Source: Escallonia rubra (taxonomy: Eukaryota > Streptophyta > Magnoliopsida > Escalloniales > Escalloniaceae). From it: a stretch of DNA of 64,000 bases. The position numbers were made by a program, and so were the translations under genes. The DNA is taken from NCBI GenBank assembly GCA_033065855.1, contig JAVXUO010000345.1, forward strand, positions 1-64,000. The letters run 5' to 3'. Positions 1 through 64,000 of this stretch are shown piece by piece (the stretch's first letter is position 1; the number at the start of each line of letters is the position of its first letter). Under the pieces are notes generated by a model. That model was not told the DNA's origin, searched no databases, and was given only the letters and a program-made list of their open reading frames with translations.

Positions 1-76
1 AATGTATTCACTCTCTTCAAAGTGTTTTATTTTGTTTTTCAGTTAATAAAAGAAATAAATATATTAAGTTCCAAAC
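1..76 (+). other. 3' flank of an off-window GLR copy (copy A), left piece
   Basis: This stretch matches the DNA just downstream of the GLR copy B stop codon (about 33317-33410), including the shared string TATTCAC..TTCAAAGTGTTTT and the later AAATAAATATATTAA. The match resumes at about 505-565 after the LINE insertion and again at 9241-9935 after the CACTA insertion. The simplest reading is that a further GLR gene on the plus strand ends just left of position 1. The gene itself is not in the window, so that part is inference. Confidence 0.7.
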
Positions 77-503
77 CAGAGTTGATCATGAAACAGACCC
101 CGAAATGGCAGAAGCCTTGGCTGCTTCATTAGCCATTGACATGGCTATTAAGAAGAAATGCTCTCATATCCTGTTTGAAGGAGATGCTCAAGCTATTGTG
201 GAATGGATGAATAACCATGAGACCTCACCTAACTGGAGGAGTTTTGCAATTGTGGAGGAAGCCAGACTCAAGCTAAAAATCTTCACCTGTTGGGACTTTT
301 GTAAAGTCAGTCGTAGTGTAAACAAGCCTGCTCATGACCTTGCTGTATGGGCAGATGTAAATCATTTCTTTGGTTCAGTTCCCTTAACATCCTTACCTCC
401 TCTTTTTGTTGATGGATGAAAAAGGAACTGGATGTGTTTTGTATCTGAAGGATTTTCCTTTTCGTTTAATGTTATGACTTGATTACAAAAAAAAAATATA
501 TAT
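77..503 (+). mobile_element. 5'-truncated L1-type LINE (3' end only)
   Basis: Only the RNase H tail and the short 3' trailer of a LINE are present, ending in an A-rich tract near 484-503. The flanking DNA on both sides aligns to a continuous stretch downstream of GLR copy B, which shows that this is an insertion. Its protein tail is close to that of the larger LINE at 53060-58534, so both belong to one family. Severe 5' truncation is normal for LINE insertions. No clear target duplication was found. Confidence 0.75.
105..419 (+). pseudogene. LINE RNase H domain fragment
   Basis: This 104-residue reading frame is the C-terminal half of the reverse-transcriptase-linked RNase H found in plant L1 elements. 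The AEALAA segment with its acidic residue and the FEGDAQ segment with the catalytic Asp are visible, followed by the HDLAVWA helix. The first catalytic Asp (FDAA in the related copy at 58020-58035) is missing because the insertion starts inside the domain. It has no expected function of its own. Plant L1 elements use this domain to remove RNA during reverse transcription. Confidence 0.85.
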
Positions 504-644
504 TTTTCACTTAACTTGTTCTCCAGAACGTCCGAGAAACTAGTTTAAAGATTTTGAAGCTGGTCAAGCGTGGTCTCAAGGTTGGATGAGGCCAATGACA
601 GCTTTGGCAGCAAGCGGTAGTTAGGTGGCTGTTTTGACGATGAA

Positions 645-1075
645 GATTACAAGAAAAATGACTTTTAGCGATGGACAATTACATCGTTAAAAGTCCTAAT
701 CCGTCGCAAAATACTTTTAGCGACGAACACCCCGTCACAAAAAGTCTGTATGAATAGTCTCGCTAAAAGTTTGGCAACGGAATTTGAAAATCCGTAGCCG
801 AAAAATCAACTTTTAGCGACATACAATAAATTAATTTAGCGACATAACGTTTGTCGCTTAAGAAATTTTCGTATTTTAGTTTAATTTCTTTTTTTGAAAA
901 CTATTTAACGGCAGAATTTTCGTCGCTAAAAGTTTACCGATAGCCTTTTAGCAACAGATCTTCTGTCGCTAAAAGCCCACCGAAAAAGACATTTATCAAC
1001 GGATTTTTGTCGCTAAAGGTCCGTCGGTAAAACTTTTAGCGATAAAAATTCCCATCGCTAAAATTTTTAAAATAC
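645..1075. repeat. CACTA left subterminal repeat array
   Basis: Many copies of TTTTAGCGACRGA and its complement (for example near 664, 716, 812, 913, 958, 1004 and 1035) alternate in orientation. In En/Spm elements such arrays are the binding sites of the second element-encoded protein (TNPA). The role here is inferred from family and position. Confidence 0.85.
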
Positions 1076-1699
1076 ACAAACTTTCAACAATAGAATAAAA
1101 TGTAGATATTATATTGTTCAGAATTGTGAGCCAAATATAACATGTGATACAAATAGGGGAGGGGAAGAGGGGAAGGGCTCAGGGCTCGTTGAGACCGGGA
1201 TCTGAATCCTGCTGATTGTCATTGTCCACGGGGGTACTGTCATCCAGATCTAGCTCGGTATGTCCAACATTAGTTTCCTGCAGGTGAAGGTATGGACGCA
1301 TTTATCTCGATAGTAATTGTGTGTTATATTTATTCATGTATAGATTGACTTCGTAAAATAATTGTTTTGTACGTGATCCTGAGCCCTGCTCATCTAGAAC
1401 ACCTTTACAACAAAGCGATGAACATCCTCCAAGGGTAACTGTCTCTTCGCAATCCGTGTTTGTGTCGGTGGAGGGGCAGCAGGGGGTGAGGACGCTCCCA
1501 TCACGACACGTGCAGTCGCGTTGGATAGGCCGTGTACACACTTTTTCTGCCTATCAACGGACCCCAATGTCCAGCCACCGCTTCAATCCCCCGATACTTG
1601 TACTCGTGGACGCTGGTGGCTATCCAAACTACTGGCCAGACCTTGTAATTTGTTCATATGAGGCCTGCAAAACAGTGATTTGATTCGGAGGGCATTAAG

Positions 1700-2900
1700 G
1701 CAATAGACATTGAATTCATAGCCGAAATTTTTACTATAAAGAGATTAATTTGTAACTTACATCGATCTGTCAGGCAATCTTTAAAAAAAAGTCCCCGCCC
1801 GATGTGCATTATCTTTATCCTTCTTCCTCACATGCGTCATCGTGTACGTCAAAGCACACACCTTATCCTTCTCCAGGTTCTGGTGCTCAGCAGCGTTCCT
1901 ATGTTAGACGACGTTGTGAGGCACCGACCCTATTGTGTGCATAAGATCCTGATCCTTTATGTTATCACTCCTGCTCTTACTCTTCACCTTTCAAGATGAA
2001 TAAGTAATCCACCTATCACCCATCTTCACCCACACAGATGGTGTGATCCAATGAAGGGGATACCCCTTCTACTCCTCCATCGAGGTAACCTCTGTCAGCA
2101 ACTTCCTCGCCCGCTCCTGTGCATTGTGTAACCATTGCCAGTAAATTTTGGCGGTGTATGCAAAAAAAGCCATTCGCCCTTACTCTTGCTGCTTAGGCGA
2201 CTCAAACTCGAACCCCTCTTACAAGGCATCCAATTACACAATCAATATGATTAATTTAAATATGAGGTACTAATTAAACAAATATTAGCTTATAATTTAT
2301 CAAACCATACCAGCCACTCCTCTTACATGGCCTCCCTTATCATCCCAGCATCCCAGTCCTTTTAGTATAGCCATGGCTTATAGTAATGACCCTTCACAAG
2401 GACACCGATCTTTGTTTTCGCCGGACACTCCAGAATTCTAATAACATTAAATAAGTGAACATTAATAACTCAGAATCATTAAAGTGTCAATTACTGGATT
2501 GTGTGATTTTTTACTTACTGGCCATTCTCAGTAAAAGTAACTCGCTATTTTCACTAGGGATTGATATGCACCCCGCGTGTGGGTCCATGACCTTGACAAG
2601 ATCCTAGAAAATACCAACATTAATGTAATTCAAATATAATTTAAATATAAGTCTAACATTACCACTAAATGCTAATATCAAATATACCTGAGGTCATTGA
2701 ACTCACAGAAGAAGAATTAGCGTACGGCTGGGAGGGCTCGGCCTGATGATTGGGTTGTGGCTGTGGTTGGGCCTGCTAGATGCCCATGCTATGTGCCTCC
2801 TCATCAAGAGGCAATGTCGAGGCGAGAATCGCTAGTGTGGACACATCACGGTGCCAATCGTGACTATGAGTGGCCCGTAATCTATCCATCATTGATAACA
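1700..2900 (-). other. Possible remnant of the second CACTA ORF (TNPA-like)
   Basis: Minus-strand translation shows scattered pieces with the flavour of plant En/Spm second-ORF proteins, such as a W..MGDRW segment near 2030 and a following HTIGS segment near 1950, but with several stops and no continuous frame. Position between the transposase and one terminus fits. The likeness is weak and no family domain can be firmly seen, so this is a tentative call. Apart from this, 1080-3160 holds nothing I recognise. Confidence 0.25.
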
Positions 2901-3424
2901 CGAAACTGACTTTGTATAGAGGAAGTCCAAAGAAATTAACACATTAAAATGACAACACGAAGCTGCTACCACATGCTTTCGAGTACACTAAAACTGTAGA
3001 AAGACTATATGAACAGGATGAACGAGTAGGTCGACATATTATTACGGAGTAATAAAGTACACGTCACGTTGGAAACATGATTTTGTTATGTCGTAACATT
3101 AAGTAAAATATACAAGTTACTTATTACAAGAACATGCATGTTACAAAACTACAAGTCAATTATCTACATTTTGAGAATCATTATCTTCTTCATTTTCAGA
3201 CTCATTATCCTCTTCTTCTTGAGACTCGTCGTCCTCTTCATCTTGTAATTCATCATCTTCGTCAGTAGACCATCTTCACCATCTTCAAAACTTTTTTCAT
3301 CTTCTTCGTCATTATTTAGGACTTCTTCTCCTAGATAAAGTGTTGGTTGAAGAGGAAGATTGTCCTCCTTGTTGTTCACCTCAATCGGTACCAAGACAGG
3401 TGCTTGGTCGTCTTGATAGATGTC

Positions 3425-5946
3425 TCACTCATTGTCATATGCGACTGAAAATTTCTTGGACTTAATAAGAATAAACCAATGAGATTTAAGCTTTGTGACA
3501 TCTTTCTCGTAGAACACTTGTGCATTTTGACTGGAAAACACAAACGGTTCACCTGATGTAAGTCTTGACTTAATATTGACGTTTACAATCCCTTGCGAGC
3601 TAATACACATTCCTCAATTGCACTTAATATCAAATCATATATACTTGAACATTACTAATCGATTTTAGCTGCCCATATATGTTAGCTTAACAATCTCAAC
3701 AAACTCTCCATAAAATCTCATACAATTTTTATCATAACAGCTGCCATTGACTAAGACTCCACTATTTTGGGGTTTGTTCAGTACAATCATCATCTTTTTG
3801 TTAAACTTAAACCCGTTGACGATAGAGCCTCCATGACAGAATGCTTGTTTACTAGAGCCTTGAGCTAGTATTTTCAAGCAGCAGTCTACTGGTTTGTCGA
3901 CCGATTGAACCTATTATAAAAGACTATAAAAATTAAGGACAAACCAAAATACTAATAAATCACATAACTATACATAACCCATAGTATAGTTTAGTTTGAG
4001 ACTTACACGTCTTTTGAACCATATTGTATAGTTCGGTTTCAGACTTACACGACTTACACATCTTTTGAACCTATACATAACACATACCTATCCGAAAGTT
4101 TCAAATGTTTAACCTACCAACAGACCTTCTCTACCTGTTTCTTGTTTAGAGAGTACGGTGTTTTCGGAAGTATTGTCCTTACGCTGACTGTCCGAGGATG
4201 CAATTTACGGCGTATACCTAACTGTTGTAGATCATTTCTCGCTTTAAGGTGATTTTTTCAATTTCTCCCTGACATTCATCAATGTGTTGAACAAATTATC
4301 GAAAACATTCTTCTCAATGTGCATCACATCCATGTTGTTTCGAAAAATGAGTGTCCTCCAATAGTCTAACTCCTAGAAAATACACTATTTCCTTAAGTTG
4401 TACTCTTTCCCATATCCTGGAATCTTCTGATTTGGCACATCCTTGATGTATGGTATGCCAGTATCAAGTGCTTCTAGAGGTGAAAGCACTTCATCATCAG
4501 ATGCATAGTCCAGTGTGACAACCTCATGCTCTATTGTTCCGTCGAATTCATCCTTTTGCTTATAGAACTGATGGCCTAGTGCAACAGCTTACGGTGACAT
4601 CTGAACCACGAGGGCTTCTTGTCGTGCTTTAACGTATGACCAGGTTTCACACCTATACAAGCAGGGCATGTTAACTTTCCAAATGTGCTCCAGTAGCATG
4701 TCATTCCCAATGCGGAAAAAATATGTATAATCCACATCAAAGCAATCTTCATCTGGAAGTTCTATTTAAGAGATACATCATAAGTTTCGACTCCATGATC
4801 CCATAGCCATTTGAGCTCATCAATCAATAGCCTTAAATACACATCTATGTCCTTACCAGGACTCTTCGACCCTGAAATGAACAATGACAAAACATGTACG
4901 ACTTCTTCATGCACATGCTAGGTGGAAGGTTATACGGGACAATAATAACATGCCATGTAGAGTAAGACATGCTAGATTGTTTGAAAGGGTTAAACCCATC
5001 GGGTGCCAAACCAAGTCTAACATTCCAAACTCCTGAGCAAATGTTGGATGCATGCTGTCAAACTCTTTCCACGCCTCTCCATCAGTGGGGTATGTCATCA
5101 CATCAGCATTGTTGTCACGAGTCTCACAGTGAGACCTTATATGTTCAGCCGTATTGGAAGGGTAGTACATCATCTGAAGCCTTGGTGTAACCGAATAATA
5201 CCGCAATACCTTCCATGCAATTTTTTTTTTGTTCGGTTTATAGCTCGAATGATCACATACTGGACATTTTGTCAAGTTCTTATTCTTTTTTCCAAAACAG
5301 TAGACAGTCGTTACTGCACGCATATATCGGCTCATAACCCAATTCAAGTTTCATCATCATCATCTTCTTCGCATCATAGTCTGACATTGGCAGCTTCTCA
5401 GTCTCCAAAAAAAATTTCTTGATAAAAGTAACGAATTCGTTAAATCCTTTCTCACTTAGCCCGTGGTCCGATTTCAACTACAATAACCTAATAACCACAG
5501 ATAACTGTGTGTACTTCCTAATTCTATCCCATAACGGCTTTCAGCGTCTCTTAACAAATCATAAAATTAACGAGCGCCCTCATTCGGCTGTTGGGGGCTG
5601 TCATCGCCGCGGTAGTCACCCCCTTAACATTAGCATGTCCATCCTCTATAATCATATCTCGACAATCATATTGTGACTCAACCCCTACTTCAACCTGACT
5701 AGCCAAGTTAGATGACAATACTATTATTTTCCCGTGCTACGTCCACCTTGTGTGGCCCATAAAACCGTACCGAAGATGATGCCATTTTACCACCATTCTT
5801 TTTCTCAAATATAGCAACTCACATTTATTGTACGGACACCTTATCTTCTCAAAGCCAACACATGCAGGATGTGGGTAAGCGAAGTCTCGAAATTTATCGA
5901 CGCGATCCTCAAAATCATTATCATTTTTTGTTTCATTCAACTTCAA
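3425..5946 (-). pseudogene. TNP2-type CACTA transposase, broken
   Basis: Read on the minus strand, the pieces are in family order. First comes a transposase-associated N-terminal domain at 5946-5737 (IRCPYNKC, then HLRYGF). Next is the TNP2 core from about 5477 to 4400, with GLSEKGFNEF, LGYEPIYACSNDC, KCPVC, a W-KVLRY-TPRLQ block, a DGEAWKEFD block, then near 4860-4790 DIDVYLRLLIDEL-LW. Last is a DUF4216-like tail at 3877-3425 (QNSGVLVNG, YGEFVEIVKLTYMG, then a QVFY segment). Frame changes occur near 5300 and 4900, and stops interrupt the rest, so no full protein can be made. An acidic Glu/Asp/Lys-rich stretch follows at 3394-3164. TNP2 proteins cut and join element ends. Confidence 0.88.
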
Positions 5947-6659
5947 TCGACATGACGACTGAGATTAGTATATACCACCTTAAATTAAAACCAATTATTA
6001 GGTATGGTTGAAATGAAAATGAATGGATGCATGTGACAACATGTCTATACCACCTACATTCTTTAATAGGTAGTGATTTTATCCCATTCAGAAAAGTACA
6101 TGTTTATAAAATAGTTACTAACTCATGCTTTGTCCTATGTCTACGAAAAATTCAGCAGCACCTTCCCGTATTTTTCCAAGTACACGACATCAATTAGGTG
6201 TTCTAACTTTCGTCTGGTCAACGAATGTTGGACACCATATCTATATGCACATGGAGATATATTAGAGAAAATATACCAAATATCCAAGACATAAAACACA
6301 GAGCATCAATTGATGTACTATTTTATAAACACTTAGCTTTTACAAATTGTCCAAACTGGACATCCAAAGGCTCATTACAAAGTATTATTTTGTAATGACT
6401 ACCTTTGAACAGGAACTAAAGATTTTTATGCATGCATGTGTTTAAAGATTGGTAACCTAGGCAACAATCTTTTCGAAATATCAAATTTAAAAAAGATAGA
6501 ATCATTAGGTTAATTTGCAAGAACATGTCATAACCAAAATGATTCACTTTAAAATTTGTTGACAACGAGTTGTTAATAAATACTCCTAATGTGGAAAGTC
6601 GACTCACGTTTCTCAATGGAATATGGAGTTCATTCACGAAATTAATATTGTCTCACCTG

Positions 6660-6965
6660 TGATTTGTGATAGGGTTTACGGTTTAGTTTCGGTTAGGGTT
6701 GTATTTAGGCTTATTAGGCCTGATAAGGGATGTATTATGATTTAATTAGGCTAATTAGTGTTACTTAAGTTCATTGGGGTTAATCAGGGTTATTTATGAC
6801 TCATTAGGGTTTAATTAGGATTTATCAAGGGTAATAAGGGCTAGTAAGGGCTAATTAGAGTTAATTATGTTTAATTAGGTTAACTAGGATTTAATTAAGA
6901 GTTAATTGGTTAATTAATGTTAGTTAGGGTTAGTTCGAGTCTAAATAGGGTTAATTAAACTTATA
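6660..6965. repeat. Degenerate TTAGGGTTAATTA-type repeat
   Basis: About 300 bp are built from loosely repeated GGGTTAATTAGG-like words about 10-13 bases long (TTAGGG, GGTTAATTA, TAATTAGG). The words resemble but do not match the plant telomere unit TTTAGGG, and spacing is irregular. The stretch lies inside the CACTA element. It is best treated as an eroded simple repeat. Confidence 0.6.
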
Positions 6966-7182
6966 ACATGTAACAAATTACACTAAAACATCTTACACTA
7001 TACATATAATTACACTATACATTAAAAAAATTCAACATAATATGTAATTACACTATAAATTGTAACATGTTATTAGGGTTAAAATGTACAAATTATTAGC
7101 GTGGGCAAACAGAGAGAAAAGAGAGAGAAATAGGGAGAAAACGGGGAGAGAGAAAAGAAATAGTGGAATGGGTCTTATAACC

Positions 7183-8646
7183 GGGTTAATTTTACCCAGC
7201 ACCCTGTACTTAGGGGTCAGTTGCACCCAGCACCCTAGGGTTTTAATTTTGGCACCCAGCACCAAAATGTTTAAAATCTTGGTTTCCAACACCAAATAAC
7301 GGTCAAAATGGCCTTTGACCGTTACGTCCGTTAATTTTTTAGGGGCAAAAAAGTCTCTTTGTCCTTTACAAATGACATGGTGTCCATGTCATTTCCACGT
7401 GATCAATTCTTCACTCAATCTATCCCATTGGACCCACTTCATTATCTTCCTTCCCCACCCTCACCCCACCCACTCATTTATACCACCAACCTACAAAGCC
7501 ATGTTGCCACAACTTACCTGCAACCAAACCCCCCACGGCCACCAACCTATGAATCCCCACATCCATCACGACTTGAAAACCCACCACCGCCAACCGCTGA
7601 CCCTAGTAACCCACAATCACACCTACCCACCATATCTGACCACCCCACCCATCCACCACCGAGCCCTTTCCAATTACTCCATCAATCAGCCACCGCCCTT
7701 CATCGTTGTGGTGCCACCAGCAAGCCCCAGATCTGCATCCCAGATCCCAGCGTGATTCGGTCATTCGACTATATTTTGAACCAATGGTGTTTGGTATTGG
7801 GTCATGGATCTGGGCGCTAGCAGTGAATGGGGTTGAGATTGACGGTGATTGGGGTGAACCCGTGGGTTGTGATTTGGTAGTGCTGATGGTTCGGTGGTTG
7901 TGGGTTAACAGTAATGGTCTGAAATAGTACCGGTGGTTGCGGGACTGTCGGTGGGGCTAAGGAAGAGGCTATGAGAGGGACGGGGCTGTAGGAGGGAATG
8001 AGGAAGGGGTTGTGGATGGGGCAGAGGTGGTAACATAGCGGGGAATGGGGCTTAGTGTATGTTGGTAGTTGTGACAGAGGTTTGGCGTGGTGCCGGGTGC
8101 GTGGACCGAGAAAATGGTCGTACTCCGACGAACTGCCCAGAACGACAGAGACAGAAAGGGGCGCCCGATCTCCGATTAGAAGGTCGGCTCTGTCGCCGGT
8201 CCCGGAGAGGACAGTGACGGGTCAGCGGTGGAATGCGGGGCTGGCTAATGGCATCCGGCGGGATCCCAGCGAAAGATGAATCTAGGTAACGATACTGCAA
8301 TAGGCTCCGTCGGCTCCATCTCCCTGCGAATAGCCGATCGATATGCCCCTCGAATAAACAGTTGGGAGATTTTGTAATGGGGATTAATTGAGGGATATGT
8401 GGAAGGAGAGAGAGAATAAGGGTTGTTGGAGGGAAATGACGTGGACATCCAATATAAGCCATGTGCCACTAACTGGGATGACATGTAATCTTTAGGGGCA
8501 ATAATCTCATTTTGCCCCTGAAAAACTAACAGTCGTTTAGTCAACAGACAGTTTGACCGTCATTTGGTGCTGGGTGCCAAAATTAAAACCCTAGGGTGCT
8601 GGGTGCAACTGACCCCTAAGTACAGGGTGCTGGGTAAAATTAACCC
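7183..8646. mobile_element. Non-autonomous Mutator-like element with about 81-bp terminal inverted repeats
   Basis: The left end (7183-7263) is matched, apparently base for base, by the reverse complement of the right end (8566-8646); both start GGGTTAATTTTACCCAGC. The 9-bp flanks are CTTATAACC and CTTATAACA, an 8/9 match. Long inverted repeats plus a 9-bp duplication fit the Mutator superfamily. The interior has no transposase. It is C-rich on the left (7430-7780) and G-rich on the right (7800-8300), with open but unrecognisable frames. It sits inside the CACTA element, so it is the younger of the two. Confidence 0.85.
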
Positions 8647-8655
8647 CTTATAACA

Positions 8656-9034
8656 TGACTTTTTAGCGACAGACTTATCTCGTCGCTAAAAGTTCTTCAC
8701 TAAAAGCCATATTTTCAAAATTTTCATTGTTTTTTAGCAACGAAATATCCATCACTAAAAGCCTACTTTAAATTTATTTAGCAGCGAACGCATTCCGTCG
8801 CTCAAATATTTTCTAAAATATTTAAAAGAATTTGGCAGAAAATAATATATTTTTTAAATTTCTGTTGCTAAAACCCTATATGTAAAGATCCCTCTATAAA
8901 TGGTTTTAGCGACGGAATTGTCCATCGATAAAAATAATTACCGATGGATCATTACCGACGGGGTAGTCCGTCGATAAATGTGACTTTTAGTGACAGATTT
9001 GTGCCCGTCGTTAAAGGGCCCTTTTCTTGTAGTG
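8656..9034. repeat. CACTA right subterminal repeat array and terminus
   Basis: TTTTAGCGACRGA motifs and complements recur from 8660 to 9012, ending in the TTTTCTTGTAGTG terminus at 9022-9034. This mirrors the array at 645-1075 and defines the right end of the element. Confidence 0.88.
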
Positions 9035-9240
9035 ATCAGAGAGAAATTAGGGTTAGATATGATTTTGTATTTTCTTTTTTCCTTTTTTGTTCCCCTTTTA
9101 GTTATAGTTAACCATAGTTAAGAATTTAGATCTAGCTGGATATTGGACCCACGACTTGCCAACTTCGCTTAGTTGGCGTGATAGTAAGTGATAGTCTAAG
9201 ACCACATATGCTCCATGGAGTTAAAGAACTATTGAATATT

Positions 9241-9935
9241 TTCTCGTCGGTTTGACCTAACTACGTAAAAATAGCATCGGGATAATAAACCCATTGGATC
9301 CATATTTAATGAACGTAAGATTGGCTCTTTCCTTCTTTATTTTTTCCCATGCCATAGTCCTTTTGGAAGATTGAGCTGCACTAATATCATAAACACCTCA
9401 GCTAAATCCACGCTTCTCAGAACAGGACATCATAAATAGTAAGACCAGGACACCATAAATAGAACAGAAATGGAACTCATGGCAGAAGACTGCTCCACCT
9501 TGACGTCCAAGAGGAAATAAGGTTGTCCGAAAGTTATGTCTAAGAATTTGAAGCTTATGAAGACTAGGGTTTATAATTTTTTTTACTTAGCTGTAATATG
9601 GGCTTTAAAGTGGCATTAGTATATGACATTGACCATATAGTTGATCTTAGAGAAGTTTTCTTGAGCATAAACCATGACTTTGTTTAATTACAACACCTTT
9701 ATATAATTCTTAAAGCAAAACACGTAGTTATCTAACAGCGACTTTCTTGAAGTATCTACAACGGCTAGTTTCCAAGGGCTATATTTCACAAAATTGTATT
9801 AGACTTTTCTTACACTTCACTAAATTAAGAAGTTATAAAGCAAGATGAAGCCTCGTTTCAGAAAATATACCCTTGAGCTATATATGTTAAATCGAAAGGA
9901 GAAGAGCTCCCCAGTTGTAAATACCTTGGAAAAAA
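9241..9935 (+). other. 3' flank of GLR copy A, right piece
   Basis: The stretch aligns with about 33483-34160 downstream of GLR copy B, with shared blocks such as GTTTGACCTAACTA, AAAATAGCATCGGGATAAT and CATAGTCCTTTTGGAA. Divergence is clearly higher than between copies B and C. It has no coding content. Positions 9035-9240 between the CACTA end and this flank show nothing recognisable apart from a weak tRNA-like word near 9160. Confidence 0.75.
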
Positions 9936-11096
9936 ACTAACCCATGGTTATAGGTGGTGGTGCTTGTGTCACTACAGTTGTATTCGGCCCGTGGAGTTGG
10001 TTTGTACACCCTCCGAGCCGTCAAGAGTGAATTTTATTATGCTTGGTGTTTGCTCCGACAATTATGGCGGACTAAATACTCCTAGAGGTAAAGTAGCATA
10101 GTCACAAAAGTAGGCAAGAGACCAGACTGCGAGAAGAGTGAATGTTTTTTTTTCTCCATTTCTCCGTACGTACGTGCACTTTACTTATAGACTTATCCGC
10201 GTTTAGACCTCTGTTATATGATGGGTCTAATTTTTGTTAATGAAAAATAGAATGATGACATAGTTGCAACTTCAAGACCTTCGTTGTCTCTTGGCTTGTT
10301 ACGTGGTTGGTGCATGGCAGTTATAGTTTTGGGAATTTGGATGGATTGTAATTGGCAGGGTAAATTTAAGAGCTTTGGTATAACCTTGAATGTTAAGTGG
10401 ATGCATTTTGTTTTATAATAATAATAGGAAGTTACTTTAATTGTTAGGTTTCTGAATTTGTTGGATAGTTTGTTCAGGTTCGAGCTCTATTTGATGGATC
10501 GTTCGAGGTGATTTTTATGAATCCAGATACACCCAAGACTTGTACAACCCTCTCAACTCCTTAATACCATATTTTATCCCAATAGTCTCGTGACATCCAT
10601 GTGTCCATAAAACATAATATTCATTGTCAAGCGTCGATGCTAAATCGGATACTATCTTTACTATTTGCTAGTTCTGAAGGAATACAATCACATTCTTGCA
10701 TATACTACGACGGACGAAGGACACATGAAATACATGGGCGATCTAACAAAGAAATGCAAACCAAATCAAAAAAAAAAAAAGGATTAAAAAAACCCACAAA
10801 AGAAAAGTTCGAACGTTAAATCAAGTAAAGGGTTTAGAAGATTTAATTGGAGTGAACTCAAGAAATTGAGTAACTATATGTAAGAATGCGGTTTTTTTAG
10901 TTACGGCGAATGTACTTTTTTGCCAGTCCGGTCCATTGTCCGGATACACTCGATTTGGATTAGTTAAGCGATGGAAAATGGTTATTCGAAGAAATTAGAG
11001 TGACGTCACTATTTGAGAAATTTTGTAGGGATATGGAGCTATCTCTTCCTCGATATTGGTGTAGATTGAAAGGGGTTGAAACATGGCAACGGGGGT
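9936..11096. other. Intergenic stretch, no gene recognised
   Basis: AT-rich sequence without a recognisable coding region or transposon end. A 72-residue frame at 10601-10819 ends in Lys-rich low-complexity and is unlikely to be real. If the TM9SF gene has a distant first exon it could lie here, but no sequence coding the family's FYLPGVAP segment was seen. Confidence 0.5.
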
Positions 11097-11105
11097 CTAA
11101 CTGGC

Positions 11106-12735
11106 GGATCCGGATCACCTGCTGTTGCTAGGGTTACAGCAGGCATGCTGTAGCCCAGCAACAGCCGTTCGATCATGTTTGGTGGGAAGGAAGGACTCAG
11201 ATCAAGCCACGTCACCTGGTATTTATTCTCATTATTTTCCCTCTGCCGACAAACCTTCTCTCTCCAAACCAATGACTCTTCACTCTCTCTCTCTCCAATT
11301 CCTTCTCTCTCCAAACCAGAGCCTCCTCCATCTTCCGGTGACGACGCCTCTACCTCCGGGCGTGAACTTCTCTTCCACCTCCTGGCGACGCCGCCACGGC
11401 ATCTGCAAAATTCGTCTTTTTCCTCCAATCTGCACTCCCTCTCTCTCCTCCAAAAGTCAAATGGATTTTGCCGGCGACGACACAGCGACGGCACATCCGG
11501 TGGGTGAACCTTCCGGCGACGAATTTATGGTCACTCCATCTCTCTCCTCCGACGAATTTATGGATACTTCCGTCGACGCCGATCTGCAATCCGTCTCTCC
11601 CCTCCAAAAATCGAATGGAATTGCCATGGAAGAACCGGGGACGGCACTTCCGGTGGGTGAACCTTCCGCGACGTTCAGGGCCATGTCAGAGTTTGGCTAA
11701 TAGGAATCTTCCTCAGTGTCCATTGCAATTCCAACCTCAAGTAACATACCCACTATTTGATCCTTCTTCATTGGCACATGATGCACTTTTTCAGCAATTA
11801 CTCTTGTGCATTAAGCCTTTACACTCCTCCTGAAGGTAATTCTTTTCCTGCGTTTCTGCCAAAAATGATGAGGTTAAGCGAGCAATCTCCTTATTTGCAG
11901 CTTCTCTTATTCTTGAAATTTCATCTTTAGCATATTTCTTTTATGTGTTCTTAGTTCTTACTAATCTCAGTATCACAAGCAAGTATTAAAGTCATAACCT
12001 TTCTTTTTTGGTATGGTATGTGATGGTCAAGGAACTGGATTAGTAGCATTGTGGTGGGTACTGGTGGGTGGCGATGCCACTTGCAAAAGGGAGAGTGGCT
12101 GTTGATATGTGATCGTCAAGGAACTGAAGGAGAAGAAACCGAAAGGGAAAAAACATAGAGAAATAAAAAAGAGTAACCAGGAGAGACATAAAAGTTGAAT
12201 AAACCATGAGAGAAGGATCAAAGATGTAATACTTTGTTGACACGGTTTTGATCAATATTTTGTAGTTTGGTATCCCACTATTTGCCATTTTTATTGTCTA
12301 TGTCCTCTATCATTTGAGGAGTGCAGTATGCCTTTTATGTTCAAAAAGCAAGTATGGAGGCAAAGCTTTGTTGTTGCCTTAAAAGCTCAGTCGGAAAGAT
12401 ATTTATCTAGCAAAAATCAATTCTCACTCAAGCCTCTGATTCAGCACTCTTGAGGAGCTCTTCTGTTAGTTGTTAAACATATTACCTGGATTTGTTTAAG
12501 GGGTCACGTTATCCACGAGGGACTTAGGAACTTAGGATACTGTATTACTTCACAGGTTGAAACATTACGTACTCCTTGAAGAGATACTGACTTCTATTCT
12601 TAGGTAGCAATAGGGGGTGGTTGAATACTCTAAGAAGATTAATTAAGAACTTTATCCAAGTCATTCTTTCGAACGGCTGTTGCTGGGCTACAGCATGCCT
12701 GCTGTAACCCTAGCAACAGCAGGTGATCCGGATCC
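11106..12735. mobile_element. Second Mutator-like element with long inverted repeats, next to the TM9SF gene
   Basis: The left end at 11106-11170 (GGATCCGGATCACCTGCTG...) is repeated as its reverse complement at about 12672-12735. The flanks are CTAACTGGC and CTAACTGGA (8 of 9 bases identical). There is no transposase. The interior carries CT-rich and GC-rich material with overlapping open frames at 11125-11833. Inside it a segment coding PVGEPS is repeated (near 11499-11520 and 11651-11672), and an exon-like end with a GTAATT donor lies near 11836. I do not recognise the cargo. A captured gene fragment (Pack-MULE) is possible. Confidence 0.8.
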
Positions 12736-13122
12736 CTAACTGGATAGTGCTGGTGGCAATAAGTCTTGTTTGTTGTTCACAAGCTTAAAATGGAGCGGTC
12801 CGCTGAACTTGCCTCCCTCCGTCCATTCACTGTCTGAGCCTTATTTGCACGAACATGGGGGTTTTTAGGGTAGTAGTGGGCATGACTGTGAGATTCTGGG
12901 GCGGGAGCGTCACTAGAATTGGAGAATCCGGCAAATTAGGATTGTGACCTAGTTGACATCTGTTACATCTCTGTCCTGAGTCACCACATTAGGGCTGTGG
13001 TGGATGCTTAGACGTACAGAATGCTCCATGTTCTAATTTGAGTTGTTGATCAGTAGTATTCATGCTTTTCAAAATCTTTTTTGATGATGTAAAATTTTCC
13101 CCTTTTGGTCCTATGCGCGCAG

Positions 13123-15409
13123 GGGGATCTTCTGAAGGTGAAAGTGAACAAACTGACTTCTACAAAAACACAGCTTCCGTACTCTTACTATTCTCTCCCT
13201 TATTGTCGACCAAATAGTATAGTTGACAGTGCAGAGAATCTTGGGGAAGTTCTTCGCGGTGATCGTATTGAAAACTCGCCCTATGTGGTAAGCTCTCTAT
13301 CATAGATGATTACTGTTATTATGCCTTTATTATGCTCCGATGCTTAGTTCCTCAAATTTTCTGTTGCAGTTTAAAATGCGAGAACCACAGATGTGCAACG
13401 TTGTAGGTCGCATAGAACTAAATGCAAAAAGTGCAAAGGAGTTCAAGGAGAAGATAGAGGATGAGTATCGAGTGAACATGTAGGCGACTTCTTTGGGAGA
13501 TATTTGTATTCGTTATTGTCTTTTTTCTCAATGCATATGCATTTGTGCTTGTTATCAATTTTGTCGTAAACGTTCTATGGTGCATTTGACAGGATCTTGG
13601 ATAATTTACCTCTAGTTGTTCCCATACAAAGACTAGATCAGGGATCACCCGTTGTCTATCAACACGGATTTCATGTTGGTCTCAAAGGACAGTATGCTGG
13701 AGTAAGTACTAGTTGCTCCTAGTTATTGTAAATTGTTGAACTTTGCGAGAGTGCTGGTGACCAAGAAATTATAGTTATCTTATGTGACTTAGTGATATGC
13801 AGAGCAAGGATGAAAAGTATTTTGTCCACAACCACCTAACATTCACGGTTAAGTTTCACAAGGATATGCAAACGGACTCTGCGAGGATTGTAGGATTTGA
13901 AGTCAAACCGTACAGGTGATGTACCAGTTATGCTTATTCATTTATATTGAAGGACGGTTGTTCATGCCTATAATGTTGGATTGTTTTTGGTGTTTCAGTG
14001 TTAAACATGAATATGAAGGGAACTGGAGTGAAACGACCCGTATAACAACCTGTGATCCCCATGCAAAAAGGACGGTTACCAGCTCTGAATCTCCTCAAGA
14101 GGTTGAAGATAAGAAGGAGATTATCTTTACATATGATGTTGAGTTCCAGGTAATGTCTTTACTTCAATAAGATAATTGTATCTGTTATTCTTGCAAGTTG
14201 GGTTATGATTATGCTAATTTTCTCTCTGTTTTACCTTCTTCCACCCCACAGGAGAGCGATGTTAAGTGGGCATCTAGATGGGATACCTATCTTCTGATGG
14301 CTGATGATCAAATTCACTGGTTCTCAATTGTCAATTCTTTGATGATTGTTCTTTTCCTCTCGGGAATGGTTGCTATGATCATGTTACGGACGCTTTACCG
14401 TGATATCTCCAAGTACAACCAGTTAGAGACCCAGGAAGAAGCCCAAGAAGAGACCGGATGGAAGCTGCTTCATGGAGATGTTTTCAGGCCTCCAACAAAC
14501 TCTGATCTGCTGTGTGTTTATGTGGGGACAGGTGTCCAGTTTTTTGGCATGATACTTGTCACCATGATCTTTGCAGTCCTTGGTTTCCTCTCCCCCTCAA
14601 ACAGAGGCGGGCTCATGACAGCCCTGCTTCTACTCTGGGTCTTTATGGGCCTTTTTGCTGGGTATGCTTCAGCCCGCCTCTACAAGATGTTTAAGGGAAG
14701 TGAATGGAAGAAAATCACGCTCAGAACAGCATTCATGTTCCCCGGGGCTGCCTTTGCCATTTTCTTCATACTGAATGCTCTAATATGGGGAGAGAAGTCC
14801 TCAGGGGCAGTGCCCTTTGGGACCATGTTTGCTTTGGTATTCTTGTGGTTTGGCATCTCGGTTCCACTTGTTTTCGTGGGTGGTTATGTTGGGTTTAAGA
14901 AGCCAGCAATTGAGGATCCTGTCAAAACTAACAAGATTCCAAGGCAGATACCAGAGCAGGCCTGGTACATGAACCCGATCTTCTCTATCCTGATTGGGGG
15001 CATACTCCCCTTTGGAGCTGTATTTATCGAGCTCTTTTTCATCCTCACCTCGATTTGGTTGCATCAGTTCTATTACATCTTTGGTTTCCTTTTCATTGTC
15101 TTCGTCATCCTAATAGTCACTTGTGCCGAGATCACAATCGTGCTCTGCTATTTCCAGCTATGCAGTGAGGATTACCTATGGTGGTGGAGGTCATACTTGA
15201 CATCAGGGTCCTCAGCACTCTATCTCTTTCTCTACGCAGCATTTTACTTCTTCACGAAGCTTGAGATCACAAAGCCAGTATCTGGCATATTGTATTTTGG
15301 CTATATGCTAATTGCCTCGTACTCCTTCTTTGTGCTCACCGGTACAATTGGCTTTTACGCATGTTTCTGGTTCACAAGGCTCATCTACTCATCAGTGAAG
15401 ATAGACTAA
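13123..15409 (+). CDS. Transmembrane 9 superfamily protein (TMN/EMP), exons 2-7; first exon not seen
   Basis: Six exons join in frame: 13123-13287, 13370-13479, 13593-13701, 13803-13915, 13999-14149 and 14252-15409, all with GT-AG borders, giving 601 residues to the TAA stop. The lumenal N-terminal part (about 216 residues) has [30 protein letters not shown] and [15 protein letters not shown]. The last exon has [24 protein letters not shown], then nine hydrophobic segments, and ends in VKID, the KXD-type C-terminal signal that holds these proteins in the Golgi. Family members are about 640-660 residues and start with a signal peptide followed by FYLPGVAP..F. That part (some 50 residues) is absent from the 387 bp between exon 2 and the upstream Mutator-like element. 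Exon 2 starts in phase 0 after a clear acceptor, so a distant exon 1 or a 5' loss are both possible. The family is linked to endomembrane traffic. Confidence 0.93.
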
Positions 15410-17495
15410 GTGATGCAAAACCGTTTGCTTTATATCTGCCGAAGCATAAAAATGATCGCATGGTGAATCGGAAAGACTACAGTTGCTCCTTTTTGAAGTT
15501 CTCTGGCTTGGGTCAAAGGTTCAAGTTTTGCTTACCCCTCGTCTTAACCTTCTCTATACAGGTCCCTGGGCCTTAACGATTTTTCTCGATTGTTCTCTTT
15601 TTGTTTACGTCTTACTGTTACCGTTTATACTCCCACTCTTCTGTATTGGCATATTGGAGAGGATTGTCAAGCAAATCTGGTTTTAGAATAGACGAACTAA
15701 TGAATGCTAGAGTTCTTTTTTCCGTAAAGATTGCTTATTGTGTGGCTTATAGTTGGTAAACTGCACGACACGCCATCGCTACATTGACACTTGTCTCGTG
15801 TTCAATTTTCTTTTTAGCATTGAAGTTCAAAAAATCGATGTAAACACTGAACAAGTAGTTTCACTGCATGCAATTTTTATCTTTTGGTTGAATGTTGAGT
15901 TTGGAGGACTGCTTTGGTTGGGAGGATTGCACTCTTTCTGATGAGGGCAGCCATATCTGGTTCTTCATGTACCTTCTGTGGGGAAATCATCTTAGGGAAC
16001 TATTAGCTGGCTATATCCGATTAGGCGAATGAGAAAAGACTAATCAATACGTTCTCTTACCTAAAAACTTGAACGCCACAAGTTATACACGATCGATGCA
16101 CACCAGTGAGCACCAAAACTAAAGAAAGTCCTACATTTCTTCCACGTTCTGCCATATATCTTCGATGCTGCGATGCAGCACGAGCGGGAGGCGCGTTGTC
16201 GATATAGTTAGTTCCATGAAGGAGATCGGATGCAAGCTAATATCTTCAACGAAAGCGTCATGCTGCAACAAAAATTGAGTACAATTTTCCTATTCATGAG
16301 CCACCAAACTGGGATATGAGATTTGATTACAAAGTGCATAAGAAACATAACATTGGTTCTTTTTTGTTGTACATCTATTAAACGAAAAACATGGGGTGAA
16401 CTTTCGTGTCATTTTCTTGACATTTCTTTTACTGGATCAAAAGGTAGTTTTGAAAGGCAGAAAATTAGTTTTTACACAATTTTTGACTATTTTTTTTTAA
16501 CTAAAATTGAATACCACCTCGTTAAGTGTTTGCCTTTCACCTATTTTTTACGAGTTTCTTCACATGTGAAGGTATACCGGACGCCTCTGTAGGATTGTAC
16601 CTCAATTTTGTTTTCTAATTATTAAGTTCTTAAAGTTGATTAAAAAGAAACTTTTTTCTTGGCAAAATAAAATTTTCATACGATCGCACCTACAAACTCA
16701 TCAGTACTTACAAAGCGAGACATTGCCATGTGGTGGAGCTGCGGGCTTAGGTCATTAAAAGGCGGTACCACTTTCGAAAGAAAGCTGGGATAGGGTCTTT
16801 CCAGTGGGGTGTTTGGAGGTTGGGGCACAAAGACAGGCTCAATCTATCTTATTGTGTTCACTATCTTGTAGGAGAACCGGGTCTGATCCCATTGGAGCTG
16901 ACCCATGAGCAGCCATAGGGGCTCTAATTGATTTGGAGAACCAAGTCAAATGCGTGACTACTTCTGATGGCCACGAAGGAACCATTGCGATGATTCCAAT
17001 CGCAAATGTCCTTTTTTGACAAATACATACATCCTTCTTCAGGGCTAAGTTAACTAACCAATCTATCTTGTTTATCTCTCCCACCCTAAACACGAGTCTG
17101 TGCAAGATAAGACTAGTGCCCTAGTTAACCGATTTGTTGAATTTTTTCGGCGAGTAACGTCAGTATAGTTGCGGGATTCAATAGAGAGACGATTATATAA
17201 GAAGATTGTAAAACAAGTCGGGTTTGATAAGGATCAAAGGTACGCTTCCGATTCTGCTTTCTCATGTACTTTGATCTACATATCCAAAAGTGTCTAAAGA
17301 GGAAGATTCTTGGTTGTATGTGAATGACTTTTGGATTAGGTATTAGTAAGAGTGCTAAGGTATAAGGAGAAATTATGGTATCTCATATATTAGATAACAC
17401 GAAAGATCGGGTTTCAAAATTGTCATTAGCCCTTACTTGAGCAATCCTTTCTATTATAAAAGAAGCATGCCGGGACGGATCCTTTACCAAAAGGC
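15410..17495. other. TM9SF 3' region and intergenic DNA
   Basis: The first 300-500 bases probably hold the TM9SF 3' untranslated region; no certain polyadenylation signal is assigned. The rest is unique-looking AT-rich DNA. Short frames here have no recognisable motif. A moderately GC-rich patch at 16700-17100 has an 88-residue minus-strand frame with no known features. Confidence 0.5.
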
Positions 17496-17503
17496 TTCTC
17501 ACG

Positions 17504-17587
17504 CAGGGGCGGAACTAGGCTTGTAGCCCCTGAGATTTAAATTTTTTTTTTTTAAAAAAATATATAGTGTTTTTTTTCATTTTCCAC

Positions 17588-17619
<32 letters not shown>

Positions 17620-18759
17620 CTCCTCTCTCGGCCGGCTCATAGTCTCGCAGTCACCGGACAGTCGGTCAGTCGGACACCGGTCGGCGGTCGGTCGCCGTCA
17701 CGCCGTGGCGTCAGTGAAGCTCTCACGCCGTCGCCGTGACGCCGGCATCTCTCCTCCAGTCCTCCTCTCTCAGCCACCGCAGCTCACCGCCCGCACGCCG
17801 GCACCACCCACCGACCTACGGCCACCGCCGTCCTCCTCTCTCGGCTCTCTCAGCCACCGCAACTCACCACCTGCACGCCGGCACCACCCACCGACCCACG
17901 GCCACCGGTCGTCGGCTCAGCTGGGCTCTCATCAGTTGGTCGCCGTCCGTCCTCCAATTCCGAAGCGCGAAGCAGGCGAAGGCCCTCCTCAGTCTGGCGG
18001 TCCCCACCCCAGCTCCGGCCAGTCCCCACTCAACTCCGGCGACTCCGGCCAGAACAGATCTGGGCGGCAGATCTAGCTTAGATCTACCGTCTACGAGCCG
18101 GCGCACGAACCGAGGAAGTTCCGCCACTGCCGTTCGGCGGCCACGACGCTTGAAATAGTGAAATTGCAGATCTGACTTTGAGTTTCAGTCACCGACAACG
18201 ACGCCGTTTCTGAGGACCGAGGTCAGTGTGCATTTTGAACAATTTCTTTTGCTATTGAGAATTGATTATTTGATTAATAATTTTAGGTTGTTAGTTGTGT
18301 ATTTGATAATTTAGATTACTAATTAATGCTTTATGGATGTTAATCGTGCATTGAGCACTTAGATTTGAGATTGTTGATGGAGGATGGGACCCAATTGAAT
18401 TTTTATCCCATTTGAGTATTGATTATTTGATTGATAATTTTAGGTTGTGTTAATTGTGTATTTAAAAATTGAGATTATTTTCATGCTGATAATATGTTGT
18501 TAATTGTGTATTGAGCATTTGAGAATTGAGATGGTTGATGGAGGATGAGACCCAATTGGATTGAGATGTCGGATATGTGATTTAGTTGAATGGTGGGGTG
18601 AAATTAAGTTAATTAGGTTAACGCGATATTAAAACATGACTGAAAAAGTAAAAGAATAAAATAATTGACTTGGAAAAGTAAAAGAATAAAATATTTGATT
18701 GTCAAGTCCTTCGATATATTTTTAGCCCCCTCTGGTATGAAATCCTGGTTCCGCAACTG
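17504..18759. mobile_element. Non-autonomous hAT element with GC-rich cargo
   Basis: The ends are CAGGGGCGGAACTAGG and, as reverse complement, CAGTTGCGGAACCAGG, with a perfect 8-bp target duplication TTCTCACG at 17496-17503 and 18760-18767. This is diagnostic for hAT. Inside are a (CT)n run at 17598-17622 and a GC-rich 17630-18240 block with a roughly 80-bp tandem duplication (about 17759-17826 and 17837-17907). Further in is an AT-rich segment duplicated in tandem (about 18253-18400 and 18416-18560, each ending GATGGAGGATGRGACCCAATT). Open frames across the GC-rich block (17567-18158) are Ser/Pro/His/Arg-rich and match no family I know. The block resembles a 5' untranslated region or first exon. 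Confidence 0.88.
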
Positions 18760-18767
18760 TTCTCACG

Positions 18768-19419
18768 TATCTCAATCAGAGAATCATATCAATGTGCTTC
18801 AGCATGAATGTGCTCGAGTGCACTCAACTTATGCTTCGGAAGTAAGAGAGCATGGAGAGAGCACTCAAAGAAGAATCATTGGAGTGAGCAGAGTAGAGCA
18901 CAGGGAAGAATGATACTCGGCGAAAGACAAGGGCTCATGAAAGAGCAGTTGATAAGAACTGTCATTAAGTCCGACTTTGTGGAGAGACCTGGTTTTGCTA
19001 CTTTCATCACTGTTGACTTCATAAGAAATTGGTTTGATCATCATTTAGTTATGTCAAATAAAAAATTCCTTACTTGTGTGGTCTATTATGGTGTGATCAC
19101 AGCAATATTCCAGGCACATAGGATCTTCATTGCAGTAGCAATGGAGAAGAAAGTCCTTTCACATGACAGTGTTCATTGTCCCAAAATACCTCCATTGCAC
19201 ACTTTGATCATCCCATATATTTTGAAGATCATTTGAATTACTAGTTCATCTGTTTGAGCAGGAGGTTTACTTGGAGATTCCATGGAGCGATCCGGTTGTG
19301 GATTCTCACAGTGTCTTGGCATTTGCCATCACCTCATCTGTGGCTGCAAATTCGTGGCCTTGACGGTTGGCCCTAGATTGACATGTGAATGGCGAAGTAT
19401 TTGTCTCATTGCCAAGATG
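18768..19419 (+). other. Unrecognised sequence, possibly old transposon coding remnant
   Basis: A 142-residue frame at 18808-19236 reads in part FATFITVDFIRNWF, then PPLHTLIIPYIL. The last part faintly recalls the LPFPSLI segment of plant transposon-derived gag-like or antisense ORFs. The likeness is too weak to name. The solo LTR at 19425 ends this stretch, which continues past it at 19886. Confidence 0.25.
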
Positions 19420-19424
19420 GATGT

Positions 19425-19880
19425 TGTTAATCAATTGGGTCGCTTGACCTATTATTCACCCACTAACAGATAATATTTTATTTGTTAATCAGAATTATTA
19501 CAGTTAATTAGAGGATATTTATTTTCTAAGTGTTTGGGATAAATACGGATTTTCTCTCCTAAATGTTTGAGATAAAGCCAGTTTCTAATACTATCTTTAT
19601 ATAAAGGTTAGAGATATTCCAAAACAAAAAATAAGTCATAAGACAGTAAATAAAAATCCCTCCCTTCTGTTGCAATCTCTTTAGAGCATCACAAAGTTCT
19701 AGAATTTGGTTCTTGGACAAAGAACTCGACTCTAGTAACCGTTTTCGTACCTGCGAAAAAGATTAAGTGTTTTGGAGGCTTGCAACAATAAGGATCATTC
19801 GTCAGAATTTTCGGATACTTCATACGGTATGTTTTCGAACCCACTACATGTTACGGGCTAGGCGTATTTAATTATTAACA
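19425..19880 (+). mobile_element. Solo LTR, small family, copy 1
   Basis: The sequence starts TGTTAATCAATTGGG and ends ATTATTAACA, with a perfect 5-bp target duplication GATGT at 19420-19424 and 19881-19885. A TATA-like CTTTATATAAAGG lies at about 19589. A second copy at 23114-23554 aligns along its whole length and has its own, different target duplication. Both are therefore independent solo LTRs and not the two ends of one element. Confidence 0.9.
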
Positions 19881-20549
19881 GATGTGTAGGCCATTGTGTA
19901 CATTATGCATAAGCATAACCGTCGTAATATCATGCTTTGGCCTTTTAAATACGATTGCAGGTGGTCGATGAAACAATTCCAGTCGATCCAACTTCAGCCA
20001 CCGCGAGGCTGGAGGGACGTGATATTTTGAAAGAGTTTTCCATTTTCTTGTCTACGCCCCCATTTACATGCAATAATTTCGCTCCCCGTGCCAATGTTGT
20101 ATTACTTCAACAATTGGTTTCTATTGAAGTACGTGTTTTTCTACGTTATCGTTGATACATCGGTCTATAGGTAGCTTTCCTGCCATTCGCCCACCACTCC
20201 ACATTTTGTGTTTCTCCTCTGCCACACTTCCAACAACAGAGCTTCCCATTCAAACATGTTGGCAAAACGTAACAAGACTTTGATCATAAATAGTCACTGT
20301 TCTGAAGGAAATACGCACCCAGTATAATAATTACTGCTAGGTTAATGACAAATTCCTTCAGGATAACAAAGCCAAATGAAATTTTGACCAGCAAAATCAG
20401 AATTTCTCTAAGAACACTTTTTTTTTGAAGAATATGTTTCTAATTATAAGAAATTGAAGGATGTACAGATATTTACAATATCTAAATGAACACAACATTG
20501 GCATCAAGTGACATAACTGCTGGGCACTAATTACAATTAACTACTAACT

Positions 20550-20936
20550 CCAGTTAATTGTTATAAATAAAAATGAAATTAATTAAAATACATTAATTAA
20601 TTTCAACCAAGACCCAAGTGCCCATCTTTTGATCATTAAATATTATTTTATTTCAAGCCCAAACCAAGGTCAAACCAAGAAAATTTTTGAATTTCCCTCC
20701 ATCTCTTTCCACCATCCAAAGTTAATTGATTTGGTGAGTATAGCCTTATAAAGGCTTTGCATCCTTCTTATTTTTTCAATATCGGACAACAAACCCACAC
20801 CTTGTCACTAACTATTCCAACAAAACATGGGCACCACTCTTGTTGTCCTACATAAAGACTTGTATCTATCAATGTATAATACACTTGACTATACGTTTGA
20901 TCAATATAGTCATGTTCGTAATATGGTATCAGAGCC
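20550..20936 (+). mobile_element. Copia-type LTR end and primer-binding site
   Basis: TGGTATCAGAGCC at 20924-20936 is the standard initiator-methionine tRNA primer-binding site of plant copia elements. The preceding few hundred bases have LTR character (a GCCTTATAAAGGC promoter-like word near 20745, then an A/C-rich leader). The left LTR border is not resolved. Only the first part of an internal region can follow, because another LTR begins by about 21013. Between 19886 and 20550 nothing else was recognised. Confidence 0.6.
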
Positions 20937-21012
20937 ACTCCTGAAAGTCCTAACCCTCACTATATTGACAATGTCTCTTTTGATTATTATATTAAAAATG
21001 CGATCACGGGAA

Positions 21013-21448
21013 TGAGAGACAATTCTATGCGAATAAGCTAAACTAGAAAGGTACTAAATTTACCACGAGAAGTTTTTTATCTGGATGACTCGGGAATGCT
21101 CTCTGAAAGATCCACGATGCAAGAGATTAAAAGACTTTTAAGTCAGTACGAGGGGCTAAATTCTCGAGAGAGATGATGTACCATTTCACAAAAGAAATGG
21201 TATAAAATCTCTAAAAAGAGTAATCTTAAGAGTCTGCCCCCTGAAAATAAAGGTGAAAGAGCATATTTATAGAGCTTTGGGGCCCAGAATGATAAGATTG
21301 GCCATACCAATATGCGAGATAGAGATAAGCTAGAATATTTGGTAAAAATTGCAGATTGGCAAAAGTCAACTAACCGGCCGGCTAGCCGAAACTGTCCGGT
21401 TCATTCCATAATTTAGAATGATTTTTTTCTGAATTTCGGGGCATTACA
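21013..21448 (-). mobile_element. Gypsy-type LTR in minus orientation
   Basis: Read on the minus strand it starts at 21448 with TGTAATGCCCCGAAATTC, a common plant gypsy LTR start. A TATA box follows (CTCTATAAATATGCTC, near 21275), and the LTR ends near 21013. No 5-bp duplication flanks it (GGGAA versus TGACC), so it is probably one end of a larger element. Its orientation agrees with the gypsy integrase remnant on the minus strand at 24700-25400, so it may be the 3' LTR of that element. Confidence 0.6.
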
Positions 21449-21849
21449 TGACCCTAATTTTGGTAATACTCTGATTATGCAGATGAGATGTAACAGATTC
21501 ATAATTTATCCTCTTTAATGATTGATTTAATCTTCATATTATGGATAATTCATAAAAACACTTTCCAAAATTATCTAGGCAATAATAAAAATAAAATCAA
21601 ATAAAATCTAAACACTTGGACACAACTTGACTAAACTAGACTTGGACTTGATTGATGGACTGGACAATTAGACTGGAGTGGATCAAATTAATTAACTAAA
21701 TTATATTATCAGGCCCAAGCTTAATAACAAACACTAATTAGTAATAAAACTCAATATTCATTTAATTAATAAGAACTACATAAAATGGGATGTCTACAAT
21801 AGGCAAATAATAATTGAGATAGTTCTAAGAGATTTGGAAGAATTATAGT

Positions 21850-22720
21850 AGGAAAATCCCAAGTCGCCAAAGTTCTTCCAGTTCCTTAAGAAAAAAATTG
21901 AACTTTCCTAGTAAGATGTCCAACAGTTCCTTTCAATTTGAACCTTTCCTTTCATTTGATCCCTAAGTAGGTCATCAACGTATAGTCAATCTGCTTCTAA
22001 GTCAAGTGACTCTCCTTATAAAAAGCTTGCTGAGAGCTCAAAGTTTGACTCCTTAGCATTAGACAAAGAGGTACCCAAGTACCCTTTATTCGCCCTCTTT
22101 GTGTTCCTGTTGGAGTCGTATATGGAATCTTAGAAGATACTGATGAGCTAAAACCGCCCTTTGACACTTATGAGGTGAGGAGCTAGTTGAGTAGTTATGA
22201 CCTCAAGCTCCTTAGGGAACGTAACGACATCTTTAAGTACATAAATATTAGGTTGGCCTGTGAGAGTGAAGCATCAAAACTTAGCACGTTAGACTAGATA
22301 GCCGTGTACGTAGACATGTTCTATAACAGCTTAGGATGCCTATCCACCCTCTCTTCAGTAATCTGCTTACAGGTTATGTCTTAGCCTCTGCTCAGCTTTC
22401 TCCCTATGCTTGAAGATTTATGTTTATGTTTCTATCAATTTCATCATCTTAATTTAGAGTCAAAGATGAGAGTTTTAAGGTACATTTATAGCATATGCTC
22501 GATCACTAAGCATGTAGGTTGGTATTTCCATAGTTATAGATTAGTTCAAAAGCAAAGCTGTTCTCAAACCCCCTCGTCGTGCAACCATAATTGGAAGGAA
22601 AAATTCTTTTTTTTCCTCAAACTTTTAAATGGCATGAAGTGGAATGTCCCTAAGGAAGGGAATGCGTATAACCAACATGGGAATTGCAACTGTCTAAAGG
22701 AATGACCTTAGGGATAATGA
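21850..22720 (+). pseudogene. Gag-like / plant-transposon-like ORF remnant, antisense to the gypsy element
   Basis: Plus-strand pieces resemble the first part of the gag-like protein found in plant Tat-type gypsy elements: AQLSPYA near 22400, then GWYFHSYRL and NWKEKFFFF at about 22513-22615, where family members have WYFSPR and WKERFFFV. Several stops break the frame. It lies opposite in direction to the nearby integrase and LTR. Confidence 0.45.
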
Positions 22721-22807
22721 TCTTCAACACATTGCTCTAGTGAAGCAGGCAGAGCCCATTAGCTCTGAATACCCTTTGTCAAATGACCACTTAAAAGAGT
22801 GGGGTGT

Positions 22808-22925
22808 TACCAAAGTTATTAAAGGTGCAGGTGCACCTAAGGCGCAATGGGTCCTTGGAGCCTAGGCGCAAGGCGCAGGCGCGCGCCTTTTTGAAGTGAG
22901 GCGCAAAATAAAAATAAATAGATAT
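22808..22925. repeat. GC-rich AGGCGC-repeat fragment
   Basis: A roughly 110-bp piece with repeated AGGCGC/GCGCCT words (22840-22910), introduced by CCAAAGTTATTAAAGGTGCAGG. Pieces of this form are dispersed in plant genomes. No target duplication or superfamily could be established. Confidence 0.4.
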
Positions 22926-23113
22926 TGTTGCATTAAACCAATAAAATCACGTAAAAATTTTGAGAACATGTCAATTTAACAAATTTTCAACATTAGAAAA
23001 AGTTTTAAATCCAATAACAAGTAGTTAATCCTAAGTTAATCCAATAAGCAGGAGAGCGAGCATCGCCAACCAGTGCCAAAGAAGCCGAGGGCTGAGAAGT
23101 GGCAAGAGATGAA

Positions 23114-23554
23114 TGTTAATAAATTGGGTCAGTGGACCCATTATCCGCCCACTAACAGATAATGTGTATTTGTTAGTCTGGATAATTACAGTTAATTAGA
23201 GAATATTTATCTCATAAGTGTTTGAGATAAAGTCTGTCTCTAATACTATCTCTATATAAAAGCTAGAGATATCCCAAGAAATTAAGAAGTCACAGCAATA
23301 AGTGACAGATAATAAGTCATCCACAATAAGTCCCTCTCTCTGTTGCACTCTCTCTAGAGCATCACCGAGCTCTAGAATTTGGTTCGTGGACGAAGAACTC
23401 GACTCCAGTAGCCATTTTCGTACATGCGAAAAAGATCAAGCGTGTTGAAAGTTCGTAACAACAAGGATCTTTTGTTGGAATTTTCGGGAACTTTGTAAGG
23501 TATATTTCCGAACCCACTACGTGTTACGTGGTAGCGCATTTAATCGTTTTAACA
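23114..23554 (+). mobile_element. Solo LTR, small family, copy 2 (younger than the duplication)
   Basis: Starts TGTTAATAAATTGGG, ends CGTTTTAACA, with a perfect 5-bp target duplication ATGAA at 23109-23113 and 23555-23559. It aligns with the copy at 19425-19880, including the TATA-like CTATATAAAAGC. In unit C the corresponding place (about 41418) reads straight through without the LTR and with a single ATGAA. Insertion and loss of the rest of the element therefore happened after the segmental duplication. Confidence 0.93.
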
Positions 23555-23559
23555 ATGAA

Positions 23560-24262
23560 AAAAAGGAAGGCGTATGTTCACCAAGCACTACCACCATTGC
23601 AGGCAAGTCAGAAAATCCTCATTGCCCAGATTGGCGTGCAAAGATGGATGAGTCTATCTTCAAGTCGCGCTAAGACGAGGTGCAAAAGGTCTAATCGAGC
23701 AATCATCCGAGGACATGAAGCATCTCTCAGCTACCAAGCCATGGTTCACTTCACTATCATGATAAGACATATTTGCTTTGTCTTTTGTTTAGAATTTCTT
23801 CTGAGCGTTAGGCATGGTACATTTCCAGATTGGGGCCAAGAAGCTTCTTACTACTATGCAGTTGCTTGACAAAGAGCAGGAAAAGGTCATCATGGAAGAG
23901 AATCACCAGCAGGAGGCCGAGAAAGTGGCCAACCTCATGACGAAGGCTAAGAGACTTAAATCTAGCACGACCCAATTCGAGAACAAAATTGAAGCTACCC
24001 AGAAGGGCTAAGACAAGGAGAAAGCAGCAATAGGTGCTGAGGCTATTTTGAGATTCAAACAGTTAAAGAAGTACGAAGATATAAGATTCAGGGATTGCAA
24101 GTGATCCTTGTTGTAAGGATACAACAGGTGCAAGGGTGAAATTGCCAAGGCGCACTTTGTTCTGAAACTGGAGACGTTCCAGCACTCATTAGTAGCTACT
24201 ATGGTGGATGAACATGAGGCCATAAGCTGCAAAAGAAGGTTCAACGGAGCCAAAGTTTAGGA
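23560..24262 (+). pseudogene. Coiled-coil gag-like ORF remnant (unit B)
   Basis: Plus-strand frames give a Glu/Lys-rich helix (LLDKEQEKVIMEENHQQEAEK) at about 23850-23920, then AAIGAEAILRFKQLKKY and ETFQHSLVATMVDE after stops. Such coiled coils follow the WYFS..WKERFF part in plant gypsy gag-like or antisense proteins. Unit C carries the same at 41419-42120 with other stops. Neither copy can make a full protein. Confidence 0.5.
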
Positions 24263-24504
24263 AAAGATCTTTCTACTTGCCATGTGGGGTTATGGAGTCG
24301 TCTGCCACTCAAGGCGTGAAGAGGAAGTTAAGGAGCCTGCACGGGCTAGTTCTGGGGGTCAGCAAGCAGTAGCTTAGGCATAGACTTGAATTTAACCATG
24401 AAGCCCCATTGTGTAAATTGTGATTCAAAATGAAATAAACATTCTGCATCCTTTGTGTTAAACTGTAACTTTATTTAAACACCTAAAGCCTTTGGCGGCA
24501 ATAT

Positions 24505-25400
24505 GTAGTTTTAAAAAAAAGGAAAAGATAAAGTCAACCAAAAAGGGTTTGCACCTCTAAAATTCTCATAATAGACACTAGCATGAAAAAAAGAAACATA
24601 GCTTGGTCTAACGAAAGGTGTTAACTTTAAAGAGAGACAAACACTAGGCATACGAAGGAAGAGGTGCATGCCCCACACTAAACAAGCGCCTTTCTTAATC
24701 ACTAAGTGATAAAAAATAATACCGTCGAGGGCAAGGTGAAAGGCTTCCTGTTGAATGTCTCCAAATGGTGAGCCTCAGGTCCTCATAGCTTGATCGCCAT
24801 ATATGGTCCTTCCCAGTCATGTGAAAGCTTACCCACGGCATCCTTAGAGGAAGATGCCTCTATTTTATGGAAAAAAACCAGGACGAAAAGCTTGTGAGCA
24901 TAACCTTGAGGCCACTCAAGGAGTGAATTTCGCTACCAACTTAAGAACGTTGAACCTTCTGCTTGTAAAAGAAGAGGGAATCAGGGCTTGCTCGTGTGTT
25001 TTGTCTAACAAGTCCAAATTAGATTCGAGCTCCACCTTGTTGCTACCAATCAAATGATGCGACACGCGAAAACGGTAATCCATCTTCAATAGAATACGCA
25101 TTAGCCTTCATTCCACAAGACAAGTTAAAGGGAGTCTTTCCTTTTGGATTCGTATTCATTATACTATAAGCCTGGGGAGTTCATCTACTCACATCAAGCT
25201 TCTCTTTAACGCCTTGAGTATAGATGCACCACAAAGTAAATCGATTCTCAATAGAAAAGCTAGAGCAAAAGGTCCTGAAAGTAGAGTGATCAAACTAATG
25301 ACCATTATTAGTGACTCAAATTGAGAAATGCAAGGACATCCCCTTATGGAATCTTGAAAACAGTGTTGTATTCCTCTAGGAGAATTTGAGACCACCCTTG
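24505..25400 (-). pseudogene. Ty3-gypsy integrase C-terminal remnant (unit B)
   Basis: Minus-strand translation gives VDELP near 25180, NPKGKTPFNLSCGMKA near 25150-25100, then the KVMLTSFSSWF region and VGKLSHDWEGPYMAIKL near 24845-24780. These match the end of plant gypsy polyproteins (GETPF.L.YG, then GKL..NWEGPY). Multiple stops are present. The better-preserved counterpart in unit C (42540-43270) adds the DNGSQFDN catalytic segment. Confidence 0.75.
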
Positions 25401-25479
25401 GACTAAAGCAAGTCTGTAATACTTATTTCGTTGCTCGCCAAACTCTGAAGAATTCTAATAGAGGAATGTAGCTCTCTGC

Positions 25480-26880
25480 TTTTGCACCCTCAGCCACATC
25501 ATCTCCACCTCCTGAGCGATTAACTAAGTGATTGCATCCTTAGCCTTTTTCTCCACCACCAATGATAATTATTAGCAACAGTGATTTTTTCAAAGTTTTC
25601 TTCCAAAGTCCGATCGGCTTGAATCACCGTATCGGCCCCAACTTATACAGCAACAATTGCCTTAAAGAGAGTTTGTTAATTTCCAGTTTAAAATTCAACT
25701 AAGTTATATAGACCTACTATCTGTAATTGTGCAACTTCTTGGGCCATTGTCTGAGCACAAACCAAGGTAGGCATGGGCTTCAAGGCATTCCCAGGGCCAG
25801 CCCACTTGCGCTCTGTCCTCTTGTTGTGAAAAAACAAACTACTCAAGGGTGACCATCCATGTTGGGGAGTGAAGTTCTTTGGTCTTTCCCAAGCTGCTGC
25901 TCCTATTTCGCTTCCTTTTTTCCCCCCCCTCTGCCTAGCCTATCCAACTTGCAGTTGAAGGACCAAATCTTTTTGTTGGCTTGTTTTCTTAAGCCGAAGG
26001 TGGTGGAATCTCATGGGCAGGTGCTGCCAAGTCTGTGTCAAATTGATCGATCATAGCAGGATTGTCAGCAGAAATGCTCATCACAGAAGTCCAAATGCCA
26101 TTGCATTAAACATTTGTTTATTGAGGGCACACCCTCCAAGTAGAGCTGAGCAGAGGTCTCGAGTATGGTTGCGATTGAATCTGCATTTAACACCATAGTA
26201 AGTTTAAACGAAAATCACGTTCGGTTCAATTCACAGCAGAGCTCCTTTCCTCTGCACCATGGGTTTATGACTCAAGATGATGCCACTCTCATGCAATTAC
26301 TCACTGGAAAGAATACTCGCAGACAATAGATTAGCCGAGCAGATTTGCTCCTTAAGCTTGACTCTTTCTCTGCTCGGCAGCTGAGCAGATGAACTACATG
26401 CCTTGAGTTTTTGTCTGCAGCGACAAGGTTCATGCCTTTATGCAACATCAAACACTATGCAAGTGCGCGTTGAATGATATGCTTAAGAATCATCGCATAT
26501 AAGATGGAATTATTGGCTCTATGATGTAAGCTAAAACATCATTTCCCAATGATTGGCTCAATGCCGGCTACAAGCATCGTATATTCGATACCACCCCCCA
26601 ACCCTGGCCCCTCCCCTCTTTTTTCACGATGATATGATTTCATTAATACAATTATCGCTTTTTTCAGATTCTTTGCGTGACTATTTTTTTAATACAACTA
26701 TTGACAATCCTTCGTATATGTACTGTCAACTCTTCTTGAGAATCACGTCAACCATTTTAACGTTGTAAATATTTGTGTCTCAATTCTTTTAAAATAACTA
26801 ATTTTGTTATTTCCAAATTCTCATTAACGGTATCATACAGATTTGTTTATGTTTTTCAATATTCATTATAAAACAGGAAA
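25480..26880. other. Transposon-derived sequence shared with unit C, then B-specific spacer
   Basis: 25480-26530 is collinear with about 43380-44440 of unit C, with a few percent divergence. It contains a 65-residue plus-strand frame in both copies (25859-26056 and 43767-43964) that matches nothing I know. The stretch is probably part of the gypsy element, but no domain was recognised. Similarity to unit C stops near 26540, just left of the GLR copy B promoter. Confidence 0.5.
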
Positions 26881-27057
26881 AAAAAAATTAATAGAAAGGC
26901 TTCCCATATATCCTCACTGCCAAACTACTGCATAGTTGTGATCGACGGGTCAATTTCAAAGAAATGAGAATTGTCAAAAATTCTGTCTTTTCATTTGTTT
27001 TGGCTCAGACAAGAAATGGAGGATAATCCCAATGATGCAGGATAATCCCAATGATGC

Positions 27058-27070
27058 CACGTGCCACGTG
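27058..27070. promoter_or_regulatory. Two G-boxes upstream of GLR copy B
   Basis: CACGTG occurs at 27058-27063 and again at 27065-27070, separated by one base. G-boxes bind bZIP and bHLH factors in plants. They directly follow a short tandem repeat of GGATAATCCCAATGATGC (27021-27057). Regulation by them is inference. Confidence 0.5.
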
Positions 27071-27360
27071 CATACGCAAGTTTTCTTTTGGAGTTAAAAC
27101 AAGTTTTCTAATTTACTATGTTACCTTTCCTTTTCGGTGAGACCTTTTCATTTAATGAAGGATGAATAATGAAATTGATGTCATTTTATAGGATAAGGTT
27201 ATATCTAAACTTTTCTTTACTATTTATGCAGATATATGTGTCCTCACCAGGATCTTCAAATAATAGAACAATGTTCAATATTCAATAGAACAATGTTCAA
27301 ATAATAGAAAGATCCTTATCAATATTCAATAAATAGCTTCCAGGAAGAAAATTCGAGGGT

Positions 27361-27369
27361 GTATATAAA
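27361..27369 (+). promoter_or_regulatory. Probable TATA box of GLR copy B
   Basis: TATATAAAT lies about 200 bp upstream of the chosen start codon at 27561. Transcription would start near 27390-27400, leaving a leader of about 165 bases that contains two short overlapping upstream ORFs (27435-27500, 21 codons; 27439-27513, 24 codons). Confidence 0.55.
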
Positions 27370-27560
27370 TAGCTTCTCTTTCCTTGTATTTAACTTTTAA
27401 GTAAGTTATTCATACAAAGAAGCTGAGGGCCTGCATGGATGAAATGGATGGCAAATTCGAGGTTTGTAGACTCAATAACCGAAATTACCTGGAACTTTAG
27501 ACCACGAGGTTAAAGTATAAGATACAACCAAACTTGTCCCTACAAGAACCAACAAATGTA

Positions 27561-30500
27561 ATGGATGGCAAAACTTGCTCTATGTTTTTTCTTTTTGCCA
27601 TCCTTTTTGAGCTACACTTTAAGGCTACGTTTTTCACGAGTGCTGCAGGAGAGATGAATAAAACCACCGTATCGAACTCAAAGGTTGATGCGAACTTGCA
27701 TAGTCTTGCCACCGGTGAAGGTACGTAACTGTTTTTAATTATAGGTGTTCATAAGTTTGTGCGTCCAAATAAAAAAAAGTTGTAATAGTTTCATACGTCA
27801 GGTTTATGTATTGATGATTTTATGACGATCAAAAGTCAGTGTACCATTAATAATTAGGCAATGCTGTCTTTGCTTTATGTTTTAACATTTCAAACGAAAT
27901 ACTATTGATTTCTTGTATTCGATTTGACATTAAAGGGACTCAAGACAGTGTTGGCTCAACTCTTCCAATAAGCCCTTCTTTCATTCAGATGGCTTCTGAT
28001 GACTCCTCACAAGCTCAGTTTAACAATCTAGATTCTGGGGAAGTTGTTGTATTGCCCAGGAGAGTCTCACCGCCTCGCTCAAACGGTACTACACATTTCA
28101 AGAGTGAGTGTGAAAAACTTTCCAGCTGGATAAAGTCGGAAAAGACTACCGCCGGGGATACTCCCGTGAAATGGAAGGCCTGCGTTCCCGTAAAAGACGG
28201 CTTTATTGAATTTGTTCACGTGGATAAAAAAATATGTAAATTGATCAGTGGGTTTTCTACAGAGGTGTTCTGTGCCGCGTTACAAATATTTCCTTATAAG
28301 GTTGAACCTGAATTTGTCCCTTTAGTGGACCACAATTGTGAAGCTAGTCAAAACTACAGCGACGTCATCCTTAAGCACGTTGGCCAGGTTAGCTGAAAGT
28401 CCTCTCATTTCACTCTTACAAAGTCATACACGGTGAGGCCTTTTTGGTACATTAGCCAAAGCTGCCATTAACAACTACGAATCAGAGAAAACAAAAAGGA
28501 AAAAAAAAAAGAAGTTTCTTCGAAGGAGAAATGGTTCATTGAAGGCAAGAAATCTATGAAATTTAGTTGCAAAAATTTACAGAAAGGTATATCATGGCAA
28601 TTGAGACTTGTGGGAGGTTATATAAGGAAAGAATTGTTATTTTGATGAAGGGTATTTAGAACAAGAGAAATTTGAAAAAAATAAGAACAAGAAAAATAAT
28701 TCTAACAAGGAAGCCTGGGTGAGCGTCTAGAATGTTGCTTGCCTACGTAGCGAGAGTTAATGGACGAAAGTATCACCAAAAAAAAAAACGGGATCTTCAG
28801 CTCTGATACCATATAGAAACTTAAAATATGACTTCATTTCTAATTATCTGTTCAGTACAAGCACCTATACATAGCTGAAGAGGATAATTTAAATCTATCA
28901 GTTATCTCAACCTAATAATATTATCTCAGAAGATAACTAATCACTTACCGTTAAAAGTTACACTTGATCCACATCTAGATTGATCTAACATTATCTGATG
29001 TCCTCCTCCCCTCCTCCCCCATTTTGAATAAATATTCCATGTGAACAAAAATTAACCCAAAGAAAACAAATATATGAATCCCAAATGTCCAGCAAGGATC
29101 TTGCCAATTGTTCCATCGCCAGCATAAGTGATCTCTATATTACAAAGCATAAGTGATCTCTATATTACAATATATACCCAATGGAAGGCAAGCCAGTTGT
29201 CCATCTCTAGGACTGAAGGCCGAGTGTCAACATGTAGAGAAGAAGTGCATAAGCACAGGAAATTGTGAGGTTGAAAAGAAAGGCTCTTTGAGAACAATGA
29301 GATGATCAATATAGTTTACGAAATGGAAGGATATGAAAAAAACAAGGATATAGACAATCCATAAGTATGAAAAGTTAAAAACTCATTAGTGGAGGAATAG
29401 CAAAATGTAGAGCAACATATTTGAGAAATATATAAATTCCAGAAACCTATAATCTTTAACTCATAGTTTATTACACATAGATAAGCAACAAAAGTGAAAA
29501 AGAGAGAAGGAAAAAAAAATTATGTTGGCTAGGGGAACGGGCCGATCGCAGAAATGCAAAAGTACTTGAGAACTCTCAAAACAGAGATTGTCCTGCTCTC
29601 GATAAAATATAGAACTATAAAGTAAGATTTCATTTCTTGAATACAACTTGCCACCACTAAGAGTTTATTTAGAAATAATTTGGAATACAAGATAACACAA
29701 AATATGAATTTAACTTATCTTTGTCTCTAACTTCATATTCTTGATTGATATATGTCTTCTCACACATTATCCCACTTGTCCTATTAGACGCCAAAACAAT
29801 GTGATGCAGTGGTAGGAGATACAACAATATTGAATTGTCGAACATCCTATGTTGAATTTGCACTGCCATACATGAGCTCTGAAGTTTATAAGCTGCTCCT
29901 AGCCAAACGAGGAGGCACGCACAAAAGCATCTGGACCTTTGTAAAACCCTTGAGTTGGGAGCTTTGGCTGACAATGGGCGTAACTTGCATGCTGGCTGGA
30001 GTAGCATTTCAATTCTTAGAGCATCGTGTCAACAGCGAACTTAGAGCTCCATGGCATCAGCAACTCGTCAGGATCTTTTGGTTCCCATTTTCTGCCCTCA
30101 TCTTTCCTGAAGGTAATTCTTTCACTGACATTTTTTGCCGTTTGAGCAACTTGTAACTTAACGTGGTATCAAAGTTCTGATTAAGGAAGGTCTTGGGTTT
30201 GATTCCTTTTGCTTGCTTATTTGGTCATTTTTTAGGATAGTGCAATTTGCACTCCGACTAATCGTTCACTTGGTTATGGTGCACTTTATTTTGTTTCTGC
30301 ACATACAATTGTTAAGTTCCATGTGAAGGAAAGTGTTAAAGTATGATATTTTGTTTTTTTTTTTTTTGATTTAGTTTTGAAATATTGAATTTTTAGAGTA
30401 ACAGGTAACTTAACGTACTTTAAAGTCGACTTATTAAATGGGGGAGTAGAAACAACGATCCATGCTTAGAAAAAACATCAAGCAAGCATTTGTTTTCCCC

Positions 30501-33232
30501 AATTGGTGAATTTTTGGCAACAAAAATGCATCGTAACAAGAATACTTTTCTTCCAAGCTAATGAAAAACCCTGCTACATCTTCTCTAACAGTGACAGGGG
30601 GTATGGCTAATCAATGGTCGAAGGTTGTGATGGTGATATGGTTATGCATGGTATTCATAGTAATGCAGGCTTACACAGCCAACTTATCCTCGATTTTAAC
30701 TGTAGATCAGTTGCAACCTATTGAACCTAGAGTAATCCAGTCAGTTGGGTACCAAGAAGGCTCTTTCGTGCGGGACTTACTAGTAAAGGAGTTTGATTCC
30801 AATGTGTCCCTCAAGCCATACACGACCATTAACCAATATCACGACGCCTTGAAGAACAAGAACGTTGATGTGATCTATGATGAGCTACCATACATAAACC
30901 TCTTCCTCAATAAGCACGGATCTGACTATATGAAAGTTGGGCCCATATATAAGAACACCGGATTTGGCTTTGTGAGTTTTTCTCCTCCTCTTTTTTGCTC
31001 TCTTTATCATTTTACATGTTAAATGTAACAGTTTTATATGGTGCCCCTAGCAAAGGAATCATGACTTATATAAAGGTGGGCGAAAATACACCTTAGTGAA
31101 AATCTGCAAAACAAAACTAAGGTGGGGAAACACTCTTTCTTTCTACATTATACAAACCCAATTTGTTTAGGTAATTCACATTTTAGAACCACTGGTACTG
31201 TTGAAAATTAAGAAAGAAAGATCCAACTTAGTTGTGGATAAATTAAAGCTTATGTGCCTCCGCCCCGGGTATATATCTCTTTCAATGAATTGTACACTTC
31301 AATCGTCATGCTTGGATTCCTTCTCACGAGTTGGATTCGTGTCGTTGAGCCCTCCAGGTAAGTGGATGTATCAGTTAACTAACAAGTCGATATATAACAT
31401 TTGATGCTACTAAAATGGTTACGTTCTTGTTTCTATCAAATGGTCAAACACTTAACTCATAGTAGAAGGTTAATTCCTAATTTATGCCCCCACATATGGC
31501 GCATGAGCAGAACCACCCTCCAATGAAATTTAATGGCAAACTTTTCTCTCTAAATATAGCAGGGATAGCATCCATTATCCAGCCCTAATGGCAGCCGTTA
31601 AGTTAAGGATATCCCTGGTAGGAGGTGCATATTGCAACTTAAAACGTCGGGGAATATTTTTGAATGATAAAGACATATATAAACAAACTAATCAAGCTCT
31701 TCTCCCCCCTCCCCCTCCCTCCCTCCCTCCCTCTCTCTCTCTTCCTTCATATCTTCTTTACCAACCACCACACATGTTCTCCTGCAATATCTGTGTGTGG
31801 ATATATATCGGGGTTGCCATGGGCCCTCCTAGGAAATTTTTTATGGTATACTTCTAGGCAGGGGCGGATCCAGGAAGTCCAACCGGGGGGACCAAAATGT
31901 CATAAAAAAAATTTTAACGGCTAATATAAAGAATTCACGTCACGATTGAATACGTTAAATGCAGAATAGATTGTTCAATTTGCCTAATAATCATATAATT
32001 TAACTATTTATAATGCTTTATTTAACTTGTAAAGTTAGTCAACAACAAACTACTAATCTTGCATGAACAAAACTTTATTTTTATTGTATATATGTATTAT
32101 TAGTACGATATCAATTGTATGATGACAATAGTTACGTATAAGTTAACACACTATAAGAATTTAAATTAAAAAAAAAGAACTAACCTTGATATATTAGTGT
32201 TTAATTTAAAATCTGGAGATTTAGAATTTGGAAGAATAAAGATGGACAAGAGAACGAGAAAGAAAAAGACTACCACGGCTGGTGGCACAAAAAGTAAAAA
32301 AAAATTACAAAAATGAAATCTAATACATTGAATAATTAAAATGGTAGCATTTTAGTAAATATTTTAAACATAACTATTTATTATTTAAAAAAATCTCAAA
32401 CTTTGGGGGATGTGTGTGGGTGGGTGGGTGCCATGGCCCCTCTTGGTCATGCTTGGGCTCCGCCCCTGCTTCTAGGGAGACGCTTTCCACACCCTAATAT
32501 GATAATTCAGCCAAAACAAATATGAACACTTGTCAGTAGATCACTTTTAGCAAGAAAAATATGTTATAAAAACATATAAAGGGGTAGAAATAGCAATTTT
32601 CCGTGTATGTATAGTAAAATGTATTTCGGTGCAGTTACGGTTTACGAAGGCATCTGAACTTGTTATAATGTAGTACCTCATCTTAAACACTGGAGAGTGT
32701 AATTTATATCCATTATTTTGAATTCTAAGTAGTACTCCTGCTTATGTGCTTAAAATCGTTTGAAGTCTAATGTAATCCACATAAAATAACATGGCAGGCA
32801 TTCCCTTTTGGCTATCCTTATGTCCCTGAGTTTTCTAGGGCAGTTGTAAGTGTGAGCGAAAGTAAAACAATGCAAGACCTTATGAAGAAATATCACGTGC
32901 ATGACTATTCCGATCAAGCTTCCCAAGTGCCCCCACAAACTCCTCCTCTTCGTGCCCATAGTTTTATTGGCCTCTTCATCCTCGCGGGGGTTGGTACCAT
33001 TGGAGCTGTATTTGCCTCGGAATATGCCCTTTGGCAAAGAGGCAGTGCAACTGCTGAGATGACTAATGATAGTGAAGATTTGCCAAATGTTGACAATCAA
33101 GAGCACCCTCCGCCAGTTTCTATCCCAAATGTTGACAATCAAGAGCACCCTCCTCCGCCAGTTTCAATAAACGAATCAGATGAAGGAGAAGAAAACACAG
33201 AAGTCTTCCCTTCCCAAGTGGTGCCGCATTGA
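27561..33232 (+). CDS. Glutamate receptor-like (GLR) channel lacking the amino-terminal domain, copy B
   Basis: Five exons join in frame: 27561-27720, 27936-28387, 29788-30112, 30592-30971 and 32798-33232, all GT-AG, giving 583 residues. Exon 1 codes a hydrophobic signal peptide (residues 7-25). S1 of the ligand-binding domain runs from residue 133 (WKACVPVKDGFIEF) to DAVVGDTTI at 210-218, with the likely ligand-contacting Arg at 222. M1 is about 260-281, the pore loop FWFPFSALIF 301-310, M3 323-350 with AYTANLSSILTV, S2 353-490 with YDELPYINLFL at 408-418, and M4 495-517. The tail repeats PNVDNQEHPPP. Plant GLRs are usually 850-950 residues because an ANF/LIVBP-like domain of about 400 residues precedes S1. 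Here only some 80 low-similarity residues separate signal and S1, and intron 1 is just 215 bp. GLRs are cation (Ca2+) channels of plasma and vacuolar membranes. Whether this form makes a working channel is unknown. Confidence 0.85.
28799..29000 (-). mobile_element. Copia LTR remnant in GLR copy B intron 2
   Basis: GCTCTGATACCAT (reverse complement of the ATGGTATCAGAGC primer-binding site) at about 28800 is followed by LTR-like sequence to about 28995, in minus orientation. Unit C keeps the LTR part at 45328-45515, but its primer site is damaged. Exact borders are not resolved. Confidence 0.55.
31697..31745. repeat. CCCT/CT microsatellite in GLR intron 4
   Basis: A run of CCCTCCCT words passing into CTCTCT, also present in unit C at 48290-48325 with a slightly different length. 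It generates spurious overlapping frames. Confidence 0.8.
31859..32468. mobile_element. hAT-type non-autonomous element in GLR copy B intron 4
   Basis: Ends CAGGGGCGGATCCAGG and CTTGGGCTCCGCCCCTG form the inverted repeats, with a perfect 8-bp duplication CTTCTAGG (31851-31858 and 32469-32476). It is 610 bp, AT-rich and non-coding. The same insertion with the same duplication is at 48446-49064 in unit C, so it predates the segmental duplication. A third family member is at 57153-57788. Confidence 0.93.
33079..33174 (+). repeat. Tandem repeat in the GLR copy B C-terminal tail
   Basis: A segment of about 42-45 bases coding PNVDNQEHPPP(P)VSI occurs twice in direct succession and in frame, lengthening the acidic, proline-rich cytosolic tail. 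Confidence 0.85.
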
Positions 33233-34130
33233 GAAACATTAAATCATTTTGCGTTTTCCTTGGGTTCGAAGCATAGAAGTATGTACTCGTTTAGAAAAGG
33301 ATTTAAGCATTCCTCCGATGTATTCACATTCTTCAAAGTGTTTTCGCCTAATGAAAAATATTACTTTCTTTTGTTTTTCAATTAATAGCAGAAAAATAAA
33401 TATATTAAATTCTTAAGGAGAATCATATTTTACACTTAACTCGCTGTCCGTTAGAAACACGTTTAAAGATTCTGAAGCTAGCCAGTTAGTTTGACCTAAC
33501 TATGTAAAAATAGCATCGGGATAATTAACCCAATGGATCCACGTTTTTTGAGAGTAAGACTAGCTTTTTTCCTTCTTTCCCTTTTTTCCCATAGCATAGT
33601 CCTTTTGGAAAATTGAACTGCAAGACAGAAAACGATGACCTACAAGATAGAAATGGAACTCAAGGGACATACTAAACCCACACCTCATGGAACAGAAATG
33701 GAACTCATGGAAGAAAATTGCTCCACATTGAGAGGAAATTAAGGTCTGACTATTAAGGTTGTTCGATAATTATGCCTAAAAATTTGAAGCTAATGAAGAT
33801 TTTTAAGGGTATTTTTACTTAGATTTTAATATAGACTTTAATGGGGCATTAGTATATGACTTCGTGAATATAGTTGACCTTGGAGAAGTCTTCTTGAACA
33901 TAAACCAATTGCCTTTGTTTAAAATACCTTTATGTCATTTTTAAATCAAACACGTAGTCATCCAACAGCGACTTTCTTGAAGTATATACAGTGGCTTGTC
34001 TCACATGGGCTATATTCTACAAAATTATGTGAGCTTTTCTTACACTTCAAGAAATAAAGAAGTCATAAAGCAAGACGAAGCCTACTATGAGGAAACACTC
34101 TTGAGCTCTCTATTTTTTAAGAAAATACAC
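33233..34130 (+). other. 3' flank of GLR copy B
   Basis: Non-coding DNA after the GLR stop. It is shared with the copy A flank at 1-76, 505-565 and 9241-9935, and is missing from unit C, where a deletion joins the equivalents of about 32733 and 34075. It shows what the copy A flank looked like before the LINE and CACTA insertions. Confidence 0.75.
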
Positions 34131-34289
34131 TTGTGGGAGAAGCACTCTCCGGTTGGAATACTACCTTTGTAAAATCTATGTCTATATAATATCATATCAT
34201 ATTATATAAATATTTAATAAACGAAGCATTATGCGTTGTGAAAGAAACACATAAGCTTTTTTTTTATTATAATTTTTTTTTCCCTTTTT

Positions 34290-35272
34290 ACCCATTTTAA
34301 TTTTGCAACACGTCATCACCTTTTACTTATGCGACACGTCATCCTATTTGTTTTCATATCACATTCCTTTTTTCACTTCTACTTATTAGAAATACATATG
34401 CGCCATGACTCTTTATTTTGATATCACATTCCTTTGTGACTTCTACTTATTAAAGACACACATGTACGATGACTCTTTACTATAATTTATTTTTAAAAAA
34501 TTTGTAAGTAATATTGACATAATTTTACTAATCTTTATAAGAGTAAAAAATTAATTATGCACCTTCTAAAACTCTACCTATTCAATGTGCTTGCATACAA
34601 GATCTAAATTTTCACTACTAACACCTCAAAAATACTTTAAAAATCTCTGTTTATTCAAGTTGCACATGCATCATGACTCATTACTATAACTTATTATTAA
34701 AAAATTTCACATGTATTATTGGCATAATTTTACTAAACTTTATAATTGTATAAAACCGATTCTGCACTTTCTAAAACTCTACCTATACAATATAGTAACA
34801 TATAAGGTCTTAATTATCACTATTAACATCCCAAAATTACTTTAAAAACCTCTACTTATTAAAGTTACACATGCATCATGACTCTTATTATCAAAAAATT
34901 TGCAGTTATTATTGACATAATTTTACTAAACTTTATAAGAGTAGAAAATCAATTCTGCACCTTCTTGAACTTTACATATTCATTATACAAACATATAATG
35001 TCTTAATTTTCACTACTAACACCTCAAAAGTACTTTAAAAACCTCTTCTTATTAAGGTCACAAATGCTTGATGACTCTTTACTATTATTTTTCACTACTA
35101 CCACCCCAAAAGTACTTTAAAAATATCTACTTGTTAAAAGTCACGCATGTATCATGACTCTTTATTATAATTTATTATTAAATTTTTTTTTGGTTCTTAT
35201 TGGTATAATTTTACTAAACTTATATGAGTAGAAAATCAATTTTGCACTTCTACCTATTTAATATACTAACAT
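34290..35272 (+). repeat. About 200-bp tandem repeat array, unit B
   Basis: Repeated blocks share CATGACTCTTTACTATAATTTATTA, GGCATAATTTTACTAAACTTTATAA, CTAAAACTCTACCTATTCA and TTTTCACTACTAACACCTCAAAA (each under 20 bases conserved at a time). The anchor CATGACT recurs at about 34404, 34468, 34673, 34877, 35070 and 35153, so full monomers are near 200 bp and some are shortened. The array is non-coding and AT-rich. It is duplicated at 49560-50541 and appears again at 59537-60132. Confidence 0.8.
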
Positions 35273-37322
35273 TGTCGCAGCCCGAAAATTCGAAGCTTTA
35301 ACACCCGGACTTTTCCCGATGCGTTAAAACAATCACTACTTAATGACGTAAAAACCTCAAATTTTTAAATAACTAACTATGAGAACTTATGTCAGGGCTT
35401 CTAATAATCACAATTCCTCAAATCAATTTGAATCTTATCAACAAGCTAGAGAAGTTTACCCGCGCAAGGATCTTAATAATCAATACTAAAAATTTAATTT
35501 ACTTGCTCGTCTCTAATCCTTTCTCAGGCAACATAATGCTGTCATTGGTGAACAGGAAGTCAAAAGAGAGCGAGATTTTAAGAGCCCAGTAAGGTCGATC
35601 AAAGATTTAAAATCACAACGATTTGGACAAGTTTTCATATAGAATCAAATTGTAGGTTTTTAAAAGGATTTTCAAATAAGACACAACATTTCAATATAGA
35701 TGAATAATACGAACGTTTTTACATTCAATTCAAGTAACATCTTTTAAAAGGATTTTGTTTTTGATGAAATCATAGCAATTCAATATAAACATAGGGATGA
35801 GTATCATATCAATCTCTTAAATCAGTAGTCATTCAAAACACTCCGGGTATAATAAAAAGAGAAAGATAATATTGAACATGAGCAGTACACTATAGCAAAG
35901 CCATCCTGATAGTATATGCTTTATATATGCATATGTACACTGACTAGTCCATTTAGGTACTAGTTTAACCCAATCAGCGAACTATCCTTATAACGCCAAA
36001 AATATGCACCATCCTTATAACTCCCATATTACTTACTCATGTCAACATTTAGAAGGAGTAATTAAAACTGAAAATTCTTTACGATGAACGAATCAATAAA
36101 CAGATGAAATAAACAATAAATTTCAAACAATCGCTTTAAGGCTTAATTTAGGGTTTCACAGACAATTGAAAATATTTTTCTATCAATCATAAAGATAAAA
36201 TTCCATATAGTTTAAAAAAAATGTTATTATAAGCATTTAAAATCAGAGTAATGATGAAAGATTCAGAGAGAAAATCCTTACCTCTCTCCAAGCTAGGCAA
36301 TGCTACGCAACTTTGATCAAGATTCTCTGAATAAACCTAGACTGACAATCCATTTGTTAGAACACAATCTATGCTACAATATTATAAACCTAATCTTAAC
36401 AACCCACCACGTGCTCACTTCTAACTCCGAAATCGCTTAACTCAAAGCAGTCCCGCCCATTGCTAACCTAACCGAAATTCCTATGCACTCTTTAATGCGC
36501 AACGATACTCCAAACATATTCAATTATAACAAAACAACTTTATAGCTTAAAAAGTTATAAGAAGTAAAAAATATAATATTTTTGAAATTTTGAATATTTT
36601 TAAATTAAAATAATTTCTTTAAATGCAATAAAACTCTATAAATAACCATAATTATTTCTACATGAAAATAAAGTCCCATAATTTCTATAAGAATTTTAGA
36701 CTATATATAAAAACTATAGAATTAAAATCAGAATTTAAAAGACATCAAAACACATTTTAAATGTTTTGTTTTTCTAAAATCAATGCGATACAAATATTAT
36801 AGCAAATCAACTCTAAAAATCACCAAACTTAATGTAGGTCTTCTTTATACTATAAAAACATTACTCAATGTTTTTCAAAATATTTTCATGAGTTTAATGG
36901 CTCCAAAATAATTTTAGAAATCTATGTTTGTACAAAATCTTAAAAATACATATGATCTCAGAAAATTATGACATTTTACCAGAAATATATTATACGTTAA
37001 AGTTTCATATGCTAATGATCATTATGCACTACCAATGCACGCGCCATTCTGAAATTTTAGAAAATACTAAAAATACATACAATTTCAGAAAATAATAAAA
37101 TTTTGTAAGAAATTCTATTATAGCCTAAGGTATTATAATTTAAAATTTTACGCGCTAACAATTACTTGCTAACTCAATATCCACTAACTGCGTGTCCAAA
37201 ACCCACTTTTTTTTTCTTCCCCAATTTGCTGCACCTTCACATTTCACCTTGCACACACACATGCACATAGCACGTACACACATCACTCTACACAACACAC
37301 AAAAGTGCGCGCGCACACACAT
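35273..37322 (-). mobile_element. Long LTR (family E), truncated copy in unit B
   Basis: Starts TGTCGCAGCCCGAAAATTC right after the AACAT target word in the 200-bp repeat and is collinear with 50542-52578 in unit C. It breaks off in a CA-rich stretch at about 37322 against copia sequence. The orientation is opposite to the complete family member at 60133-63929. No coding capacity. Confidence 0.8.
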
Positions 37323-40300
37323 GCTTGTCGATGATGTTATGTTGGCTCTTATAGACTTGAGCAAAATTAATGGTACGAGTTCAAGCAGTCAAGTCAAGGC
37401 AAGGCAAGGTCTGGTGATAAGATCTGAAAATAAGAACGGTCATGGAAGAGACATATATCGGTCTAGAAGCAGAAATTCAAGACATGGAAAGGACAGGTCT
37501 AAGTCTCGTGGAAACCAAGGCAAGTCTAGTATTGAATGCTGGTATTGTAAAGTGATCGGTCATTTTGCAAGGAAGTGTCCAGAAAGGAAGGATAAGAAGA
37601 ATGGAAAGAAACATGTAAACAATGATAATGTTGCTGAAAAAGATGACAAAAGCAGCGATGGTGATCTCTACTTGGTTTCCTCAGTTGAGCAGCAAGAAGG
37701 TAATCTGTTATCAGTTAGAGACAACAGTTTTTCTACGGAATGGTTTCTTGACTCTGCTTGTTCATTTCATATGCGCGCACATAAGGAATGGTTTGATAGT
37801 CTTACTCCATGTAACGATGATACTGTTTTAATGGGTAATGACATTGTTTGTAAAGTCATGGGGATATGTATCATTAAAATTAAAATGTTTCATGGGATTC
37901 TGAGAACCCTAGGTGATGTATGGTACATACCTGACTTGAAGAATAATTGATTTCCTTGTGTACACTCGATTCTATAAATTGCAGTATATCTATAAAAGGT
38001 GAAGTCATGAAAGTTAGTAAAGAAAACTGGAAATTTGTATAAACTGATAGGGAACATAGTTATAGTTGGAGCTTCAATATCAACTAATGCATGGGTTATA
38101 GCAATGATAACTCTGAGTTATGGCATAAACGGCTCGGACACTTAAGTGAAGGAGGTATCCTGGAACTTCACAAGCACAAGTTGCTGCAAGGAATGGAATC
38201 ATGCAAGGTGAACTTTTGCAAATTTTGTGTGTTTGAGAAACATAAACGAGTTAGTTTTAAAGTTGCTTCTCATACTAGTAAAGGGGTTCTGGACTATGTA
38301 CATTCGGATGTTAATCAAGCATGTCTCAAATGGGGAAGCTCTGTACTTTTTTATATTAATAAATGATTTCTCAAGGAAAGTATGGGTGTACTTTATGAAG
38401 CATAATTCTAAAGTTTTCAATGTGTATAAGCAGTGGCATGTTAGAGTTAAAAACCAGACATATAAGAAGCTTAAGTACTTCAGATCAGATAATGGCATAG
38501 AATACAAGGATGGGAAATTTTTTTCAGTTCTACAAGGATGAGGGTATCATTAGGCATTTTTCAGTGAAAAGGACTCCAGAGAAAAATGGGGTTGCCGAAA
38601 GGATTAACGAAACACTATTGGAGCGAGCTAGATCCATGAGGTTGAATGCAAATTTACCTAAGAGTTTTTGGGCTGAAGATGTTAACATAGCTTGTTACTT
38701 GATCAACTGTTCTCCATCATCTGCCATTAATCACTGAGTTTCTGAGGAGGTATGGTCTGGTAAACGAGTTAATTTTTCTACAATGAGAATTTTTGGTTGT
38801 CCTGCATTTGTTCACTTTAAAAAATGAAGATCAATCCAAACTTGATCCTCAATCAAAAGAATGTAAATTCCTTAGGTATAAGGAAGTGTAAAAGGATACA
38901 GGTTATGGAATCCAGTAGCCAAGAAAAAGGTTATGAGTAGATATGTGGTATTTTATGAAGCGCATATGTTGAATACAGATGTAACTTCTAGCGAGAGGCA
39001 GGGTCACACATTGGGGATAGAGTTGCATGAGCAGAGGATAAAAGTAGCGGATGAGTGCACAAATGGATCTATAAATGAGCAATCTTTAGACGATCCAGAG
39101 GAGCATCCTAGTGACTCTTGGAATCTAGTCAGAGATAGAGAGCCACGTACCAAGAAACCAACTCAAATGTATGTTTTGAGGACTTGGTCTCGTTTGCACT
39201 AATCATGAGAAGTGGAGATCCTATCAGTTACAACAAGGCTGTCAAGGTGAAAGATGGTAACTCGTGATTGATAGCAATGGATGAGTAGATGGAATCTCTA
39301 CGGAAGAATCAGACTTGGGAACTAGTTAAACTTTCAAAAGGTGTGAAGGCTATTGAATGCAAATGGGTTTATAGAAGAAAAAAAAGGAAGATCAGAAGTA
39401 CAAGGCAAGGTTGGTGGCAAAAGTGTATTCTCAAAAAGAGGGAATTGATTATAATGAGATCTTTTCGCCAGTGGTGAAGCACACTTTTATCAGATTAATA
39501 TTGTTCATTGTAGCAGCGCATAATATGGAGTTGGAGCAGTTTGATGTGAAGACAACTTTCCTCCATGGTGATTTGGAGAAGAGGATCTACATGCAGTAAT
39601 CCGAGGGATTTATTGAGCCTGGGAAGAAAGACTATGTGTGCAAGCTGAAAAATTCCTTCTATAGTTTGAAGTAGTGGCATCAGCAATGGTATAAGCAATT
39701 CGACACATTTATGGTAACTCATGGTTACTCTCGTTGTGATTATGATTGTTGTGTGTATTATCGAGTCCTTGATGATGGTTTACAGTTGTTGCTTACATTA
39801 TATGTGGGTGATATGTTGTTGATTGCTGCAAAGAGTAAATCTCATATTCTGCACTTGAAGAAATTATTGAACATGGAGTTTGATATGAAGGATCTTGGTT
39901 CTGCCAAAAGATTCTTGGTATGAAGATTCATAGAGATCGAACGGCAAGAAAGTTATGGGTAGCTTAAAAAATTTATGTTGAAAAAGTACTGGAGAATTTT
40001 AGTATGCTCATCGCTAAACCGGTTATTATACCATTGGGAGCTCATTTTCAGTTATCCTCACAATTATGTCATAGTACAGGAGAAGATGTTGAGTATATGT
40101 CTTGAGTACCGTACACAAATGCGGTTGGTTGTTTTATTTATGCCATAGTGTGTACCAGACCTGATATATCACATGCAGTTAGTATGATCAGCAAGTATAT
40201 GGAAAATCTAGGAAATAAGCATTGGGATACAGTGAAGTTGATCTTCCTTTACCTAGTAGGTTCGACCAACTTTGGTATTATGTTTGTTCATGATGGCTAA

Positions 40301-40660
40301 GAGGTGAAGTCTCTGGCTTTGTGGATTCTGATTATGCTGGAGACTTGGATTCTAGGAGGTCTATGACTAGATATATTTTTACATTCTATGGAGGGCCGAT
40401 ATGTTATAAATCAGTGTTACAGTCTACTACAGAATTGTCAACTACGGAGACAGAGTACATGGCATTAACAGAGGCAGCTAAGGAGGCATTATGGTTGAAA
40501 TGAATGGTAGAGGAGCTTGGTTTCAAGCAGCGTGGTGTTTTGTTACAATGTGACAATTAGAGTGCAATGAATTTGGCAAAGAATTAGGTTTCCATGTTAG
40601 GATCAAACATATTGATATACATTATCACAGGGTCCGGGAATGGATTAATTCTAGATTTAA
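37323..40660 (+). pseudogene. Ty1-copia gag-pol polyprotein, decayed
   Basis: In order on the plus strand: the end of gag with a CCHC zinc knuckle (CWYCKVIGHFARKC, about 37540), protease start (WFLDSACSFHM, 37741), GAG-pre-integrase (LWHKRLGHLSEGGI, 38120), integrase (NDFSRKVWVYF, KYFRSDNGIEY, FSVKRTPEKNGVAERINETLLERAR, 38360-38640), reverse transcriptase (TWELVKL-CKWVYRRK 39310-39380; SPVVKHTFIR; LEQFDVKTTFLHGDLE 39530-39580; LYVGDMLLIAA 39800, the YVDD box with Gly for Asp), and RNase H (DSDYAGDLDSRRS, 40321; STTETEYMAL). Frameshifts and stops are frequent. The first half of gag is missing here and is found inverted at 40690-40850. The zinc-knuckle type is Tnt1/Tork-like. Confidence 0.9.
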
Positions 40661-40685
40661 CCGTATTGCACATACAGCCTAAGCC

Positions 40686-41246
40686 TTTAATTCCTCCTAA
40701 TTGTCTTGATCCATCGACTCAGGCATATTCCCCAACAAAAGCTTGAGCAATCCTTGTTGCACAAGGATATCCTTCACCGTGCTCTGCCATGTACCAAAAT
40801 TCTTCTTCCCATCAAAATTTTCACAGGCATACTTCATGGTCGTGTTGTTCGACATATTTATCCTCTGAAATCGATTTCAGTTTTGCCCAAAATAAACTTG
40901 GAACGATCTGATACCACTTGTTATGAAATCACTCTAGATAAATATGTATAGAACACGATAAGCAAACAAGAGAACACAGGAAATCTGAGAGAACTCAAAT
41001 TCACTTCGCACAAGTTAGATTTATAACACTCTTTCACGTATATCTCTAAATTATTTGCCTACTAAAAAAATGGCTCTTCTCTCTTGACTTTAAACACAAT
41101 ACAAGACAACTTACATATAATTGTAGATAAGTAGTGATCTTCTCTATACAACCAATGTTGGACAAGATGTCTTATATACTAATGGTCAAGTTGCAACCTT
41201 TTTTAAGTAACCAATGTGGAACATAAATATAAGATATATATCAACA
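40686..41246 (-). mobile_element. Inverted copia 5' end: LTR, primer site and gag start
   Basis: On the minus strand the LTR runs 41246 to 40919 (TGTTGATATAT... to ...TTTCATAACA, 328 bp). The primer-binding site GTGGTATCAGAT follows at about 40907-40918, then gag coding MSNNTTMKYACENFDGKKNF and TWQSTVKDILVQQGLLK down to a stop near 40700. This is the standard start of a Tnt1/Tork-type copia gag. It faces the plus-strand gag-pol remnant and may be the missing front part of the same or a related element. It sits at the junction between units B and C. Confidence 0.85.
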
Positions 41247-41418
41247 CATTCCATCCCCAATTAGAGAAACCGTTAGTTCATTTATCAACGTGGGTGACTA
41301 CCAAGTCGAAGATATTAATTTGGATATGCAGGAAAGCGAGCATCGCCAACCAGTGCCAAAGAAGCCGAGGGCTGAGAAGTAGTCCTTAGCATACCTGCCA
41401 GCCTAGAAGTGACAAGAT

Positions 41419-42120
41419 ATGAAAAAAGGAAGGCGTCTGCTCACCAAGCGCTATCACCATTGCAGGCAAGCTAGAAAATTCTCACTCCTAGATTGGAGTG
41501 TAAAGATAGATGACTCCATTTTTAAGCTCGCCAGGACGAGGTGCAAAAGGTCGAGTCGAGCAATCATCAGAGAACATGAAGCATCTCTCAGCTACCAAGC
41601 CATGGTTCACATCATTATCATTGTAAGACATTTTTCTTTGTCTATTGTTTAGAATTTCTTTTGAGCGTTATGCAGGTATAGATCCAGATTGGGGCTAAGA
41701 AGCTTCTCATTACTATGCAGTTGCTTGACAAAGAGCAGGAAAAGGTCATCATGGAAGAGAATCACCAGCAGAAGGCCGAGAAAGTGGCCAACTTCACGAC
41801 GAAGGCTAAGAGTCTTAAATCTAGCACGGCCCGATTCAAGAGCAAAGTTGAAGCTACCCAGAAGGGCTAAGATAAGGGGAAAGCAGCAATAGCTGCCGAG
41901 GCTATTTTGAGATTCAAATAGTTAAAGAAGTACAAAGATATATGATTTTGGGATTGCAAGTGATCCTTGTTGTAAGGATACAACAGGTGCAAGGGTGAAA
42001 TTGCCAAGTGGCACTTTGGTCTGGAACTGGAGAGATTCCAGCACTCATTAGTAGCTACTATGGTGGATGAAGAGGAGGCAATAATTTGTAGAAGAAGATT
42101 CAATAGAGCCAAAGTTTATG
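41419..42120 (+). pseudogene. Coiled-coil gag-like ORF remnant (unit C)
   Basis: Counterpart of 23560-24262. It has the same Glu/Lys-rich helix region (about 41720-41800), differing stop positions and a broken frame. Nothing suggests function. Confidence 0.5.
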
Positions 42121-42539
42121 ATAAGATCCCTTTCTACTTGCCATGTGGTGTTATGTAGTCGTCTGCCACTCAAGGCATGAAGAGGAAGTTGAGGAGCCTG
42201 CATGGGCTTGTTCTAGGGGTCAGCAAGCAGTAGCTTAGGCATAGACTTGAATTTAATCATGAATCCCGTGTGTAAATTGTGATTCAAAATGAAATAAACA
42301 TTCTGCATCCTTTGTGTTAAACTGTAACTTCATTTAATCACCTAAAGCCTTTGGCGACAATATGTAATTTTAAAAAGGAAAAGATATAGTTAACCAAAAA
42401 GGGTTTGCTCCTTTAAAATTCTCATAAGAGACACTAGTATGAAAGAAAGAAACATAGTTTGGTCCAACGAAAGGTGCTAACTTTAAAGAGAGACAAACCC
42501 TAGGCATACGAAGGAAGAGTTACATGCCCCACACTAAAC

Positions 42540-43270
42540 TGGTGTTTTTCCTTAATCACTAAGTAATAAAAAATAATACTGTCGAGGATTGGTAGCATTC
42601 CAAGTGTGATAGACTTCTCGTTGAATGTCTCCAAATGGTGAGCCTCAGGTCCTCATAGTTTGATCGCCATATATGGTCCTTCCCAGTCAGGCGGAAGCTT
42701 ACCCACGACATCCTTAGAGGAAGATGCCTCCATTTTATGGAAAAATACCAGGATGAAAAGGTTGTGAGCATAACCTTGAGGCCGCTCAAGGAGTAAAATT
42801 CACTACCAACTTAAGAACGTGCAGCCTTCTGCTTGTAAGAGAAGAGGGAATCCGGGCTTGCTCTCGTGTTTTGTCTAACAAGTCCAAATTAGCTTTGAGC
42901 TCCACCTTATTGCAACCAATTAAATGATGCGACATGCGAAAACGGTAATCCACTCTCAATAGGATACGCGTTAGCCTTCATTCCACAAGACAAGTTAAAG
43001 GGAGTCTTTCCTTTTGGATTCGTATTCATTATACTATAAGCCTGGGGAGTTCATCTACTCAAATCAAGCTTCTCTTTAACTCCTTGAAGAAAAGTGCAGT
43101 TTATAGCTTCAGTCTGGCTGTTTGAGAATAGATACGCCGCAAAGTAAATCGATGCTCAATAGATAAGCTAGAGCAAAAGGTCCTGAAGGTAGAGTTATCA
43201 AACTAACTACCATTATCAGTGACCCAAATCGAGAAATGCAAGGACCACCCTTATGGAATCTTGAAGACAG
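42540..43270 (-). pseudogene. Ty3-gypsy integrase remnant (unit C)
   Basis: Minus-strand translation reads VTDNGSQFDNSTFRTFC (about 43225-43175, the catalytic-core Asp region), then SLSIEHRFT, NPKGKTPFNLSCGMKA (about 43020), KVMLTTFSSWYF (about 42770), and GKDHIWRSN/GPEAHHLETFN frames near 42690. This is the order of a plant gypsy integrase end. Stops and a frame change are present. Unit B keeps the same sequence at 24505-25400. Confidence 0.8.
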
Positions 43271-44449
43271 TGTTGTATTCCTCTAGGAACATTTGCGACC
43301 ACCCTTGGACTAAAGCAAGTCTGTAATACTTCTTTCGTTGCTCGCTGAACTCTGGAGAATTCCAATAAAGGATTGTAGCTCTCTGCTTTTGCACCCTCAG
43401 CTACGTCATCTCCACCTCCTGAGCGATTAACTAAGTGGTTGCAGCCTTAGCCTTTTTCTCCACCTCCAATGATAATTATTAGCAACAGTGATCTTTTCAA
43501 AGTTTTCTTTCAAAGTCTGGTCGGCTTGAATCACCTTATCGGCCCCAACTTAAACCGCAACAATTGCCTTAAAGAGAGTTTGTTAATTTCCAGTTTTAAA
43601 ATTCAACTGAGTTATATAGACCTACTATCTGTACTTGTGCAACTTCTTGGGCCATTTTCTGAGCACAAACCAAGGCAGGCATGGGCTTCAAGGCCTTCCC
43701 AGGGCCAGCCCACTTGCGCTCTGTCCTTTTGTTGTGAAAAAACAAACTACTCAAGGGTGACCATCCATGTTGGGGAGTGAAGTTCTTTGGTCTTTCCCAA
43801 GCTGCTGCTCCTATTTGGCTTCCTTTTTTTCCCCCCCTCTGCCTAGCCTATCCAACTTGCAGTTGAAGGACCAAATCTTATTGTTGGCTTGTTTTCTTAA
43901 GCCGAAGGTGGTGGAATCTCATGGGCAGGTGCTGCCAAGTCTATGTGAAATTGATCGATCATAGCAGGATTGTCAGCAGAAATGCTCATCACAGAAGTCC
44001 AAACTGCCATTGCATCAAACATTTGTTTATTCAGGGCACATCCTCCAAGTAGGGCTGAGCAGAGGTCTCGAGTATGGTTGCGATTGAATCTGCATTTAAC
44101 ACCATAGTAAGTTTAAACGAAAATCACGTTCGGTTCAATTCACAGCAGAGCTCCTCTCCTCTGCACCATGGGTTTATGACTCAAGATGATGCCACTCTCA
44201 TGCAATTACTCACTGGAAAGAATACTCGCAGACAATAGATTAGCCGAGCAGATTTGCTCCTTAAGCTTGACTCTTTCTCCGCTCGGCAGCTGAGCAGGTG
44301 AACTACATGCCTTGAGTTTTGTCTTCAGCGACAAGGTTCATGCCTTTATGCAACATCAAACACTATGCAAGTGCGCGTTGAATGACATGCTTAAGAATCA
44401 TCGCATATAAGATGGAATTATTGGCTCTATGAAGTAAGCTAAATCATCG

Positions 44450-45315
44450 AAAGATTTCCTCCTCGTTGGCTAATCTTATACGGAGTACTTAATACTATTT
44501 TATTTTCATTTTCATTCCGTAGTGTGTGAGCCATCTGAGATATTATTAGCCTGAGTCGAATTACCTAACTTGTTATCAATTCTATAAGCAACTAAGACTT
44601 GTTTATCCCTGAAAAGGCAATGTCGTGTGCTTGCGCAGTTTTAGTAAAAATCTTCTACTTTTAACACTAATAATCATCATTAACATTAAATTTTCACTCA
44701 ATCTCCGGTTCAATTCCAAAATATATAGTTGATTAGGAATTGGTTCCCCTACATTTTAATTTATTTGTGGAACCAGCCTACAGATCTTAAAAAGCATTTG
44801 AGATCTGGTCCACCCAGTGTCACCAGGCTGAAGCGACCAAGATCTGGTCCATCATCGCTGATCTGAGATCTCTCTCTTCCTCTGCTGACAGTTGTGGTCC
44901 ATCCCATATCTGGTCCATCACCACAAAAATGGATGATGGGTTGTGGTTTTGTGGAGGTTATGGTGGGCCCGTTATGGCTGATGCATTGTGGTTATGATGA
45001 TTCAGGTTTCTTCCAAAAGGATTTTGTAAATAAGATTTTTTTTTTCTGGATTGGATTGTACTTTGGTTGCTATTCTGGGTTGTGAGTAGGACGCCATTCT
45101 TATTTACGGTTTTGGGTAATCGATTCAAAATTCTCGTTAAGGTTCTGTAGATTATTCGATTGATGATTCGCCTCAAGGCTGTCACTTTACTGGAACAAGC
45201 TATAACAGTTAAAGACGATGTGAATGTATTTTCGGATTTATGTTCCTTGGTGTACTTGCCGGAGTTGCGTCACATCTAATCTCAAAGGAAACTCAAAACA
45301 AATGTAATTCTTGGA
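44450..45315. other. Unit C-specific sequence replacing GLR exons 1-2
   Basis: This stretch has no counterpart in unit B. It contains repeated AGATCTGGTCCA words (44807-44930) and a T-rich run at 45037. No coding region or transposon end was recognised. It marks where the 5' half of GLR copy C was lost. Confidence 0.55.
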
Positions 45316-45540
45316 TCTTCAGCTCTTATATATAGAAACTTAAAATATGACTTCATTTCTAATTATCTGTTCAATACAAGCACCTATACATAGCTGAAGA
45401 GGATAATTTAAATCTATCAGTTATCTCAACCTAACAATATTATATCATAAGATAACTAATCACTTACTGTTAAAAGTTACACTTGATCCACATCTAGATT
45501 GATCTAACATTATTTGATGTCCTCAACTCCCCCCCCCACC

Positions 45541-45564
45541 CCAAAAAAAAAAAAAAAAAAAAAA
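45541..45564. repeat. Poly(A) tract in copy C
   Basis: About 20 or more A residues after a C-run (45527-45540), at a point where copy B has only a short C-rich word (about 29004-29020). Simple sequence growth or slippage. Confidence 0.8.
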
Positions 45565-46383
45565 CACATGCTATTTTGAATAAATATTCCATGTGAACAA
45601 AAATTAACCCAAAGAAAACAAATATATGAATCCCAAATGTCCAGCAAGGATCTTGCCAATTGCTCCATCTCCAGCTTACAAAGCATAAGTGATCTCTATA
45701 TTACAATACATACCCAATGGACCCAATGGAAGGCAAGCCAGTTGTCCATCTCTAGGACTGAAGGCCGAATGTCAACATGTAGAGAAGAAGTGCATAAGCA
45801 CAGGAAATTGTGAGGTTGAAAAGAAAGGCTCTTTGAGAACAATGAGATAATCAATATAGTTTACGAAATGGAAGGATATGAAAAAAACAAGGATATAGAC
45901 AATCCATAAGTATGAAAAGTTAAAAACTCATTTGTGGAGGAATAGTAAAAAGTAGAGCAACATATTTGAGAAATATATTTTTGGGCTTGAAATTTGGTTG
46001 GAGATCGAATGGGGACGTCTAATAGTTGTTTAAATCAGAAACCTATAATCTTTAACTCATAGTTTATTACACATAGATAAGCAACAAAAGTGAAAAAGAG
46101 AGAAGGAAAAAAAATTTATGTTGGCTAGGGGAACGGGCCGATCACATAAATGCAAAAGTACTTGAGAACTCTCAAAACAGGGATTGTCTTGCTCTCGATA
46201 AAATATAGAACTATAAAATAAGATTTCATTTCTTGAATACAACTTGCCACCACTAAGAGTTTATTTAGAAATAATTTGGAATACAAGATAACGCAAAATA
46301 TGAATTTAACTTATCTTTGTCTCTAACTTCATATTCTTGATTGATATATGTCTTCTCACACATTATCCCACTTGTCCTATTAG

Positions 46384-47564
46384 ACGCCAAAACAATGTGA
46401 TGCAGTGGTAGGAGATACAACAATATTGAATTGTCGAACATCCTATGTTGAATTTGCACTGCCATACATGAGCTCTGAAGTTTATAAGCTGCTCCTAGCC
46501 AAACGAGGAGGCACGCACAAAAGCATCTGGACCTTTGTAAAACCCTTGAGTTGGGAGCTTTGGCTGACAATGGGCGTAACTTGCATGCTGGCTGGAGTAG
46601 CATTTCAATTCTTAGAGCATCGTGTCAACAGCGAACTTAGAGCTCCATGGCATCAGCAACTCGTCAGGATCTTTTGGTTCCCATTTTCTGCCCTCATCTT
46701 TCCTGAAGGTAATTCTTTCACTGACATTTTTTGCCGTTTGAGCAACTTGTAACTTAACGTGGTATCAAAGTTCTGATTAAGGAAGGTCTTGGGTTTGATT
46801 CCTTTTGCTTGCTTATTTGGTCATTTTTTAGGATAGTGCAATTTGCACTCCGACTAATCGTTCACTTGGTTATGGTGCACTTTATTTTGTTTCTGCACAT
46901 ACAATTGTTAAGTTCCATGTGAAGGAAAGTGTTAAAGTATGATATTTTGTTTTTTTTTTTTTGATTTAGTTTTGAAATATTGAATTTTTAGAGTAACTGG
47001 TAACTTAACGTACTTTAAAGTCGACTTATTAAATGGGGGAGTAGAAACAACGATCCATGCTTAGAAAAAACATCAAGCAAGCATTTGTTTTCCCCAATTG
47101 GTGAATTTTTGGCAACAAAAATGCATCGTAACAAGAATACTTTTCTTCCAAGCTAATGAAAAACCCTGCTACATCTTCTCTAACAGTGACAGGGGGTATG
47201 GCTAATCAATGGTCGAAGGTTGTGATGGTGATATGGTTATGTGGTATTCATAGTAATGCAGGCTTACACAGCCAACTTATCCTCGATTTTAACTGTAGAT
47301 TAGTTGCAACCTATTGAACCTAGAGTAATCCAGTCAGTTGGGTACCAAGAAGGCTCTTTTGTGCGGGACTTACTAGTAAAGGAGTTTGATTCCAATGTGT
47401 CCCTCAAGCCATACACGACCATTAACCAATATCACGACGCCTTGAAGAACAAGAACGTTGATGTGATCTATGATGAGGTACCATACATAAACCTCTTCCT
47501 CAATAAGCACGGATCTGACTATATGAAAGTTGGGCCCATATATAAGAACGCCGGATTTGGCTTT
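46384..47564 (+). pseudogene. GLR copy C, truncated pseudogene
   Basis: Only exons 3 (46384-46708) and 4 (47187-47564) remain. Exon 3 appears identical to copy B. Exon 4 has lost two bases at about 47241 (frameshift before M3) and has a CAG-to-TAG stop at 47301-47303 just after the M3 segment. Exons 1-2 are replaced by unrelated DNA at 44450-45315, and exon 5 with M4 and stop is removed by a deletion at about 49328. Both splice borders of the two exons are preserved. It cannot make a channel. Confidence 0.93.
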
Positions 47565-48445
47565 GTGAGTTTTTCTCCTCCTTTTTTTTGCTCTCTTTAT
47601 CATTTTACATGTTAAATGTAACAGTTTTATATGGTGCCCCTAGCAAAGGAATCATGACTTATATAAAGGTGGGCGAAAATACACCTTAGTGAAAATCTGC
47701 AAAACAAAACTAAGGTGGGGAAACACTCTTTACATTATACAAACCCAATTTGTTTAGGTAATTCACATTTTAGAACCACTAGTACTGTTGAAAATTAAGA
47801 AAGAAAGATCCAACTTAGTTGTGGATAAATTAAAGCTTATGTGCCTCCGCCCCGGGTATATATCTCTTTCAATGAATTGTACACTTCAATCGTCATGCTT
47901 GGATTCCTTCTCACGAGTTGGATTCGTGTCGTTGAGCCCTCCAGGTAAGTGGATGTATCAGTTAACTAACAAGTCGATATATAACATTTGATGCTACTAA
48001 AATGGTTACGTTCTTGTTTCTATCAAATGGTCAAACACTTAACTCATAGTAGAAGGTTAATTCCTAATTTATGCCCCCACATATGGCGCATGAACAGAAC
48101 CACCCTCCAATGAAATTTAATGGCAAACTTTTCTCTCTAAATATAGCAGGGATAGCATCCATTATCCAGCCCTAATGGCAGCCGTTAAGTTAAGGATATC
48201 CCTGGTAGGAGGTGCATATTGCAACTTAAAACGTCGGGGAATATTTTTGAATGATAAAGACATATATAAACAAACTAATCAACCTCTTCTCCCCCCTCCC
48301 CCTCCCTCCCTCCCTCCCTCTCTTTCTCTTCCTTCATATCTTCTTTACCAACCACCACACATGTTCTCCTGCAATATCTGTGTGTGGATATATATCGGGG
48401 TTGCCATGGGCCCTCCTAGGAAATTTTTTATGGTATACTTCTAGG

Positions 48446-49064
48446 CAGGGGCGGATCCAAGAAGTCCAACCGAGGGGACCAAAATGTCATAAAAAATTTT
48501 TTAACGGCTAATATAAAGAATTCACGTCACGATTGAATATGTTAAATGCAGAATAGATTGTTCAATTTGCCTAATAATCATATAATTTAACTATTTATAA
48601 TGCTTTATTTAACTTGTAAAGTTAGTCAACAACAAACTACTAATCTTGCATGAACAAAACTTTATTTTTATTGTATACATGTATTATTAGTACGATATCA
48701 ATTATATGATGACAATAGTTACGTATAAGTTAACACACTATAAGAATTTAAATTAAAAAAAAAGAACTAACCTTGATATATTAGTGTTTACTTTAAAATC
48801 TGGAGATTTAGAATTTGGAAGAATAAAGATGGACAAGAGAACCAGAAAGAAAAAGACTATCAGAGCTGGTGGCACAAAAAGTAAAAAAAAATTACAAAAT
48901 GAAATCTAATACATTGAATAATTAAAATGGTAGCATTTTAGTAAATATTTTAAACATAATTATCTATTATTTAAAACAATTAAAAAAAATCTCAAACTTT
49001 GGGGGATGTGTGTGGGTGGGTGGGTGCCATGGCCCCCCTTGGTCATGCTTGGGGTCCGCCCCTG
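48446..49064. mobile_element. hAT-type element, unit C copy of the intron insertion
   Basis: Same element as 31859-32468, with the same CTTCTAGG flanks at 48438-48445 and 49065-49072. It was inherited by duplication and was not an independent insertion. Confidence 0.92.
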
Positions 49065-49559
49065 CTTCTAGGGAGACGCTTTCCACACCCTAATATGATA
49101 ATTCAGCCAAAACAAATATGAACACTTGTCACTCGAACACTTTTAGCAAGAAAAATATGTTATAAAAACATATAAAGGGGTAGAAATAGCAATTTTCCGT
49201 GTATGTATAGTAAAATGTATTTCGGTGCAGTTACGGTTTACGAAGGCATCTGAACTTGTTATAATGTAGTACCTCATCTTAAACACTGGAGAGTGTAATT
49301 TATATCCATTATTTTGAATTCTAAGTAGAAGAAGCCTACTCTAAGGAAACACTCTTGAGCTCTCTATTTGTTTTTAAGAAAATACACTTGTAAAAGAAGA
49401 GCTCTCCGGTTGGAATACTACCTTTGTAAAATCTATATCTATATAATATAATATAATATCATATCATATTATATAAATATTTAATAAATGGAGTATTATG
49501 CGTTGTGGAAGAGACACATAATTTTTTTTTTTATAATTTTTTCTCTTTTTACCCCTTTT

Positions 49560-50541
49560 AATTTTGCAACATGTCATCGCCTTTTACTTATGCGACACAA
49601 CATCCTGTTTGTTTTCATATCACATTCCTTTTTTCACTTTTACTTATTAGAGATACATATGCGCCATGACTCTTTGTTTTGATATCACATTCCTTTGTCA
49701 CTTCTACTTATTAGAGACGCACATGTACCATGACTCTTTACTGTAATTTATTATTAAAAAATTCGTAAGTAATATTGTCATAATTTTACTAACCTTTATA
49801 AGAGTAAAAAATTAATTATATACCTTTTAAAACTCTACCTATTCAGTATACTTGCATATAAGATCTTAATTTTCACTACTAACACCTCAAAAATACTTTA
49901 AAAATCTCTACTTATTAAAGTTGGACATGCATCATGATTCATTACTATAACTTATTATTAAAAAATTTCACATGTATTATTGGCATAATTTTACTAAACT
50001 TTATAATTGTAGAAAACCGATTCTGCACCTTCTAAAACGCTACCTATTCAATATAGTAACATATAAGGTCTTAATTATCACTATTAACATCCCAAAATTA
50101 CTTTAAAAACCTCTACTTATTAAAGTTACACATGCATCATGACTCTTATTATAATTTATTATAAAAAAATTTGCAGTTATTATTGACATAATTTTACTAA
50201 ACTTTATAAGAGTAGAAAATCAATTATGCACCTTCTTGAGCTCTACATATTCATTATACTAACATATAATGTCTTAATTTTCACTACTAACACCTCAAAA
50301 GTACTTTAAAAGCCTCTTCTTATTAAGGTCACAAATGCTTGATGACTCTTTACTATTATTTTTCACTACTACCACCCCAAAAGTACTTTAAAAATATCTA
50401 CTTGTTAAAGTCACGCATGTATCATGACTCTTTATTATAATTTATTATTAAAAAGTTCGTAGGTGTTATCGGTATAATTTTATTAAACTTATAAGAGTAG
50501 AAAATCAATTTTGCACTTCTACCTATTTAATATACTAACAT
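49560..50541 (+). repeat. About 200-bp tandem repeat array, unit C
   Basis: Counterpart of 34290-35272 with the same monomer order and small differences. It is interrupted on the right by the long LTR, after which the repeat resumes at 59537. Confidence 0.8.
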
Positions 50542-53381
50542 TGTAGCACCCCGAAAATTCGAAGCTTTAACACCCGGAGCGTTAAAACAATCACTATTTA
50601 ATGACATAAAAACCTCGATTTTTTAAATAACTAACTATGAGAACTTATGTCCGTGATTCTATTCATCACAATTCCTCAAATCAATTTAAATCTTATCAAC
50701 AAGCTAGAGAAGTTTACCCGCGCAGGGATCTTAATAATCAATACTAAAAATTTAATTTACTTGCTCGTCTCTAATCCTTTCTCAGGCAACGTAATGTTGG
50801 CTGTCACTTGTGAAAAGGAAGTCAAAGGAGAGTGAGATTTTGAAAGCCCAGTAAGGTTGATCAAAGATTTAAAATCACAACGATTTGGACAAGTTTTCAT
50901 ATAGAATCAAATGATAGTTTTTTAAAAGGATTTTCAAATAAAACACAACATTTCAATATAGACTAATAATACGAATGTTTTTACATTCAATTCAAATAAT
51001 ATCTTTTAAAAGGACTTTGTTTTTGATGAAATCATAACAATTCAATATAAACGTAGGGATGAGTATCATTTCAATCCTTTAAATCAATAGTCATTCAAAA
51101 CACTCCAGGTATAATAAAAAGAGAAAGATAATATTGAACATGAGCAATACACTATAGCAAGGGCATCCTGACATTATATGCTTTACATATGCATATGTAC
51201 ACTGACTAGTCCATTTAGGTACTAATTTAACCCAACTAGCAAACTATCCTTATAACGCCAAAAATATGCACCATCCTTATAACTCCCATATTACTAACTC
51301 ATGTCAACAGTTAGAAGGAGTAATTAAAAATAAAAATGCTTTATGATGAACGAATCAATAAACAAATGAAATAAACAATAAATTTCTAACAATCGCTTTA
51401 AGGCTCAATTTAGGGTTTCACGGACAATTGAAAATATTTTTATATCAATCATAAAGATCAAAATTCGATGTAGTTTTAAAAAACTGTTATTATAAGCATT
51501 TAAAATCAGAGTAATGATGGAAGACCCAGAGAGAAAATCCTTACCTCTCTCCAAGCTATGCAATGCTACACAACTTCGATCAAGATTCTCTGAATAAACC
51601 TAGACTGGCAATCCATTTGTTAGAACACAATCTATGCTATGATATTATAAACCTAGTCTTAACAACCACCACGTACTCACTTCTGACTCTGAAATCGCTT
51701 AACTCAAAGCAGTCCCGCCCACGGCTAACCTAATCGAAATTCCTATGCACTCTTTAATGCGTAACGATACTCCAAACATATTCAATTATAACAAAACACT
51801 TTTATAGCTTAAAAAATTATAAGAAGTAAAAAATATAATTTATTTGAAATTTTGAATATTTTTAAATTAAATAATTTCTTTAAATGCAATAAAAATCTAT
51901 AAATAGCCATAATTATTTCTAGATGAAAATAAAGTCCCATAATTTCTATAATAATTTTAGAATATATATAAAATTATAAAATTAAAATCCGAATTTAAAA
52001 GACATCAAAACTATTTTTAAATGTTTTATTTTTCTAAAATCAATGCGACACAAATATTATAGCAAATCAACTCTACAAATCACCAAACTTAATATAGGTC
52101 TTCTTTATACTATAAAAACGTTACTATATTTTTCCCAAAATATTTTCATGAGTTTAATGGCTCCGAAATAATTTTAGAAATCTATGTTTGTAGAAAATTT
52201 TAAAAATACATGTGATCTCAGAAAATTATGACATTTTACCAGAAATATATTATATGTTGAAGTTTCATATGCTGATGATCACTATGCACTACCAATGCAC
52301 GCGCCATTTTGAAATTTTAGAAAATACTAAAAATACATACAATTTCAGAAATAATAAAATTTGCGAGAAATTCTATTATAGCCTAAGATATTATACTTTA
52401 AAATTTTACGCGCTAATAATCACTTGCTAACCCAAGATCCACTAACTGTGTACTCAAAACCCACTTTTTTTCTTCCCCAATCTGCTGTACCCTCACATTT
52501 CACCTTGCACACACATGCACATAGCACGTACACACACCACTCTACACAACACACAAAAGCGCGCGCGCGCACACATGCATAGTTATATATATATGTATAC
52601 ACCCACACACACACTCTACTATAAAGATACTTTACACTAAAAATCACACTCAATACATACACACACTATTTACTTACAGAAAATACACCCGCACATCTTC
52701 ATGCGGCTGTTTGGCAATCCCTTTTCCATCTTACATGGACCACAAACTCACACAAAACACTCAATTTCCACACACACAACCTGTCACTCACAACCACTTC
52801 ACCCCTCTCACACAGTACCCTTCACATATAATGACACACACACCACAAACATATGAACACACACATGCACAAGGCAATCCACCGATTGCACCCACTACCT
52901 TACGGCAGTGGTGCATTCCTGTTTTCACACAAGCACAGACACCCCTCACAGCATACACACAAAACACACACTTGTATTCCCATTTTACACCATATGCACA
53001 CTCTCACTACACACACCCACATAAGCACCCATCACACACTCACAAAACACTCATGTAACTCCTACCCAATATAGAAAAATGGAGCCCGTGTGCTGGCGTT
53101 CTACTTCTCCTTGAGCTAAGTTGGCTCATTAACGGTTCCGGCCGTCTATCTCTCCCTGAGCTAAGTTGGCTCATTAACGGTCCCGGCCGACTAGAGGTTT
53201 TTGGACCAGCCTCTACTTTGCTTCCTCTGTCTGGTGCAGTTTCGACTCTCTCCCTTCGTCCCTTTTTACCACCTCCCTCTCTCTTCATTCATTTCCTTTT
53301 TCCAGCTCTCCTCCCTCTCTCTTCATTCACTTCCTTTTTCTACCTTCACCTTTAACCTCCTCTTTCTGTCCTGGGGTCACT

Positions 53382-54920
53382 ATGAATCCACAGGCCCAGG
53401 TAGATATCAATGACCTGATAGAAAAAACCCAACGTCTAAAATGTAACTATGAGCCCATTGAGCTGGAAACTGACCCTTCTAATCTTGACACAAACCTATT
53501 GCTCACCTTGGTGGGAAAAATCGCCAGCGATAAACCTCTCAACAGAAAAGGAGTCTGAAATACTATCATCAAAGCCTGGAACTCATCATTTGGATTAGTG
53601 ATCTGTGAACAAGAAGACCGGTTGCTGTTCAAGTTCAAATGCCAAGAAGATTTACAACGGGTATTGGATAAACACCCCTGGTCGATTATGGGTTCTCACC
53701 TGGTTCTCCAGCCATGGCCGCCAAAAAAAACTCTGCAGGAAATTTCCCTGTCACATTCTCCCTTCTGGGTCCGAATTGAATCTGTGGGCTTCCTCCAAAT
53801 CGAATGACCCGGAAAAATGCTATCATTAAAGGCAAAAGACTTGGGAATCTCCTGGATATTGAAGAATCAAAAGCTGGGAAAATAGGTAAAAAAGGCTTTA
53901 TGCGCCTCAGGGTAGACATGAACATCGAAGAACCATTCCCTAAAGGCTTCCCTATGATACGGGCAGGCATGGAAGATGCGTGGGTTCAATTTCGGTACAA
54001 GCGACTCCCGGATTTTTGTTTCCAATGCAGCCATTTGGGTCACGTGAAAAAATGGTGCCATAGACCAGCAGACCCATCTGGACAACGGGTGATTACAGGA
54101 GAAACAAGAGTGTATAATCCTGGGATCCGTGCTTCCTTTGAGGGCGATCACATGTATTCCATTTTTAACCGTGCGTGGTCTCCTCCGAAGGTACGACTCC
54201 AGCTGGAACCCCTGCCAGAATTGGAAGTTCCTTCTACTTCCCATACCGGTAAGGACGGAAAAACTGGCACACATCCCGAGTTGAATCTATCCAAAGTCTT
54301 TCCCCATAAACCTACCCCTGACTATCTGTAACAACTCCCTTCCCATAGCCTTACCTACAACCCGTTGGCAGACTTGCCCCCATCAGAAATCATCTCCGTG
54401 TCAAGCCCCCGTCCTGTCATCCAAAACCAATCACCTCTTCTCTTGAACCCCTCCCCAACCCTTAACCCTCCAAATCTTTGATCTCAGAAACTACCTAGTC
54501 CCCTAGTTACAAACTAGTTCAGTGTCGACCTTTCGTCTGATCCTAGGCCTTCTAAAACTCTCAACCTTTCCCACCAGCCTTTGAAGACCCAAACCCCTTC
54601 TGACCAAGCCCAAACCCCCCATTTACCCCACTTAGCCAATAACCATCTTCAAGCCCAAAAAAGAAAACTAGAATGCAGCCCACCTGTAGCCCAAAAAAAG
54701 TAAAAATCTCTGATGCCGAACCCCTCCCTCAAACTGTGAACATCTCCGTTCCCCCTCTAAAACCATCTCCAAAAACCAAAACTCCAGAGAAAAGTTTCTC
54801 TCTTAAACAACAAGCCCGTCACCTAGGATCAAAACACTCTCAAACCATCTCAACTCCCATTGTTCAGAACCTTCTAGCCTTCAATGTGGAAGGAGGAATA
54901 CACCTCCAACCACCCCCACC
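53382..54920 (+). pseudogene. LINE ORF1: DUF4283 plus zinc knuckle, broken
   Basis: The ATG at 53382 opens MNPQAQVDINDLIEKTQ. Then come LVGKIASDKPLNRKGV, a stop at about 53556, FKCQEDLQRVLDKHPWS and PFWVRIESV, the usual DUF4283 nucleic-acid-binding layout. After a frame change near 53800 it continues with RVDMNIEEPFPKGF and the CCHC knuckle CFQCSHLGHVKKWC at about 54019-54060. A proline-rich tail follows with further stops (54330 onward) to about 54925. In plant L1 elements ORF1 binds the element RNA. Confidence 0.85.
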
Positions 54921-54921
54921 A

Positions 54922-57900
54922 TGTTGATCCTCTCTAGTAATTATCAAGGGCTCGGTACCAGGAAAAAAGGTACGAGCCCTCGGGCGCCTTGTGCGCATAT
55001 CTCCTTTTGAAGTTCTTTTCCTATCTGAAACTAAGTGTTCTTCTGTTTCTGTCTCTCCCCTTCTCTATGCTCTTGGTTACATTAATCAACACTTTGTCGA
55101 ACTTGTTCGTTCTGCTGGAGGTCTATGCAGGTCTGGTCTCTTCATTAAAGAGTTAAACCACACCCACATTACTCTCATCCCTAAATCCGAAAATGCTGTC
55201 CAAGTCACTCAATTCCGGCCCATAAGCTTGTGCAACGTGGCATACAAACTTATCGCTAAAATTCTAGCTGCTAGAATGTAATCTGTACTACATAAACTCA
55301 TCTCACCGCTTAAGGCAGCCTTTGTGCCCACCCGATTGATAAATGATAACATCATTCTTGTTCAAGAATTGTGGCATACGATGAGGAAGAAGAAAGGGAA
55401 GAAGGGATTGATGGCTATTAAAATTGATATGGAGAAAGCTTATGACAAGATGGAATGGAGGTTCCTTTTGCTTGTTATGGAAAATTTTGGTTTTGATACA
55501 AAGTGGATCCAGTGGATTAAGCAGTGTATTTCGACTCCTTCCTTCTCGACTCTTATCAATGGAGCCCCATTCAAAAAGTTCAGCCCGAGCAGAGGTCTCC
55601 ACCAAGGAGACCTTCTATCTTCGTTCCTTTTCATTATGGGTGCTGAAGTTCTCACTCGCCTGCTACTAAAAGAAGAAAATATGGGTTCCTTAAAAGGAAT
55701 CAAAGCGAGTCGAGGAAGTCCCGCGATTACGCACCTTCTTTTTGCTGACGATCTCTTTATATTTTGTAGGGCGAACAAAAGCGAAGCGGAATCAGTCCTG
55801 AGATGCCTGAACAAGTTTGAGAAATGGTCGGGACAATCTATCAATCGTGAGAAATCAAGACTCTTCTTTAGCAAAAATATGTCAAGATCCGATCGAAGCG
55901 ATATGTGCAACATTCTGAACATCAAGTCGACTCCTCCAAATGACAAGTATTTGGGCTTGTCAATGTTCACAAACCAAAGCAAAAGAAATATCTTTTCGTC
56001 ATTAGTTGAAAGGGTGAAACAAAGGTTAAGCGGATGGAAATCAAAATGCCTGTCACAAGCTGGGAGAGGGACATTGATCAAATCTGTTGCTATGGCAATC
56101 CCCACCTACACTATGTCTACCTTTGCCATCCCAACCAACATTTGCGACAACATTGATGCGGTTATGAGAAAATTTTGGTGGGGCCATAACGAAAACAAAA
56201 GACATTTCTTTGCACCCAAAGCCTGGACATCTTTGTGTGTCCCAAAAAGATATGGAGGTATGGGATTTAAGACGATGAAGGAGTTCAACAAAGCTATTCT
56301 TGCGAAATTGGGCTGGGCAGTGTTAAGCAAACCTTGGAAATCCCGGATTAGAATAATGGAAGCGAAGTATCTCAAAGGTACACCTTTTCTGGAGTACACC
56401 CCCCCAAAGACAACTTCGCGGACTTGGAAAGGGATTTGTTCGGGTATAAATCTCATCAAGAAGGGTGCATGCTATGTTGTTGGCGATGGGAAAACCATAG
56501 ATTTTAGTCGAGATCCTTGGATCCCCACTCTACCGCAATTTAAGCCTTCATCTATATCTATTTCTGCTTCAGAGAGGGAGGTAGCCTCGGATGATGTATG
56601 GCATTCGAAAGTGTCGAGATTCATTGATAATGATTCCTGTTCTTGGAACATATCGAAATTGCAGGAATTTTTTCCGGATTCTACCATTAGGGAGATTTTA
56701 AAGATTAAAATCTCCCCGTCAAGCCCCCAGGATTTCTTAGCCTGGACCCCGTCAAAATCTGGATCTTTTTCTTCCAAATCGGCATACGTCAATGAAAATG
56801 GGTATAGATTTCAAGGTAACCCTCTCAACTCTAATCCCATTTGGAAATCCATCTGGAAAGCTAAAATCTGTGAACGCCAAAAAATTCTGATCTGGCGTAT
56901 AGCGTGGGATATCTTGCCAATTAGTCTCAAAATCAAAGTGTACAGGCCTGAGGTTGAAACTGAGTGTCCCCTTTGTAATTCCGAGGAAGAAAGTCTGTTA
57001 CACCTTTTCTTCCGGTGTCCGTTGGCTCGAGCTCTCTGGATGACTTCACTAGAAAATTTTCGGCCCCCATCTTCCCTCTCAGATAACCATGATATTCTCA
57101 AGGATAAAATGGTTGGAAGGAATCATAACTCCTCACTTCCCAGGTACGCAGGCAGGGGCGGATCCAGGAAGTTCAACCGGGGGGACCAAAAGTCATAAAA
57201 AAAATTGACTCCTAACATAAAAGAATTCGCGTTACGATTGAATACGTTAAATATAAAATAGATTTGCTCAATTTGACTATTAATCATATAATATCACTAT
57301 TGTAGTGATTTATTTAACTTGATAAAGTTAGTCAACAGCAAACTATTAATCTTGGATGAATTAAACTTAACTCTTATTGTATATATGTATTACTAGTGTG
57401 ATTACCAATTGTATGATGACAATAGTCATGTATAACATATTATAAGAATTTAAACTAAAAAAGAAAAAAATAATAACTAACCTTGATCTATTAGTGTTTT
57501 CTTTATAATATGGTGATTTATAATTTGAAAAAAATGAAGATGGACAAAGGAACGAAGAAGATAAACACTACAACGGTCGACAGTACAAACAAGTAAATAA
57601 CATAACAAAATGAAACTCTAATACATTCATTTATAATATATTGACATTTTAGTAAATATTTTAAACATATTTATATATTGTTTAAGACAACAAATTTTTT
57701 TTCTCAAACTATAGGGTGGGGTGGGGGTGTGGGGCGGGGGGGGGGGGTGCCATGGCCCCCCTGGTCATGCTTGGGCTCCGCCCTTGTACGCAGGACTTGA
57801 ATATCAAACATAGATACACTCTATTTGCTAGTATTCTTCTGGAATATATATGGATGAGCAGGAACCAAGTGATTTTTCATAAGGCAAAGATTGATGCTTC

Positions 57901-58465
57901 TCAGGTGGCAAAGAATGTTTTGAGAAGTTTCAATAATCATTGTGCTGCTTTAGTTCCGACCAACAATAACTTCGTTGTTTCGAAGGGTTGGAATTGCCCT
58001 CCACCCTCATGGTTCAAGATCAATTTTGATGCGGCGGTACGAGAAAACAAGTCTATCCAAGCAGTCATTATATCGAATCATCTTGGGGTGATTATCGCAG
58101 CGCATGCTGAATCATCTACGATTACGGAGCCGGAACATGCTGAAGCCCTGGCTGCTCTCTCAGCTATAGAGCTGGCTTTGCAATACAAATGCACTCATAT
58201 CATCTTCGAGGGAGATGCCCAGAATGTTATCAACTGGTTTAATGACTCTGAGGCTTCACCGAGCTGGAGATGCCAAGTTACTATTGAAGACGCTAAGATG
58301 AAGTTGAAATTGGTTCCATGCTGGAACTTTGTTAAAGTTGATAGATATGCTAATAGGATGGCCCATTCTTTGGCCAAATGGGCAGCCTTTAACCATTTTG
58401 TTGGTTTAGTTCCTGCATCATCCATCCACCATATCCTTTTGTTAATGGGTGATGAGGGGAACTAA
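54922..58465 (+). pseudogene. LINE ORF2: endonuclease start, reverse transcriptase, RNase H; broken
   Basis: Starts [14 protein letters not shown], the beginning of the APE-type endonuclease. A frameshift leads to [11 protein letters not shown] and ends at GGLC near 55128. Then a deletion jumps to [10 protein letters not shown] and [12 protein letters not shown] of the reverse transcriptase. A stop lies at 55279, and a long frame (55324-57150) carries IDMEKAYDKMEW, LHQGDLLSSFLF, the active-site FADDLFIF (about 55741-55764), CPLCNSEEESLLHLFFRCP (zinc-binding zf-RVT). After the hAT insertion the RNase H domain follows at 58019-58440 (NFDAAVR, AEALAA, FEGDAQ). The frame on the two sides of the hAT does not match, so damage preceded or accompanied it. 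Confidence 0.92.
57153..57788. mobile_element. hAT-type element inside LINE ORF2
   Basis: Third member of the CAGGGGCGGATCCAGG family, 636 bp, with a perfect 8-bp duplication TACGCAGG (57145-57152 and 57789-57796). It splits ORF2 between the zf-RVT segment and the RNase H domain. A run of G residues lies near its right end (57730-57748). Confidence 0.93.
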
Positions 58466-59536
58466 TCTTTTGCTGTAAGCTCTCCGAGCGTTTATCTTCA
58501 TGTTATGAACTTGCTTATAAAAAAATAAAAAAAACACATGTATATCCCTTAACACACACAACAAAAACACATATTCATGCACCCAAACAAACACATATGA
58601 GGCTGTTTTGGCAGCCCCTCCTTCACTTGACACAAGCCACGCACGCACATCACACACAGTTGCACAAAAACACAAACATACTCACGCACACGGCGCACTA
58701 CACATCTGCAAAACAGCCCACACACACGCATCACCGCGCATACACTCACCACACCACACAATACAAACATACCCACGGCTGCACAGCAGCCCACACACCA
58801 TGGCATGCACACACTCACAGCTGCACAACAGCACACACACCGTAGCAGTACAAGCGCGCGCGCGCACAGCTCATAAGCATAACCCCAAACCCATTTTCTA
58901 CCCCTCAACCGTCTCTCTCTCTTTTCTCTTCAGCACATCCGCGCACACCACTGCTTAAGCGCAGTACCCCTTCACGGCTCTTCACAGATCTTACACACTC
59001 ATCACATAGCACTCACGCACAACTAAGGAAAAAAAAAAAAAAAACAAGCTATGATCTACAAAATGAAATAACCTCAATGGATGCAATTACACTGTGCTTT
59101 GTTACCCAATAAATTGTATTTGGCTATTGCTCCTAACGTCCCATAATATTAGGTAAAAAGGATCATGAAAATAGCAGAGGAGGGGATAGACTAGGCATCT
59201 TACCGAAATCTGAATCCCTTCACCGGATTTTTCGTCCCTCTATACAGTGGGTCAGAAAAAAGGAGGAAAAAAATGACAGCTGTTTTGTTCTTTCTCAAAA
59301 GCTAAATATCTTTAGATATAACAAATCCTAGGGTGGAAAACTACCAAGAACCCATTAGTTTTTAGGAAAATTCTGAATGTTTACCCGGGTATTACATAAC
59401 CCCGCTACACTAATCGATACTAACTAAAAATTTCATGGCTAAAATTTCTAATTAAAAAGTTCGACGCTAAAAATTCATTCACTGCTAAAAAGAATTTATT
59501 TTTTAATTAATTCGTTAAGAATATCGGGGTGTTACA

Positions 59537-60132
59537 AACATATAAAATCTTAATTTTCACTACTAATACATCAAAGTACTTAAAAAACTTCTACTTACTA
59601 AAGTCACACATGCATCGTGATTCTCCACTATAATTTATTATGGAAAATTTTCGGGTATTATTGGCATAATTTTGCTAAACTTTATAAGAATAGAAAATCA
59701 ATTTTGCACCTTTTAAAACTCTACCTATTCAATATAGCAACATATAAGGGCTTAACTTTCACTACTAACGCCTCAAAAAGTACTATTAAAATAAAAAAAA
59801 TCTCAAAAATGTAAAATACAAAAATCATGTATGAAATCAAAGATAAATAATTTACAAATCAAGATCTTTTGAATATAATTTACAAAGTGATATGACTTAA
59901 TTTTTAAAATTATTTTATATATATTTTTTTATATTTTTTAGTGTTCTTTTGTTATCATAAAGTTTTTTCTGAGGTGTTAATACTCAAAATTAAGTCCTAA
60001 TATGTTGATTCATTGATTAGGTAGAGTTTTAGAAGGTGTACAATTGGTTTTTTATTCATATAAGGTAAACTAAAATTATGGCAACAACAGTTACTAATTT
60101 CTAACAATAAATCAAAGTAAAGAATCACGGTA
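59537..60132. repeat. 200-bp repeat, changing orientation
   Basis: 59537-59830 continues the plus-orientation repeat after the LTR (AACATATAAAATCTTAATTTTCACTAC). From about 59955 to 60132 the same monomer words are present as reverse complement (GGTAGAGTTTTAGAAGGTG; AAAATTATGGCAAC). The inverted part resumes for a few bases after the next LTR at 63935. The sequence between (59830-59955) is AT-rich. Confidence 0.75.
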
Positions 60133-63100
60133 TGTAACACCCCAAAACCCAAGGCTAGTTTTATGCTAAATATCCTAGCTAATTATTTATTGGATCTTTA
60201 GCGACAATTGGTGAGCAGTAAATTTTGTTATCTTTAGCGATAATGTTTAGAAACTATAATTAAGTTGTGATTTAATGATAGTAGTTATAAGAAATACTTA
60301 TTTAGATCTTTAGTGATGATTAGCGTGACCGAGTTCTACCGGTAACTTTTAGCGACAACTAACGTAGCGAGATTATGTCATACCCGTTAATATTTCTTTT
60401 AGTGTATTAATCTATCATAAATAATTATTTTGGGCTATTTCCTAATAATAAAAAGTTTTGAGTAATTTTTTTTAAAAAAATAACTAATGAAATCGGAAGG
60501 GGGTTTTGGTAGTTTTCTTTTAGGGTTTTATATAAATGCATATATTAGGAGAGCAGCCTCCAACACCCTTGTCCGTCTGTTGCGTTTGGGAGAGGAACAG
60601 AGATAGAGGGACGCAGAGAGAGAGAAAGATAGAGGGAAAGAGAAGCGAATTCTTCCTGCGATCGAATTTATTTCCCGGTAAGTTTTCTTTTAGAGCCTTT
60701 TCTCTCTTATTCAATAATAGATTTCAGTGAATGGGGACGCATGAGAGATCCGCGAGGACTTTTGGGTTTATGGCTGATTGTAGACAAATTGTGGGGATTG
60801 TGGGTATATCACAGATATAGGGAGAAAGAGAGTTACCTGCGTGAGTGAGAAACCATGACCATTACCTTGCTTTTGCGTGTGGAAAGGGAGCTGTGTGAGA
60901 GAGAGGGTTAGCCGTGAGTAATTGCTCCGGCGCTGCCGCGAAAGTTAGGTTATGTATAAGCAGGGGGGGCTGCAAACAGCCTATATATATGTGTGTTTAA
61001 CGGGTGTGCAAATGGAAGGATTGCGGGTTTTCAGTGCGTTTTTGTGTGTGCGCTATAAACTGTGTAAGTGTTGCCTTTGTGTGCGTGTGTGTATAACCTG
61101 TGAGTAAGAGTATAATGAGTGCAAGTATATATGTGGGTCTAAGAGTGGCTTGAGAGTGGGAAGAAGAAGTGAATAAAAAAAAAATGTGGGTTTGAGAGAA
61201 AAACGAATAGGGTTGCAAAGCAGCCATGCCCGCCAGGGGTGTTCTGAGAAGGTCATCCTTTTGGGGACAAGACGTTGCACTAGCATGAATTTGTGTGTAC
61301 GGTGGGAAGTTAGTGAAACTGTATGATGTCTCCTGCAGCCTGGCTTTGTATTGGCCAAGCTCTTAAAGAATGATCTAAGGAGATGATCAATTTCCCGGTG
61401 GGTTGATGTCTGTCTAGCCTGTTTGACAGCTTAAGGAGATACCGGTTCTTATGTGGAGGATAACTTGCGGAAGGACAAGCTTAAAAGGGATGGAACTAGT
61501 CGGAGGCAACATCCAGGATTCTCTCTTTAAATAACTAAAGCTAAATCCTGTTTTTCTTTTTGGTCGTGTGACTTCTGTGGGAGAGTTTAGAGAGGTATGT
61601 GAACCTGTGTGCATGGTAATGGGTGTGCCTGAGTGAATGAAACAAAAAGAAGTCAAGCTACTGCTGGGTGTGTTTTTGGTGTGTAATGGGTATGTAATGA
61701 GGGAGGAAGAAGGGCTGCAAGGCAGCCGTCTAGTGTGTGTTTTGTGTAGTGTGTTGGGTAAGGGACAAAGAGGGAGGAAGAGGGAACAATGCTGAGTATA
61801 TTGTGCCCATTCGTGTGTGGATTTGGAGTGGTTTTTTGTAGGTGAATGAAGGAGCAAAATGGGGGGTTGCATGGCTGTGTGTTTGTAGGTGTAATGAAGG
61901 TGAAAAATGGTGGGTTTGGACTGGGTGTGCATGTATGTGTAATTGTGTGGGAAGTGTAGTACATGTGCTGTGTGTGATTTTATGTGTGTATAAGTGGTTT
62001 GAGTGTGGGTGTTTGTGTGAGTTGTGGTAGTGTTTTGATTGTATTAAAGTGAGTGAAAAAGGAGAAGAAGGGGCTACCTGGAAGGGGGAATGTGTGAAGG
62101 AAATTTCTGGGTTTTCTTGCAGAGAGAAGGAAGAAGAAGACGAGTGAACAGTAATGGGTATGTGCATTAGGGTGGTACACTGTTCTCGTACAGTTGTACC
62201 ACGGGCTGTTGGGCATTGTACGCTTGTCAAAAAATGTTACTCCGGAGTAAAACTTTACAGGAACGATCATACGGCAATAGTAGAATTACTGTTAAAATTT
62301 CATATTTTTTCGGATATTGTATGTATTTTTAATAATTTCTGCAAGTTCATACTTGTAAATTCTTTTGGAGCCTTTAAACCCTGAAAATGTTCAAGGAAAA
62401 ATTAGAGTAATGTCTTTATGGTATAAATAGGACTCAGATTGCATTTGATGATTTTTGGAGTTGATTTTTTATGGTTTCTGTATCGCATTGGTTTTAGCAA
62501 AATGAATAATTTAAAAATAGTTTTAATGCCTTTTAATTTTTGATTTAAATTTCTATAATTTTTATACCTACTTTAAAGCTGTTACAAAAGTTATGGGATT
62601 TTATTTCCAACTAGAAGAAATTATGGCTATTTATGGGTTTTATTTAATTTAAAGTAATTATTTTTAATTTGGAAATATTCAAAATTTTAGAAACTTCATC
62701 TTTTGACTTTTTATAATGTTTTAAGCTATAAAAGTGTTTATTTGTAATTTATTATGAATTTCGGGATATCATTACGCGTTTGGGAGCGTATAGTATTTTC
62801 GGCTAAGTTGGTCGTGTGCGGGAACCGTTTTGAGTTGAGCGATTTTGGAGTTAGAAGTGAGCATCATTTGGGTAGTTGATACTATATTTATAGCATTGTA
62901 GTATAAATTGTGTTCTAACATGTGAAATGCCAATCTAGGTTTATTCAGAAAATATTGATCGAGGTTGGTAGCATCGCTAAACTTGGACTGAGGGAAGGAA
63001 TTCTATCCTAACCCTATGTCATCGGCTGATTTCAAATGTTTTATTATGACAACTTTATGAACTACATTGATTCGATTTTATGTTTGATATAAAAGATGTT

Positions 63101-63929
63101 TTCAAACTGCTCATGAAACCCTAATTTGAGCCCTTTAGCGATCGTTTGAAATTCTGATTAATACTTATCTGTTTATTGACTCAATCATCGTAAAATATTT
63201 TTGCTTCTATTTATTGCTTCTCAATGTTGACATGAGTTAGTAATCTGGGAGTTATAAGGATGGTCTGTTGGTTGGGTTAAACTAGTACCTAGATGGACTA
63301 GTCAGTGTACATATGCATATGTAAATCGTATCGAGTACTGCCGAGGTGACTTTGCTATAGTCTACTACTCATGTTCAATATTATCCATTCATGCTTTATT
63401 ATACCTGAAGTGTTTTGAATGACTATTATTTAAGGGATTGAGTTGATACTCATCCCTATATTTACATTACATTACAGTGGTTTTTACTTGAAACCCATTT
63501 TAAAATTATCATTTGATTCTGTAAAGAAAATTATTTGAATTGCTCTGTTTCTCCGTTTTAAATTTTTTTATTTAGCTTAAATGTAAAATCGTCCGATTCA
63601 TTTTGATTGTTTTTAAACTCTCAATCGGCCTTATTGGGCTCTCAAAAGCTCACTGTCCTTTGACTTCTTTTCCGCAGGTGATTGCCAGCATTAGGTTGAG
63701 GTTGCCAGCATGGATTTGAGCGAGCGAAAGAAAAAGAATTAAATTTTGGTATTGATCTTTAGAGCCTTTGAGTGGGTGAATATTATTGTTTAAACTTTTA
63801 AGACTTAGATTGATGTTTCACTACGATAATTTACTAAGATTATGATTAATGATTAGTTTCTCTGACAGCTTGTGGCATTATTGTGATCGATTGATTGTTT
63901 AACATTCCGAAAAAAATTAGGATGTTACA
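60133..63929 (+). mobile_element. Long solo LTR (family E), intact copy of 3.8 kb
   Basis: Starts TGTAACACCCCAAAACCC, ends TTAGGATGTTACA, with a perfect 5-bp target duplication CGGTA (60128-60132 and 63930-63934). A TATA box TTTATATAAATGC at about 60527-60539 implies a U3 of about 400 bp and a very long R-U5. U3 has four CTTTAGYGAYRAT-type words at about 60198, 60231, 60307 and 60347. A GT-rich, non-coding stretch lies at 60960-62150. No gag, pol or primer site is present. Reverse-complement alignment with 50542-53050 plus 58540-59536 confirms the family. Overlapping minus-strand Thr/His/Pro-rich frames at 60997-62270 come from the GT-rich sequence and are not genes. Confidence 0.85.
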
Positions 63930-63938
63930 CGGTACATG

Positions 63939-64000
63939 TATTTTTTTTTGATAAAGATGAGAATAGCATTGAAATTAAAGCGCTTTGAAGCGATTACAAG
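63939..64000 (-). mobile_element. 3' end of a LINE running off the window
   Basis: A T-run at about 63940-63949 is followed by GATAAAGATGAGAATAGC. Read on the minus strand this is a trailer ending CTTTATC plus poly(A), the usual 3' end of plant L1 elements. The body lies beyond position 64000. Confidence 0.6.

Follow-up and report, generated by a model that had tools for sequence, protein, structure and literature searches.

Does a GLR gene without its amino-terminal domain (ATD) belong to a stable truncated lineage, or is it a young gene in decay? The question is raised by one gene of Escallonia rubra, here called B, which lies in a window comprising positions 1-64000 of contig C1539 (64,000 nucleotides) of a 566-Mb assembly, and for which a preliminary description had left both options standing. 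The five GT-AG exons in a single 584-codon frame given by that description were borne out to the base. B occupies 27561-33232 of the + strand, with exons of 160, 452, 325, 380 and 435 nt (1752 nt in sum) and GT-AG borders at all four introns; no internal stop was found across the 584 codons of the spliced frame, which include the stop TGA, and the protein has 583 residues before cleavage of a leader (signal peptide) assigned by eye. The junction of exons 1 and 2 was likewise found in frame and in phase 1, across an intron of 215 bp (Table 1).

Table 1. Features of B and of the duplicated copy C, by position in the window (C1539:1-64000)
Feature	Position	Strand	Description
B exon 1	27561..27720	+	hydrophobic leader followed by a short tail; 53 codons plus one base; phase 1 at its end
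B intron 1	27721..27935	+	215 bp, GT-AG, phase 1
B exon 2	27936..28387	+	ATD remnant, linker, first part of LBD segment S1
Putative ATD remnant of B (residues about 55-81)	27938..28018	+	aligned with exon 2 start and ANF-match start of D and E
Putative deletion join in B	28014..28018	+	CTCAG in B, TTCAG in F
Start of S1 in B (residue 132 onward)	28169..28387	+	
B exon 3	29788..30112	+	remaining S1 (D215, T217, R222), M1, pore loop
B exon 4	30592..30971	+	M3 (AYTANL, residues 339-344), S2 (F371, E410, Y413)
B exon 5	32798..33232	+	end of S2, M4, C-terminal tail
Duplicated segment	23559..37324	+	second copy at 41422-52578
Copy C exon 3	46384..46707	+	protein sequence identical to B
Copy C exon 4	47186..47567	+	frameshift and stop

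Two local peculiarities of the gene model were observed. B seems to be without the acceptor used in several paralogues, a CAG that lies a few codons downstream and precedes TCTTGT or AATTGT (29776-29803), and must splice exon 3 at an upstream TTAG, whereby the residues TPKQ are added. In the C-terminal tail, a PNVDNQEHPPP unit that is single in the aligned relatives is repeated in frame (33082-33165).

A Pfam search of the B protein returned Lig_chan at residues 260-505 (E 5e-22), and the order S1-M1-pore-M3-S2-M4 is that of the plant GLR/iGluR family. The best solved relative was AtGLR3.4, aligned from the start of S1 to M4 (residues 136-513 of B against 497-876, E 5.6e-52). A ligand-coordinating motif is described for clade-3 LBDs in the available text of PMC11479355, and its counterparts in B, mapped from the alignments to solved structures, are D215, T217, R222, F371, E410 and Y413. 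The M3 gate, aligned to SYTASL of AtGLR3.4, was scored as being of the SYTAxL type and reads AYTANL at 339-344, the first Ser being replaced by Ala. The pore loop at the end of exon 3 reads FPE in all 11 aligned members of the group to which B belongs (in B, 30085-30112 and 30592-30610), followed by TGG in eight, by TGS in two and by an unclear start in one, and in six other GLR loci of the genome that were read it is VFAH (three), VYAH (one) or differs (two). This group signature hints at altered permeation.

B therefore resembles full-length plant GLRs (AtGLR3.4, PDB 7lzh, and the other GLR loci here) in its exon-intron skeleton, compared by eye, in the segments S1, M1, pore, M3, S2 and M4 and in its ligand-motif counterparts, whereas it differs from them in the lack of an ATD, in a pore loop with FPE in place of AH (four of six loci read), in the M3 sequence AYTANL and in a long branch, the group being separated from the other GLR loci by 1.1 substitutions per site. 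The GLR protein tree comprised AtGLR3.4 and 11 of the 12 other GLR loci tried (L002 having no usable exons); L004 was not included, and L033 is the gene of L007.

The ANF domain (PF01094) of full-length plant GLRs was not detected in the B protein at E up to 10, nor was the window represented among the matches listed by a genome-wide PF01094 search at E up to 0.001, which returned at least 68. The absence of this domain, as first described, was thereby upheld, and B is a GLR core without an ATD in an otherwise complete frame of 583 residues. All that remains of the ATD is found at residues about 55-81; residues about 56-81 look like a leftover, given that two paralogues, D and E, align there and then run into their ANF match.

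The exon layout indicates how such a gene could have come about. Six other GLR loci, read by eye, have the same layout as B, with the leader and the start of the ANF domain in exon 1, and most of the ANF domain and the start of S1 in exon 2. A phase-1 intron lies at the corresponding place, inside the ANF domain, in all four GLR loci in which the junction was read, and B, matching them in intron 1 phase and in layout, therefore keeps the old exon-intron skeleton. Origin of B as a processed pseudogene by retroposition was ruled out because its four introns are retained, intron 1 having the same phase as in the four other loci. A chance frame in exon 1 was also ruled out: a genome search for the same leader exon, as the preliminary description had proposed, found exon 1 and its donor conserved among paralogues.

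Both D (C1539:69868-76424; 686 residues) and E (C1538:47931-54466; 690 residues) share exon 1 of B and have open frames, and their second exons match ANF positions 88-232 (E 4e-19) and 88-233 (E 7e-24) of 353, respectively. A third open gene of this kind, C1444_2 (687 residues), matches positions 93-267, the match lying at C1444:29289. Across these intact relatives (686-690 aa), the match to the ANF profile of 353 positions is confined to about 83-267, which leaves the group as such with about half an ATD. As judged from these alignments, B belongs to a divergent GLR group in which the ATD appears to have been eroded inside exons 1 and 2, rather than lost as an exon.

The group is a mixture of open and broken genes. 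Six of the 13 copies modelled splice to open frames (B, D, E, C1444_2, C1011_57 and a copy F), and the other seven show at least one defect in their printed frames; among the half-ATD copies, C1333 (L017), C156_71 (L018), C1011_17 (L023) and C156_15 (L026) have frameshifts, stops or lost acceptors. These copy counts are lower bounds, since only top candidates are scored in the genome searches.

Copy F (C156:156474-163586, minus strand) has an open frame of 575 residues and bears most directly on the history of B. In five of seven half-ATD copies scanned, two TTCAG motifs lie exactly 342 bp (114 codons) apart; in D and E one or both of these sites carry substitutions, and of the copies known from the exon 1-2 alignment only, C1333 retains the first repeat and C1444_1 neither. 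A single TTCAG is left at the join in F, with CTCAG at the same place in B. The missing 342 bp take in nearly all of the ANF part of a half ATD, and B lacks one further exon 2 block relative to the half-ATD copies. With the deleted block removed, an exon 1-2 DNA tree set B and F apart from the other nine sequences (98% ultrafast bootstrap). The simplest account is that B and F share one in-frame deletion between TTCAG repeats, which would predate their split. The exon 1-2 tree is contradicted by trees built on exons 2-5 or 3-5, in which F is united with the half-ATD pseudogene C156_15 (77% and 85%); recombination or conversion could be responsible, though this is unproved.

A second route to the same end is suggested by C1011_57 (C1011:61788-65512; 512 residues, open frame), in which exon 2 has a few ATD-remnant residues and then passes directly into S1. 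None of the exon 2 sequences of B, F and C1011_57 matched ANF at E up to 10, and C1011_57 appears to have lost its remaining ATD through a deletion different from that of B and F. In its close relatives C1444_99 and C3114 the 5' end is either damaged or absent.

Because B had been picked for being open, the fair test of frame survival is F, which was not so picked. The two genes differ at 409 of 4745 non-coding sites (8.62%) and at 147 of 1719 aligned coding sites (8.55%), and the C-terminal tail of B (exon 5) is 21 bases longer than that of F, in frame. Without selection, about 5.4 stops would be expected (147 substitutions x 0.0365) and none was observed; all five coding indels are multiples of three, as against nine of 47 in non-coding sequence (38 of 47 not). 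One-base indels are common in homopolymers. At these rates, the chance that both copies would stay free of stops and frameshifts is about 4e-9, or 3e-5 setting one-base indels aside, and for a single copy it is 7e-5, or 0.005 on the same terms. The frame evidence favours retention of B over decay, and the loss of the ATD appears to be older than the B-F split (8.6% non-coding divergence), neither frame having broken since. Of the two options of the preliminary description, the stable truncated lineage thus fits better, because the deletion is shared with F and both frames have survived this divergence.

It is probable, in our assessment, that B is an intact five-exon GLR gene which lost its ATD stepwise by deletions in exons 1 and 2 and which is kept as an ATD-less subunit under relaxed selection. 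In a first step the ATD of the group would have been eroded within these exons to roughly half; in a second, the 342-bp in-frame deletion between TTCAG repeats would have occurred in the ancestor of B and F. The predicted product is a leader-bearing LBD-plus-channel subunit that may still bind an amino acid and may assemble, by itself or together with full-length GLRs, via contacts in the LBD and the membrane, having presumably forgone ATD-based assembly and modulation. An open, shortened frame in two diverged copies may point to a working channel part.

Whether B and F are two loci is a separate matter. They could be old alleles or homeologues of a single locus, giving one ATD-less gene and not a lineage of two, which we consider possible without thinking it probable; since it concerns the number of loci, it is compatible with retention of an ATD-less subunit. 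In reversed orientation, C156:172501-178500 aligns collinearly with C1539:19289-23796 as five segments of 83-92% identity, and F lies further on from the matched stretch, as B does. However, a non-coding divergence of 8.6% is, in our judgement, high for alleles, and a similar stretch is present on C1538, the contig of E, so tandem units explain the match as well. Contig C1538 also carries a segment (22204-27010) that is 97% identical to C1539:12732-17503.

Retention of an ATD-less subunit under relaxed selection has next to be set against the evidence at the amino-acid level, where constraint on B and F appears weak. The codon model, preferred over a Nei-Gojobori count (which gave a lower B-F dN/dS of 0.53) because it allows for transition bias, returned a B-F dN/dS of 0.70 over 438 codons (p 0.11 vs 1) and of 0.60 over the 388-codon core (p 0.04 vs 1). 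By exon, the ratio was 0.58 for the S1 part of exon 2 and 0.50 for exon 5, as against 0.92 and 1.18 for exons 3 and 4, which hold most of the channel and in which no constraint is therefore seen; exon 1 alone yielded no p below 0.05 in any of five pairs. Branch estimates for B (0.75, p 0.41) and F (0.67, p 0.15) were both indistinguishable from 1. Compared over the core with either D or E, B gave 0.42-0.46 (p < 0.001), and with E over all codons 0.54, comparisons that also take in time before the ATD loss. The ATD segment lost by B had ratios of 0.32-1.72 over 21 pairs of seven copies, with two pairs below 1 at p < 0.05. The three pairs formed by three full-length duplicates on C1407 gave 0.24-0.46 at a somewhat lower divergence (t 0.13-0.16 vs 0.27 for B-F), and the whole group gave 0.76. 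In the C1011_57 group, the pair tested had a ratio of 1.10; the crown branches, at 1.41, were above the rest of the tree, though not separable from 1 (p 0.17). The group would be either under relaxed selection or fast-evolving for other reasons. The earlier claim that B is under some constraint is therefore sustained for the reading frame, which is unbroken in B and F, and much less so for the amino acids, with coding divergence equal to non-coding divergence and a B branch at p 0.41.

The codon analyses used 11 copies, with C1333 included without exon 5. Left out were the window copy C, C156_71 and C1011_17 (frameshifts), C1444_1 and a fragment at C1444:41-44.5 kb (incomplete), and a copy at C156:194 kb that repeats exons 3-5 of E.

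Copy C, which lies in the second copy of the duplicated segment, had been cited as having decayed where B had not. It retains exons 3 and 4 only, and has no counterpart of B 26541-28790 (exons 1-2), where 864 other bases lie, or of about 32733-34072 (exon 5). Where both exist, identity between B and C is 95.7-100% in 250-bp steps (about 25750-32732 vs 43660-49328), and 87-96% in the flanking duplicated segments. This tract suggests that an open gene and a pseudogene have undergone gene conversion, a process that probably acts both here and at C156_15/F and that could refresh reading frames. As three exons are missing from C altogether and the copy lies within the tract of high identity to B, its decay is poor evidence of constraint on B.

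These results bear on a rival reading, slow decay of B and F: loss of the ATD would be a step in eliminating redundant tandem GLR copies, with B and F intact by luck or conversion and yielding no useful protein. The weak amino-acid constraint, the seven defective copies of 13 together with copy C, and the B-C identity tract all speak for it, as does the proposal, in the accessible part of PMC4995503, that ATD loss is an elimination mechanism for redundant genes. The same source names a single ATD-less pear GLR, PbrGLR2.11, whose expression was not detected, which also counts against a retained subunit. Against decay stand the two frames unbroken since 8.6% non-coding divergence, the five of five coding indels in frame and the six of 13 copies that splice to open frames, and we hold it to be doubtful. 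That B is a normal GLR, with an ATD exon further upstream or missing from the assembly, is highly improbable: it has nothing in its favour beyond the usual presence of an ATD in plant GLRs, whereas the genome-wide ANF search, with no match listed in the window, ruled out a hidden upstream exon, the leader exon sits 215 bp upstream and is common to paralogues with their ANF part in exon 2, and F shows the same deletion join.

Other features of the window include an open frame at 14171-15409 whose gene belongs to the Endomembrane protein 70 family (EMP70, E 3e-163), a reverse transcriptase with zf-RVT and an RVT_3 part at 55282-58465, which we take to be LINE-type, and a Pol_BBD and zinc-knuckle fragment at 37159-37950, presumably Copia-like. 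Direct repeats about 200 bp apart lie downstream of B and C (34487-35138 and 49748-50409), with a further copy at 59644-59778.

Genes lacking the ATD are a known kind, being already reported by surveys; in the accessible part of PMC4995503, 11.03% of plant GLRs lack it, 74% of those in GLR1&2. The surveyed genes, as presented there, are like B in having a GLR core without an ATD and in being mostly tandem copies, whereas here the deletion is mapped, is common to two diverged intact copies and falls within a graded series. In the GLR literature looked through, mostly titles and the starts of abstracts, no shared ATD-deleting event or graded series was reported.

ATD-less relatives are found outside plants. 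Bacterial GluR0 is, like B, a glutamate-receptor channel without an ATD, but according to the available text of PMC11479355 it is without M4 as well and falls outside the lineage that bears the ATD, whereas B has M4 and would have lost its ATD secondarily. Insect Ionotropic Receptors, iGluR relatives most of which have no ATD, pair with the ATD-bearing co-receptors IR8a or IR25a and so demonstrate that a subunit without an ATD can function alongside partners that have one (PMC6472016, as far as its text was available); they belong to a different kingdom and an independent loss. By analogy, functional GLR subunits lacking an ATD could form a class of their own in this plant, one with two or more origins (B/F and the C1011_57 group) in a half-ATD group that has a distinctive pore signature, and could serve as tuning partners of full-length GLRs in parallel to the insect receptors, although we think this unlikely.

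One genome thus appears to hold a natural deletion series on a common core, with a full ATD, half an ATD and, by two routes, no ATD. The need of plant GLRs for the ATD in assembly and function is, to our knowledge, unsettled, and such a series could test the role of this domain without engineered truncations. It would also help to decide whether the ATD-less GLRs of the surveys are debris or channels.
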